A program made the position numbers and the translations under genes. The notes beneath the pieces were generated by a model. That model ran no database searches. It was not told the origin of the DNA and was given only the letters and a program-made list of their open reading frames with translations. From the NCBI RefSeq assembly GCF_026914265.1, contig NC_069130.1:40584929-40648928 (forward strand): DNA of 64,000 bases. The letters run 5' to 3'. The DNA comes from Mya arenaria. Lineage: Eukaryota > Mollusca > Bivalvia > Myida > Myidae. Position 1 is the first letter of the stretch, and every line of letters begins with the position of its first letter. Positions 1 through 64,000 of the stretch are shown here, in pieces.

Positions 1-257
1 TATAAATTTGATTTTGAACAATGGGCGGTAAATGCACTTCCTTTCGTACATTTGGACTATTTTAGTCAATTGTATGCACATCGAAATGCATGAAAGAGGC
101 GATAAATAATTTCATTTGAAGAAAAAAACATTTTGCATTGATATTATGTTTTCTTTCTTTTTAATGAATTTTCGTTTATCATTCGGAGTGTATATATTTA
201 TGGTTTGGTCATTGAAAAATAAAAGGCTATACGACGTTCTTGGTTATTTCTATTCAG

Positions 258-584
258 GTCACATTCGAAGACGTACTAGGTGAACCGGAAGGAGCACATT
301 CGATTGACTGCGTCTGGAAGCTCGCTTACACCTGTTTCAACTGCTGGCTCGGACTTTGCTACAAAATTGCAACCATTCTCTGTGGTATTTGTATCGCTGC
401 CGAATGGGGCTGTGCCTTCGCCGAGATCGCCTTCTACCACGTCTGGTTTATCACACCCTCACTGAAATACTGCGAGCTGAACTGTGCCGTGTGTACGAAG
501 GTGGTACGTGTATGCGTCTCCTGCTGTTGTGAGCCCTGCTGTGAGGCGCTTGGTGGAATTTTCCATCACTTCGGGAAGAAGTAA
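258..584 (+). CDS. Caveolin copy A, terminal exon (gene cut by left edge)
   Basis: This 108-residue exon begins after a tattcag acceptor and ends in TAA. It carries the caveolin signature FEDVLGEP, then a DCVWK scaffolding-type start, a long hydrophobic hairpin with a central Pro (FITPSLKY) and a Cys-rich tail. In human CAV1 the last intron falls just before IDFEDV, so the exon boundary is the same. Caveolins insert as a membrane hairpin and coat caveolae; that role is inferred from the family. The 60-nt first exon seen in the other copies would lie left of base 1. The protein differs from copy B at only about three positions (for example Ile for Val in CGIC-I-AAEW, and VV for VI). The frame is fully open. 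Confidence 0.9.
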   Translation, partial: VTFEDVLGEPEGAHSIDCVWKLAYTCFNCWLGLCYKIATILCGICIAAEWGCAFAEIAFYHVWFITPSLKYCELNCAVCTKVVRVCVSCCCEPCCEALGGIFHHFGKK

Positions 585-599
585 ATGACATTATTGAAT

Positions 600-727
600 G
601 TGATTGGCTGAATACTATTAACAATCGATTTGATTGGCTGAATACTTTCTGCAATCGATTTGATTGGCTGAATACATTCAGCAATCGATTTGATTGGCTG
701 AATACTTTTAACAATCGATTTGATTAA
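600..727. repeat. 31-bp minisatellite after caveolin A
   Basis: Four tandem copies of a unit reading roughly gattggctgaatac...aatcgattt lie directly downstream of the stop codon. About one and a half copies remain at the same place after copy B (7838-7890) and a fragment after copies C and D, so the array was present before the genes diverged and has expanded at copy A. Confidence 0.85.
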
Positions 728-1857
728 TGTCTTACTGGCTGATTTATATATGAATGTTTTAGGAACGGCCATTGCTTATGTGCACAAAACGCATTAACGA
801 TACGGTGACTTTGAAAATTAAATTATGGAGAGTTCTAAGTGATATTTGTCCAACTACTGTTAGGTATTATCTTACAATGCGAGCATCTTACATTCTACAA
901 TAATTCTATTGTTGATATGTCGCGAAATGGTATATTAAACATTTTTAAAAAGATAGGATTTATAAGAAAAAAATGCCTGTTTTGAACGAATTTGCGAGAG
1001 GAATGTTTGTTTACATATTAAATTTTGAGTTTCTGGTTTTCATTTTTCCCAAGATAAGTTGATGTTTGAGGTTAACAATTTTATTTAATCTTATAGTAAT
1101 ATTAAAAATTGACGAGACTTTAATAAAACACAATACTTTTTTATCAGTTTGTCGATAAATTGTCGTCCTTCTCTATGAACACTGGTAATTTGATAACTTT
1201 AGCGTATCCTTAAGACTTTAGTTTGTCCTTTCTGACAGCTATTTATGTTGTTGACGTTTTGAAATAAAAATACGACAAAAATCGCTCGACTTCTTTTCGT
1301 TTTTGCATGTCATTTGTATTTTGGAACAACGAATGTTAGACTACCAAAGCATTTGTACATGTATTTAAGTGAACGTATGTTCTTGTCCGCAGTGAAGTTT
1401 TTATACTTTTAACATAGTCAAAATGTTGAAAGTGGCTGCTGGGTCCTCCCATACGAACAATTGTCAGTGAACAATGGCGTAGTATGGAGTATTCCAATGT
1501 ATTCTTTATTTTCATTTATTTTGTTATTTAGCGTTATGCCCAAACATCCATTGCTAGACAACTGCCAGGGGCTGGGGGAGGGGCATTAACTACCGCTGTT
1601 TTTAAACGTATTTTCATGAGTTTCGTGGTAAAATAGTATCAGACTGATGTTTGCATTTAATTTGCCGTATTGCGAGTCGGTCTGTTACACCAAGATTTCC
1701 TACATTGATATAAAGAGTAATCCTTTTATGAGCACATACATGAATTGCTAGAATAGTATACAAGTGCATCTGGTAGGTAATTTTGCATCACAATTACGCG
1801 ATACGTTTTTATTGGGTAACAAATTGCCTTTTTACAATACATATTCACATTTCTTAC
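728..1857. other. Intergenic, no gene seen
   Basis: AT-rich sequence without a supported coding frame or recognisable repeat. Confidence 0.5.
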
Positions 1858-2300
1858 AGCTCGTGTCTTAATTATACTTATTAAAATAACGAAGGCATAT
1901 TCTGATTCTGCATCGGAACTGCAGAAAACTTTCACGCAAGACATAATAGGTGTTAAAACATAAAAAAATGTCGTATAGTGCCCATGTTAGGTACATAAGC
2001 CGTCGAAAAGAAAAAAAGTTGCAAAAACTCAATATAAGATATGTACAAAAATGGTACACATTGACTAAAAACACAGTGTCAAGTCACGCAATTTTCTATT
2101 ATAACTTTGTAAACAAGCAATCGTTCAGCTTATGCATTCAACAACTTTTTTTGTTAAGGCTTCTAGAAACATAGTCTTAAAACCGAGAGAAGCTTACACG
2201 TTAGGCTTCCGCGATAAAGGTGATATAAACTTACTTACCTAATCAAAATATCCTCCGAAAACACCAAAATACTTAAACAAACCGCCATTTTGTTCCGCAT
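1858..2300 (-). CDS. Candidate 5' part of a small spliced gene (two exons)
   Basis: On the minus strand an ATG at 2300 opens a 62-nt exon (2239-2300) encoding a short hydrophobic leader, MAVCLSILVF at its core, that ends at a good donor (AG|gtaagt). A second exon (1858-1918) follows a gttttctgcag acceptor, keeps phase and ends at GCT|gtaaga. It reads SSDAESEYAFVILISIIKTR across the junction. No later exon could be found and no family is recognised. Matching phases and two good donors are the only support; chance is a real possibility. Confidence 0.2.
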
Positions 2301-2859
2301 CTAACATTTCCCTCACTAAAAATTCCGCAAAAATAAATGACGTTGGACACCCTCATATCAGGTATTGGTAGTTCAATGGCACCAGTTTTTGTAACAACCA
2401 GATACGTACATCAGTTATTGAATTTTTGCTTGTATAATCACGCCAGCTCAACTTGGACGAAGTTAAGTAAATTGACAGCGCGCGCGACGGTTTGTAAATG
2501 GTCAGGGATTCGTCCGAACAATCCAGTGTTATGGTATATTACAACATCTCTTTTTTTAACATACACGTGAATTGCGATATGACGAACATTTTGTACCAGT
2601 TTTCACTTAAAACACTCTAATGAACAGACCTGTCATCTTTAAATATGTTTGATAAAATTAATATCAAAAATGTTTCTAACACAAGCTATAACATCTTGTT
2701 TAAGAGCATATCTTTTAAAAAGACTAAATCCAATATATCCATTTTTGTGGGTGAAACTTTGCTAAACACACTGTAATTTACAGAATCACAACCTAAACTT
2801 TGTTGTGTCACATTTTTTTCAAACAAAAATTACATTTTTTACGACAGTTATGTTATGCC
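2301..2859. other. Intergenic, nothing recognised
   Basis: The short open frame in this stretch has no family match that I can see and no splice context. Confidence 0.4.
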
Positions 2860-3880
2860 ATCGTAACATATTAATATTGCAATTAAAAGTTTTATGATGA
2901 GATATTGAACAGATATGAGCCCAATGATCAGATTTGTTATGCTAGAATAATATCTTAGAATCGCAGTAACCAAATGATAAGATGAGTTATGCCGGCATAA
3001 CATCTGGAACAAAGATGACATAACATCTGCGAACAGAAGTAACTAAATGATCAGATTCGTTATGCCAACATAACATCTGGAACAAAGATGACATAACATC
3101 TGCGAACAGAAGTAACTAAATGATCAGATTTGTTATGCCAACATAACATCTGGAACAAAGATGACATAACATCTGCGAACAGAAGTAACTAAATGATCAG
3201 ATTTGTTATGCCGGCATAAAATCTGCGAACAAAGGTGACATAAAATCTGCGAACAGAAGTAACTAAATGATCAAATTCGTTATGCCAACATAGCATAAGA
3301 CTACGGAAGTTACAACGGACATATTTGTTATGCTGGCATTACATCTATAGACAAACAGATTAGATATGCCGGAATTACATCTGGGAACAGCAGCAACTGT
3401 TATGCCAACATAATATCAGACTACAGAAGTTACAACGGACAGATAAGATATGCCGGCATTACATCTGGGAACAGAAGCAACTGTTATGCCAACATAACAT
3501 CAGACTACGGAAGTTACAACAGACAGATAAGATATTCCGGCATTTTATCTGGGAACAGAAGCAACTGTTATGCCAACATAACTGCAGATACCAAATGATC
3601 AGATGTGTTGTGCCGACATTACAAACTAGTCCAGAAGTAAGCGAAATGATTATACTTGTTATGCTGTTATAACATCTGAGAATAGCAGTAACTAAATGGT
3701 CAGACTTGTTTAGCCAAGATTACATCTGAGTCCAGAAGTAACTAAGAGGTCACACTTGTTATGCCGGTATAACATCAAAATCCAGAAGCAAACTTAATTA
3801 TGTGACTTATATACTGGCATAACATCTGAGAGCAGAAGTAACAAAACAAGTACATGTTTATGCCTGCATAACAGAGTACA
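2860..3880 (+). repeat. Satellite array, units of about 60-73 bp
   Basis: A tandem array whose unit contains ttatgccaacataacatctg and aacagaagtaactaaatgat. Between 3018 and 3250 the period is 73 bp with nearly identical copies; the outer copies are shorter and more diverged, suggesting recent expansion from the centre. Each unit holds a small ttatgcc/ggcataa type palindrome. Confidence 0.9.
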
Positions 3881-4015
3881 GAAATAACAAATGAAAACAT
3901 TAAATATACAACAAAACATTAGCTAGCTTTAAGTTGCGAACAAATTTGATATTTGAGATGAAAGTTACTAAAAAACATTTTATTAATATTATATAAATAT
4001 TGCCTGGCTTCAAGT

Positions 4016-4113
4016 GTGACAGTACATATTGTCAACATGAGGGAAATACTGTTACCCGAGGCGAAGCCGAGGGTAACAGTATTTACCCGAATGTTGACAA
4101 TATGTACTGTCAC
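4016..4113. repeat. 98-bp palindromic (foldback) element
   Basis: A 23-bp left arm (gtgacagtacatattgtc...) at 4016-4038 is perfectly inverted at 4091-4113. Inner arms aatactgttaccc and gggtaacagtatt surround a centre reading gaggcgaagccga. It would fold into a long hairpin. Confidence 0.85.
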
Positions 4114-5519
4114 ATTGGAAACCATGCAATATGTATTTAATTATACCGAACACAGCTAAATTTATATACATAAATAAAGAGTTTTCACCATTTCACAACT
4201 TTCAAGTTTAATCAATTTATTCTGTAATTATAGCTTATTTACATTAGCTGTCATTTTGCTGCAAATGTCGCTTAGAAATAATGCAAACACCGGAAGTTAA
4301 CACATTTTAATAAGCGCTTACCACCTCAGACCTGGGAAACCAAAAATGCCTATTTTTAGACGCGCGTGCTATGTGACAATATCATGTCAACTGTCACACG
4401 GCACTGTCAGTGTGTGGCAGTACGAAAATGCCCATGATGGGTATATGAGAATATAACATGGGCAGGTCACGTGAGGCATAATATCAATAAATAATTACGA
4501 ACATATTTTTTTTTAAAGAAAATATTTCATAAATCGACAACAAATTAAGGCGTGAAATAAAACAAAATACTTTTTTTTAGTGTTCGATATTAACACTATA
4601 AAGTGTAAGTGATTAATTAAGACAGGCAGACGGACAGACAATTTATTGACGCGCACATAGTACAACGTCACAACACATATAGTTAACAATACAATTTGTC
4701 TACGTGTATGAGCAATAATAATAAACATGCGATATTAATACACATAACATTACAAAATACATATATGTGGAAAAAAATCAATGAAAAGATACACAGCTAC
4801 CAGTTAAATCCCCATTAATGTCAAATTAACAGTTTAAAGTAAAACAACAACCGGCAAAAAACATATGTTGGACATTTCACCAAACCATTTGTCTACTCAT
4901 TATCTACGTGGTTGTATACATGATCACACAATAACATCAACAAACATTATTGTTATACACATTGAACTTTGCTTAGCATTTGTGTCAGAAATACAAGAGG
5001 TATGGTCCGTTTCCTGCTGCAAAATGACACCAAAATAAGTTATGTCGCCGTATATCTTAAATATTTGTATATACGTAAACTTTACAAAATTGTTAAGCAG
5101 CATATGCTATTTAGGTTCACGTGAGCAAGAAAGCCATCTTGTATCCGTGAAAGAATAAAACAAATATTAAACTAAACATTTAATATAATATGTTAAATAT
5201 TTTACGTAAGAAGTCAAACACCACAATAATGCATCTTTCCCAATCTGTTCTACCGGTAATACTGTTCCGGATTTTTTTTTATAAAAAGGCGCCCACGTTG
5301 GACCAAATTATGCAATTTTGGTACATAATAAATGGCAATTATCATTAGGCATGTGAAATATAAAACATAGTGACATATTACATCAAACTAGGACTATCAT
5401 TTTTAAAAAAGACTATTTTTAAAATGTATGGGCCCGATGTGGGCTCTTTACTGCCCAAAATAGCAATATGAGCCCAATATGGATGTCATATGGGCATTTT
5501 ACTCGATATAATATAATAT
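4114..5519. other. Intergenic, nothing recognised
   Basis: AT-rich sequence without a supportable gene; a few short open frames carry no motif. Confidence 0.45.
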
Positions 5520-5930
5520 CACGTATAAATCGTAAATGCAAACTTTGCAAGTATGGTTGAATCTGAATACCACTTTATACTATGCTGTCCGTTTTACTCC
5601 GACATACGTATACAATATAATATAAGATCATGGAATACATTGAATAAATTTGTCAAGATAATGTCACCAAATGACAGTGTAACTTTGAAACGTTTGGCTA
5701 AAATCATATACCATGCTATGTTGAGGCGATCTGACTTCATTGATGCAGTTCCTTCTTAGTTAAGTACCTTCAAGTATATTGTTGTATTAGAACTTATAAA
5801 ATTGTTGTATGTACTGTTTAAATCTTTGTATTGTGTGTGCATCTAACTTAATATGTTTTATGTTACTTGTTCATGGCCAAAGGCTCTTATGTTGCCGATA
5901 TTGCCAATAAAACTTTAAAAAAACTCGATA
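5520..5930 (+). mobile_element. LINE 3' end remnant
   Basis: Encodes the C-terminal zinc-knuckle style end of a non-LTR retrotransposon protein: RINRKCKLCKY in one frame, then ESEYHFILCCPFYSDIR in the next, giving a C-x2-C ... H-x4-C pattern after a +1 frameshift. A 3' UTR follows, ending gccaataaaactttaaaaaa. The 5' part is missing, as is usual for LINE copies. The clade is not certain (CR1/I-like). Confidence 0.7.
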
Positions 5931-6793
5931 TCAAACTTGATGGCTTAACTTACACAAAACGACAGTTTGACTTTTTATCTAATAGCAGACAGAAATCATT
6001 ACAAAATTAATCTAGGCGTCATATGTCAAAATGGCATATTTTTATCAGTTGTATGTTAAGAGACCCAGGCCCCAATATCACATAAATACTCAAATCAAAT
6101 CTAAAAACTCAAACACAACTCATTTTACCACATAAAAGCATAGCCTTATTCAAAATATCTTAATACGTTTTTAAAAACACCCTTTTTCATAAAATGTGTT
6201 GATAATAAGATTTTGACAATCTTTCAAAGAATGTTAATTCTGGAGGAAAAAACTATACTTGAGTATATGTTAAAAGGCAATTAATTGTTTTCATGTACAT
6301 TTTTGGCTGTAGAATATTCTTCCCTTGGAATTTTGACCAAACGTTTTAATAAACATATTCAATAATAGAATGTAGTTTAAAAACGTGCAAAAACATATTA
6401 TTTTCAGAATCTTTTGATTCTATGTTGTAAAATTAGATGAGACAGAGATTAAAATTTGACGTAAGTATTTTCGTGTTATTGGGGCGTGAACTTTTACTGG
6501 AATATTGGCTTCTTATCAGCGAATGATTTAAACAACTACATTAAAAATTACAAACCTTATAAAATTGATAAACAACACAAATATGCAAGACGGCAATCAT
6601 CCTTAAGTTTAAATCTGTAATTTACATTTAACATGTTGGAACACATGTTAGTCGGTTGCTTGATAGTTTGTACCAAGTTTGATATATCCCTGATGAATGC
6701 AGACAGAAAGGTGCTACAAACAATTAAAACACATGAAATATCCCCATAACTAGTTAATGCATGTTTGTTATTTGGGCAACGTATCTCGGCGAA
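5931..6793. other. Caveolin B upstream region
   Basis: The distal part shows nothing recognisable. From about 6640 to the ATG the sequence is clearly homologous to the upstream regions of copies C and D (for example gtttgtaccaagtttgatat is shared), so this is the conserved promoter-proximal block of the gene family. Confidence 0.6.
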
Positions 6794-6800
6794 TATAAAG
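6794..6800 (+). promoter_or_regulatory. Likely TATA box of caveolin B
   Basis: TATAAAG lies 94 bases before the ATG inside a block conserved with copies C and D, where the same place reads TATATAAAG. Confidence 0.55.
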
Positions 6801-6893
6801 CAGCAACAATATACAAAAATTTCATTCCTGGTTGTGTGTCCGATTTAGACTAAGGCTGGTTTCGAAGAAAATAATTTGATAAAAAAAATCAAA

Positions 6894-7824
6894 ATGGCTG
6901 ACTCATTGGACCTTAGCAACAGAGATCCTAACAATCTGAACGATCACATTAAGGTAAGAATATCGTAAACATTATTTGTTAATATTTATTAATGTATTTA
7001 TGTGAAAGTAACTTTTTTTCGTGTTCTTACGGCCGATTAGATCACGGTTTGGAGATCAGATGAATGTTGATCTTATCACGTGGCTGCACATGCCTCAGAT
7101 ATTAATGCGAGCAATATTTTATTCGCCGTAATAGCACGCAAAAACAAACCTATTTTCCTTCTTGCACGTTTTAAAATTGATATGCAATATTTACATTATT
7201 GGCATGTAGGAAAATGAGGTCGCATAACAAACAAGATGACACAATAAACGTTTACGTGCTTTTTTTTCGAATAATGCACGGTAAATGCACTTAACGAAAT
7301 CAATTGTTTGCACTTAAAAATGATTGAAATAGGCGCGACACGTATTTTTATTTAGGAAGAATTCAATTTAACCATTTATCAATATTTTTCTATCAAATAA
7401 AATATGGTTTCATATTATTTTTAAACCTGCGCGTATGTTTTATTTACTTTAATTGAAAAATAGAAGGCAAAGAACATTCATTGATATTTCTTTCCAGGTC
7501 ACATTCGAAGACGTACTAGGTGAACCGGAAGGGGCGCATTCGATTGACTGCGTTTGGAAGCTCGCTTACACCTGTTTCAACTGCTGGCTCGGACTCTGCT
7601 ACAAAATTGCAACCATTCTCTGTGGTATTTGTGTCGCTGCCGAATGGGGCTGTGCCTTCGCCGAGATCGCCTTCTACCACGTCTGGTTTATCACACCCGC
7701 ACTGAAATACTGCGAGCTGAACTGTGCCGTGTGTACGAAGGTGATACGTGTATGCGTCTCCTGCTGTTGTGAGCCCTGCTGTGAGGCGCTTGGTGGAATT
7801 TTCCATCACTTTGGGAAGAAGTAA
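6894..7824 (+). CDS. Caveolin copy B (two exons, complete)
   Basis: Exon 1 is 6894-6953 and encodes MADSLDLSNRDPNNLNDHIK. It ends at AAG|gtaaga, and exon 2 is 7498-7824 after tttccag; the intron is phase 0. The NRDP...LND stretch followed by FEDVLGEP (residues 23-30) is the caveolin hallmark. Residues 37-56 correspond to the scaffolding domain, and about 57-90 to the membrane hairpin with the conserved Pro. The tail is dominated by Cys (VCVSCCCEPCCEALG). The protein has 128 residues, shorter than vertebrate caveolins (about 150-180) because the N-terminus is short. Exon 2 encodes 16 Cys in 108 residues, where human CAV1 has three in total. By family it would shape membrane and scaffold caveolae; the Cys-rich form suggests heavy palmitoylation or disulfides, which is inference. 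It is convergent with copy C. Confidence 0.93.
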
Positions 7825-7837
7825 ATGACATTATTGA

Positions 7838-7890
7838 TTGTGATTGGCTAAAATGCGTTTAGCAATCGATTTGATTGGCTGAATACTATT
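7838..7890 (+). repeat. Residual 31-bp minisatellite after caveolin B
   Basis: About one and a half copies of the gattggctgaatac...aatcgattt unit that is amplified after copy A. Confidence 0.6.
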
Positions 7891-10800
7891 AATAATCCTT
7901 TTGTTTTGATGTTTTATTGGCTGGTTTATAAATGAACTTCTAAAAATAACGGACACTGGTTTATGTGCAAAATAATAAAATCTAGCAAAGAATGGGTTAA
8001 ACGATATACTCAAGTGATATTTTAATCGTGTTAAAGACAATCTGATTGTTTTCATAACTTCATTTATCTAACCTAATTGAGCACTTGAGGGTTTCCTTAA
8101 GACTTTTGTCCCGATGAAAAACTATTTATATTGTTTATGTTTTGAAATAACAATACGAAATAAAAGTTTGTGTTTTTTTCTTTTTATACAACGAATAAAT
8201 GTCGTGTAGTTTATATCAGTTATGGATTGACCGAGAACAAGTTCTGTATAAAACGCCATCAAAATATAATTTTACTTGTGTAATCACACCTTCTCAACAC
8301 AGAAAAAGAAACCAACGATTCGTCTCGTAAACGGGCAGTGAATCGTCCGGTCTGTTAGTGAGTCAATCATTTTGAAAATGATATATTTCATGACTGTAAA
8401 AGAAATAAACACTGATGCGATATCATGAAATACAGTGTTTTGACATGTAACAGTCTGTTAACATAAACATGCATTGCTTTTTTGCGACATTTAGTTTTGA
8501 AAAAAATAATATTCGGAAATAATTTCAGGGTTTTATAATCTAACTCATTTAGATTTTTCTATTTCTTAATGTAAATGATATAACATTTCACTCATTAACT
8601 GTTTGATCTCAAAATTAAGTATTTTGGCCCGTCACACGCCTATCACAGTCACATGGGTCTTAAAAATAAATGTGAAACCATTTTTTATGTCTTAAAAAAA
8701 GTGCGTTTATAGTCCAATTTTCCAGCACGATCGAGATATCTGATGAGAAATTGAAAATTCAGTAACTGTACGCTGTTTAAGCAACTTGAATTAATAGAAT
8801 CCGTTAAAAAAACAGGCCCTAAAAAAACAGCATTATGTCTTACACGCAAATGTCTTTCTATTATATGGCCATACCTTTCTTAATGGACTCTTAGACAATG
8901 AGCAGACACGTGAACTTTTGTAAGAGCAACTACTGTGTCTCTTGACGTAATACATGTTTATGCACGGATCAATATCAAGCGAACTTTTGAATTGTACGAA
9001 TAAAGTCTTCAATTACTCTTGAAACAATGGAATGAATATAGCATCTACATTGGCAACATTTTAGTAAACTTCTAAAAATCTATACCAAATATTTGATGAA
9101 CGTCAGCAAATCAGTTTGCTTTATAACTTTCACATCCACAATGGTTATTCGATATCATAGCCTTTGTTATTTATTTGATACATCTTGAAACAAAACTTTA
9201 TTATTATAATTATTCTACTTATATCTAGTTGAAAACGTCCTAACTCTCCGTATACAGCAACGTTGCTAGCGGATTGTCCAACACAAAGTAAAGTCTTACA
9301 AAATATACGATGAATATTTTCTGACCATTAATACTCACAAGAGTACCAACCATGCGAAGCAATAGGAGGAACAAAAGCATCAGATAACTGTAAATTAATT
9401 AACAATTTGGTTTAAACAATTGCTTGTCTCATTCACCTTAAATAATAAATTGTTGACCAGATTGTCTCTCTAACATAATTTCTAGTCATTTTAAATGATA
9501 AGTAGAAGCATAAGATTAAAAGGCTTTACGTTACCATGGAATATTTTCAGAATTCTTTTCAACAGCATATACTTAAATGATGTATTTGCTGAGGTCATGT
9601 CACTATTTATTTACCATAACAGTTCTTCTTTGTAATATGAAGGGTCTTGGTGGCCATCTCGGATTTTGGCAGCCATTTTGAACGAAATTGAGGTGGGTCC
9701 TGAGCTTGTTTTAACATAAACACACATAAGTATCGTCTGGCAAAGTTTCATAATTTCAACCCAAAGTCCAAAATTTGGTAAATCTTTGTCACGATATGAC
9801 TGGACTTTTACTGCTGCTATCTTTATTGCAATTCTCCAACCCTTTTTGAACATTCATTTTCAAACAATGGTTCAGCAACGTCTCGTACAAAAAAAGAAAT
9901 CTGTCAACGATTTGAATAATGTTCTCAAGGATATTGCTTAGAGCATTCGTGTACGATATACAGCTAGGTAGATAATAAGTATGCCTGTGTTATAGGGACA
10001 TGTCCTACATAATGGTATGACTGCCGTCAACTTGTTAAATCAAGGGATATAACTCCTGCCGTTCTGCATAATAAACATACGTATACGGTTTATGCTGCAT
10101 AATTTGCATACAAGTCTTTCGACTATTAATATATCATGACAATTCATTATTATCTGAAGCACATGTGTCACAGAGGCAAAATATCTCAATAAATTTAAAA
10201 AGAGATGCTTCACATTTAATTTCAAAGACCCATGTCGATATAAATCATTATCACATTGACTAAATTATCAACGATCTGGTCGAATCACTTTCCGTTTATC
10301 AAAAGAATTGCTATCATTTTACTGAACGAGTCGTTTTGCGCTTTTTCTTAGTTCAGGGAATGTGATTATAGAAGTAATTTTTAATTTACTAATGTACTTG
10401 TCTGGTTTGGGCAAACCTGATCCCTGAGAACTATCAATTCCCGATATGTGCATTATTAAGGAAACATAAGACCATTTGTAGTTTCAAAATAAGACAAATA
10501 TGACATGCACATATACAATATATGTGCTCAGTCGATCTATTGCTTTGATTTATTATCCGACATTTTATCTTTGTCCCAAAACTGAAAGAACTCGAACGTT
10601 TGTTTCGTATTTTTATTTCAAAACATCAACAATATAAATAGCTTTTCATAAAGTACAAGCTTTAGACTTTTGGATACGCGCAAGTGCTGGATTAACATGT
10701 GCTCAAAGTGAAAGTAGACAATTAATATATAAAATCATGATATTTAACAACAACAATGGTTCGTCAGTCTTTAACTATAAAATTGAATCAACGTGTTAAA

Positions 10801-10980
10801 ATCTCGAACTAAAACTTATGTTAGAAGAAAAGTCAAAGGGAAGCCAGACACTCAACAATCACAATGCAAAAATAAACATTTGTTTCGCGAATTTGAAAAT
10901 AAATAAACTAAAACCAAGGTATGCTATTGTTTTTATCCCTTAAAATTAAATATATCCCGAAATTCAAAGCATACAATCGC
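7891..10980. other. Intergenic between convergent caveolin B and C
   Basis: No gene is supported. A stretch at about 9630-9850 has the look of an old dispersed repeat (the cggattttggcagccatttt type) with an 80-residue open frame on -, but no motif ties it to a known family. Confidence 0.45.
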
Positions 10981-11455
10981 CATTGAGTGTCTTGGTTTGA
11001 GTATGTGGAAAACCCTATTTAATGTGTATTTTAGTTCAAAAACATTATTTTGACTCATATTCCATTCATTTGCAGATTTTAACAAATTTGAAGACATTTT
11101 TGCCTCTACTATAGACTGCACAACCTTTAAAACCAGATTCAAAGTTTAAAACGCACAATGACATGAGAACAATGATACTTTTTGGGGATAAAAATACTTT
11201 TTGCACAGACTACCCCAAAAATGCTACTAAAATGTTAGAAAAATGTGTCGATCACAAAGGAATGTTTTCGTTTATTTTTGTAAGGTAACCCCTAACATTT
11301 GTTGAAAAACAAATTTTCTTTTTCACAATTTAAATTTTGCTTGACACATGAGCAAGTATCCGTTCCTTTTACAGTTCATATACAAGCCACCAAGTACAGC
11401 ATCAAATATATTCGATTGCTCGTAGTATTCAGCCAATCACAATCAATGGTGTAAT

Positions 11456-13280
11456 TTACTTCTTCCCGAAGTGATGGAAAATTCCACCAAGCGCCTCACA
11501 GCAGGGCTCACAACAGCAGGAGACGCATACACGTATCACCTTCGTACACACGGCACAGTTCAGCTCGCAGTATTTCAATGAGGGTGTGATAAACCAGACG
11601 TGGTAGAAGGCGATCTCGGCGAAGGCACAGCCCCACTCGGCAGCGACACAAATACCACAGAGAATGGTTGCAATTTTGTAGCAGAGTCCGAGCCAGCAGT
11701 TGAAACAGGTGTAAGCGAGCTTCCAAACGCAGTCAATCGAATGTGCCCCTTCCGGTTCACCTAGTACGTCTTCGAATGTGACCTGAAAAGAAATAAGAAA
11801 ACACGTTTTATGCATTTATCGATGGTTTATATTAAATAATAATTAAACACAAAATAAAATACAGTCGAAACTCGTTATGTCGACTTTGTCGGGACGTAGG
11901 AAAAAATCGAGATAACCAACATTCGACACATCGAATGTTGTATTGAAACACACACAAAAGCAAAGGCATTTTGTTGAAAGTTTAACACAGATTGTATAAT
12001 TCATTTTTTCCCTAAATCAATAATACTTATCGCTTCCTCCATTCATTTCTAAGTGCATTGATTTAGTACAAAATAGAGGAGCAGGTACCATGCATCATTC
12101 GAAACATACGCACTTGTGCGTTTTATAATGTTTTCTTGTTTGTTATGCGACCTCATTATTAAACATGTAAATAGTGTATTCAGTATCAAAACATGTAGAA
12201 ATGAAAACATATTTTGTTTTGGGGTGCTCTTTCGGCGACTGAAACATTTGCTTAGCCATTAATCACAAAGGTCTACGCAGCCGTCTTGATTAGATTACTA
12301 CACATCTGGCCCAAATTTTTCAAAACATCGTAAGTCCCTTATAACAGGATAAATCTAAGCGCACTATTTTTGTTTAGGTATAGTTTGTGAAATATGCACA
12401 TTCTTAGCAGTTTTTGGACTTCTAAATTCGAGGGGTGAAAGCGAAAAGGTTCTATCTGCTTCTTTATTTAATGTTTCTGAGAACCTTTCAGCCCCTCGAA
12501 ATGGAAACTATTGATATGCTCACCACCATAAGCTGTGTTATGTACCACTTTGTCATTATATGCCCTGTTTATAACAATATCAGAAAGGAGTTGATAAAAA
12601 CAATCTATGTTAGAAACCCAAGTATGTACAAATTTGTTGAATTAATGAAATCTAAAAATAAAGTCGAAATAAGAAATCTAAGTAAATACATAAACCAAGC
12701 ATTTCTTTTAAGAAATTCTGTGATCAATAATATGATCTAGCCTATATAAAAATATGTGACATTAGTCTCCCAAATCCCTATTATCCTGGTATTGCATATA
12801 TTAAGCATTTACATTTAGTTTTGATATTTACCATTTGTATAAAATAATAAGCAATATTATGTTTTATCTCTGTTTATTTTTTTCTCTTTTCTTTCTTATT
12901 TTGCCATGTATCATTGTGACCATAATAATTATTATTTGACATATCATGTTTTGTCAAGAAACTGTTATTAACATGTTTACATGTTTACAACAATAAACTA
13001 CTCTGTCTTCCTGTCTGTTATGTAGTAAATTCACGATAAAGAATGAAATTTGGCTGAATTAAATAAGCGGCTTAAGCTTGTAAGGTGTAATTAGTTTCGA
13101 GAAATTGGGGGCCTAAACTCAAAACCGTGAGTAAATAGCCTCAATTAATCACGCCAAATAGTATATTGTTCCTAAATAATAGCATAAATACATAAAAAAA
13201 AACTTGTTTGATTTTCTTACCTTAATGTGATCGTTGAGATTATTAGGATCTCTGTTGGTTAGGTCCAGTGAGTCAGCCAT
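11456..13280 (-). CDS. Caveolin copy C (two exons, complete)
   Basis: Exon 1 is 13221-13280 and exon 2 is 11456-11782, both on -. The head reads MADSLDLTNRDPNNLNDHIK, with Thr where copy B has Ser, and the donor is AAG|gtaag. Exon 2 follows cttttcag and has the same 108-residue body with FEDVLGEP, the scaffolding segment, the Pro hairpin and the Cys-rich tail. The 1.4-kb intron is longer than in copy B (0.54 kb) because it has taken in a pogo-like fragment and a LINE 3' end. The upstream block with a TATA box is conserved with copy B, so expression may be shared. The protein appears fully functional. Confidence 0.93.
11862..11960 (+). mobile_element. Pogo/Tc1-like terminal fragment in caveolin C intron
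   Basis: Reads cagtcgaaactcgttatgtc then a cgacataacg-like continuation, resembling the CAGTcGaaaCTCGtTaT ends of pogo-group elements. Only one end is seen. Confidence 0.35.
12429..13006 (+). mobile_element. LINE 3' end remnant in caveolin C intron
   Basis: An open frame (12435-12740) includes YHFVIICPVYNNIRKEL and a SKYINQAFLLRN ending, typical of the extreme C-terminus of CR1/I-like LINE proteins. It is followed by a 3' UTR ending acaataaactactctgtctt. The first 70 bases hold an inverted repeat (cgaggggtgaaag with ctttcagcccctcg, 12429-12499). The remnant lies antisense to caveolin. Confidence 0.65.
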
Positions 13281-13391
13281 TGTGATGCTATTATCAAATT
13301 AATTTCCTTCGTAAAACAAGATACCGTTAGTCTAAATCGGTCGCAAAAACAGGAATGATGACTTTGTATTTGTATTTGTATTTTTTTGCTT

Positions 13392-13400
13392 CTTTATATA
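13392..13400 (-). promoter_or_regulatory. Likely TATA box of caveolin C
   Basis: TATATAAAG on the minus strand, about 110 bases before the ATG, at the position equivalent to the TATA box of copy B. Confidence 0.55.
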
Positions 13401-13859
13401 CGCCAGGAAACGTTGCCCCAATAACAAACATGCATTTACATGTTAAGGGGATTTTATACATGTATTTTGATTGTTTGTAACACCTGTCTGTGTATTGTCT
13501 GCGTTAATCAGGGATATATCAAACTTGGTACAAACTATTCAGAAACCGACAAACATGCGTTCCAACATGTTGAATTCTACTTAAGAGATTAACGGATGAT
13601 TCTTGTCTTGAGTGTTGTATGTCATCAATTTTTAATTGTTCCAATCATATTATATAATAATGCCATCATGGGAAGAATTAAAATGTGTATAATGTTTAAA
13701 AATAGTTTGCAACTGTTCCGCAAGGCTCGGAATCCACGTGACCAAAGAGTTTGATACAAATCAAAATGGAGTCAAGATATGACCTGGTGAAAGGAAATAA
13801 AAGTAATAAACATTTTTAGATTGTTTAAGCCTATTTAGTCACACGATCACCTAACTAGT

Positions 13860-15585
13860 AGTAGTAGTAAGTATATGCCATTTGCTTCAAAGTTTATTGT
13901 ACACTCTGCACATATAATACATGTGATACGAGGTTTACAACAAATAAATATACACAAATTAAATCGGTCAAGCTGTGTAGGTACTAAGAAAAAGAAGAAG
14001 AACGCTATTTTCTATCTTTTGGAGTCAACTAAGACAAATATAATAAATATATTTATATTAATTTGTAACAATTTATAGTAAAAATTGAGGTAAGCGCTAG
14101 TTAGCCTGGTGTATTAATAAAATAATCCAGTATAATCTTAAAAAAACTTCGCTAAATCTATCAATTTCTTTTCATCTGTTTCATTCATCAATTTTTATAC
14201 ATAATTGTGTTACAGTTATCACCTTTAATATGCGGTAGCAGTCGTGTTCTTGCATCAACAAAGTGAGTACATTTAAAAAGATAATGAAATTCGTCACCGA
14301 CATCGTTTGATTGACAAAGATGACATTTCCTATTATTACGTTCAATATTAAACCATCGCCCCTTTTCAATAGGGAGGTGATGATTACACATTCGAAATCT
14401 TATCAACTATTGCAAATAGAAATCATGAACATTGTCAAAATAGCATTCATAGCCAAACGTATCCTTAAACATTCTATAATTCAAACATTTGGAGAAGGAA
14501 TTAACATCAGATGTCCAACTTTGTATATATTGATCAGAAAGTGTTTGATTGATTCTAGTTAAAAGCAGTTGTTTTGTACCATTAAAATATTGATTGTTCC
14601 ATACATAACTAATTCCACATTCGTCAAAAATATGTTTAACATGATGCATCCACTTGAAATGAGTATCATTGTCATTTAAATGGGTATATACTATTTTATA
14701 AAGCTTTGTAGACAGTTTGCCTTCTGTTGATGTAACTAATTTATGCCAGAATCCAACCATACGTTTCTTAATTAAAATCGACAATGGATAGCGACCAAGA
14801 TCACCATATAACATAACATGAGGCGTGCTCTTTTTAACTCCGAGAATATGTTTTATGAAATCAGTATGTACTTTTTCAATAAGGGACAGGTCACCATAGC
14901 CCCAGATCTCCCAACCATATGTCAAAATTGGTACAATGGTGTGGTCAAATAATTTAAGTTGGCAGTCAATGGAGAGGTCTAAATTCCTAATTTTTCTATA
15001 TAAACTAAACATTGCTTTACGAGCTTGCTCTGTTACATGTTTCTTAGCTAATGCAAAATGTCTGTTTTTCGAGAACAGAACTCCTAGATATTTGAAATGA
15101 TCAACGACTTCTATTGTACAATCATTAATTCTAATATCTCTATTCCGTTTCATTTTATCGCCAAATACCATAATTTTTGTCTTATCAAAATTAATATTTA
15201 GGTTCCACTGACAGCAATAAGAATAAAATGTTTTGAGTACAGATTTGAGGTCATCCTCAGAGGTGGCAAACACCACTGTGTCATCGGCATATAATAAAAC
15301 AAGCAGTCTAATAAACATATCTAAGTTCACATCGTTTACCACTAAACTTTTGTCATTTCTTGTTACCATATAGTATTCTAAATCATTAAGATAAAGCGAG
15401 AACAGTAACGGAGATAAATTTTCTCCTTGGCGAAGTCCTCTGTTACATGCAAAAAAGTTCGAATATTTACCGTCTAACGATACACATGACTTAATGGGAC
15501 TATACATATTTTTTATTACATTTAAGAAGTTTCCGGATATATTGTATTTTACCAATTTTGACCATAAACCTATTCTTTGCTAATG
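13860..15585 (-). mobile_element. 5'-truncated LINE with reverse transcriptase domain
   Basis: A 382-residue frame (14407-15555) holds the RT core: NRGLRQGENLSPLLFSLYLN, YADD at residues 89-92, then NINFDKTKIMVFG. After one in-frame stop the same frame continues (14188-14406) with the zinc-knuckle end C-x2-C ... H-x4-C (CHLCQSNDVGDEFHYLFKC). The 3' UTR ends near an aataaac signal and a (act)n tail at 13857-13868. The endonuclease half is missing, so it is a dead copy, but the remaining frame is well preserved and hence fairly young. Clade CR1/I-like, not certain. Confidence 0.85.
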
Positions 15586-15587
15586 AT

Positions 15588-17300
15588 GATGGATTTTGAG
15601 CAAGCGTTTGATGTATTTTAGTTTATTAAAAAAATGTTTTCGTTTTTAATTTTGGAATAATGTTTATGCAGTGGATTTGCTTGTTTCTGAATAATAATGA
15701 AACTGCTTTTCAAATGAATGGGTTTCTGTCGAAAAAAAAATCAAAATTGGAAGAGGGTGTAGACAGGGATACCCGATAAGAACTTATATTTTCATTTTGT
15801 GTGCCGAAATTGTAGCAATAAAATAAGAAATTGTAAATCTATCAAGGGCATTTCAGTGGACGGTGTTGAATACAAAATATCTCAATTTGCAGATGATACA
15901 TCTCTGTTACTTGATGGATTAGAGTTATTATTGAATTCTACGTTGTATTTATTACGTGATTTTTCTTTATATTATGCCTTGAAAATTAACTTTGATAAGA
16001 CTAATTTAATATGGATTGGTTCCCTAAAATATACCACAAGGTCAATTAAAACAAAATGTAGATATTTGCAAAATGATAGAATTAAGTTTTACAAGCAAAC
16101 TTGAAAAGGTGAAGAAATTATCAGTTATTGGAAAACAAGGAAGTTAACTCCATTTAAAAAGATCACTGTTGTAAAGTCATTGTTACTTCCCATGTTTTAT
16201 GTCATTGCCAAACCTTTGTAAATATGTTTTTTAATAAAATCATAAAAATGTTCTATGATTTCATTTGGGATGGACCCCATAAGATAAAAAAAAACTCTGC
16301 TTTAGTAAAAGCGTACAGTAATGGGGGTCTAAAAATGATAGATGCTGTTGTAATAGGCTGCTTAAACCTATCTTGGCTAAGAAAATTTGTGAATAGTGAA
16401 TAAAAATGTTATGAATTAGTGAACTCATTGTTTGATATGTGTAAAGTACGCAATACCGGAAAATTGTTTGCTAAAAGTAAAATAAAGAAATTAGAAAAAA
16501 ATATTGGATTGATGTATTAAGCATATTTAATTGTTGCCTTGATAAATTATCCACTGGTACTGTTGAAGATATACAAGATACACCTTTGTTTTACAACCAT
16601 CAATTGAAGATTGGTAATAAAGGTATCTTTGTCAAAGTTCTTTATACTAGAGGAATACGTTTTATTAAAGATATTGTTATGAAACAGACACATTTGTAAC
16701 AAAGAGATAATTTAGAGAATGGTACAGGGACAAATATATATTTCATATTGTTTGAAGGTTTAATAAGAGTTGTTAAGAACTACATAAAAACATGTAAAAT
16801 TACTTTTAGTATTAATGATAGAACTCAAACCCCATCAATGTCATGTTATGTTAAGGATATTTTGCTTGAAACCAAAGAAAGAAAAAAAGTATATAATGAA
16901 TTGATAAAAAATATCGATACTCCAACCTGTCAGGCTAAATGGAACATTGTTTTCGAGGATGTAAATTGGAAAAAATCTATGGATTGGTATATAGTATTAC
17001 AAGAGATACATATATTCAATGGTTTCCAACAAAAACTATACAGAGTATTTTAGCTACAAACTCATTTTTGCTTAAAATGAATATTGTTAATGACAGATTA
17101 TGTACATTCTGTTTGTCTGAAGAGGAAACCTTGATTCAAATATTCTGGAATTGTGAGATTGTACAATCCCTAATAAACTGTATAAGATATTTTTATCTGC
17201 CCCTACATGAGTCTTTCCCATTGAATTGCCAGAGATTTTTGTTGGGAACAATAGAAACATATAATATACTTAGTTATGGAATTAAAAAATACATTTAGCT
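15588..17300 (+). mobile_element. Decayed Tx1/L1-like LINE fragment
   Basis: Begins abruptly with DFEQAFDVF-type RT block A sequence and continues through ISQFADDTSLLLDG (FADD in place of YADD) and KINFDKTNLIWIGS at 15799-16104. Its C-terminal part is at 16748-17298 (QWFPTKTIQSILATNSFLLK, then LCTFCLSEEETLIQIFWNCE). These match the L1/Tx1 type rather than the neighbouring minus-strand LINE. Several frameshifts and stops make it older than that neighbour. The two truncated 5' ends nearly touch. Confidence 0.75.
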
Positions 17301-17309
17301 TTCGCCCAA

Positions 17310-17325
17310 CACCCCCCCCCCCCCA
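17310..17325. repeat. Poly-C run
   Basis: Homopolymer of about 15 C; the equivalent run in unit 2 is longer (about 23801-23814), so its length is unreliable. Confidence 0.7.
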
Positions 17326-17947
17326 ACACAAAACTTTATTGTATACTGGAACATCAGTAGAAGTAGTTCGTAAAATTTTAAATAACAGTATTAATTCAGT
17401 GTAGTGTTTTAAAGCGGCTGTACTCCGTATGATGAAATAGCGAAAAAACAAATGAAAATTGTCGAAAACTGACATTGAGTGTCTTGGTTTGAGTATGTGG
17501 AAAACCCTATTTAATGTGTATTTTAGTTCAAAAACATTATTTTGACTCATATTCCATTCATTTGCAGATTTTAACAAATTTGAAGACATTTTTGCCTCTA
17601 CTATAGACTGCACAACCTTTAAAACCAGATTCAAAGTTTAAAACGCACAATGACATGAGAACAATGATACTTTTTGGGGATAAAAATACTTTTTGCACAG
17701 ACTACCCCAAAAATGCTACTAAAATGTTAGAAAAATGTGTCGATCACAAAGGAATGTTTTCGTTTATTTTTGTAAGGTAACCCCTAACATTTGTTGAAAA
17801 ACAAATTTTCTTTTTCACAATTTAAATTTTGCTTGACACATGAGCAAGTATCCGTTCCTTTTACAGTTCATATACAAGCCACCAAGTACAGCATCAAATA
17901 TATTCGATTGCTCGTAGTATTCAGCCAATCACAATCAATGGTGTAAT

Positions 17948-19771
17948 TTACTTCTTCCCGAAGTGATGGAAAATTCCACCAAGCGCCTCACAGCAGGGCT
18001 CACAACAGCAGGAGACGCATACACGTATCACCTTCGTACACACGGCACAGTTCAGCTCGCAGTATTTCAATGAGGGTGTGATAAACCAGACGTGGTAGAA
18101 GGCGATCTCGGCGAAGGCACAGCCCCACTCGGCAGCGACACAAATACCACAGAGAATGGTTGCAATTTTGTAGCAGAGTCCGAGCCAGCAGTTGAAACAG
18201 GTGTAAGCGAGCTTCCAAACGCAGTCAATCGAATGTGCCCCTTCCGGTTCACCTAGTACGTCTTCGAATGTGACCTGAAAAGAAATAAGAAAACACGTTT
18301 TATGCATTTATCGATGGTTTATATTAAATAATAATTAAACACAAAATAAAATACAGTCGAAACTCGTTATGTCGACTTTGTCGGGACGTAGGAAAAAATC
18401 GAGATAACCAACATTCGACACATCGAATGTTGTATTGAAACACACACAAAAGCAAAGGCATTTTGTTGAAAGTTTAACACAGATTGTATAATTCATTTTT
18501 TCCCTAAATCAATAATACTTATCGCTTCCTCCATTCATTTCTAAGTGCATTGATTTAGTACAAAATAGAGGAGCAGGTACCATGCATCATTCGAAACATA
18601 CGCACTTGTGCGTTTTATAATGTTTTCTTGTTTGTTATGCGACCTCATTATTAAACATGTAAATAGTGTATTCAGTATCAAAACATGTAGAAATGAAAAC
18701 ATATTTTGTTTTGGGGTGCTCTTTCGGCGACTGAAACATTTGCTTAGCCATTAATCACAAAGGTCTACGCAGCCGTCTTGATTAGATTACTACACATCTG
18801 GCCCAAATTTTTCAAAACATCGTAAGTCCCTTATAACAGGATAAATCTAAGCGCACTATTTTTGTTTAGGTATAGTTTGTGAAATATGCACATTCTTAGC
18901 AGTTTTTGGACTTCTAAATTCGAGGGGTGAAAGCGAAAAGGTTCTATCTGCTTCTTTATTTAATGTTTCTGAGAACCTTTCAGCCCCTCGAAATGGAAAC
19001 TATTGATATGCTCACCACCATAAGCTGTGTTATGTACCACTTTGTCATTATATGCCCTGTTTATAACAATATCAGAAAGGAGTTGATAAAAACAATCTAT
19101 GTTAGAAACCCAAGTATGTACAAATTTGTTGAATTAATGAAATCTAAAAATAAAGTCGAAATAAGAAATCTAAGTAAATACATAAACCAAGCATTTCTTT
19201 TAAGAAATTCTGTGATCAATAATATGATCTAGCCTATATAAAAATATGTGACATTAGTCTCCCAAATCCCTATTATCCTGGTATTGCATATATTAAGCAT
19301 TTACATTTAGTTTTGATATTTACCATTTGTATAAAATAATAAGCAATATTATGTTTTATCTCTGTTTATTTTTTTCTCTTTTCTTTCTTATTTTGCCATG
19401 TATCATTGTGACCATAATAATTATTATTTGACATATCATGTTTTGTCAAGAAACTGTTATTAACATGTTTACATGTTTACAACAATAAACTACTCTGTCT
19501 TCCTGTCTGTTATGTAGTAAATTCACGATAAAGAATGAAATTTGGCTGAATTAAATAAGCGGCTTAAGCTTGTAAGGTGTAATTAGTTTCGAGAAATTGG
19601 GGGCCTAAACTCAAAACCGTGAGTAAATAGCCTCAATTAATCACGCCAAATAGTATATTGTTCCTAAATAATAGCATAAATACATAAAAAAAACTTGTTT
19701 GATTTTCTTACCTTAATGTGATCGTTGAGATTATTAGGATCTCTGTTGGTTAGGTCCAGTGAGTCAGCCAT
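17948..19771 (-). CDS. Caveolin copy D (two exons, complete)
   Basis: Exon 1 is 19712-19771 and exon 2 is 17948-18274, both on -. The encoded protein is identical to copy C by eye (MADSLDLTNRDPNNLNDHIK head, FEDVLGEP signature, 16 Cys in exon 2). Splice sites, intron insertions and promoter block are also the same. Because the whole unit is duplicated with the upstream region, this copy should be as expressible as copy C, unless the duplication is an assembly artefact (two haplotypes laid end to end). Confidence 0.9.
18921..19498 (+). mobile_element. LINE 3' end remnant in caveolin D intron (duplicate)
   Basis: Duplicate of the remnant at 12429-13006, with the identical open frame at 18927-19232. 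Confidence 0.65.
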
Positions 19772-19882
19772 TGTGATGCTATTATCAAATTAATTTCCTT
19801 CGTAAAACAAGATACCGTTAGTCTAAATCGGTCGCAAAAACAGGAATGATGACTTTGTATTTGTATTTGTATTTTTTTGCTT

Positions 19883-19891
19883 CTTTATATA
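19883..19891 (-). promoter_or_regulatory. Likely TATA box of caveolin D
   Basis: TATATAAAG on the minus strand, duplicate of the copy C site. Confidence 0.55.
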
Positions 19892-20350
19892 CGCCAGGAA
19901 ACGTTGCCCCAATAACAAACATGCATTTACATGTTAAGGGGATTTTATACATGTATTTTGATTGTTTGTAACACCTGTCTGTGTATTGTCTGCGTTAATC
20001 AGGGATATATCAAACTTGGTACAAACTATTCAGAAACCGACAAACATGCGTTCCAACATGTTGAATTCTACTTAAGAGATTAACGGATGATTCTTGTCTT
20101 GAGTGTTGTATGTCATCAATTTTTAATTGTTCCAATCATATTATATAATAATGCCATCATGGGAAGAATTAAAATGTGTATAATGTTTAAAAATAGTTTG
20201 CAACTGTTCCGCAAGGCTCGGAATCCACGTGACCAAAGAGTTTGATACAAATCAAAATGGAGTCAAGATATGACCTGGTGAAAGGAAATAAAAGTAATAA
20301 ACATTTTTAGATTGTTTAAGCCTATTTAGTCACACGATCACCTAACTAGT

Positions 20351-22076
20351 AGTAGTAGTAAGTATATGCCATTTGCTTCAAAGTTTATTGTACACTCTGC
20401 ACATATAATACATGTGATACGAGGTTTACAACAAATAAATATACACAAATTAAATCGGTCAAGCTGTGTAGGTACTAAGAAAAAGAAGAAGAACGCTATT
20501 TTCTATCTTTTGGAGTCAACTAAGACAAATATAATAAATATATTTATATTAATTTGTAACAATTTATAGTAAAAATTGAGGTAAGCGCTAGTTAGCCTGG
20601 TGTATTAATAAAATAATCCAGTATAATCTTAAAAAAACTTCGCTAAATCTATCAATTTCTTTTCATCTGTTTCATTCATCAATTTTTATACATAATTGTG
20701 TTACAGTTATCACCTTTAATATGCGGTAGCAGTCGTGTTCTTGCATCAACAAAGTGAGTACATTTAAAAAGATAATGAAATTCGTCACCGACATCGTTTG
20801 ATTGACAAAGATGACATTTCCTATTATTACGTTCAATATTAAACCATCGCCCCTTTTCAATAGGGAGGTGATGATTACACATTCGAAATCTTATCAACTA
20901 TTGCAAATAGAAATCATGAACATTGTCAAAATAGCATTCATAGCCAAACGTATCCTTAAACATTCTATAATTCAAACATTTGGAGAAGGAATTAACATCA
21001 GATGTCCAACTTTGTATATATTGATCAGAAAGTGTTTGATTGATTCTAGTTAAAAGCAGTTGTTTTGTACCATTAAAATATTGATTGTTCCATACATAAC
21101 TAATTCCACATTCGTCAAAAATATGTTTAACATGATGCATCCACTTGAAATGAGTATCATTGTCATTTAAATGGGTATATACTATTTTATAAAGCTTTGT
21201 AGACAGTTTGCCTTCTGTTGATGTAACTAATTTATGCCAGAATCCAACCATACGTTTCTTAATTAAAATCGACAATGGATAGCGACCAAGATCACCATAT
21301 AACATAACATGAGGCGTGCTCTTTTTAACTCCGAGAATATGTTTTATGAAATCAGTATGTACTTTTTCAATAAGGGACAGGTCACCATAGCCCCAGATCT
21401 CCCAACCATATGTCAAAATTGGTACAATGGTGTGGTCAAATAATTTAAGTTGGCAGTCAATGGAGAGGTCTAAATTCCTAATTTTTCTATATAAACTAAA
21501 CATTGCTTTACGAGCTTGCTATGTTACATGTTTCTTAGCTAATGCAAAATGTCTGTTTTTCGAGAACAGAACTCCTAGATATTTGAAATGATCAACGACT
21601 TCTATTGTACAATCATTAATTCTAATATCTCTATTCCGTTTCATTTTATCGCCAAATACCATAATTTTTGTCTTATCAAAATTAATATTTAGGTTCCACT
21701 GACAGCAATAAGAATAAAATGTTTTGAGTACAGATTTGAGGTCATCCTCAGAGGTGGCAAACACCACTGTGTCATCGGCATATAATAAAACAAGCAGTCT
21801 AATAAACATATCTAAGTTCACATCGTTTACCACTAAACTTTTGTCATTTCTTGTTACCATATAGTATTCTAAATCATTAAGATAAAGCGAGAACAGTAAC
21901 GGAGATAAATTTTCTCCTTGGCGAAGTCCTCTGTTACATGCAAAAAAGTTCGAATATTTACCGTCTAACGATACACATGACTTAATGGGACTATACATAT
22001 TTTTTATTACATTTAAGAAGTTTCCGGATATATTGTATTTTACCAATTTTGACCATAAACCTATTCTTTGCTAATG
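20351..22076 (-). mobile_element. LINE with RT domain (duplicate copy)
   Basis: Duplicate of 13860-15585. One base differs in the RT frame (C at 15030, A at 21521; GAG to TAG on the coding strand), which splits the frame into 21519-22046 and 20898-21503. That change arose after the duplication or is a sequencing or haplotype difference. Confidence 0.85.
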
Positions 22077-22078
22077 AT

Positions 22079-23788
22079 GATGGATTTTGAGCAAGCGTTT
22101 GATGTATTTTAGTTTATTAAAAAAATGTTTTCGTTTTTAATTTTGGAATAATGTTTATGCAGTGGATTTGCTTGTTTCTGAATAATAATGAAACTGCTTT
22201 TCAAATGAATGGGTTTCTGTCGAAAAAAAAATCAAAATTGGAAGAGGGTGTAGACAGGGATACCCGATAAGAACTTATATTTTCATTTTGTGTGCCGAAA
22301 TTGTAGCAATAAAATAAGAAATTGTAAATCTATCAAGGGCATTTCAGTGGACGGTGTTGAATACAAAATATCTCAATTTGCAGATGATACATCTCTGTTA
22401 CTTGATGGATTAGAGTTATTATTGAATTCTACGTTGTATTTATTACGTGATTTTTCTTTATATTATGCCTTGAAAATTAACTTTGATAAGACTAATTTAA
22501 TATGGATTGGTTCCCTAAAATATACCACAAGGTCAATTAAAACAAAATGTAGATATTTGCAAAATGATAGAATTAAGTTTTACAAGCAAACTTGAAAAGG
22601 TGAAGAAATTATCAGTTATTGGAAAACAAGGAAGTTAACTCCATTTAAAAAGATCACTGTTGTAAAGTCATTGTTACTTCCCATGTTTTATGTCATTGCC
22701 AAACCTTTGTAAATATGTTTTTTAATAAAATCATAAAAATGTTCTATGATTTCATTTGGGATGGACCCCATAAGATAAAAAAAACTCTGCTTTAGTAAAA
22801 GCGTACAGTAATGGGGGTCTAAAAATGATAGATGCTGTTGTAATAGGCTGCTTAAACCTATCTTGGCTAAGAAAATTTGTGAATAGTGAATAAAAATGTT
22901 ATGAATTAGTGAACTCATTGTTTGATATGTGTAAAGTACGCAATACCGGAAAATTGTTTGCTAAAAGTAAAATAAAGAAATTAGAAAAAAATATTGGATT
23001 GATGTATTAAGCATATTTAATTGTTGCCTTGATAAATTATCCACTGGTACTGTTGAAGATATACAAGATACACCTTTGTTTTACAACCATCAATTGAAGA
23101 TTGGTAATAAAGGTATCTTTGTCAAAGTTCTTTATACTAGAGGAATACGTTTTATTAAAGATATTGTTATGAAACAGACACATTTGTAACAAAGAGATAA
23201 TTTAGAGAATGGTACAGGGACAAATATATATTTCATATTGTTTGAAGGTTTAATAAGAGTTGTTAAGAACTACATAAAAACATGTAAAATTACTTTTAGT
23301 ATTAATGATAGAACTCAAACCCCATCAATGTCATGTTATGTTAAGGATATTTTGCTTGAAACCAAAGAAAGAAAAAAAAGTATATAATGAATTGATAAAA
23401 AATATCGATACTCCAACCTGTCAGGATAAATGGAACATTGTTTTCGAGGATGTAAATTGGAAAAAATCTATGGATTGGTATATATATTACAAGAGATACA
23501 TATATTCAATGGTTTCCAACAAAAACTATACAGAGTATTTTAGCTACAAACTCATTTTTGCTTAAAATGAATATTGTTAATGACAGATTATGTACATTCT
23601 GTTGTCTGAAGAGGAAACCTTGATTCAAATATTCTGGAATTGTGAGATTGTACAATCCCTAATAAACTGTATAAGATATTTTTATCTGCCCCTACATGAG
23701 TCTTTCCCATTGAATTGCCAGAGATTTTTGTTGGGAACAATAGAAACATATAATATACTTAGTTATGGAATTAAAAAATACATTTAGC
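22079..23788 (+). mobile_element. Decayed Tx1/L1-like LINE fragment (duplicate copy)
   Basis: Duplicate of 15588-17300, with several small indels relative to it (near 23375, 23482 and 23603) that break the frames further. Confidence 0.72.
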
Positions 23789-23984
23789 TTTCGCCCAACA
23801 CCCCCCCCCCCCCCAACACAAAACTTTATTGTATACTGGAACATCAGTAGAAGTAGTTCGTAAAATTTTAAATAGCAGTATTAATTCAGTGTAGTGTTTT
23901 AAAGCGGCTGTACTCCGTATGATGAAATAGCGAAAAAACAAATGAAAATTGTCGAAAACTGACATAAACTTGGTATCGATGTGT

Positions 23985-24390
23985 ACAATGCATTGAAACT
24001 TACTAACTGAAGTACCACATAGTTTACAATTAATTTATTTTTAGCATTTTTTTCGTATTTTTTATTAAAAAGGATTACTACATATGTCTACCTAGTAGAT
24101 TTCCTTTCTTATGCGTGATTGGCTAGTCGATGTTATCACGTGATATTTTCAAGTTTGGTATATAGCTTGAATATTCCTACCATTCAGGGTAAGCCGTCGT
24201 AGCACAGTGGATACAACACTGGACTGCAATTTTGACACGGTTTCGAACCCGGTCTCCGAATTTTTTTACATTTTGGTATTTAATACAATTATGATATCAA
24301 AGAGTAAAACATTTTATTTAAATAATTGTCCTGAGATTCGTTACAGAAAATAACTTTTTGGTGCTTATCTGGTGTACAGTCCCTTTAACG
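23985..24390 (+). mobile_element. MITE-like unit with an internal tRNA-like head
   Basis: A tRNA-like stretch at 24191-24260 contains an A-box-like tagcacagtggatacaac and a B box ggtttcgaacc. It is followed by AT-rich sequence ending atctggtgtacagtccctt, the same terminal word as the inverted-repeat MITE at 48620-49155. The left terminus was not found. The tRNA-like part resembles a Cys-type (GCA) anticodon arm but pairs poorly, so it is not called a functional tRNA. Confidence 0.5.
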
Positions 24391-24429
24391 TGTATTTTCA
24401 TTTTACATTACGAAGTTTAAATTGATTGC

Positions 24430-24620
24430 AAGTGACGTGTATTATTGCATGAGTAATTCAGATTCACAAGAGTAAAGTTTAACTGCTAAATTGAAATAAT
24501 TACGCGATATACTTGCAACGCAGTCAAAGCAAGTTCATTGTACATTGTACTGACATTGTAAATCGTTCATGTACCTCCGAGGATGATTCTGATGGAGAAT
24601 GGCCGAGGTGTGCTTAATGC
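24430..24620 (+). repeat. Dispersed repeat family copy
   Basis: A roughly 180-bp repeat running from gtattattgcatgagtaatt through gaaataattacgcgat to a ggagaatggccgag end. Similar copies lie at 48188-48355 and 62147-62330 (+) and 62880-63070 (-). The copy in each Ly6 unit helps to define the unit boundaries. Confidence 0.65.
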
Positions 24621-24966
24621 ATATTCATAAAGATATCATCATCAATGATATGCCTTTTGATACAAGATGATAAATGTACCAGTAAAATTAAAGAATTTTG
24701 GCGTGTCACTCAATTTGTTAAGCAAACTCTCAAAATATCATAAGTTATGGCTATTCGTTGTTTAAGAATACTTTTATGAAGACAAGTTGATTCACTGTCA
24801 GTTGTTGTACGAATCCTTCATATCCACCTGCGCTGGGTCTTGTGGTTTTAATCATAGATATATAAATTTACCTTCTAATAATTTCCGACATCATCATCTA
24901 CATGTGAAAGCTGAATGACACAGCAGTGTCAAATGCAATCGGAACACCTCGGTCATTTTCCATCGA

Positions 24967-25062
24967 AAACAAGCTGGCGACGTCAGCTGCGCATACACCA
25001 GCTTCCAACAATCCTAAAGCGATAGTTCTGTCATCTGACGAAAAGCTTGGACGACATATCAT
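24967..25062 (-). mobile_element. Tc1-like transposase helix-turn-helix remnant
   Basis: The minus-strand frame reads RPSFSSDDRTIALGLLEAGV then CAADVASLF, which looks like the first N-terminal helix-turn-helix of Tc1/mariner-type transposases (DDR..A.G.L.AG....VA..F). It is cut off by a copy of the cattttccatcgaaaac repeat. No catalytic domain follows. Confidence 0.4.
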
Positions 25063-25844
25063 AATTGTTGTCGATGAGTTATGTTCAGATGATTTACCTG
25101 TGATCAATTCACTTTTTATTTGGATCAATTGTCGACAAACTCTGGACATCCAACTTTACATGTGCACGTTTAGCACGTGATTTAAGAAAAATAACAAACA
25201 GTTTAATGCAGAGGTTTATCGTGAATTTTCTTGTGCATTTGTGATAACTAGGTCAATCACATGTTGTATGCAAGAATTCAATTTAAAACTATCAAAATTA
25301 ATTAATTATGATAAAAATGAAAATAATGATTTTTTTTATTCTGAGTATAGTATAGACACATTAGAACGTTCTAGAAATTTAATCGACCGTACGTGCTAGT
25401 GACGATTACAAACTTTCTTTGAACCATTATATAAGGCAGTTAAGTTCAACAAATCGTCCCGCGTGCGTGAATTACAAACAAAATAATTATAATCATATTG
25501 TTCCTATTTAAAGTGTCTAAACAAAAATAGGAAAGCATGTATAACCCCGCCCTTGCATAAATTTTATGACGTTTTAAGAATAACAACGATTGATGGGAAA
25601 ACAGATGACCAAGAGCATAGTTATGTAAATGTGCAAGAAATGAAGAAACATTAAATTCACCAATCACAGAAGATGAAATAGAGAAAATGATTTATGAAAT
25701 GCAACGGCAAGGCTTCAAGCTCAACTCGCGTTATGATTCAAAATCACTTATGTTCAAAGAAAATTAAAAAGCGCATTTCTATATATACATTATATCGATA
25801 TACGTCATTGTTCAATATTCTTAAGAAATTCAGTTTAAAGGCAT
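25063..25844. other. Upstream flank of the giant element (Ly6 unit 1)
   Basis: No gene seen. Parts (actcgcgttatgattcaaaatcac and the cagtttaaaggcataaaatt end) are homologous to unit 2 at 49210-49250 and 51430-51450, showing that the two Ly6 units are co-linear here. Confidence 0.55.
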
Positions 25845-25851
25845 AAAATTA
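25845..25851 (+). repeat. Left target-site duplication (AAAATTA)
   Basis: Seven-base direct repeat matching 45588-45594 on the other side of the large element. Confidence 0.8.
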
Positions 25852-25867
25852 AATGTTCGTGAAGTTG

Positions 25868-26335
25868 GCAGACTGGCAGCTCAGCAGCCCAGCAGCGTGA
25901 AGTCAGCAGCCCAGCAGACGGGCAGCCTAGCAGCGTGAAGTCAGCAGCCCAGCAGACTGACAGCCTAGCAGCGTGAAGTCAGCAGCCCAGCAGCCCAGCA
26001 GCCCAGCAGCGTGAAGTCAGCAAACCGGCAGACTGGCAGCCCAGCAGCGTGAAGTCAGCAGCCCAGCAGACTGACAGCCTAGCAGCGTGTAGTCAGCAGC
26101 CCAGCAGACTGACAGCCTAGCAGCGTGAAGTCAGCAGACCGGCAGCCCAGCAGCTTGAAGTCAGCAGCCCAGCAGACTGGCAGCCTAGCAGCGTGAAGTC
26201 AGCAGCCTACCAGACTGACAGCATAGCAGCGTGAAGTCAGCAGCCTAGCAGACTAGCAGCATAGCAGCGTGAGTTAGCAGTCTAGAAGCCTGCCGGCGTG
26301 AAGTCAAAAGCTGGGCAGCTGGGCAGATTAGCAGC
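25868..26335 (+). repeat. 38-bp terminal minisatellite, left end of giant element
   Basis: About twelve copies of a cag-rich unit (cagcgtgaagtcagcagccc then agcagactgacagcctag). The same array is inverted at 45125-45580, and a short inverted stretch recurs at 27890-27950. Confidence 0.9.
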
Positions 26336-27889
26336 TATGCTAAGACGAACTCGTGTGAAGTTTCCCGTCGGTTTTCAGTTTTCAAAGCCAGAAAAAAACA
26401 TAAAAAATGAAAAAAAAAAATCATTTACAATAGTTGGTTGGCAATACACACCTTAAACTAAAGCAAAAATACTAAAATGAATCATTTAAAAACATGTACA
26501 CTATTTCTTTTTTGTGAACTAAAGAAATCAATTTACTCCACTTTTTGATTTCACGCGTCTGACACCCCAAGCAGCCCTAGGCGTTTTACGGTATTTTTAC
26601 TCGGGCTGGATACATGGCTTCTAGTATATGAAAAATGAAAAAAAAATCATTCACAATAATTCGTTTGCAAAATACTCTTTAAATGACGCAAATACTAAAA
26701 TGAATACTTTTTCAACATTTACACTATTCTTTCAGCTCCAGGCGTTTTATGGTATTTTTACTCGGGCTGGATACTTGGTTTCTAGTATATGAAACGTTCG
26801 AATGATTACAAGTTTAATTACTTAACAACACGGAAATTTCAGAAATTCATGTTTTCAAAGCCGAAAAAAAATGAAAAAATAATTCACAATAATTCGTTTG
26901 CAAAATACTCTTAAAATGACGCAAAATACTAGAATGATTACTTTTTCAACATTTACACTATTCTTTGAGTGTGAACTATAAACATCACTTTACTTCACTT
27001 TTCTATTTTAGTTTTCATTCTGGCAGCCCCAAGCAGCCCCGGGCAGCCCCGTGCGTTTTATGGTATTTTTACTCGGGCTGGATACATTGTTTCTAGTATA
27101 TGAAACTTTTGAATGATTACAAGTTAAATGACTAAACAACACGGAAAATTCAGAAATTCATGTTTTCAAAGCCGAAAAAAATGAGAGAAAAATATTCACA
27201 ATAGTTCGTTTGTAAAACACCCCTTTAAATGACGCAAAAATACTCAAATAAATAATTTAAAAACATTTACACTATTTTTTTGTGTGAACTAAAAACATCA
27301 CTTTACTCCACTTTTCGACTTTAGTTTTCTGGCAGCCCGGAACAGCCTGGAGCAGCCTCAAGCGTATAACGATATTTTTACACGGGCTGGATACAAGGCT
27401 TTAATTCTGTGTAACGTTCGGATGATTCCAAGTTTAATGACTTTAAAGCAAAGATAAGATGTAGAATGTTACAGAACACTAATTATTTAACGTAATCTTG
27501 CTACAATTTCACTCGATTTTTATCGCCCTGCTAAGACGAAATCGTGCGAAGTTTCCCGTCGTTTTTGTAAAAAAAGCGCGTCTTCAAATTCAAAACACTT
27601 CATTTTGCCATTTAAGCTGTAATTTAGTTTCCCTTACCACACTAGGCAACAAGAGCGTTATATGTTGAATATTGTCTTTTTTAACAACACGGAAAATTCA
27701 GAAATTCATGTTTTCAAAGCCGAAAAAAATGAAAAAAATATATTCACAATAGTTCGTTTGTAAAACACCCCCTTTAAATGACGCAAAAATACTCAAATGA
27801 ATAATTTAAAAAACATTTACACTATTTTTTGTGCGAAGTTTCCCGTCGTTTTTGTAAAAAAAAAAAAACGTGCGTCTTCAAATTCAAAA
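26336..27889 (+). repeat. Subterminal repeat blocks, left arm
   Basis: Repeated modules each carry gggctggatac (26603, 26764, 27074, 27383), a short agcagccc-rich word, aattcatgttttcaaagccg and an atttacactatt block. A separate word (ctaagacgaa..cgtg..gaagtttcccgtcg) marks module borders at 26339, 27530 and about 27830. Confidence 0.85.
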
Positions 27890-28089
27890 GCTGCTATGCT
27901 GCTAGTCTGCTAGGCTGCTGACTTCACGCTGCTAGGCTGTCAGTCTCTTGTCTTACGTTTTTATTTTAAACTCGTCTATAACGTCATTTTTCGCGAGGAA
28001 AACGGCGTCGTGTTTCGCTGAATAAGTGCGCCTTTCTTTATTTGTTGATTTTTGTTTTGATTTTTTAAATACATGTATTCATTGTTTAA

Positions 28090-28420
28090 TTACAAATGGC
28101 CTGATATCAAGAAAAGTGTACCTTACCGACTTTTTTGTGCAGAATCAAATAATCTAACACCTATACCTGTTTCTTATTCAATACGTATTACATTGAAACG
28201 TTTAACATGACGTTAAACGTAATATTATTAATGCTAAAAAGAGCTTAGTTTTGAATAAACCACTGATCAATTGAAGATAACAGGAATTGTTTTTGTTAAA
28301 TTCATAATTCAACATGGTTTCCTTCTGTTAAACTCCAAATATTAAACATAATCAAAATATTTAACACTGATTATAAATGAACTATATTTAAATAGTTAAT
28401 AAAAGCACAATTTGTTAAAG
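28090..28420 (+). repeat. Inner block of the left arm
   Basis: Contains aagaaaagtgtaccttaccgac, acaggtat-type words and acgttaaacgtaatattatt, all inverted at 41705-42005 in the right arm. This marks the inner limit of the inverted arms. Confidence 0.8.
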
Positions 28421-28726
28421 TTATACGTTCAGCGGTAATTAGAAAAATACGTGAGAATAAATAAAATTAAAATTGTATGATATACTAGTTCATATCATAT
28501 TCATTTGATGTTACATTTCAATTTTTTATAAAGAAAACTCGCATTTGTTGATATTTTGGAGATCAAAGATATCAACTTTCGAATTACCCGCCACAGTTCG
28601 TAGCCGTTCGTAGCCAGCTTCGGAATCGATCATTTGCATAATACATGAATGAAGCGCCCGTATACATGTAAACAACCGATACTGGCGATAGCGACTTTCA
28701 TTCAGCTACCAACATGATCAAAAGAA

Positions 28727-31590
28727 ATGTTTCTACCAGTTACTCTTGAGGTTAGAGCGTTATTTTATTTTACTTCTAACCGACCTTTTAATGAGGTAAT
28801 GAACGAACTTGCATTTTATTGTTTATATTTTCTAAATTCTACCATAAATCAAAAGGCATGTCTACAGTAACTGAAGTGGGTGGGGTAAAATTAAGTTAAT
28901 ATTCAATCGCGCCTAATTTATCATAGATATCGTACAGTATTATGTTTGGAGCAACGCATACTTGTAAGTAAACGTGCATTTGATTTCTGGACCATTAATT
29001 CATGATTGGTTGACTTATTTCTATTGTAAAAAAGATGAAACTAAAAGTAAATCACGTAGTGATCTGCATGGGTGTCAGGTAGATAATTTACTGTACAGTA
29101 TAGATAAAATTCTTATTTTTGTATTTTCAGTCACCTCCAAGCATTCCCTTATTATTTTTGTATTTTCAGTCACCTCCATTCCCTTATCCCAAATTGATAT
29201 TAAAAGAGAATGTTGATGAGCCTGATCCGTCGATTCAAATACCATAACTCAGCCAACCCAAAAAAAACAACAGCGTAAGTTTATAACACGTACATCATCT
29301 TAGAAATCCATTTTAAATGTGTATTTTAATGTACTTCAATGATGCAGAGAATTAAGGATCCAAAACTAGATCACTCTATAATTTGACACTTCACATAAGT
29401 GAAACTACAAGTTGATCAAGTAATAATTAATATGTTTGGGGGGGGGGGGGGCACAATTATGTTTGGTGGGTACTCCTTTCCATATTGTTTTTTATATTGT
29501 ATATTTTAAAGCTGAATTCTCACTAATTGGCCGTTTTGACTTTTTATATATAATTTGTCTTTAATTGCCATTATACTTCCCAAATGTTCTTCAAGTTTCC
29601 AAAACATGTCAGTATTTGCAATTGAAATGTGAACATGTAAGAATTATGCAACAGTCAATTGTAACTACGCCCCCCAATCCCCCCAGGTCCGGCGAAATGG
29701 GCCGTGTTTTACCTCCAATGTGAACCTGGGTGAATGCGGTGGTTTTGTCTAGTGCTTAAATAGCGGGGAATGAGCCTTACCTTTGATCCCCGTGGGTGCA
29801 GTTGCATTTGGTGGGGATTTTACCAGCAGTTCAGGGATATTTTCTGGACCTAAAGTCAAAGTCCCTGCTTCCCGCACCGGTGGGGGGGGGGGGCATGGTT
29901 ACAACTAACTGGTTTGTTGTTTTGGAATAAATGTAAACAAGTTGATCAATAATGAGAGTAAGCTTCAGGGCTTTTTCTATAGTACCCACAGCTCAGACTA
30001 TCAGACCCATTCCCAAAGCAACATATACAATATTTTTTCCCAATCTTCAGAAAAAAATCCTAGTCAAACAAAGGCAAAAATAACAAACGTTTTTATGGAA
30101 GTCTTTTTACCTGTACTGGCTCATTCAGCATCCTAATTAACCATGTGTTATGTAATCTAATGTTTTGGAAATATATGAAATCAGAAATTATTGATTTTCA
30201 TCACATTCAGAGATCGATCAGTATGAAATATTTTGTGTCATGATTTATTGCGAAAGATATTTATACCCCAAGTATTGATATTTCAGGCATTTAAGGTCTT
30301 TTGAACGGGAAAATAAACTTATTTATAAAAAATTCTCTATTCGCAGGAGACGGAAAGTCTTGTTTTTTTAACTGTAAAATTTCCCTATTTAGGAATATTT
30401 GCGACTCAAAATTCCCAAAATGTCTAGTGCCTTTTGCCAAACAAAGCGCTGCGCTATTTTAAAGGTACAATTTTACTTGTAATATTATTTATTATCTTTA
30501 GAAACAAGTGAGCAAGCTGACAAAGCTGCAACTTCAGGGAGCAATTATAAGGGTCATCAAGATGGAGCCAGGATTCATGATGCTCGTATTAGAGGTGCTG
30601 GACCAGAGTCTGAGGAAGGGAGTAGAACTCCAAGCTGGTTTGAGTGTGCTTCAACTGCCGGGACATTTCAATGCAGAGTTAAAAAGTATGTTGTAGCCGG
30701 GAGGCCAGTCTTTCTCAAACTGCTGTAAGAACCTTATAGAAACTAAAATTCAGTATAGATCTAAGACATGAGTGTACCTAAATGTTAAATGAAGTTGATA
30801 TTTATGAACAATATTATAACATTTCATATGAATTTAAAAGCTGGTTTTACATTATTTAATACTGCTAATGAGTTCTTGAAAATTTGTACTGAAAAATGGA
30901 TACTTGACAACTCATTTGCATGTTTGTACTTCATAGGAAGTCTAGTGTTGTATTTTTCTAAAAAATATGGTTTTAAACATCTTAACATGCATGTAGTCAC
31001 ACACAGGCAGACCAAGTTGAATTGTTGGCATGTATGAAATATGGGCAGTGTTATTTTATAAACGTTTAAAAGCTATTTTATATGCTGGCAAAGTTTGTAT
31101 CTACTAAGTTATTAAAAGCACTCCTGTTTAGGTGAGTGCTGAGAACTTTCTTGAACATTCGTACTGAAGTAAGTATGACTTAATAGTAGCACATCACTGG
31201 ATATTTCCTATTTTTAATCTTAGTATCTGTGAATTATGCTACTGACTTTTGATAAACCTTCCCTCTTTCAGGACTCTGACCTCCTTGTTTTGAATGAAGA
31301 AGTTCTAACCCTTGCCCATTTGATGAGGCAGGATTTCTTGTGTTCATTGATGAGGAGGACCAGGCACACCCAACCGCTACTAGGCGACTTATATTGTGTT
31401 CTGACACAGAGTTATTTTTGGGCTGGTGACAAGAGGGCTATTCCCTTATGTTGTGTGGAGAGTCCAGGAAACCTTCCCGATTCCCTAAGAACAATACACT
31501 GGCCTTGTGCAAAGGAGGGTTCAGTAGATGAACACAATTTTTGCAGACGGATCGTATCTGTTCTCTTGATTTTCTTAAATATTAAAATAT
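28727..31590 (+). other. Candidate spliced exons inside giant element (+ strand)
   Basis: Three stretches have splice context. The ATG at 28727 gives MFLPVTLE ending at GAG|gttaga. An exon at 29170-29274 follows gtattttcag, reads PPFPYPKLILKENVDEPDPS and ends at AGC|gtaagt; its frame is not open throughout. An exon at 30502-30724 lies between ttatctttag and CT|gtaaga and has two overlapping long open frames. A further exon-like stretch follows ccctctttcag from 31272, open for 107 codons. No family is recognised. Phases do not give one clean product, so this may be a decayed gene or captured host sequence. Confidence 0.25.
29652..29913 (-). mobile_element. GC-rich MITE, copy 1 (GTAACCACGCCCC ends)
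   Basis: The ends read agtcaattgtaactacgccc and gcatggttacaactaact in inverse orientation. The interior has the gggactttgac / ggtaaaatccc words found in the copies at 39621-39908 and 50293-50613. Orientation is opposite to those two. Confidence 0.7.
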
Positions 31591-31761
31591 GATATAAACA
31601 ATATCAGGTCATTTTTGTATACTTTTGTGAATGACTTGTTATTTTATAAATACTGATTTGTACTGTCTTTGGTTGCTAAACTGTCATTAAGTAATTTTCT
31701 CGTTTCAATTTGAAAGCCAGAAAACCTGCATGTTATGTATACTCATGTTATTGTTTATATT

Positions 31762-32820
31762 TATGCCCCCTCCGAGGAAGAGGGGTATATTGCATTGCAC
31801 ATGTTGGTCGGACGATTCGCAGCTTTGTTGGTAGACCAAAGCTTGTCTAAGTGATAACTCAACAACTGAAGGACAGATGGTTATCAAACTTGACATGAAT
31901 GTTGGGCCTGACCAGTAGATAACCCTATTGATTTAAGGGGTCATCAGGTCCAAGTTCAAGATCACAGTGACCTTTAATGGTATAAAGTTGTTAAAGCTTG
32001 TCCGAGAAATAACTCAAAAATACCTGAACGTACGGTATGGTTATCAAATTTGACATGGAGGCTGGGCCTGATTAGTAGATGACCCCTATTGATTTTAGGA
32101 GTCATTGGGCCAATGGTAACAGTCACAGTGACCTTTAAGTTGAAAAGGTTAACAAAGATTCTCTGAGTGATATCACAACAATGTCTGGCCCTATGATCAT
32201 CAAACTTGACATTGAGGCTGGGTATGACCATAACTGATTTAAGGAGTCATTGGCCCTAAGTGACGAAAGTGCGTTAAGAATGAACGAGTGATAAATCAAC
32301 AATGCCTGCACCCATGGCTCTCAAACATGATAAGGGAATTTGGCTTTACCAGTAGATGGTTCATTTTGATTTCAGGGGTAATCAGGTCAAAGGTGAAGGT
32401 TACAGTGACCTTGAAAGCATATTCGTGTGATTACTTGACAATGCCTGCACCCATGGTTCTCAAACTTGCCATCTAGGTTGGGGGTGACCAGTTGATGATC
32501 TTATAGATCTTGAAGTCAGAGGTCAACCTATATGCATGATTAAGTATTTTGTCATATTTACTTATTTCCTGCTGCTGAAAGGATATATTTTTATCTGCAA
32601 ATATCAGTCATCATCTGAACATGATTTAGAACTTTACTTACTATCCTCACACTTTGAACGGTCATAATCTTAAAACTGCCGCAAAGGCATCTAATGTCAA
32701 TGACAAGTCAGCTGTCATTTCAGTCTTTGCATATTTAATTCAATTTGCGGAAAAAGCCTGACAACTTGGCGCTCCTCAAGGGGAGGGGGTTCATATGTTT
32801 GACAAACATCTCTTGTTTTT
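31762..32820 (+). repeat. Mollusc-type dispersed repeat with internal 150-bp units
   Basis: Begins atgccccctccgaggaagag and ends near acaaacatctcttgttt. The interior repeats gataactcaacaa, ggttatcaaacttgacat and cacagtgacctt several times. Similar-looking repeats are common in bivalve genomes, from general knowledge and not checked. Confidence 0.6.
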
Positions 32821-33389
32821 CTGTTTAAAAACGCTTTCAAATGACACTCAAGCAATATGTCTGTTTGAATCCAAATTTCACATTTTATCTTTAAAATGTG
32901 TCATACCTTTCTCAACCTTGTTTAGAAATAATAAAATGGACCTAAAGCAGGCTCAATTTTGATACAGCCCATTTCTTAAGTAGAACAAAGATTAATGCAA
33001 AAAAACACTTTCCCACAAAGAAGTAAATAACTGAAATAAAACCATGAAGATCCCACAGTTTGTTGACTTCTTCTTGATTTAAAAACTCAAATCTTATATA
33101 TCCGATAACTTGCGTAAGCAAAATAGTAAATAAGAGGGCCAAATGGCACTGAATCGCTCACCTGTCATATATTGCACATTCTTCCATTATATACAAATAT
33201 TAAAAAACTAAGCCTATGAACACGGGGCGTGGCCAATTTTGACCCCAGGGCTAAAGTTTGAACAATCTTAATAGTGGTCCGATAAACAATGCTTCATACC
33301 AAATATCTAAGGCCTTCGCCTTTTGGTTTCGGAGAAGAAGATTTTTTAAGTTTTCATCATATACATATATATAAGGAAACCCATGACCG

Positions 33390-33401
33390 CCCGGGTGGGG
33401 C
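33390..33401 (+). repeat. SINE target-site duplication, left
   Basis: cccgggtggggc, repeated at 33690-33701. Confidence 0.75.
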
Positions 33402-33689
33402 TATCCGTCTCCGTGGCCTTGTGGTTAAGCGTCCGCCTACGGAGCGGGAGGTCGTGGGTTCGATCCCGGGCCGCGTCATACCGAAAGACGTTAAAAGCTG
33501 GTACAAGTAGCTCCCTTGCCTGGCGCTTGGCATTTAAAGGGTAGTGCTTGGGAAAGTGGTAAACTCAGTACTGGTTCTACCCAGGAAAGTTGTATCCCGT
33601 GTATCGGTGCTTTACACTGGGCACGTTAAAGAACCAAGAGGTCTCTTCGCAAAAGGGCAGACCTTGATAAACTCAAATAAACAAACAAA
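33402..33689 (+). mobile_element. tRNA-derived SINE
   Basis: The head has an A box (gtggccttgtggttaagcg), an anticodon arm with an ACG-like loop and a B box (ggttcgatccc), followed by a conserved-looking body (ggtacaagtagctcccttgc) and a caaataaacaaacaaac tail. Twelve-base target duplications (cccgggtggggc) flank it. It sits inside the 166-bp tandem array and so is younger than it. Confidence 0.85.
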
Positions 33690-35162
33690 CCCGGGTGGGG
33701 CCATTTTTTGACCCCAGGGCCAAAGATTGAACAATATTGGTACAAGTCAACTAGATGATATATCATGCCAAATATCTAAGCTCTTGTCACTACTTGATTT
33801 TACATGCGTATCTATATATGTATATTTGTTATTAATTGTTGTATGTGGCCCATATTGAAAATTGGTATGTGCACTAAATATGTTATCCAGTTTAAATTAA
33901 GACGTTACATGTCTTTGTGAGTTCGGAGAAGATTTTTTAAGTTTTCACTATAACACATATAGAGAAAACCCATCAGCCCCGGGGTGTGGCCAATTTTGAC
34001 CCAAGGGCCATAATTTGAACAAACTTTGTAGAGTTCCACTAGACGATGAATCATGCCAAATATCTAAGCTCTAAGCAACGTAAGTTCAGAGGAGATGATT
34101 TTTGAAGTTTTCACTATAAACATATAGAGAAAACCCATGACCCCCCCAAGGGGGCAGGGCCAATTTTGACCCCAAGGCCATAATTTGAACAATCTTTGTA
34201 GAGGTCCACTAGACGATGAATCATGCCAAATATCTAAGCTCTAGTCCAAGTAAGTTAAGAGGAGAAGATTTTTGAAGTTTTAACTATAAACATATCAAGT
34301 ATACCCATGACCCCCCGGGGTGGGGCCAATTTTGACCCCAAGGCCATAATTTGAACAATCTTTGTAGAGGTCCACTAGACGATGAATCATGCCAAATATC
34401 TAAGCTCTAGTCCAAGTAAGTTCAAAGGAGAAGATTTTTGAAGTTTTCACTATAAACATATAGAGAAAACCCATGACCCCCCGGGGCAGGGCCAATTTTG
34501 ACCCCAAGGCCATAATTTGAACAACCTCTGTAAAGGTCCACTGGACGATGAACCATGCCAAATATCTAAGCTCTAGTCCAAGTAAGTTAAGAGGAGAAGA
34601 TTTTTGAAGTTTTAACTATAAACATATAGAGAATACGCATGACCCCCCGGGGTGGGGCCAATTTTGACCCCAAGGCCATAATTTGAACAAACTTTGTAGA
34701 GGTCCACTAGACGATGAATCATGACAAATATCTAAGCTCTAGGCCAATTAAGTTCAGAGGAGAAGATTTTTCAAGTTTTCACTATTAACATATAGAGAAA
34801 ACCCATGACCCCCGGGGCGGGGCCAATTTTGACCCAAGGGCCATAATTTGAACAATCTTGGTAGAGGACCATTTGGTGATCCTACCTACCATATATCAAC
34901 GGCCTTAGCCTTGTGTATTGGGAGAAGAAGATTTTTAAAGTTTTTCCTTTTGGTTGCCATGGCAACCAGAGTTCTGCATGGAATTGAATTCTTTGAACAA
35001 CTTTGATAGAAGACCACCCAAGGAACATCCCTATGAAGTTTATTAATATTGGCCCAGCGGTTAAGGAGGAGATGTCTTTTAAGTAAATTGTTGACGGACG
35101 ACGCACGCCAGACAAAAGGCAATCACAAAAGCTCACCTTGTCACAAAGTGACAGGTGAGCTA

Positions 35163-36238
35163 AAAAAGAGCTGCCTCTGTATGCACCCGAAGAGTTGTTC
35201 GGAATGGTCAGTATGTATGATTTGCTGGTATGTGACAATTGCTCCTTAAGTGCTTATTATATTTTGAAAGTTAATATAAACAGATGAATTCTTGAAAATG
35301 CTAGTCAATTTACAAAATACCCAACCACAACACTGTTCTGAAATGGTCTTAAAAACGTTTGTTTAGGTTAACATCCCCAAAATTATAAGGCAGGTAAGGT
35401 AGAGATGTTATTCAAAAAAATGCTCTTTCTTGTGATTGTTGTCATTTCTCGCAAACATCACTATTTCTAGCCAGTGTCACTTATATAAAACTGTTGTTAC
35501 GGAGCTATATAATGTCAAAAGTTAATGAGAGTTAATGTTTAAAAGAAATACTAATGTTGGCCCAGTTATCTAAAAGCTAACTTGTCTACATGTTGTGTTT
35601 TTTTTTTCTTTTACAGAAAGATTCCATGAAAAACAAAAATTTAATTTGACATTTTGTTTATTTTTGAGAACTTCACCAAAATAATCATCACATATAAATC
35701 AATATACATGTATGAACTTCCAAAGTATCCTATGTGCTTTTGATATACCCTATTTTCAAAGGGTTTTGGTCAGGTTCCATCCACTTTAATATAAAATCAA
35801 ACTTTTTTTAAATACTTAAAATGCGTTAGCATGTCGCAGGTAACACGACTTATAAAGCTGAAGAGAACAAATATACACACAAATTTACATGATTGCGAGT
35901 ACATATTTTGCTTTTAGTACCCAAGTATTTCTTAAAAAGTGACCATATTTTTTACCGTATGTGACAAACTTGATCTCCCTTAACATTTCATCAAGGTGAA
36001 CATTCTCACTAAGTTTGAACACATGTAATCTTACAAAGCAATATCAAGGTTTGATTCTATAACGTTTTAAAAATAAAATCAAGTGACTTCCATTCAGTCC
36101 ACATGTGACCTAGTTTCAAACAAGACAACAATGAGACCATTGTTATTAAGTTTCATGAATATTGGAGCACATAGTAAACCTCTAGAAATGTCTCTTATTA
36201 AACCTAGATTCTTGCTCGCTGTACAATTCCCTTCTTGG
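35163..36238. other. Interior of giant element, no gene seen
   Basis: AT-rich sequence without recognisable coding or repeats beyond short A/T runs. Confidence 0.4.
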
Positions 36239-36424
36239 TTAAGGAGATAACTGTTCAAGGTGGCTAGAGATTTGTCGAGGATAGTGCTTCTCCATAACAG
36301 CCTTTCTACCCATATCGAAAAATTGTTGGTCAAGTGACACATGAAGATCAGTTTCTTCAGCGACTCTGTATGGATAGGTCTTTTTTCTTTCACTGCGTTT
36401 ACTGGGGAATATTGCCATCCTCTT
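36239..36424 (-). other. Open frame, 59 codons, basic (possible terminal exon)
   Basis: On - the frame from ATG at 36418 reads MAIFPSKRSERKKTYPYRVA and ends in HLEQLSP. It can be entered from a weak acceptor (caatag) at 36425. It is rich in Lys/Arg near the start. It lies downstream of the three-exon candidate 37188-40193 and could be its alternative last exon. No family recognised. Confidence 0.25.
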
Positions 36425-36577
36425 CTATTGTTCCATGCCCGGTTTAGTCTGCATACAAAACAAGAAATGTTTCATTTACAGAATAAGATTTGACCACATC
36501 ACACACACACACACACACGCACAATTATCTAGAAGTAAGATAGTTATCGAAATAAATATTTCCACTTATAACCAGAC

Positions 36578-36846
36578 TTAAAGCTGCACTCTCACAGATA
36601 TACAAATTTTACATTTTTATTTTTTTTGTCTTGCAAAGAGCACATTTTTGCGAGAATATCTGGAAACCAATAATATAAGATTGCTGACAAAAAAATCAGA
36701 TGGCAGTTTTTCATATTTCCGTTCGAAAAATAATGTTAAATGCATAAACATCACTTTCTTTAACTTAAATATAAAAATCTGCTCGTTCCAAGACAAAAAA
36801 AATAAAAGTTGTCAAAACGTTCAATCTGTGGGAGTGCAGCTTTTAA
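36578..36846. mobile_element. MITE with TTAAAGCTGCACTC ends, copy 1
   Basis: Left end ttaaagctgcactctcacag is inverted at the right end (ctgtgggagtgcagcttttaa); 269 bp, no coding. A shorter relative is at 59407-59595 and a damaged one starts at about 37468. Confidence 0.8.
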
Positions 36847-37187
36847 GCCTGAAAATGTGATCAGAGCATTTCAATTTCATGAATTATGATGCAGTTATTT
36901 TATGAAATGCTTATTCTTGTTTCCTGTATAAATAGCCTGAATTCCCTGATTTTTAATAATATAATATATAAAAGGGTATAACTTCAAACTTCTACTAATA
37001 TAAGATGTGAAAAGAGTCAAAGCTTGCTGTACATTAAATTTATTTACCTGTATACTAGATAGTATGCATCTTTGATGGAAGGTGGTTGTCAAGGACAATC
37101 ACTCTGAGGGCTTTAAGGGTACTAAAGTGTTTTTTTATTGTTAAGCCATGGTGAATTCCTCTCCTCTTGGCTCAATGGCCCATGACT

Positions 37188-40100
37188 TTACTCATAATAT
37201 TGAATCGGGGGAGGCCACTCATGCTCATCCGTCAAATGATGGAGAAGAACAGCTGAGATGCCCTTAAAATAAATAGCATTTCATTTTATTTTCATTTATC
37301 TACTTATATCATCAATAAATGTTATATGTTAATTATCAATATTATAAATACTTAATCAATATACCAACATATACTTCCAAGCTCAAATCACTGCATTTTC
37401 ATGACACAAATATCAGGCCTTATTTGATAAAAAGGATATCAACCTCTTTTCTACCTTTTCATGATTTTTAAAGCTGCATTCTCACCTATGGACTGTGTAA
37501 ACATATTTTATTTCAATTTTTGTTTTGGAATTCATTAGCCACTTTTTAAGCTTATATCATGAAACCAGTGATATAAGATATGCTGACAAAAGAGGTGAGT
37601 GCAGTTATTCATACTTACTTTCAAAAAGTATGATGTTTTTTGCCTAAAAGCCTTTCTAACACTTATGAATAGAAAATGAGATTTTGGAGTTGATAAAACG
37701 CTGCCTTTGATTTTCTATATTTGAAAAGTTTGAATGATATTTTTTGTATTTGCAAAAAAACTGTACTTACAGTACACTTGGCATGTTCAAGCCAGGTTAA
37801 AATCTGTGACATCACCAGCCTCCTGACATCGGAGTCTTGAAGCGTCATGTCAAAAGATACTGAAACCCAAAATACTGTAAATTTTTATTAACTATTATTA
37901 TATTATGTTTATATAGAAATTTCAGCAAATCATTTATCTTATAATAATTAAACCCTTGGTACATGTATTTTGTAGAGTTCATATACAAAACAGAAATATA
38001 AAAAGAAAAGAAATATAATTTTTTGCATTATTTTTTTGCATAAAAGATGGATGGACTACCTTTAACATGTTAACTAGTATCACATATGTACCAATTTCTA
38101 TTTAAAGCCAGGTTCTTATATTATTGATATAAAAATGATAAAATATTTTTTTTCAAATGCCATTTCAATCATGAGCAGGATCAAAACAATCATTGAAATT
38201 AGACTTTTTGATGAAGAAGCCCTGATTCGTATACTTTAGCTTTGAATCAAATTTCAAACAAGCCCTACTATAAAAAAATCAGAATTTGGGTAAGACCCGA
38301 GGCATTTTACCAGTGCATGGCTTACTGGCTTGTGTTAATTTCGACCATTTGTCAAAAGGAATGGATTTTCTTAACAAACGAATGCTTTATCACAGCTTAT
38401 TGAAGGTCTGTATTTACACATTTGGGGGTTGGGCTCAGGTCCTTCAGTTAGTCAAAAAAGACATCAAATGCAATTTTTTGGTAATGAAAATATTTCAAAA
38501 CAAATTACATATATTGAAATGCCAATAAATGTGCTGTATACAATTGTTGTTTTCAATTGAATTGCAGTTGCTATTGGATTTAGCTTGACTTTTTCAAGTT
38601 CTTCACGATATCTCTAACTTGCATATGATGCCAACTATTTTGCCCTTTTAAAATTTGACTTAGAAATTCTGGATTTTGCATGTAATCTTATTATGCCTCC
38701 ACAAAGTGGCGGCATATAGGGTTGCCCTTGTCCGTACGTACGTCTGTCCGTCTGTCTGTCTGTCTGTCTGTACGTACGTACGTCCCGAAGATTGTTTCCG
38801 ATCTAATTCTTGAAAACCGTTTGTCCAATCCTCACCAAACTTTAAACACATGTTTGTGACCATAATATCTTGATCAAGTTCGATAGTCATGGAAATCGCT
38901 TTAGTCATTTAGGAGTTACGGCCCTTTTTTGCCAAAAATACTTCAAAAATATATGTTTCCAATCTAATTCTTGAAAAGTATGTGTCCAATGTGGATCCAA
39001 CAAGTTTTTTCCTGCCTGAATGGCGCCATATAACCTATACAGTCTTGCGATGCCGTAAAACCCAACTCAACTCAACTTATCCTATATGTGCAGATTATCC
39101 TGAATAATCATTATGGCTTATTTTCTGTGACAAAAAATCGAAGTGGGGGCATCCGTGTCCTATGGACACATTTCTAGTTTTACAGTGATCCAGGCATGTT
39201 TTGCCAAAGCCTGTCAAAGGCGGATCCAGTAATTGACACAAGATTGGAGTCACTCAGGGGTTGTAACCTTTCAACGTGTGTCCCCCCCCCCCCCCCCCCC
39301 CCGAACTGAATAATTCTGGTCAGCAATGATGGCAAACGGCCAGGTTCACCCTCTAGGAAATGTACATAATATCTAGTCCGAAATGGTACATTTTGGGCAA
39401 TTTATTTCTTTTTAATCCTATATAAAAATATGCCATGACTTTCAACGAGTCTTTTGACCATTTTTATTACTTAAGCGTACAGGGAGAAGATAAGAAATGT
39501 CAAAACAATAAAAAAAAGTATGCCTGATTGCTTATTAGTGTACCAAGGAAGTTATGGGGTTAGGTGTGGGGTGTGTCCCCCATATTGATATTGCAAGTGC
39601 TGAAATCCTTAATGCTTATGTACCAGTCATTTGTAACCTGAGCCCCGTAGGTCCGGGGAATAGCAGGGACTTTGACTTTCGTTCCAGCCTACCCCGGGTA
39701 AAATCCCGGCCCTGCCGGGACGACCAGTTGGTAAAATCCCCGCACCCCAGGGACCCTAGGTAAGGTCCATTCCCCACAAATTTTTGCGAACATAAAACCA
39801 CCCCATTTACGCGGTACTGCGAGGCCACCTGGAAGGTAAAACCACGCCCCATTTCCCCAGTATACCCCCGGACCTGGGGGGGGGGGCGTGGTTACAACTG
39901 ACTGGTGCATTATAGCAATGAAAAAAGTCGATCATGCTGCCTCTGACAGCTCTTGTTTGATTTCGAAATTATTTTGGATTTTGAATAGGAACTTTCACTA
40001 ACATTTTGGCGAATAAGTACATCCGTTCTCCAAGGAAATGGGGTATGTGCACCCGCCATAAAGTGTGTCGAAAGATAGCCCTACTGACTGTTAATAAATA

Positions 40101-40193
40101 AACTATCAATGTTTTTCAAACATCAGGTAAAATGTTAAAGATAAAACACAAACCTATCGTGATGTTTCGTTTCCACGCCCTCCATTTTCCCAT
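37188..40193 (-). CDS. Candidate three-exon small gene inside giant element
   Basis: Exon 1 (40154-40193) gives MGKWRAWKRNITI and ends ATA G|gtttgt, with an in-frame stop just upstream of the ATG. Exon 2 (37771-37859) follows ggtttcag, keeps phase (Val at the junction), reads SFDMTLQDSDVRRLVMSQIL then TWLEHAKCT and ends at ACT|gtaagt. Exon 3 (37188-37262) follows attttaag and reads GISAVLLHHLTDEHEWPPPI before TAA. The product would have 67 residues. All junction phases agree, which is the main support. No family is recognised; it may be cargo or a captured host fragment. Confidence 0.35.
38690..39180 (+). repeat. Dispersed repeat with gtctgtctg tract
   Basis: Begins attatgcctccacaaagtgg and ends gtgggggcatccgtgtccta tggacac, the ends resembling each other in inverse sense. 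A (gtct)n/(gtac)n tract lies at 38735-38785. Type common in mollusc genomes by general knowledge. Confidence 0.6.
39283..39302. repeat. Poly-C run
   Basis: About 20 consecutive C; length likely inexact. Confidence 0.8.
39621..39908 (+). mobile_element. GC-rich MITE, copy 2
   Basis: Ends taccagtcatttgtaac and ggttacaactgactggt are inverse. The interior shares gggactttgactttcg and ggtaaaatcc with copies 1 and 3. Confidence 0.75.
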
Positions 40194-40640
40194 TCCATTT
40201 GAAGCTTTGAATGCTATCCTTTTCTTTCAATGAATGCCTAAATAAACCATCGACGTCAATATCTTTCCTACATTTTTCATTTACCGTCGCTTTCTGATCG
40301 ATTTTGGCAATCTCTGTCTGCCTCTGTTTCTCTTTTCATTTTCATCTGTCCATCTTTGTTTTGATTTGCTGACCTCATTGAATATTCATAACTGTCACGT
40401 GCTTGTGCTCCGTATACTTTCGTAGGCTTTCGGAACTGCTCGGAATAACTCCGAGTAGGCCATAGCGGATTTTTTGGTAACCACCAAAAAATAAATATGG
40501 TCTGAAAATCGTGTTAATATCAGGCCATCGGAGTGGAATCTAGAGACGAAATTTCGCACAACGCTAAAATAAGGATGCCTTTTCACGACAGTTGTGTTAT
40601 TTTTGTGTTTTATAACCAAAATTCTCGCTGAACGTACATC

Positions 40641-40886
40641 TTTAAGGGTGGTTATAGCTCACATACAAACACACACACATAACGAAGGTACAATAAAAGC
40701 ACGCACGCAAGCACGCGTAAAAACTAACCCCACAAACCCGTCCACACTCAAGCACGCGTGCACACGCAGGCAGGTATGCGGACAAGCTTGCTCGCACACA
40801 CACACACACACGCGCACACGCACACGAACGCGCGCGCGCGCACGAACATACGCATGCATACACATATATACAATCACACACACACA

Positions 40887-40942
<56 letters not shown>

Positions 40943-41089
40943 CACACACACAAACGCACGCACGCTCGCATGCACGCGCGCACGCACGCGCGCTCACACA
41001 CGCGCACACAAACACATATAATCACATGTACGCACCCACGCACACGCACGCACGCACGCACGCACACGCAATCGCACGCACGCACCCAC

Positions 41090-41158
<69 letters not shown>

Positions 41159-41688
41159 ACGATAAAATATATGTTCCAAATGGCTAAAATGATGATCTTG
41201 AAGTTAAATGTTATAAGTTCACTAAAAAATTTAATTTTTTAATCAACGCATTGTTTGTTTTTACCAATATCGAATTATTCTGTTTCGGCAATGCATTCAA
41301 TGCCCATGATACAAAAGCCTACTAAGCTACATTATCCTGCACTTTGCCGTGCGTACAATGGCTGTGAACGCGTGTGTGCATACATGCCTGCATGGGATAG
41401 CGTGTATGAGTGTGAGAGCGTGTGTGTGGGCGTAATCGTGTGCGTGTGTGTATATGTGCGTATGTATGGGCTAGCGTATGGGCATATGTGCATGTGTACG
41501 TGTGTGTTCGTGCGTGTGCGTGTGCGTGTGCGCGTGCGAGCGTGTCCGCATACCTTCCTGCGTGCGCACGCGTTCTTGAGTGTGGGATGGTTTGTGGGGT
41601 GAGTTTTTACGCATTCTTACGTGCGTGCTTTTATTGTACCTGGGTTATGTGCGTGTATTTGTATGTGAGCTATAACCACCCTAAATGA
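40641..41688. repeat. CA/CACG microsatellite inside an inverted repeat
   Basis: The left border ttaagggtggttatagctca (40641) is inverted at 41664-41687 (tgagctataaccaccctaaa), and the arms keep matching inward for about 170 bp (for example gcaggtatgcggac inverted as gtccgcatacc). Between them lie about 350 bp of nearly pure (ca)n, (cacg)n and (cg)n and then 170 bp of ordinary sequence. The long open frames here are an artefact of the simple repeat. Confidence 0.85.
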
Positions 41689-41704
41689 GCTTATATAACC
41701 TATT

Positions 41705-44700
41705 TAACTCTAGTTCATTTATAATCAGTGCTATAATGATTTGATAATTTTTATTATTCGGGGTTTAACAGAAAAAACATGCTGAATTATGAATTTAACG
41801 GAAATAAACAATTACTGTTATAGTATTGATCAGTGTTTTTTTTTTCAAAACAAAGCTCTTCTTAACAATAATAATATTACGTATAACGTCATGTTAAACG
41901 TTTTAATACAATACGCATTGAATGAGAAACAGGTATAGGGGTTAGATTATTTGATACTGCGCAAAAAACGAAGTCGGTAAGGTACACTATTCTGGATATC
42001 AGGTGATTTGTATTTAAACATTGAATACATATATTTAAAAATGTTTATACTTATTGTAATCTTAAGTCATATTTTATTTTATTTTTTTCTTAATTCTTAA
42101 AAAAACAATACCTTAAAAGTATATCTTAACAAACAAAATGCTTTATTTTATGCACCAGAATGATACACATTTGAAAATATAAAAACATCGCAAAATAACG
42201 TCAGTAGTACACACTTAATAGATTCCATGTACTCATAATGATATTTTCTACTTTTACGAATATTATTTACATCAAAATTTACATTAAACGATCGATATAT
42301 TTGGAGGATTCATTCATTTTGCATTTCCTTTGCTTAAATTAAAAAGTCAGAATTTTTTGCTTTCCTATTTTCCTTTTGTCGGGACTCTAGAGTAACATCG
42401 ATTGATAGCAACGGGTTACATATAAGCCCCGCCCATTTTGGACGCTGATTGGTCAGTCTGATTTGAAGCGGCTAGTCTGACAGGCAGTCTGCGTCATGTC
42501 AATTCATTATTGTTGGAGATCATGGAGGAAAGCGCTGGGCAACTGATAAGCCCCGCCTTATCTTGGCGGTGATTATGCAATCGATTATCGGTCAGCTGGT
42601 TTGACTGGCATCTGCTTCATGTACGGTAGAAACCAATTACAAAAGATAAAATATACGCACTTTAGAATTGAGAATTTTAGATAGGTTTTTTTTTATTCTA
42701 TTCCTGCCGATTAAGATTTGATTTGAAGCGATAATTTGGACACATTAATTTTCTTCTATAAAATCAGAACATATTGTTTTGTAATACATGTGTGGCTTAT
42801 TATTAATATTATGTATGGATTATATTCAGGATGATTGAAGCTTTTATGTGTAAAACATAGATTGTTGCAGTTTTGTGAGTTTACCGATACTGAAACTGTT
42901 CCCATATTCCCGTTCACACATTTCAGAATTTTAAAATTAAGCTTAAAAGTTGCACTTTAATAGTAAATTATCTTCCCTTGGATTGCAGGAACGACTTGTC
43001 TGCTAGTAATATTACGTAAACTACTTGTTGTTCTGAAACAGTTCACATATTTCCTTTGCTTGGAACTCATTTAACGTGGAATTATCCAAACATTACAAAT
43101 ACTGAAAAACTTGTATCCAGCCTGGGTTAAAATACTATAAAACGCTTGGCATTGCTGGAACGAGCAAGATTTGCTAGCAGGCTGAAATCTAAAAGTGAGT
43201 ATAAAGAAATGCCTTAGTTTACATGAAAAGAATGGTGTAAAGGTTTTAAAAGTATACCTTCTAGTAGTTTGCGTCATTTAAAGGCGTGTTTTGTAAACAA
43301 ACCATTGTGAAGGAATTTTCATTTTTTTCTGTGTTTTTTTCACGGTTTCGAAATAATGATAATAAATAGTGTTCTGTAACATTTTACATCTCATCTCTGC
43401 TTTAAAGTCATTAAACTTGGAATCATCCGAACGTTACACAGAATTAAAGCCTTGTATCCAGCCCGTGTAAAAATATCGCTATACGCTTCAGGCTGCTCCA
43501 GGCTGTTCCGGGCTGCCAGAAAACTGAAGTCGAAAAGTGGAGTAAAGTGATGTTTTTAGTTCACACAAAAAATAGTGTAAATGTTTTTAAATTATTCGTT
43601 CGAGTATTTTTGCGTCATTTAAAGGGGTGTTTTACAAACGAACTATTGTGATTTTTTTTTTTTCGGCTTTGAAAACATGAATTTCTGAATTTTCCGTGTA
43701 GTTAGAAAAGACAATATTCAGCATATAACGCTCTGATGCGTAGTGTGGTAAGGGGAAACTAAATTACAGCTTAAATGGCAAAATGAAGTGTTTCGAATTT
43801 GAAGACGCGCGTTTTTTTTACAAAAACGACGGGAAACTTCGCACGATTTCGTCTTAGCAGAGCGATAAAAATCGAGTGAAATTGTAGCAAGATTACGTCA
43901 AATAATTAGTGTTCTGTAACAGTTTACATCTTATCTTTGCTTTAAATTCATTAAACTTGGAATCATCCGAACGTTACACAGAATTTAAGCCTTGTATGCA
44001 GCCCGTGTAAAAATATCGTTATACGCTTGAGGCTGCTCCAGGCTGTTCCGGGCTGCCAGAAAACTAAAGTCGAAAAGTGGAGTAAAGTGATGTTTTAGTT
44101 AACACAAAAAAATAGTGTAAATGTTTTTAAATTATTCATTTGAGTATTTTTGCGTCATTTAAAGGGGTGTTTTACAAACGAACTATTGTGAATATTTTTT
44201 TTCTCATTTTTTTCGGCTTTGAAAACATGAATTTCTGAATTTTCCGTGTTGTTAGGTCATTCAACTTGTAATCATTCGAAGGTTTTATATACTAGAAACA
44301 ATGTATCCAGCCCGAGTAAAAATACCATAAAACGCCCGGGGCTGCCTGGGGCTGCCCGGGGCTTCCAGAATGAAAACTAAAATAGAAAAGTGAAGTAAAG
44401 TGATGTTTATAGTTCACACTCAATGAATAGTGTAAATGTTGAAAAGTTATCATTTTAGTATTTTGCGTCATTTAAAGAGTATTTTGCAAACGAACTATTG
44501 TGAATTTTTTTTTTTCAATTTTTTTCGGCTTTGAAAACATGAATTTCTGAAATTTCCGTGTTGTTAAGTTATTAAATTTGTAATCATTCGAACGTTTCAT
44601 ATACTAGAAACCAAGTATCCAGCCCGAGTAAAACTACCATAAACGCCTGGGGCTGCCTGGGGCTGCCTGGGGCTGCCCGGGCTGCTCAGGGCTGCCAGAA

Positions 44701-45124
44701 TGAAAACTAAAATAAAAAGTGGAGTAAAGTGATGATTTCAGTTACACTCAAAGAATAGTGTAAATGTTGAAAAAGTATTCATTTTAGTATTTTGCGTCAT
44801 TTAAAGAGTATTTTGCAAACGAATTATTGTGAATGATTTTTTTTCATTTTTCATATACTAGAAGCCATGTATCCAGCCCGAGTAAAAATACCGTAAAACG
44901 CCTAGGGCTTGAAATCAAAAGTGGAGTAAAGTGATTTCTTTAGTTGACAAAAAAGGAATAGTGTACATGTTTTTAAATGATTCATTTTAGTATTTTTGCT
45001 TTAGTTAAAGGTCTGTATTGCCAACCAACTATTGTAAATGATTTTTTTTTTCATTTTTTATGTTATTTTTTCTGGCTTTGAAATACTGAAAACCGACGGG
45101 AAACTTCACACAAGTTCGTCTTAG
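41705..45124 (-). repeat. Right arm of giant element, subterminal blocks
   Basis: The inner block 41705-42005 is the inverse of 28090-28420. The gggctggatac module occurs at least six times in inverse sense (near 43112, 43453, 43993, 44302, 44614, 44868), against four in the left arm. It includes gacgggaaacttcgcacgat at about 43828. About 42010-43080 has no clear partner on the left. Confidence 0.85.
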
Positions 45125-45580
45125 CATAGCTGCTAATCTGCCCAGCTGCTCAGATTTTGACTTCACGCCGGCATGCCTCTAGACTGCTAACTCACGCTGC
45201 TATGCTGCTAGTCTGCTAGGCTGCTGACTTCACGCTGCTAGGCTGTCAGTCTGGTGGGCTGCTGACTTCACTCTGCTAGGCTGCCAGTCTGCTGGGCTGC
45301 TGACTTCAAGCTGCTGGGCTGTCGGGCTGCCGGGCTGCTGACATCACGCTGCTAGGCTGTCAGTCTGTTGGGCTGCTGAATTCACGCTGCTAGGCTGTCA
45401 GTCTGCTGGGCTGCTGACTTCACGCTGCTGGGCTGCCAGTCTGCCGGGCTGCTGACTTCACGCTGCTGGCTGCTGATTTCACGCTGCTAGGCTGTCAGTC
45501 TGCTGGGCTGCTGACTTCACGCTGCTAGGCTGCCAGTCTGCTGGGCTGCTGACTTTACGCTGCTGGGCTGCCAACTTCAC
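45125..45580 (-). repeat. 38-bp terminal minisatellite, right end of giant element
   Basis: Inverse of the left array, with units reading ctgctgggctgctgacttca then cgctgctaggctgtcagt. Confidence 0.9.
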
Positions 45581-45587
45581 GAACATT

Positions 45588-45594
45588 AAAATTA
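45588..45594 (+). repeat. Right target-site duplication (AAAATTA)
   Basis: Matches 25845-25851. Confidence 0.8.
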
Positions 45595-45912
45595 ACTTGA
45601 GTTATGACACAATTACACTTCTGTACAAATTATGCTTTATAACTATATGTGCCATATCTAATTGACCAATTTTTTGAATTAACATAATATATGAAAGAAA
45701 ACTTAATACAACTTCAGAAAATCTTTATGTGCACAGTTTTGTTATTTTCAATGCTATGCAGTAATCTGAGACACTATAATGGAGGCAAAAGAGCGTTGCG
45801 ACTCAAGAAAGATTATAATACAACTTAACTGATCCTCGAAGGTTACCTGAAACAAAATCTCAAAGACCACATAACCTTAACCAAAATATCATAACAAAAT
45901 ATTATTAAAGAA
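45595..45912 (+). other. Ly6 unit 1 upstream region (paralogue of 51451-51780)
   Basis: Runs parallel to the sequence upstream of the intact Ly6 gene (for example tctgagacactataa, then gatcctc/gatccttt and acctgaaacaaaat). Homology stops at the hAT-like insertion, so any promoter here is now separated from its coding exons. Confidence 0.7.
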
Positions 45913-46823
45913 CAGCGGCGGACCCAGAACTTTCTAAATGGGGGGGGGGGGCACAACTATTTATAAACATATTAAACTTTTTTGGAATGCTTTATTTTAA
46001 TCATATAATGGCACGGAATTAACATCTGTCTTCACTGTCAATAATGTTTGGCATATAAATTGAAATAAAAAGATATCATTTACTGAGATAAACCTTTCAA
46101 AAAAACAATAAAGCTGATTTGGGGAATCGAACTAGGGTCGACAGATTAACAGGCTTAGTCGTTAACCATCGTTAAAAATAAGTGCTATATAAACATTCAC
46201 TACACCAAATTGATTGCACTCAACGATACTGTAGGTACTTCGGACCAGATGCCTGTGCTTCGGATGTCATGGTTATAAATTTAACTGAGTTAAAAAACAA
46301 CTTGACAACAAATTCCAAAAAGGGTTTCAAATAAATTATTATGTATTAATTTACAAAGGCTCTAGCATAATTCAGAGAACTAGACGATAAAAAAAGCCGA
46401 AATGGAAAGTTTTAAAGCGGCAACGTTCTAAATTTAAACTTTTTTAACAGCCATAGTTGTGTACTTTTGATTTGCCTGGTTCCCAGCGTACTCTGCACAA
46501 CAAGAGAATGAAAGGGTAAGGGCAGGTAACCCAGGCTAACTTTTGATCAGCTGTCTGTGTAAAATGCGGCGCCGATTTTTTTATCGAATGTTCGGGCCCC
46601 GATGTCATTTTTCAAAATATTTTTTTGTTTCGTATACTATATAATACTCGATCATCTGGTTGTTTATTTGCTCAAATGCTTATATAAAATTTAAATTGTG
46701 ACAAAACAACTTATTTGTACAGTTAAAACAATAAAGATGTGCCCTCTAAAACTTTACTTGCCGGCTCGCTGGGGTGGGGGGGCACGGGCCCTATGTGCCC
46801 CACCCCCGGTAGAGCCGCCACTG
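45913..46823. mobile_element. hAT-like non-autonomous element, 0.9 kb
   Basis: Starts CAGCGGCGGACCCAG and ends with the inverse of CAGTGGCGGCTCTACC. The ends carry G-rich/C-rich tracts, a common look for hAT-type elements. Flanking octamers (ttaaagaa, ttaactag) agree only in part, so the target duplication is weak. No transposase. A tRNA-like B box (ctagttcgattcccc on -) lies at 46115-46160. Confidence 0.55.
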
Positions 46824-47189
46824 TTAACTAGTTAACCACTTAACATTAAGCTTGTAAAATAATACAAGAATGGCAGTTGTAGGCACTAACATGCATTTAT
46901 TTCCCATTATGATCTTTTATTTATTGAAAAAATAACTAGTAACGTAACGTTATGTATATACAAAGAAAGCTCGGCTATCTGGTATTTTATGATTGGTAAG
47001 TGTTCTAATTTTAAAAGCCTAGCTTTCTTCAAATTCACAGAGATCACTGACACAGCATTACAGTTGGAAAGTTTGGAATTAATTGGTAATAAACTACTAG
47101 TAATCATAAGCAAAAGGCCACAGTGAAGAATAAGTATACGAAACTTCTTTTATAAATATTTTGTGATTATTAACTTTATTATTCCGAAA
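46824..47189. other. Ly6 unit 1 remainder, coding exons 1-2 absent
   Basis: This is where the signal-peptide exon and the CYEC exon would be expected by comparison with unit 2. Neither can be found on either strand. Confidence 0.5.
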
Positions 47190-47545
47190 GCTAAATCGGT
47201 GTGTCGTTTTTGAATATCCAATGTAGTGCCAGCACGACTTTCGTTTATGATTTTCAAATGGTCAATGTCGTGCCAGCACGACTTTCGTTCGTGAATGTCC
47301 AATGGTCAATGTAGTGCCAGCACGACTTTCGTTTATGATTTTCAAATGGTCAATGTGGTACCAGCACGACTTTCGTTTATGAATGTCCAATGGTCAATGT
47401 GGTGCCTGCACGACTTTCGTTTATGAATGTCCAATGGTCAATTTCGTGCCAGTACGTCTTTCGTTTTGAATATCCAATGTCCAATGTTGTGCCTTTCGCA
47501 TTTGAATGTCCAATGGTCAAAGTCATGCACGCGCGAATGTCCAAT
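47190..47545 (+). repeat. Minisatellite before Ly6 unit 1 exon
   Basis: About eight copies of a unit of about 42-44 bp containing gccagcacgactttcgttta and aatgtccaatggtcaatgt. Confidence 0.85.
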
Positions 47546-47573
47546 ATTTAAAAAAAGTTTTGTTGTTTTGCAG

Positions 47574-47752
47574 CTGTTGCTCGAGGGTGCGAGTCTACCA
47601 GTTCCTCCCAGGATATTTGCACAGAGGTCGAATCTTTATCGACATACACCAGCACCTGCAGCACAGACTACTGCAATAGCGCAAGTCATGTGACTGTTAC
47701 CATGGTTTCCGCTCTTCTCCTCGCCTTGGTTGCTATGGTGTTCATATTTTAA
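47574..47752 (+). pseudogene. Ly6/uPAR-like terminal exon without its 5' exons
   Basis: After gttgttttgcag an open 58-residue frame reads ARGCESTSSSQDIC... then STDYCNSASHV and a hydrophobic GPI-type tail (LLLALVAMVFIF). It is about 85-90% identical to exon 3 of the intact gene, and 3' UTR similarity continues to about 48125 with an AATAAA at 47984. It lacks the first Cys of the CxC pair (TSTC where the intact gene has VCHC), so one Ly6 disulfide could not form. With exons 1 and 2 also missing, it is best read as a broken paralogue. Confidence 0.7.
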
Positions 47753-48127
47753 AGATACATGGATATTGTATGGCTTTGAAATTAAACATCAATGTGACTT
47801 TGTGTTTTAACAACTGAAATTGTATTATAGATCTGATAGTATTTGTTTTTACATGACAATATACCTTATTTCCATTTTGATATAACCATCCAAACTTAAA
47901 ACTTTTGTTCTTAATAAAGCAGCATTACGTACTTCAAACAGAATGTCTTCCAAGCTCAATGCAGCTATCCATGTTGTTCCATCAATAAAAAAAATATATT
48001 AATAATTTCGTTTTTCGTTTATACACATATATCCCTCCTGAGTGTTGTCAATGTATTGAACCACGCTCCCGGACAGACTTTTAATCAAACAGTTGGGGAA
48101 ATTCAACTTGATCAACAAGAGAGAGAT

Positions 48128-48480
48128 TGCGATCTAATTAACTCGTTAAAATATATCTGAAGGAGATCACAGATGGTGCCATTGAAATGTATTATTGTAT
48201 GAATAATTATGATTCCAAAAGAAAATTTAACTGCTTAATTGAAATTACTACGTGATCTACTTGCAATTAAATGTTTAGATTTCTGAAATTGTAAACCGTC
48301 CTTAAATATATGAGGTTGTTTTCGATGGAAAATGGCCGAACAGTTCCAAATGTAAGAATGGTGAAAATTCAACCAATAGTCAGGTGCTTGAGTATGAAAA
48401 CTTAAATGTGGACTGTGAGCGCACCTTACATCATTACAGCTGTTATTTTTTAGAGTAAGAAAGATACTTCAGTGATTACA
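48128..48480 (+). repeat. Start of Ly6 unit 2; dispersed repeat copy
   Basis: ctcgttaaaatatatctgaaggag is nearly repeated at 61350-61395, marking unit starts. The dispersed family copy (48188-48355) ends gatggaaaatggccgaacag. Confidence 0.6.
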
Positions 48481-48619
48481 CAGATTTCACCAGTGTCACT
48501 TAACTGTTATGAATGAAATAGTTACATAAAGGCCCAATGCCCAATACAATTGAATCGAAAATACAATAATAAAGTGTTTTCGATTAACATTACACACATA
48601 ATATAGACAATGCACACAC

Positions 48620-49155
48620 TTAAAGGGACTAGACACCAGATGAAACAAATGAAAGAAAAAAAGTAAATTGTCAAAAAGTTACCTAAAATTGTCATCGTTG
48701 CGTTCAACGCATTGCATTCAATCTTACTTACTGATGTAATCACATCGCTTACTACACGTGTATTCTTCACAGTTTTTGCGCATTTTTCCGATTCGAAATT
48801 TACAAGGGTTTACCACGTAAATCCCAGTAAGTTTAAAAATACCGTCGGTATATTTATATTTACTCTTATACATATACGGTTTACTCTTGGAAACCGTTTT
48901 GTGCTATTTCAAACGCGGAAACACAGATGAAAAAGCAACATGATTGATGCGTTTAAAATTTAAACCATGTCAAGTTGTGTTTTATCGGCCTCCTGGCAGT
49001 TGTGTTTTATCGGCCTCCTACCAGTTGTGTTTTATCGGCCTCCTACCAGTTGTGTTTTATCGGCCTCCTACCAGCTGACATTGGCACTTTTAGGCTTGTT
49101 TTGAAGAAATACTGTTTTGCCGATTTCTGGACCATCTGGTGTCTGGCCCCTTCAA
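48620..49155. mobile_element. MITE with internal 26-bp tandem repeat
   Basis: Left end ttaaagggactagacaccag is matched inversely by ctggtgtctggccccttcaa at the right. Inside, gttgtgttttatcggcctcc recurs four times between 48973 and 49075. No coding. Confidence 0.75.
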
Positions 49156-49384
49156 GTAAGTACTTGAAAATGGTAGAGAATACTTTGACCAGGCTCCAAT
49201 ATCACTTCTTAAGCTCAACTCATGTTATGACTCAAAATCACTTATGTTAAAGAGAGTCGCTCATGTTTTTGGCCAAAAAATAGTTTTCCCGGTAATGCAT
49301 CTGAAAACACATCATTATTTTAGTCTGTGATATCGAAATTGCAGAAAGAATACAGTTATAGCATAAAAAAATTATTTTGGTTTT

Positions 49385-49460
49385 AATGGTGTTCGAACCC
49401 AGGTCGGTATAGTCCAGAAAAAAGTGTAAAACAGCCGGTTAGACCACACGGTCACACAAG
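49385..49460 (-). mobile_element. tRNA-like SINE head (degenerate)
   Basis: On - there is an A-box-like tgaccgtgtggtctaaccgg and a B box gggttcgaacacc. Anticodon-arm pairing is poor. Confidence 0.4.
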
Positions 49461-49654
49461 TGGTGGATATGTTGATCTGTTAATGATACAATAATAACAT
49501 CAGGTGATAATCTCAATCAACCAATCACGCAACACCACAGCCGTTATTAATTTTCAAACGCGTTTTTTACGCTTATGAAAATTGTGGTCTTCAAAGACGA
49601 TATTGGAGCAAATATCAACATTTGCTGAAAGGTTCCAGCTTTTGTTATTTTTGT

Positions 49655-51322
49655 TTAAGGCCACACCAAATTAATGTTTAGTTCCTCGGATTTTTGCCAA
49701 AAAAAAATTGGAGCGAGCGAGCGAAAAAAAAATAAAAAAAATTGTTTGTCAGTTTTCATAAAAACCGAAGCGAGCGAAGAGCGAAAAATATACTTTTCCT
49801 TATATTCAATATAAATAAGAAAGATTGTTTAAAATATTTGCCCTTAAACCCATTTAAATGCCATCTTGAACTTCAAACCTCTAATGGACATTGGGAAAAT
49901 GTCGGAATACATACTATTTATTCATCCGTGTTTAGTACAAATATTATATGGATAAATCTTATTTCTTATATAATTAAAACGTACTTTAATATGACGATCA
50001 TTCATAATAATAAATAACCCTGCTTTTAGTAAAAAGTTTGAAACGACTTATATAAATCTACCTGAATCAGTTTAACATCATATGCAACTGTATTTAGACA
50101 TAACTTAGGATTGATTTGTGATTTGTAAAAAAATGATCACTTATACAGGCATCATCAAACATCAGACTCCATATATCATAGACTAAATTTTGTTTTTATT
50201 ATCACAGGAAATGCAATGACATGTGCTTATTAAAACAAAAAGGGCAAGGGTATTTTTCAGAGTACTTTGTTTGGTTATTTAGATGTTTTTATGCACCAGC
50301 CAATTGTATATGCCCCCCCCCAAATCCGGAGTAGCGGGGACTTTCACTTCCGGTCACTCAAAACCAGGGTAAAATACCCGACCTGCAGGGACACACTGCT
50401 GGTAAAATCCCTGCCAAATGGCCCCGCAACCCCGAATACCTATGTGAGGCCCATTCCCGACTATTTTCAATATGAAGACAAAACCACATTCACTAGGCAC
50501 TGCGGGGCCACCTGAAAGGTAAAAACACAGCCCATTGCTTCTGCTGTCCCCGGTATACCCCTGGAACAAGGGCGAGGGGTGGGCGCGGCAGTGGTTACAA
50601 TTGACAAGTGCATTACAATCCCGGATTATGCTGCAAATAAAAACAAAATATAAGGTGATAAACTTAGGCTTACTTATGTTGAGGTATATCCAGACCAGTG
50701 TTTATATCGCTATTTGTGAAAAGATATTTGTTTAAAACTGTTGTTTTGTCAGAATTTGATCAAAAATGAGCTCGATACATCAATTTGGACCAAACAATGA
50801 CTCATGTTTCAGTTAATGTGACCTGTCCGATTTCCATTCAAAACGAGTCACTAATTACGCAATATAATCGGTACCAGTCTTAGATACACATGCTTTATTG
50901 CATAATGATTGCTTTAAATAATGATCCTTTAGTGCTTGAGACGATCAAAAATGACTTCAAGCATGCTCAAAACACAATTATTGTCAAAAATAAGATTTAA
51001 TTTCCAAACTTCGAGCCACATTGTTTATACCGGAAGCCGCCATTTTGATTGAATTTATTGAAACCCATGCTAAACCGATAGATATACAGTATAAAAACAC
51101 TACGCATCGGTAACTTCCCTTTACAAAAACACGAAAACTAGCGTAGAAAAATTATACGTGATTATTTTTAGCCTTTTAATAAATTATTACCTGAAAAAAA
51201 TCTGCTTGGCTATCAAAATGGAGGTGCGGGCGCACAAAAAAATAAAAAAAATTTTTTTTGCATTTTCAAAAAAATAGGAGCGGTAAATCCGCGGAACGAA
51301 ATATCAATTTGGTGTGGCCTAA
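49655..51322. mobile_element. 1.67-kb DNA element with GGCCACACCAAATT ends
   Basis: aaggccacaccaaattaatg at the left is matched by the inverse of catcaatttggtgtggcc-type sequence at the right. Each end has an inner ggagcg/gagcgag word and A-rich tracts. No transposase seen. Copy 3 of the GC-rich MITE lies inside it. Confidence 0.75.
50293..50613 (+). mobile_element. GC-rich MITE, copy 3 (nested)
   Basis: Ends gcaccagccaattgta and ggttacaattgacaagtgc are inverse. The interior gggactttcacttccgg and ggtaaaatccc match copies 1 and 2. It inserted into the 49655-51322 element. Confidence 0.75.
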
Positions 51323-51442
51323 ACACTCTTCATGATTTGCCACACGTTATTTCATAATTATAAAAAAGTGCATTTTACAAACCATGATCTAGTCGCTTTA
51401 AAAGAAAAGTCGATAAACGTCATCAAATCAGTTTAAAGGCAT

Positions 51443-51449
51443 AAAATTT
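51443..51449 (+). other. Empty-site counterpart of the giant insertion
   Basis: cagtttaaaggcataaaatt runs straight on into tactttagttatgactc here, whereas in unit 1 the same words are split by 19.7 kb with aaaatta on both sides. Confidence 0.8.
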
Positions 51450-51820
51450 ACTTTAGTTATGACTCAAATCTTAATAAATTAGACTTCAGTACAAACTATG
51501 CTTTAAAACTATATTTTCAATATCTTATTGACAAATATTTTTATCAACATAATGGAATGGAAACTTTAAACAACTTCAAAAACCGCAAAGTGTATTGCAT
51601 TTGATATTTTCAATGCCAAGCAGAGATCTGAGACACTATAATAACGGAGGCACAAAGGCGTTGCTACCCCCATGAACATTATAATCACAACTTGATTGAT
51701 CCTTTTAGGTGATCTGAAACAAAACCTCAAATACCTCAATACCTTATTATAAAATAACAAAACAACTGTCAAAGAATTATGTCAATCTGCGTTTCTGTTA
51801 ACGACCAACCTAAACAAAGC

Positions 51821-51910
51821 CAAGCATAAGGAGCTGGACTGTTCGTGTATAAGGAACGGAGGCTCACCCAGACAAATTCAAGCATAAGGAGCTGGACTGT
51901 TCGTGTATAA
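51821..51910 (+). promoter_or_regulatory. Duplicated core promoter of the Ly6 gene
   Basis: caagcataaggagctggact followed by gttcgtgtataa occurs at 51821-51852 and again at 51879-51910 (58-bp period). The downstream copy continues TATAAAG (51906-51912), 30 bases before the ATG at 51942; the upstream copy reads TATAAGG. If the downstream TATA is used, the start of transcription would be at or very near the ATG, so the upstream one may be the working box. Confidence 0.55.
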
Positions 51911-51941
51911 AGCAAAAGGCTCAAATCTTCCGTTTTTCGAA

Positions 51942-54900
51942 ATGACTTCCAGCGTTGTTGTGTTATCTCTGATCGGAGCAGCTATTCTTCTGGCAGGTAC
52001 GTAAATTTTCATAATCATAATTGTAATCTTTATGTATTGGCTTATATTAATGATATTGCTTATCCTATAATAAATATGTAGACTTAAGAAATCTAAACGT
52101 AATCAGTTATCTAAAAAAAAATGTTTAATGATAATGTATTTGTTGAAAAAAATAATGGTGTATTCGCATATATTATTTCGGAAAGTCTGAGTTATCGAAC
52201 CGTTTTGCGGCATCCGTGTGTAGTGGTCACATATTCTTCGGGGCCGTACTATAGGTGCCTTTTGAAGTTTATTCGACTCAAATTGCAAGGCGCCCGTGCC
52301 TTAGTCCCAACGATACGGCATGATTAGGCATAAACAATTTTTTAAGGCCTAATCATGCGATACCCTTGCGACTTACACTACCTACAAAATAGGTGCCGAC
52401 TCTACCGTTTTTATAGTCTGTTGATTAAAAATAAGATAAAAAATTAAAATTCTACCTATCAACCTGTTTCTAAAATAAATGTTACCGTAACTGTTGGCCA
52501 TATCCTGCTGCAACCCTGTTTTTGATCGTGTTTTAAACACCACATGGGGTGCTAGGGATTCGCATGGACATCGCAATAGTTGTAAGATGATGATGAACAT
52601 CTTTCGGGTGCCGAACATTTGGGTCTCAAATGCTCGTCCCAAAGTCGTCCAGCATCCGTATAAACGCTGTGGGGGCCTAGAAGTCCCCGTAAAATGCTCT
52701 CAGATACTCGTCCCAAACACGTCTGGCATCCATATGAACGCTGGAGGTGTCTTGGTGTTGCCACAAACTGCTCTCAAATGCTCGTTCCGAACTCGTCTGG
52801 CATCCGTATGAACGCTGAGGGGTCTTGGTGTTGCCGTAAAATGCTCTCAAATGCTCGGCCCTAATACCTCCCGACGCACCCAGCGGGGGAAAAGAACGTA
52901 TCTGAGACGGCAGGATAGCCAATGAACCATTACGGTCGCAAAGCAAAGTTGTAAACGTCCATTAAATTTGGAATGCCGAATCGGTTAATATGTAACCGGG
53001 GATGAAGATAAAATGTAGCTAGAATTATATGGTATAGCAATAAATCAAAACAAAAACGTTTAACCATCAGTTTAATTTAATTTACATAATGAATATAATC
53101 ACATTACAATAACTCACTAGTGTTTTCCCCTACATTATCAGCCAATCAGGGGCGCTAGATTTTTAAAATGTTTCGTTTCTTATTTATTAAAATTCGTTAC
53201 TTATTTCTGAAGAAAACCCAAAAAGCCACGCCTACCTTTTGCATATGCAAAGGCGCATTTTTCAGTGTCAACGCTGATTTAAATGACGTCACAATATCAG
53301 TGTGTGTATACTACGTGATAAATTGCGTCATAAATGCTACGTCGGAAGGCAATATTTTGCTTCGAATGAAGACTTTAAACAAAGATAACTTTCCTATTTC
53401 TTCATCATTTTAAATGAAACATTGCGCAGTCTACCCCGCTTACGGAGCCCCGCCTTTGGTCTTTTACCAGAGTTAGATTGAGAGTGTAGTTTCTTAAAAC
53501 ACTTCGACAAACCTTTTCACAATACGGCCGTCTGGCGGAGTACTGTCAAAACATTATTTTGGAAACAGGTTTGTCGAAGTGTTTGATGAAACTAATCACC
53601 TTATCAAACTCGGTTATAAAACGCAGGCGGGGCTTTTTAAGCGGCTTAGGCTGCTATTTGTTTCATTTGAAATGGTGTTATTTAAGTCTTCATTATAGGC
53701 ATAATGTTGCTTTCTATGAATATATTGAATTGATTGACACGTCTGTTTGACAGGCGCACGACTTAATTTGAAAGCTTATACAATTTGGGAGGGGCTAACA
53801 CTTTAGTCGGTTAGAAGTTTTTAAGTATTTTCTTCGTGAATAAGAAACCACGGTCGCTTCGCTGCGCTCCGCTTTCTTAGGTTACTTATTCACGAAGAAA
53901 TTACTTACTAAACTCTAACCTATACATTGAAGATGCAGTTTAAACTGAATTGGTCTACGAAAGTGTATACATTTATTCGATAAGCAGTCGGTCCAGATGG
54001 ATCCGGTTTCTTATATTTCGTTCATCTGCTGTAATCTTCCCCATCCAACAATTTTAAACAAATCGCATGATTTTTATAGTGCAATGTGAAGATTGACAAC
54101 AAGACTGTTAAGAGTGACGGTTGCTGTTGACTGTTCCTTTTATGGACACTCAACAGTTGCCAACCGATGCATTTCTACTGAACTAGTATTCTGAATGATA
54201 TAATTGTGTTGTTGTTTTCAAAATTGGAGTAAATAAATAAAAATACAAAATAACCTTAGGCATTATATATAGCTACAGCAATTAACTGTAACAAAAAAGT
54301 GTCCACCATGTTTTCGTAATGAGGATTGTCTGCACATTTGAATGATTTCATCGTTAAATACACGTTGATTACATGTTTGGGACAAAAATTTCGGATACAT
54401 GCGTGGTCTCAAACATGGTTTAAGTTCGGATACATGTTGGGTCCGGAACAAAGTACAAGTTCGGATACATGTGTGTTCTGAAACATGGTACAAGTGTTGA
54501 TACATGTGTGGTCTCAAACATAGTACCAGTTCGGATACATGTGTGGTCTCAAACATAGTACCAGTGTTGATACATGCGTGGTCTCAAACATAGTACCAGT
54601 GTTGATACATGCGTGGTCTCAAACATAGTACCAGTGTTGATACATGCGTGGTCTCAAACATAGTACCAGTGTTGATACATGCGTGGTCTCAAACATAGTA
54701 CCAGTGTTGATACATGCGTGGTCTCAAACATAGTACCAGTGTTGATACATGCGTGGTCTTAAACATAGTACCAGTGTTGATACATGCGTGGTCTTAAACA
54801 TAGTACCAGTGTTGATACATGCGTGGTCTCAAACATAGTACCAGTGTTGATACATGCGTGGTCTCAAACATAGTACCAGTGTTGATACATGCGTGGTCTC

Positions 54901-56980
54901 AAACATAGTACCAGTGTTGATACATGCGTGGTCTCAAACATAGTACCAGTGTTGATACATGCGTGGTCTCAAACATAGTACCAGTGTTGATACATGCGTG
55001 GTCTCAAACATGGTATAAGTTCGGATACATGTTGGGTCCGGAACAAAGTACAAATTCGGATACAAGTGTGTTCTGAAACATAGTACCAGTTTAGATACAT
55101 GTGTGGTCTGAACTATGATACAAGTTCGGATACATGTGTGGTCTGAAACATGGTACACGTTCGGATACATGTGTGGTCTGAAATATGGTACAAGTTCGGA
55201 TATATGTGTGGTCTGAAACATAGTACCAGTTTAGATACATGTGTGGTCTGAACTATGATACAAGTTCGGATACATGTGTGATCCCAAACATATTCCAAGT
55301 TCGGATGCATGTGTGGTCCCAAACATAGTACAAGTTCGGATGCATGTGTGGTCCCAAACATGGTACAAGTTCGGATGCATGTGTGGTCCCAAACATGGTA
55401 CAAGATCGGATACATGTGTGGTCTGAAACATGGTACAAGTTCGGATACATGTGTGGTCTGAAACATGGTACAAGTTCGGATACATGTGTGGTCTGAAACA
55501 TGGTACAAGTTCAGAACATGGTACAAGGTCGGATACATGTGTCGTTTGAAACATGCAACAAGTTCGGATACATGTGTGGTCTAAACTATGGTACAGGTTC
55601 GGATACATGTGTGGTCTCAAACATAGTACCAGTTTGGATACATGTGTGGTCTCAAACATGGTACAAGTTCGGATACATGTGTGGTCTGAAACATGGTACA
55701 AGTTCGGATACATGTGTGGTCTGAAACATGGTACAAGTTCGGATACATGGGTGGTCTGAAACATGGTACAAGTTCGGATACATGTGTGGTCTGAAACATG
55801 GTACAAGTTCAGAACATGGTACAAGGTCGGATACATGTGTCGTTTGAAACATGCTACAAGTTCGGATACATGTGTGGTATGCAATGGTACAAGTTCGGAT
55901 ACATGTATGGTCTGAACTTTGGTACAGGTTCGGATACATGTGTGGTGTCAAACATTATATAAGTACCAGTTTGGATACATGTGCGGTCTTAAACATAGTA
56001 CAAGTTCGGATACATGTGCGGTCTTCCTTCCTATGCGTTGTAGGTTGTTTGTCGGCCCTCGTGGAGTATATCTTTAGCATTGTGCCTTTAAACATGTATT
56101 TGCTATTGTTTGGCTAATGGGCTTGTTTCTGTTGTCTCCATTATTTATTTATACAATCGGCTGTTCACAATATACTCCAATGTTTCTGTTTTGCACGTGT
56201 AGTGGGCCATACAGATGCGATCAGTTGTTACGAGTGCTCGAATACTGATGGCTGCAAGGACCAGTTTAACGTGTTTCATTCAGATGTCACAACTGCAATT
56301 GATTGCCTATCATGCTCCAAGCTCAAGGTCGGCGACAGTAAGTATTCTGTGTGATATTGATATTGGCGTCAAAGGTTATCAACTCACAAAGCTTTTATTG
56401 CACGAGTATGATTATCATGAATCTAAACCACAGGGGACACTCACGATGAAAAAATAGCCGTATCTCTTATGCATAGACAATAGGTCGAACATAAATTGTT
56501 TAATTCTTAAAAAATAAAGAAGATGTACGAGTTAAAGTTATGTTGTTTTCTATTATTTAAGTGACTAATATTTAAAAAAGACTTTTGATTGACCGAAATC
56601 ACCACAGTTTTGAGTTATCATTGAAAATATAGATATCACGGCAGTTGATCGGACACACATGCACAAAAATCTAAGATTTGAAACTACCTTACTAAAATCA
56701 AGTTGTTTGCAATGGTATACCCAAATAGTTATTTAGTTCAATGAAGAATCATAAGTTTGAACCCAGACAACTATGTACGTTCAACGGTTGTATATGAATG
56801 AATTCACCATTGAACTTGTCGAAAGTCACCCATTGATTCTTGTTCTTGTCTTTTGTCGGTTTGTTATCAAAACGGATATTATTAAGCATGTATGTGTCCG
56901 AAAGCTAAACCGGTTGGTTGTTATACAGGATGTTATTAATCATGTAGTATCCGAAAACTAATCCGGTTTGTTATTATACA

Positions 56981-57028
<48 letters not shown>

Positions 57029-57698
57029 CTTTATTCAACGAAGGTTACATACTAAGTGTACAATCATTACAGACATACTACTTATTTCCAGCATGGCCTT
57101 CACACAAAAAGTATTATAAAAACACATGTACTAAACATATTAAGCAACATACAAAACATACATTCACACTATCACTATCATACATTTCTTCGACAAACAC
57201 AACTCAGTTTAATATGATGATTATAAATTGCAATAATTTCATACTGTAAATAATGTAGATATATTCAGTAAAACCACATTCAATCAATATATTTACATAT
57301 TTGGTAGTATCCATTACAAGTTGTTGCAAGAATGTCATATACGTACATTAACACAATTCACCATTGTTCATCATTAATGATGTAGAATCCGAAAGTAAAT
57401 CGGTGTGTCGGTAAACGTAATATTGTTAATCATGTAGTTTCCGAAAGCTAAACCAATATATGGTGATTTGAATAAATGACTCTTGTTAAAATTTGTTTAA
57501 AAAAAGATTTGTTGTTTTGCAGCTGTTGTTCGAGGTTGCGAGGGAACCTCCTCCGTGGAATTTTGCGCAGAGATCGAATCTTTATCGTCCTTCGTCTGTC
57601 ACTGCAACACAGACTACTGCAATAGCGCCAGTCACGTGACTGTTTCCATGGTTACCGCTCTTCTCCTCGCCTTGGTTGCTATGGTGTTCAGATTTTAA
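51942..57698 (+). CDS. Ly6/uPAR-like GPI-anchored three-finger protein (three exons)
   Basis: Exons are 51942-51996, 56203-56337 and 57523-57698; both introns are phase 1 and all sites are GT-AG. The 121-residue product starts with a signal peptide (MTSSVVVLSLIGAAILLA). It then has ten Cys at 27, 30, 36, 53, 56, 69, 78, 89, 91 and 96, opening ISCYEC and closing CHCNTDYCN, the classic three-finger LU layout with final CN. A hydrophobic tail (ALLLALVAMVFRF) fits a GPI signal. It should sit on the outer cell surface; the ligand is unknown. Intron 1 holds 4.2 kb of repeats. A polyadenylation signal lies at 57931. It is the intact member of a tandem array. Confidence 0.9.
52600..52880 (+). repeat. 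73-bp tandem repeat in Ly6 intron 1
   Basis: About four copies marked by catccgtatgaacgctg and aaatgctctcaaatgctcg. Confidence 0.75.
53335..53720. mobile_element. Foldback element in Ly6 intron 1
   Basis: The left half (gaatgaagactttaaac, aaatgaaac, accccgc, cacttcgacaaacct) is inverted in the right half (aggtttgtcgaagtg, gcggggctt, gtttcatttgaaat, aagtcttcatt), meeting near 53545. The long imperfect palindrome would form a hairpin of nearly 190 bp per arm. Confidence 0.7.
53823..53907. repeat. Small palindromic element
   Basis: tttcttcgtgaataag (53829) is inverted as cttattcacgaagaaa (53885). The centre reads ggtcgcttcgctgcgctccg. Built like the palindrome at 4016-4113. Confidence 0.8.
54395..56020 (+). 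repeat. 35-bp minisatellite in Ly6 intron 1
   Basis: About 46 copies of a unit holding ttcggatacatgtgtggtct and gaaacatggtacaag. A left block (54560-55010) is almost pure copies of the variant agtgttgatacatgcgtggt. On - the unit has no stop in any frame, so long open frames (up to 217 codons) appear; because 35 is not a multiple of three they repeat every 105 bp and are not taken as genes. Confidence 0.92.
56980..57300 (-). mobile_element. LINE 3' end with (ATT)n tail in Ly6 intron 2
   Basis: On - the sequence runs ...tgctggaaataagtagtatg ... gttgaataaagttg and then (tta)n at 56980-57026, the usual 3' end of CR1-like LINEs in molluscs. No coding part remains. Confidence 0.55.
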
Positions 57699-57930
57699 AG
57701 ATACATATATATTGCATGACTTTGAAATTAAACATCAATGTGACTTTGTGTTTTAAAAACTGAAATTATATTATAGATCTGATAGTATTTGTTTTTACAT
57801 GACAATATACCTTATTTCCATTTTAATATAACCATCTAAACTTGAAACTTCTTATTCTTAATATAACAGCATTACGTACTTCAAACAGAATGTCTTCTAA
57901 GCTCAATGCAGCTATCCATGTTGTTTCATC

Positions 57931-57936
57931 AATAAA
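57931..57936 (+). terminator. Polyadenylation signal of the Ly6 gene
   Basis: AATAAA 232 bases after the stop. The unit 1 paralogue has the same signal at the equivalent place (47984). Confidence 0.6.
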
Positions 57937-58377
57937 ATTTTATATCTAATAATTTCGTTTTTCGTATATACACATATATCCCTGCTGAGTGTTGTCAATG
58001 TATTAAATCACGCTTCTGGACAGACTTTTTATAAAACAGCTTCAACTTTATCAACAAGAGAGTGTATAAGTATCTTCCATGGCCGAGAGTGTAAGATAGG
58101 CTCATTCCGACCCGAGCGTAGGGTGTTTTGCGGAAACGAGGTTTATCTTATATATAATTAGCGTTCGAAATATAACCATAAGATTTCCTTGATGCTACTG
58201 ACGACAGTCTTCAACAAGGGAGGTAATTGACCTTACGACAGGATTTGATTGACAGGTCCTATCAGCCAATCAGAATGTAGGGCTGATAAGCCGTGTTGCT
58301 ATCCGCGATTTTGTCCGTCAAACTGACCAGAGTCCGTCATATACATGCGCTGGCAATTCCTCGCCTTTTTAAGTATT

Positions 58378-59102
58378 ATGGTAAAAAGGTGTTGTCATGG
58401 CACTTGTAATTCGGATACAAGGTAGCCAGGCCGACTAAAGATGGCTTACAATTCGTTCCGTATTCGAAACCAGCGAGTTATTTAGAAAAATGCAAGTGCT
58501 GTATCAGACTCTGTGGAAGACCTCATCAACAGCTGAACTTGGAAATTTTGAAAGATCGTTCAAAGGCGAAACATCTATACGTCTGTACAAAAGTATTTTT
58601 TTTTAACAAAACTACTTATTTCAATCCGCTCAAAATGTATTTAATACTGAAATTGTCCGTGCATGACCTAAATAAGTGTTACTATTTTTAAACTATAAAC
58701 ATCGTACATTTATGCTTTGGCTTGTGTTGTCAAATCGGCATTAATGGCCATTTAATATCAGGTTCAACATGGACACGATTGATTTCATTTAAGATAGAGG
58801 TATTTTTGTTGATGCCGTTATGTAGTTTTTATAAACTGCTTTGCTTTCAAAGTAAATCAGGAAATATCGTACAACTAATTTTTTGTCCGAACCATCGCAT
58901 GCTTCCGAATCTCATCTACTCGTATATGGTTCCTATGTAAACAATGGCTTTTGTAGCTGTCATTCCGACACATTTCATAGATTTCTTATTTTCATATCAG
59001 CACTTTGTCGACGGGAAATCCAATCAAGAAAACCCTGACCCTCAAGCAGCTACTGTATTTGACCAGCTCACACCAGCTAGGCCTCCTCCAAAACTCAGAT
59101 AA
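58378..59102 (+). pseudogene. THAP zinc-finger domain, two exons
   Basis: Exon 1 (58378-58592) starts MVKRCCHGTCNSDTR and, after a stop (TAG at 58423) and a frame change, continues DGLQFVPYSKPASYLEKCKC, then LCGRPHQQL and YVCTK|gtattt. Exon 2 (59001-59102) follows atatcag and reads HFVDGKSNQENPDPQAATVF before a stop. Together they show the C-x4-C ... C-x2-H zinc ligands of a THAP domain, the DNA-binding part of P-element-like and related transposases and of host regulators. Since it lies in an element with inverted ends, a transposon origin is more likely. It is inactive as written. Confidence 0.75.
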
Positions 59103-59406
59103 ATATTTGAGCCACCAAAAAAAAAACGAGAACAGATCGGTCTGAATCGTTAAGGTATTATTTTCTGTATAAAATAATTTATTTCACTGTACATTTAAAT
59201 CAATTATTATGTTCATTAGAACTTGATTCTGCCAAACATGTGCTGTAAAGACTTAGACTTATTATGAATAAAGAACAAGTCAAACATGTACATATTTTCA
59301 TTGTTATTCTTATATTTTGGGCCATTTACGTAAATCTAAAATATTTAATGATAGTTCATCCAATGTTCAGAGTCCGGATCACATGCACACTCGATTAACA
59401 GTATTC

Positions 59407-59595
59407 TTAAAGTTGCACTCTCACAGAATTCTAGTCTGACACTTTTTGTCTCAGAATCGGCTTATTTTGGCATTCTTTAAATTAAGACCTAATATATAAA
59501 TCACAAAGCAAACTTCTCCGAGCCAAAACATGATAAATGCAATCGAATCCTGTGTAAGTTGTCAAAGTGATCAATCTGTGAAAGTGCAGCTTTAA
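59407..59595. mobile_element. MITE with TTAAAGTTGCACTC ends, copy 2
   Basis: Left end ttaaagttgcactctcacag is inverted as ctgtgaaagtgcagctttaa; 189 bp; same family as 36578-36846. Inserted into the THAP transposon. Confidence 0.8.
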
Positions 59596-60394
59596 CAGTG
59601 AAAAATAACTTCTGCTAATGCTATATATTTTAAAATATATTTGCCATTGCAATAAAGAGATATTCACCTACAATATCATACATAAACACCAAAGAAATAT
59701 CAAAGTTTAAGTAATGATTGCAAAACAACAATGTATTTAATAAATCTGATATTAAATATGCAACAACTGGTGTTATACTCCAGAACTGAAGCTAACATCA
59801 TAGAGGTACATCCTTCCAAGAATCCATCAAAACAACATGCTGAACAACTTCAAGAACTCTCTTCAAAAGACAACACTTTCCTGAAATAAATAAAAGATGT
59901 CAATATTAAAATAAATCAGTTACATGTATTGTTAAATATTTTAATACTAGCTGTAAATGCTACTGCCTTTGATGTTTGCTTTCTACATGTATATCATAAT
60001 GAAATATTGACAAGATACTAGCTAATGTTTTGTGGTTGTTGTTTTTCTCTGGACAAATAGTCCATTACTTTTGTACAGCAAAGTAAAACTAAATGTTATA
60101 AAAAGCTTTAAAATAGGTCCTACCGATTATTTGTAAAACTTGTCATCACTGGTTTTCTCTTGCGGTTGACATTGCCTGGACTGGCAAATATCATGTGTGT
60201 GTGGGGGGGGGCGGTTTCCGGTCTTATGCTAGGTCCCATGTGGCGGTAGGCTTGTAGAAGACAATAATAAGGGGACTTCCTTATCTCCATCAATCAGAAT
60301 ACTTTAATGGTGTCAACGGTAAATAGCAGGAGACCCTCCACCAGCCTTAACCGGTAAATGGGGGGAGGGTAGTGTGTTTGGGTTAGAACTAGCT

Positions 60395-60468
60395 GCCCGG
60401 TCAGCTTAGTTGGTTAGAGCGCCGGGCTAGTGTTCTGGTGGTTGTGAGTTCGAGCCCCACACCGGGGC
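60395..60468 (+). tRNA. tRNA-Thr(AGT)-like sequence, probably a SINE head or pseudogene
   Basis: The cloverleaf can be drawn: acceptor gcccggt/accgggg (six of seven pairs), D arm gctt...gagc, anticodon loop ctagtgt (AGT) and B box agttcgagccc. The T stem has a mismatch and the anticodon stem leans on G-T pairs. No termination-like T run directly follows (only four T), so a tRNA-derived repeat is as likely as a working gene. Confidence 0.4.
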
Positions 60469-61389
60469 ACTTTTCCTCCCAGGTCTACTTTTACAGCCAG
60501 AGTGTGTGAACATGTTCCACAATTTCTGTAAGAACAAAAATCAAAGCATGTGAATGTTTGAGCAATGCAAAAGTTACAGATTGGTATCACCCACGATTGT
60601 CACTTGTCAACTATTACATTATTATTCATAAGGGGGAGTGTTCAATCGCTTAGAACTGAAACTTTTTATGCATAACCCCAATAAACCATTTCTGCTCATA
60701 CTATAGAATACTAGGTTATACTGTATAGCTGGCATGTAACTGTTATTTAATGTCACTTTCGTGTTCCCCATTCGGGCCATTTATGATTTACTCATATTGT
60801 GCGATGATTTAATCTTTGTTTCAACAATACTGTAAGAAGGACCGGTGTTATTAAAAGTTAAACTTATCCTTGTTTGCATTTACAGTTTGCGTCACACACA
60901 CGCTTTTCCTTTGTATCGATGTCAATGTTGACAACATGGCGGCTATCCGATTTTATCTGACTTGGATAGATTTCACCCCGTAAATGTTAGATATCGTCAT
61001 TTTCTAAAGATATATCGAGCCTTCCGATGTAGCAGCCAGTTACAAATTCCTTTGACTTCTATTTTTTCCCCATTGTAATGTCACATTTATGATAATTTGT
61101 CAGGAATATCGGAAAGCGAAACGACGCGAGACGCCATTACTTCCTCGTTTGTTTGACGGACATAGACAGAGTTCGCTCCCATGATATCAGGGGGCGTGGC
61201 TTAGAAGCCGCTGTCGTAAGGTCAATTACAATGTGGTAAAAGGAGTTCCATACGGGCATTTTATCTTCGCCCGTGGGCAAGATAAGAATATCTAGCATGG
61301 TTAAATTATTGGATCTACTTATCTGTGGTGGGAGAAATTGCATTCTCATTATTAACTCCTTAAAATTATATTATATATATCTCTGAAGG

Positions 61390-61720
61390 AGATCACATAT
61401 TTTGCTCAAATTTGTGTGCATATTACACCAGTAAATCGTGTATTCAAAACAGTCTGGAGGAAACCTCAGAGGTCGCCTAAATATGTTTGCATACTACACC
61501 CGCTACTCGTGTATTCAAAACAGTCTGAAGGGAACCCTAGAGGTCGCCTAAATATTTTTGCATACTACACCAGATACTCGTAAAATAAAACAAAACTAAA
61601 TACATCGCATATTTGGCTTAAATATATGTGTGTAATACAGCATTTATTCATGTATATAATGTCTCAGAGAAACCACAGATGTTGTTCTAATATATCTGCA
61701 TATTATGCAAGTTACTTGTC
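61390..61720 (+). repeat. 76-bp tandem repeat
   Basis: Three to four copies marked by catactacacc, cgtgtattcaaaacagtctg and gaggtcgcctaaatat. Confidence 0.75.
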
Positions 61721-61854
61721 AAAAAAAATCAACGAATGCGGCCGGACAGTGCATTAAGAAAGTTTCAGCTGAGAAAGCAATTAAACCGCATGGTCGAAAT
61801 AGCGTTCAAGGTCGCAAAAGGACACATGGATCCTATTGTAAACATCCGTATTAG

Positions 61855-62330
61855 TAACATTCGGAACTCCTCGGCCATTTTCCATCGAAAACAACCTCGG
61901 ATGTATGCAGGTACAACAGAGGAATTGTCAGTCGTAAAATTGTACATGATAACATTCATTAAGAAGAACTTCAGTACAGATGAAACGTGTAGCTCAATGT
62001 GTACAGAAATCCGCCTTGATATTTTTCGGAACTCCTCGGCCATTTTCTTTCGAAAACAACTACGGATGTTTGCGGGTACATCATAATTCGTTTTAAATAA
62101 TATCATTTATTAAATGTAGTTTATAAATGTGTATTGTGTATAATTGAAGTGTATTATTGCACGAATCATTTGGGTTCCCAAGAGTCAAGTCATTCTGCTA
62201 AATTGAAATTACTACGCGATCTTCTTTCAGCCGGTAGTTAATTGTAAAATACTTTGACATTGTAAACCGTCCATATACATCCGATGTTGTTGTCGATGGA
62301 AAATGGCCGAGGAGTTCCGAATGTAAACTA
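61855..62330 (+). repeat. Cluster of dispersed-repeat copies
   Basis: ttcggaactcctcggccatt, then ttccatcgaaaacaacctcg, occurs at 61859 and, varied, at 62030. A full-length copy in the other sense runs 62147-62330, ending gtcgatggaaaatggccgag. Together these look like one inverted-repeat family. Short frames here are repeat shadows. Confidence 0.65.
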
Positions 62331-62719
62331 CAAAGTGGAAACGGCGTTTATGCTCGCAGAGGGGACAAATGAATATCAGTAAGGCAAAATGGGGTGTATG
62401 GTGTGTATGAGGTGTATGCTGAAGGTAACCAACTATTAGCATTAAAAATGGTGAATAACATTTGGCCAGTAGTCAGCTTCTTTATTATTTATAATGAAAT
62501 TCGGACTGTGGGCATACCTGACATCATGATGAAATCTCAGAAATCTCATATTAACTGGTTCCTGTCCAAACCGCACCTTACAATACATTCAAACAGTAGC
62601 TTTGTAGTATGCGCCCAAGCCACCCCACCCCTCTCTTGCACACAAAAATGTATATGATAGGGAAATTGGGAAAATTGGAGTGTTTTCCAGTAAGCTGTAT
62701 GATTTGAGACGGTTTTTAC

Positions 62720-62746
62720 AGCCCCCCCCCCCCCCCCCCCCCCCTC
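62720..62746. repeat. Poly-C run
   Basis: More than 20 C in a row before ctcccagcccgc; length likely inexact. Confidence 0.75.
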
Positions 62747-62879
62747 CCAGCCCGCTTCCCTTCCCTTTTATCAACTGCCTCACACACGGCATACACACAC
62801 AGAGTTTAATATGAGCTCCGTATTCCCCCTACCCCGCAAAACCACTGAAGTATTTCCGGTTTTCAGGTATTTCCACCAA

Positions 62880-63240
62880 ACGCTTACAATCAAACCATCA
62901 TTCAAAACTCCTTGGTCGTTGTTATCGAAAACAACCTCGGATGTTTATGGACGGTTTACAATGTCAGAAATCGATACACTTTAACTACGCTGCAAGTAGA
63001 TCGCGTAGTATTTTCAATTTAAAAGTTAAACTTAATGACTTAACTCTTGCGAATGTTAAGTATGTTTGCAATAATATATTCACTGGCAACCAGTTTAAAT
63101 TTAGATCAACAAATACAAGCTTAAACACTACTTTTAATAAATTATATAATTAAATAAAAAGAACGAACTACTTCAACTGATGTATCGCCATACATCCGAG
63201 GTTGTGTTCGATAAAAATGGTCGAGGAATTCCGAATGAGA
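62880..63240 (-). repeat. Further dispersed-repeat copies
   Basis: ttatcgaaaacaacctcgga then a gtagatcgcgtagtattttc segment is the inverse of the 62147-62330 copy. A fragment (catccgaggttgtgttcgat) follows at 63192. Confidence 0.6.
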
Positions 63241-63888
63241 GCGAGGCTGAGTTTATTGGTCGATCTGTCTTCGCTTTGTTTAGGAATGACGTCACCATTA
63301 CGTCATATGTACTTCCGTTGTGTGGAAAATTCTCAATAAAAAAAAATGTTCTTATGATTGATAGACATGTTTTCACATGCTCAATACACTGTAAATCAAA
63401 ACTATCATTATTCCTGAAACTTTTATACCTTAAGTATCTATTCTTGCTTGATTTATCATTTAGAGTAGAGATTAAAGCATAAACCGCTGCCCTATAGTTG
63501 AAAGTTCATTTTGGAAGATCTGTCATGGCGGACGGTGCAATTTTTAGAGTTTGTTTTTCAAGTGGAGTGATTTTTCTTAGGAATAACTTGACCCCCCTTT
63601 TTTATTGGCTTAAAAGGTAATTTAAAGCTTGTACTTTAAGAATATATGTGGTTATCATAGCCTGCATTTGCTCGAAATGCCTTTAAATGTTGTCTGAAAA
63701 TTATAATTTTACATTGAATTATATAGGGAATAACAATGGTGGTGTGTAACCTTTACAAATAAGAACACATGCAGTGCATTTGAAATTATTCGATCTTGTT
63801 TCGGAATTGTGAAAACAAGTATTTCTTTTTATTTTGGATTTTTTGTTCTTCTGAAAATGAAGTATTTCAGAGGTTACTCTTGGGAAGA
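63241..63888. other. Intergenic, nothing recognised
   Basis: Open frames on both strands at 63173-63482 overlap the repeat edge and show no motif. Confidence 0.4.
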
Positions 63889-64000
63889 ATAAACAGGGTC
63901 CTTGTCTCAACTGAGCCCAACTCAACTTTATTCAGTACATGAAGACCTTCGGCCCAAATTACATATTATTATATACATTTATGCATCGTTAATTACAATA
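63889..64000 (-). mobile_element. LINE 3' end, continues past the window
   Basis: On - the sequence reads ttgggccgaaggtcttcatg then tactgaataaagttgagttg, the usual 3' UTR end of mollusc LINEs. The rest would lie right of 64000. Confidence 0.45.

Follow-up and report, generated by a model that had tools for sequence, protein, structure and literature searches.

Does the 19.7-kb insert bounded by inverse tips on contig C9 of Mya arenaria result from one insertion event, as an earlier note had it, and what moved it there? In the stretch of DNA analysed here (64,000 nucleotides, hereafter the window), the insert is a long-armed foldback element with a second transposon of about 12 kb nested inside. 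Positions 28419-40641 are a separate TTAA-flanked element of another family, so that a single event does not account for the whole. We hold with high confidence that these are two nested DNA transposons, the outer a foldback probably moved in trans by a Mutator-like (MULE) transposase and the inner a giant TTAA element probably moved in trans by a Kolobok-like one.

Boundaries and architecture of the outer element

The outer element occupies positions 25853-45586 of the window. Its tips are inverse copies, as previously noticed (exact 20-base match, 25852-25871 and 45568-45587). However, the first base (A) of the tip as given in the earlier note lies outside it: it belongs to the duplication and the element starts at 25853. 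The base preceding the tip is free among copies (A, C, G and T are all seen), which defines the tip as ATGTTCGTGAAGTTGGCAG. The flanking 7-bp repeat AAAATTA is present but is not the full duplication, being part of a 9-bp target-site duplication, TAAAATTAA, at 25844-25852 on the left and 45587-45595 on the right (neither assigned a strand). A 7-bp duplication (the Galileo/Dada reading) is ruled out, since the base before ATGTTCG is free in other copies.

The left arm (25853-28418, + strand, 2.6 kb) and the right arm (41682-45586, - strand, 3.9 kb) both start with 38-bp tandem repeats that reiterate the tip motif CGTGAAGTCAGCAG, at 25884-26280 (+ strand) and 45184-45573 respectively. The left arm also includes inner tiles of about 310 bp and terminates in a TTAA copy (28415-28418). 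Allowing up to 2 mismatches, the tip motif is present in 12 copies on the + strand of the left arm (the first lies inside the tip) and in 11 copies on the - strand of the right arm, with one copy against the orientation. None is found in the interior or in either flank. The arms pair (blastn) at 94.4% over 1,111 bp, 91.3% over 864 bp and 83.7% over 363 bp. Divergence of the paired segments rises from the outside inward (1.9%, 3.9% and 13.5%, K2P), a gradient which suggests that the outer arms have been homogenised.

A CA-rich region (40646-41681, no strand assigned) forms the centre of the element. It has its own inverted ends, GGGTGGTTATAGCTC, and TAA flanks. Among the 16 other outer copies studied (see below), nine match 873 or more of its 1,049 query bases, one matches 395 and the remaining six 54 or none. 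A common outer form is two long arms flanking a CA-rich centre of roughly 1 kb, and the copy in the window without the nested element measures roughly 7.5 kb. Two other delimitations were dropped: a PIF/Harbinger-like element nested in the right arm, because 40646-41681 is this shared centre, and arms reaching about 28445 and about 40605, whose 16 common bases belong to the ends of the inner element. The outer element has the long, tandem-repeat-bearing inverted arms that characterise foldback elements, and its inverted repeats exceed 100 bp as in Mutator-like elements.

The unsplit paralogous site described in the earlier note is real. The joined outer flanks align to 51429-51765 with no gap at the junction, and this stretch includes the unoccupied target TAAAATTTA (51442-51450, + strand). 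The left part of the alignment is an exact 20-mer and the right part shows 75% over 329 bp. Homology farther left is weak (the 400-bp left flank scores 99.5, the best of 200 shuffles 96.0).

The outer family across the genome

The genome searched comprises 1,216,080,610 bases in 18 contigs. The 20-mer outer tip is found 33 times exactly (0 for the reversed-pattern control) and 193 times at up to 2 mismatches (control, 2). Among 100 listed of these 193 tips, 24 neighbours lie within 40 kb of each other. Twenty of these 24 pairs face inward and span 1.05 to 34.6 kb, and for 60 of the 100 tips the list contains no inward-facing partner at up to 40 kb. The earlier note had made its reading depend on other copies sharing both tips, and such copies exist.

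Seventeen pairs were studied, the window's own and 16 others (three large pairs were left out). A 9-bp duplication flanks 12 of the 17 (9 perfect, 3 at 8/9), within the 8-10 bp of Mutator-like elements. In a mismatched-pair control, 1 of 272 combinations reaches at least 8/9, owing to a flank that the two copies really share. The other five pairs show no duplication; two of them share their 14-base flanks, left and right alike, and probably stem from the duplication of a single locus. The comparison of copies suggested earlier shows flanking duplications, at 9 bp rather than 7, and an interior that is absent from all 16 others. At C9:30757803-30757843, two outer tips lie back to back with TTA between them in place of the 9-bp duplication; this could be a circle-like or tandem junction.

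The nested TTAA element

Of the 16 other outer copies, the one most like that of the window (C11:5927068-5935274, 8,205 bp) is 92-98% alike in the main blocks and lacks the interior. Its sequence continues uninterrupted across AATTTGTTAAGGGTGG, whereas in the window two TTAA copies enclose 12,223 bp at this point: AATTTG-TTAA-GGGTGG on C11 versus AATTTG-TTAA-(12,223 bp)-TTAA-GGGTGG in the window. The uninterrupted TTTGTTAA-GGGTGG junction is found in six outer copies, the C11 copy among them. At most 552 of 12,155 interior bases are covered in any of the 16; this residual coverage concerns 4 copies and comes from dispersed repeats, and one of the 16 copies holds 2,500 N.

The inner element (28419-40641, 12,223 bp, no strand assigned) is bounded by TTAA on either side, the right one at 40642-40645. 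Its 16-bp inverted ends, AGTTATACGTTCAGCG and AGATGTACGTTCAGCG, are alike at 14 of 16 positions. It contains a 166-bp tandem satellite (33925-34944). A dispersed repeat with ends like CAGTCAATTGTAACTACGCCCC is also observed at 29640-29905 and 39640-39910 in the inner element and at 50328-50615 in the right flank.

A genome-wide search with the pattern TTAAAGWTRTACGTTCAGCG (up to 1 mismatch) yields 98 tips (control, 2). Within 40 kb there are 34 neighbours, of which 33 face inward, pairing 66 tips and leaving 32 without a partner in the list; random placement of 98 tips would give 0.32 close neighbours. The 33 pairs span 4.0 to 36.4 kb (median 12,723 bp) and 31 of them combine one A-type and one G-type end. 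A 9.7-kb copy at C15:42.03M is colinear with the window interior at 91-96%, with breaks at window blocks 29396-29445, 33137-35157 and 38693-39177. In a 10-kb piece of the copy at C9:12.33M, the main blocks are colinear at 92-99%, including the 166-bp satellite. Tip-adjacent DNA matches the interior at all 8 inner tip loci examined, and the bases beyond TTAA vary across the 12 inner tips compared.

Coding capacity

Six-frame Pfam scans (E up to 1) of 28400-43401 matched no family. As positive controls, the same method detected caveolin (1.4e-27) and reverse transcriptase (3.7e-18) in two flank frames. In agreement with the earlier note, no transposase, polymerase, integrase or recombinase domain is recognisable in 28400-43401 with the Pfam profiles used, which included none for Kolobok. 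The outer portions of the arms contain no open frame of at least 70 aa. The longest open frame in 28413-40638 is 125 aa, a length equalled in 37% of 200 shuffles; frames of at least 70 aa number 27 (shuffle mean 16, maximum 28). Six-frame scans of the C15 inner copy and of the 10-kb C9 piece returned only stray matches (E 0.076-0.24).

The 16 other outer copies were surveyed for open frames 130 aa or longer (no more than 6 per copy, composition-filtered), with Pfam applied to four frames from C17 only. Beyond CA-repeat readings, this survey turned up a handful of frames measuring 130-200 aa, together with those of a 6.5-kb element that sits within an arm of the outer family at C17:43750768-43774304. 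This element carries THAP, HTH_Tnp_4/DDE_Tnp_4, SAP and YqaJ domains. Its inverted ends, TGTCCTTTCCGATAACT, are nearly the same left and right, and a 2-bp duplication of AT flanks it. Its transposase and YqaJ genes were ruled out as the outer mover, as they are part of this third nested element.

An exon-like interior stretch weakly resembles the DCP1 C-terminus (PF16741, E 0.079; PDB 2wx3, E 1.1). Capture of a DCP1 gene was dropped: the scores are at noise level and other matches (0.084 and 0.21) are nearly as good. None of 16 candidate proteins was matched by this stretch at an E value of 10 or below. A second exon-like stretch matched none of 19 candidates, and two further pieces gave nothing usable against PDB (best E 7.4). 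Viral contigs scanned for two patterns and prokaryote genome contigs scanned for one gave no match.

The flanks include other features. A 6.5-kb tandem duplication (10981-17475 and 17473-23965) is recent as judged by its 99.86% identity, each duplicate carrying a caveolin frame and reverse-transcriptase remnants. Four closely similar caveolin frames are clustered at 216-584, 7453-7824, 11456-11815 and 17948-18307, two per strand; a caveolin frame of the window shows 99% identity with a Mya arenaria protein across 90% of its length. A 35-bp tandem array of about 45 units (54390-56024) lies beside a putative Ly6-like frame.

Proposed movers

As no transposase is recognisable in either element, mobilisation is probably in trans; this option, already raised in the earlier note, is the likeliest reading given the lack of any recognisable mover domain inside. 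The outer element would be non-autonomous and use a MULE transposase supplied in trans. The enzyme would bind the tip motif and its 38-bp reiterations, the repeats being putative binding sites, excise the element and insert it with a 9-bp duplication. By analogy, a 9-bp duplication, long arms and a reiterated subterminal motif are traits of foldback-type MULEs as described in PMC5225508, PMC3169594 and PMC4079207. The genome encodes 54 MULE domains, 36 of them free of internal stops. By eye, the 20 outer pairs identified in the list of 100 tips enclose none of the 54, which suggests that the outer mover probably acts in trans. Among these 100 of the 193 tips, no autonomous copy sharing the outer tips was found.

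The inner element would be a giant non-autonomous TTAA element relying on a Kolobok-like transposase in trans. It would have inserted at the TTAA between the left arm and the centre of the outer element, presumably after the latter had landed. This order is suggested by one sister copy, whose centre may derive from another element. The Kolobok signature is TTAA together with 5'-RR...YY-3' ends, the termini distinguishing Kolobok from piggyBac (PMC9587614). The inner element has both, the TTAA duplication and AG...CT ends, which favours Kolobok rather than piggyBac. Both assignments are based on the length of the duplication and the letters of the ends, since no fitting transposase was seen in the copies examined. 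There is a small chance that the conserved inner body holds a spliced gene for an undescribed transposase or partner protein absent from Pfam, or that the family, if truly coding-free, is among the largest non-autonomous cut-and-paste elements preserved whole in many copies, with satellite cargo.

Alternative readings

Polinton/Maverick elements make 6-bp duplications and encode a DNA polymerase B and an integrase; the duplications here are 9-bp and TTAA, and no such domains are found in 28400-43401. A single 19.7-kb transposon with an unrecognised mover in its interior would agree with the two outer tips, the matching duplication, the empty site and the lack of known domains inside. However, none of the 16 other outer copies examined contains the interior, which possesses tips and TTAA flanks of its own and is found independently elsewhere. 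The C11 copy and the independent interior copies refute the single transposon, to which we give practically no chance. A composite, in which two foldbacks would mobilise the host DNA between them in the manner of Drosophila Ising elements or Pack-MULEs, is scarcely conceivable and already disfavoured. Foldback composites and gene-carrying foldbacks are described (PMC6431247, PMC8277862) and the interior does contain exon-like stretches, one of them weakly DCP1-like, but the inter-arm DNA is itself a transposon, present in multiple copies and bounded by ends of its own, and the DCP1 match is barely better than the other noise-level matches, with no protein relative found.

The other two alternatives concern the movers. 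Galileo, of the P superfamily, has long repetitive arms and a 7-bp duplication, and a relationship with the outer element was suggested both by the similar arm structure (PMC3573991) and by the earlier 7-bp reading. This is very unlikely: 12 of 17 pairs show a 9-bp duplication, 28400-43401 contains no P-type or THAP domain, and the THAP domain of the C17 copy sits in the third, distinct element nested there, whose duplication is 2 bp. For the inner element, a piggyBac transposase in place of a Kolobok one is a real if minor contender, since piggyBac also uses TTAA and its domain is matched 120 times in the genome, in several cases with a long open frame. The ends of piggyBac elements are of a type other than RR...YY. 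By eye, none of the 120 matches falls within the 33 inner pairs, and AG...CT ends are of the RR...YY type that separates Kolobok from piggyBac (PMC9587614). Two nested transposons, the outer probably MULE-moved and the inner probably Kolobok-like-moved, remain our preferred reading.

Comparison with known elements

Sea urchin TU elements have arms with an outer tandem-repeat domain and an inner unique domain, a layout like that of the outer element; they differ by their 15-bp repeats and 8-bp duplication. Muta1 and related Aedes aegypti MULEs (type-2 foldback) resemble the outer family in their long inverted and short subterminal tandem repeats, 8-9-bp duplications and many non-autonomous derivatives (PMC5225508). 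However, Muta1 is described there as active and transposase-encoding, with 12-bp subterminal repeats, whereas the outer family has 38-bp repeats, kilobase arms and no transposase seen. Tetris of Drosophila virilis likewise has arms composed of flanking, tandem-repeat and inner domains around a non-coding middle domain. Its account reports 8-10-bp duplications and no autonomous copy found, and places it in Mutator by duplication length, as done here, but the repeats are about 220 bp, the arms reach 1,735 bp and the host is a fly (PMC4079207). The Mutator/foldback Tm1 of root-knot nematodes shares tandem-repeat arms, 9-bp duplications and nested insertions with the present case; unlike the outer family, it includes a transposase-encoding copy and has asymmetric 7-bp end motifs, and the examples given are 1.1 and 2.6 kb (PMC3169594).

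The inner element shares the TTAA duplication and RR...YY ends of Kolobok (PMC9587614). KolobokP elements have short inverted repeats and are rich in bivalves according to the same source. In contrast to Kolobok and KolobokP, the inner element yielded neither a transposase nor a His-Me nuclease; no long terminal direct repeats were noticed in it, and its copies are mostly 10-20 kb. In the top matches of a literature search on foldback, Mutator or other M. arenaria transposons, neither family was found described, which leaves their absence from the literature unproven.

Rearrangements and significance

The right flank seen in the window is also carried by the C11 sister copy: within the 6,001 bases examined, 1,083 bp (window 45563-46642) match at 98.2%. 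The left flank of the C11 copy, TGTTAATAG, recurs on the right side of a different tip (C11:6015367), and about 80 kb thus seem to interrupt a single C11 element. This stretch of about 80 kb, within C11:5927068-6015367, starts with 1.08 kb of window-like right flank. The arrangement fits ectopic recombination between arms. Such recombination is reported for Galileo (PMC2775673).

Both families belong to kinds already known, and are notable for their size, their abundance, their lack of recognisable genes, their nesting and the signs of ectopic recombination. Matched empty sites are provided here for both insertions. Two large families lacking recognisable genes in a bivalve bear on the size limit for persistence of trans-mobilised elements. 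In the transmissible cancer of M. arenaria, repeats annotated as DNA transposons are reported as over-represented among the amplified ones (8/45 versus 171/4,471; PMC10663159), which makes both families candidate markers there.
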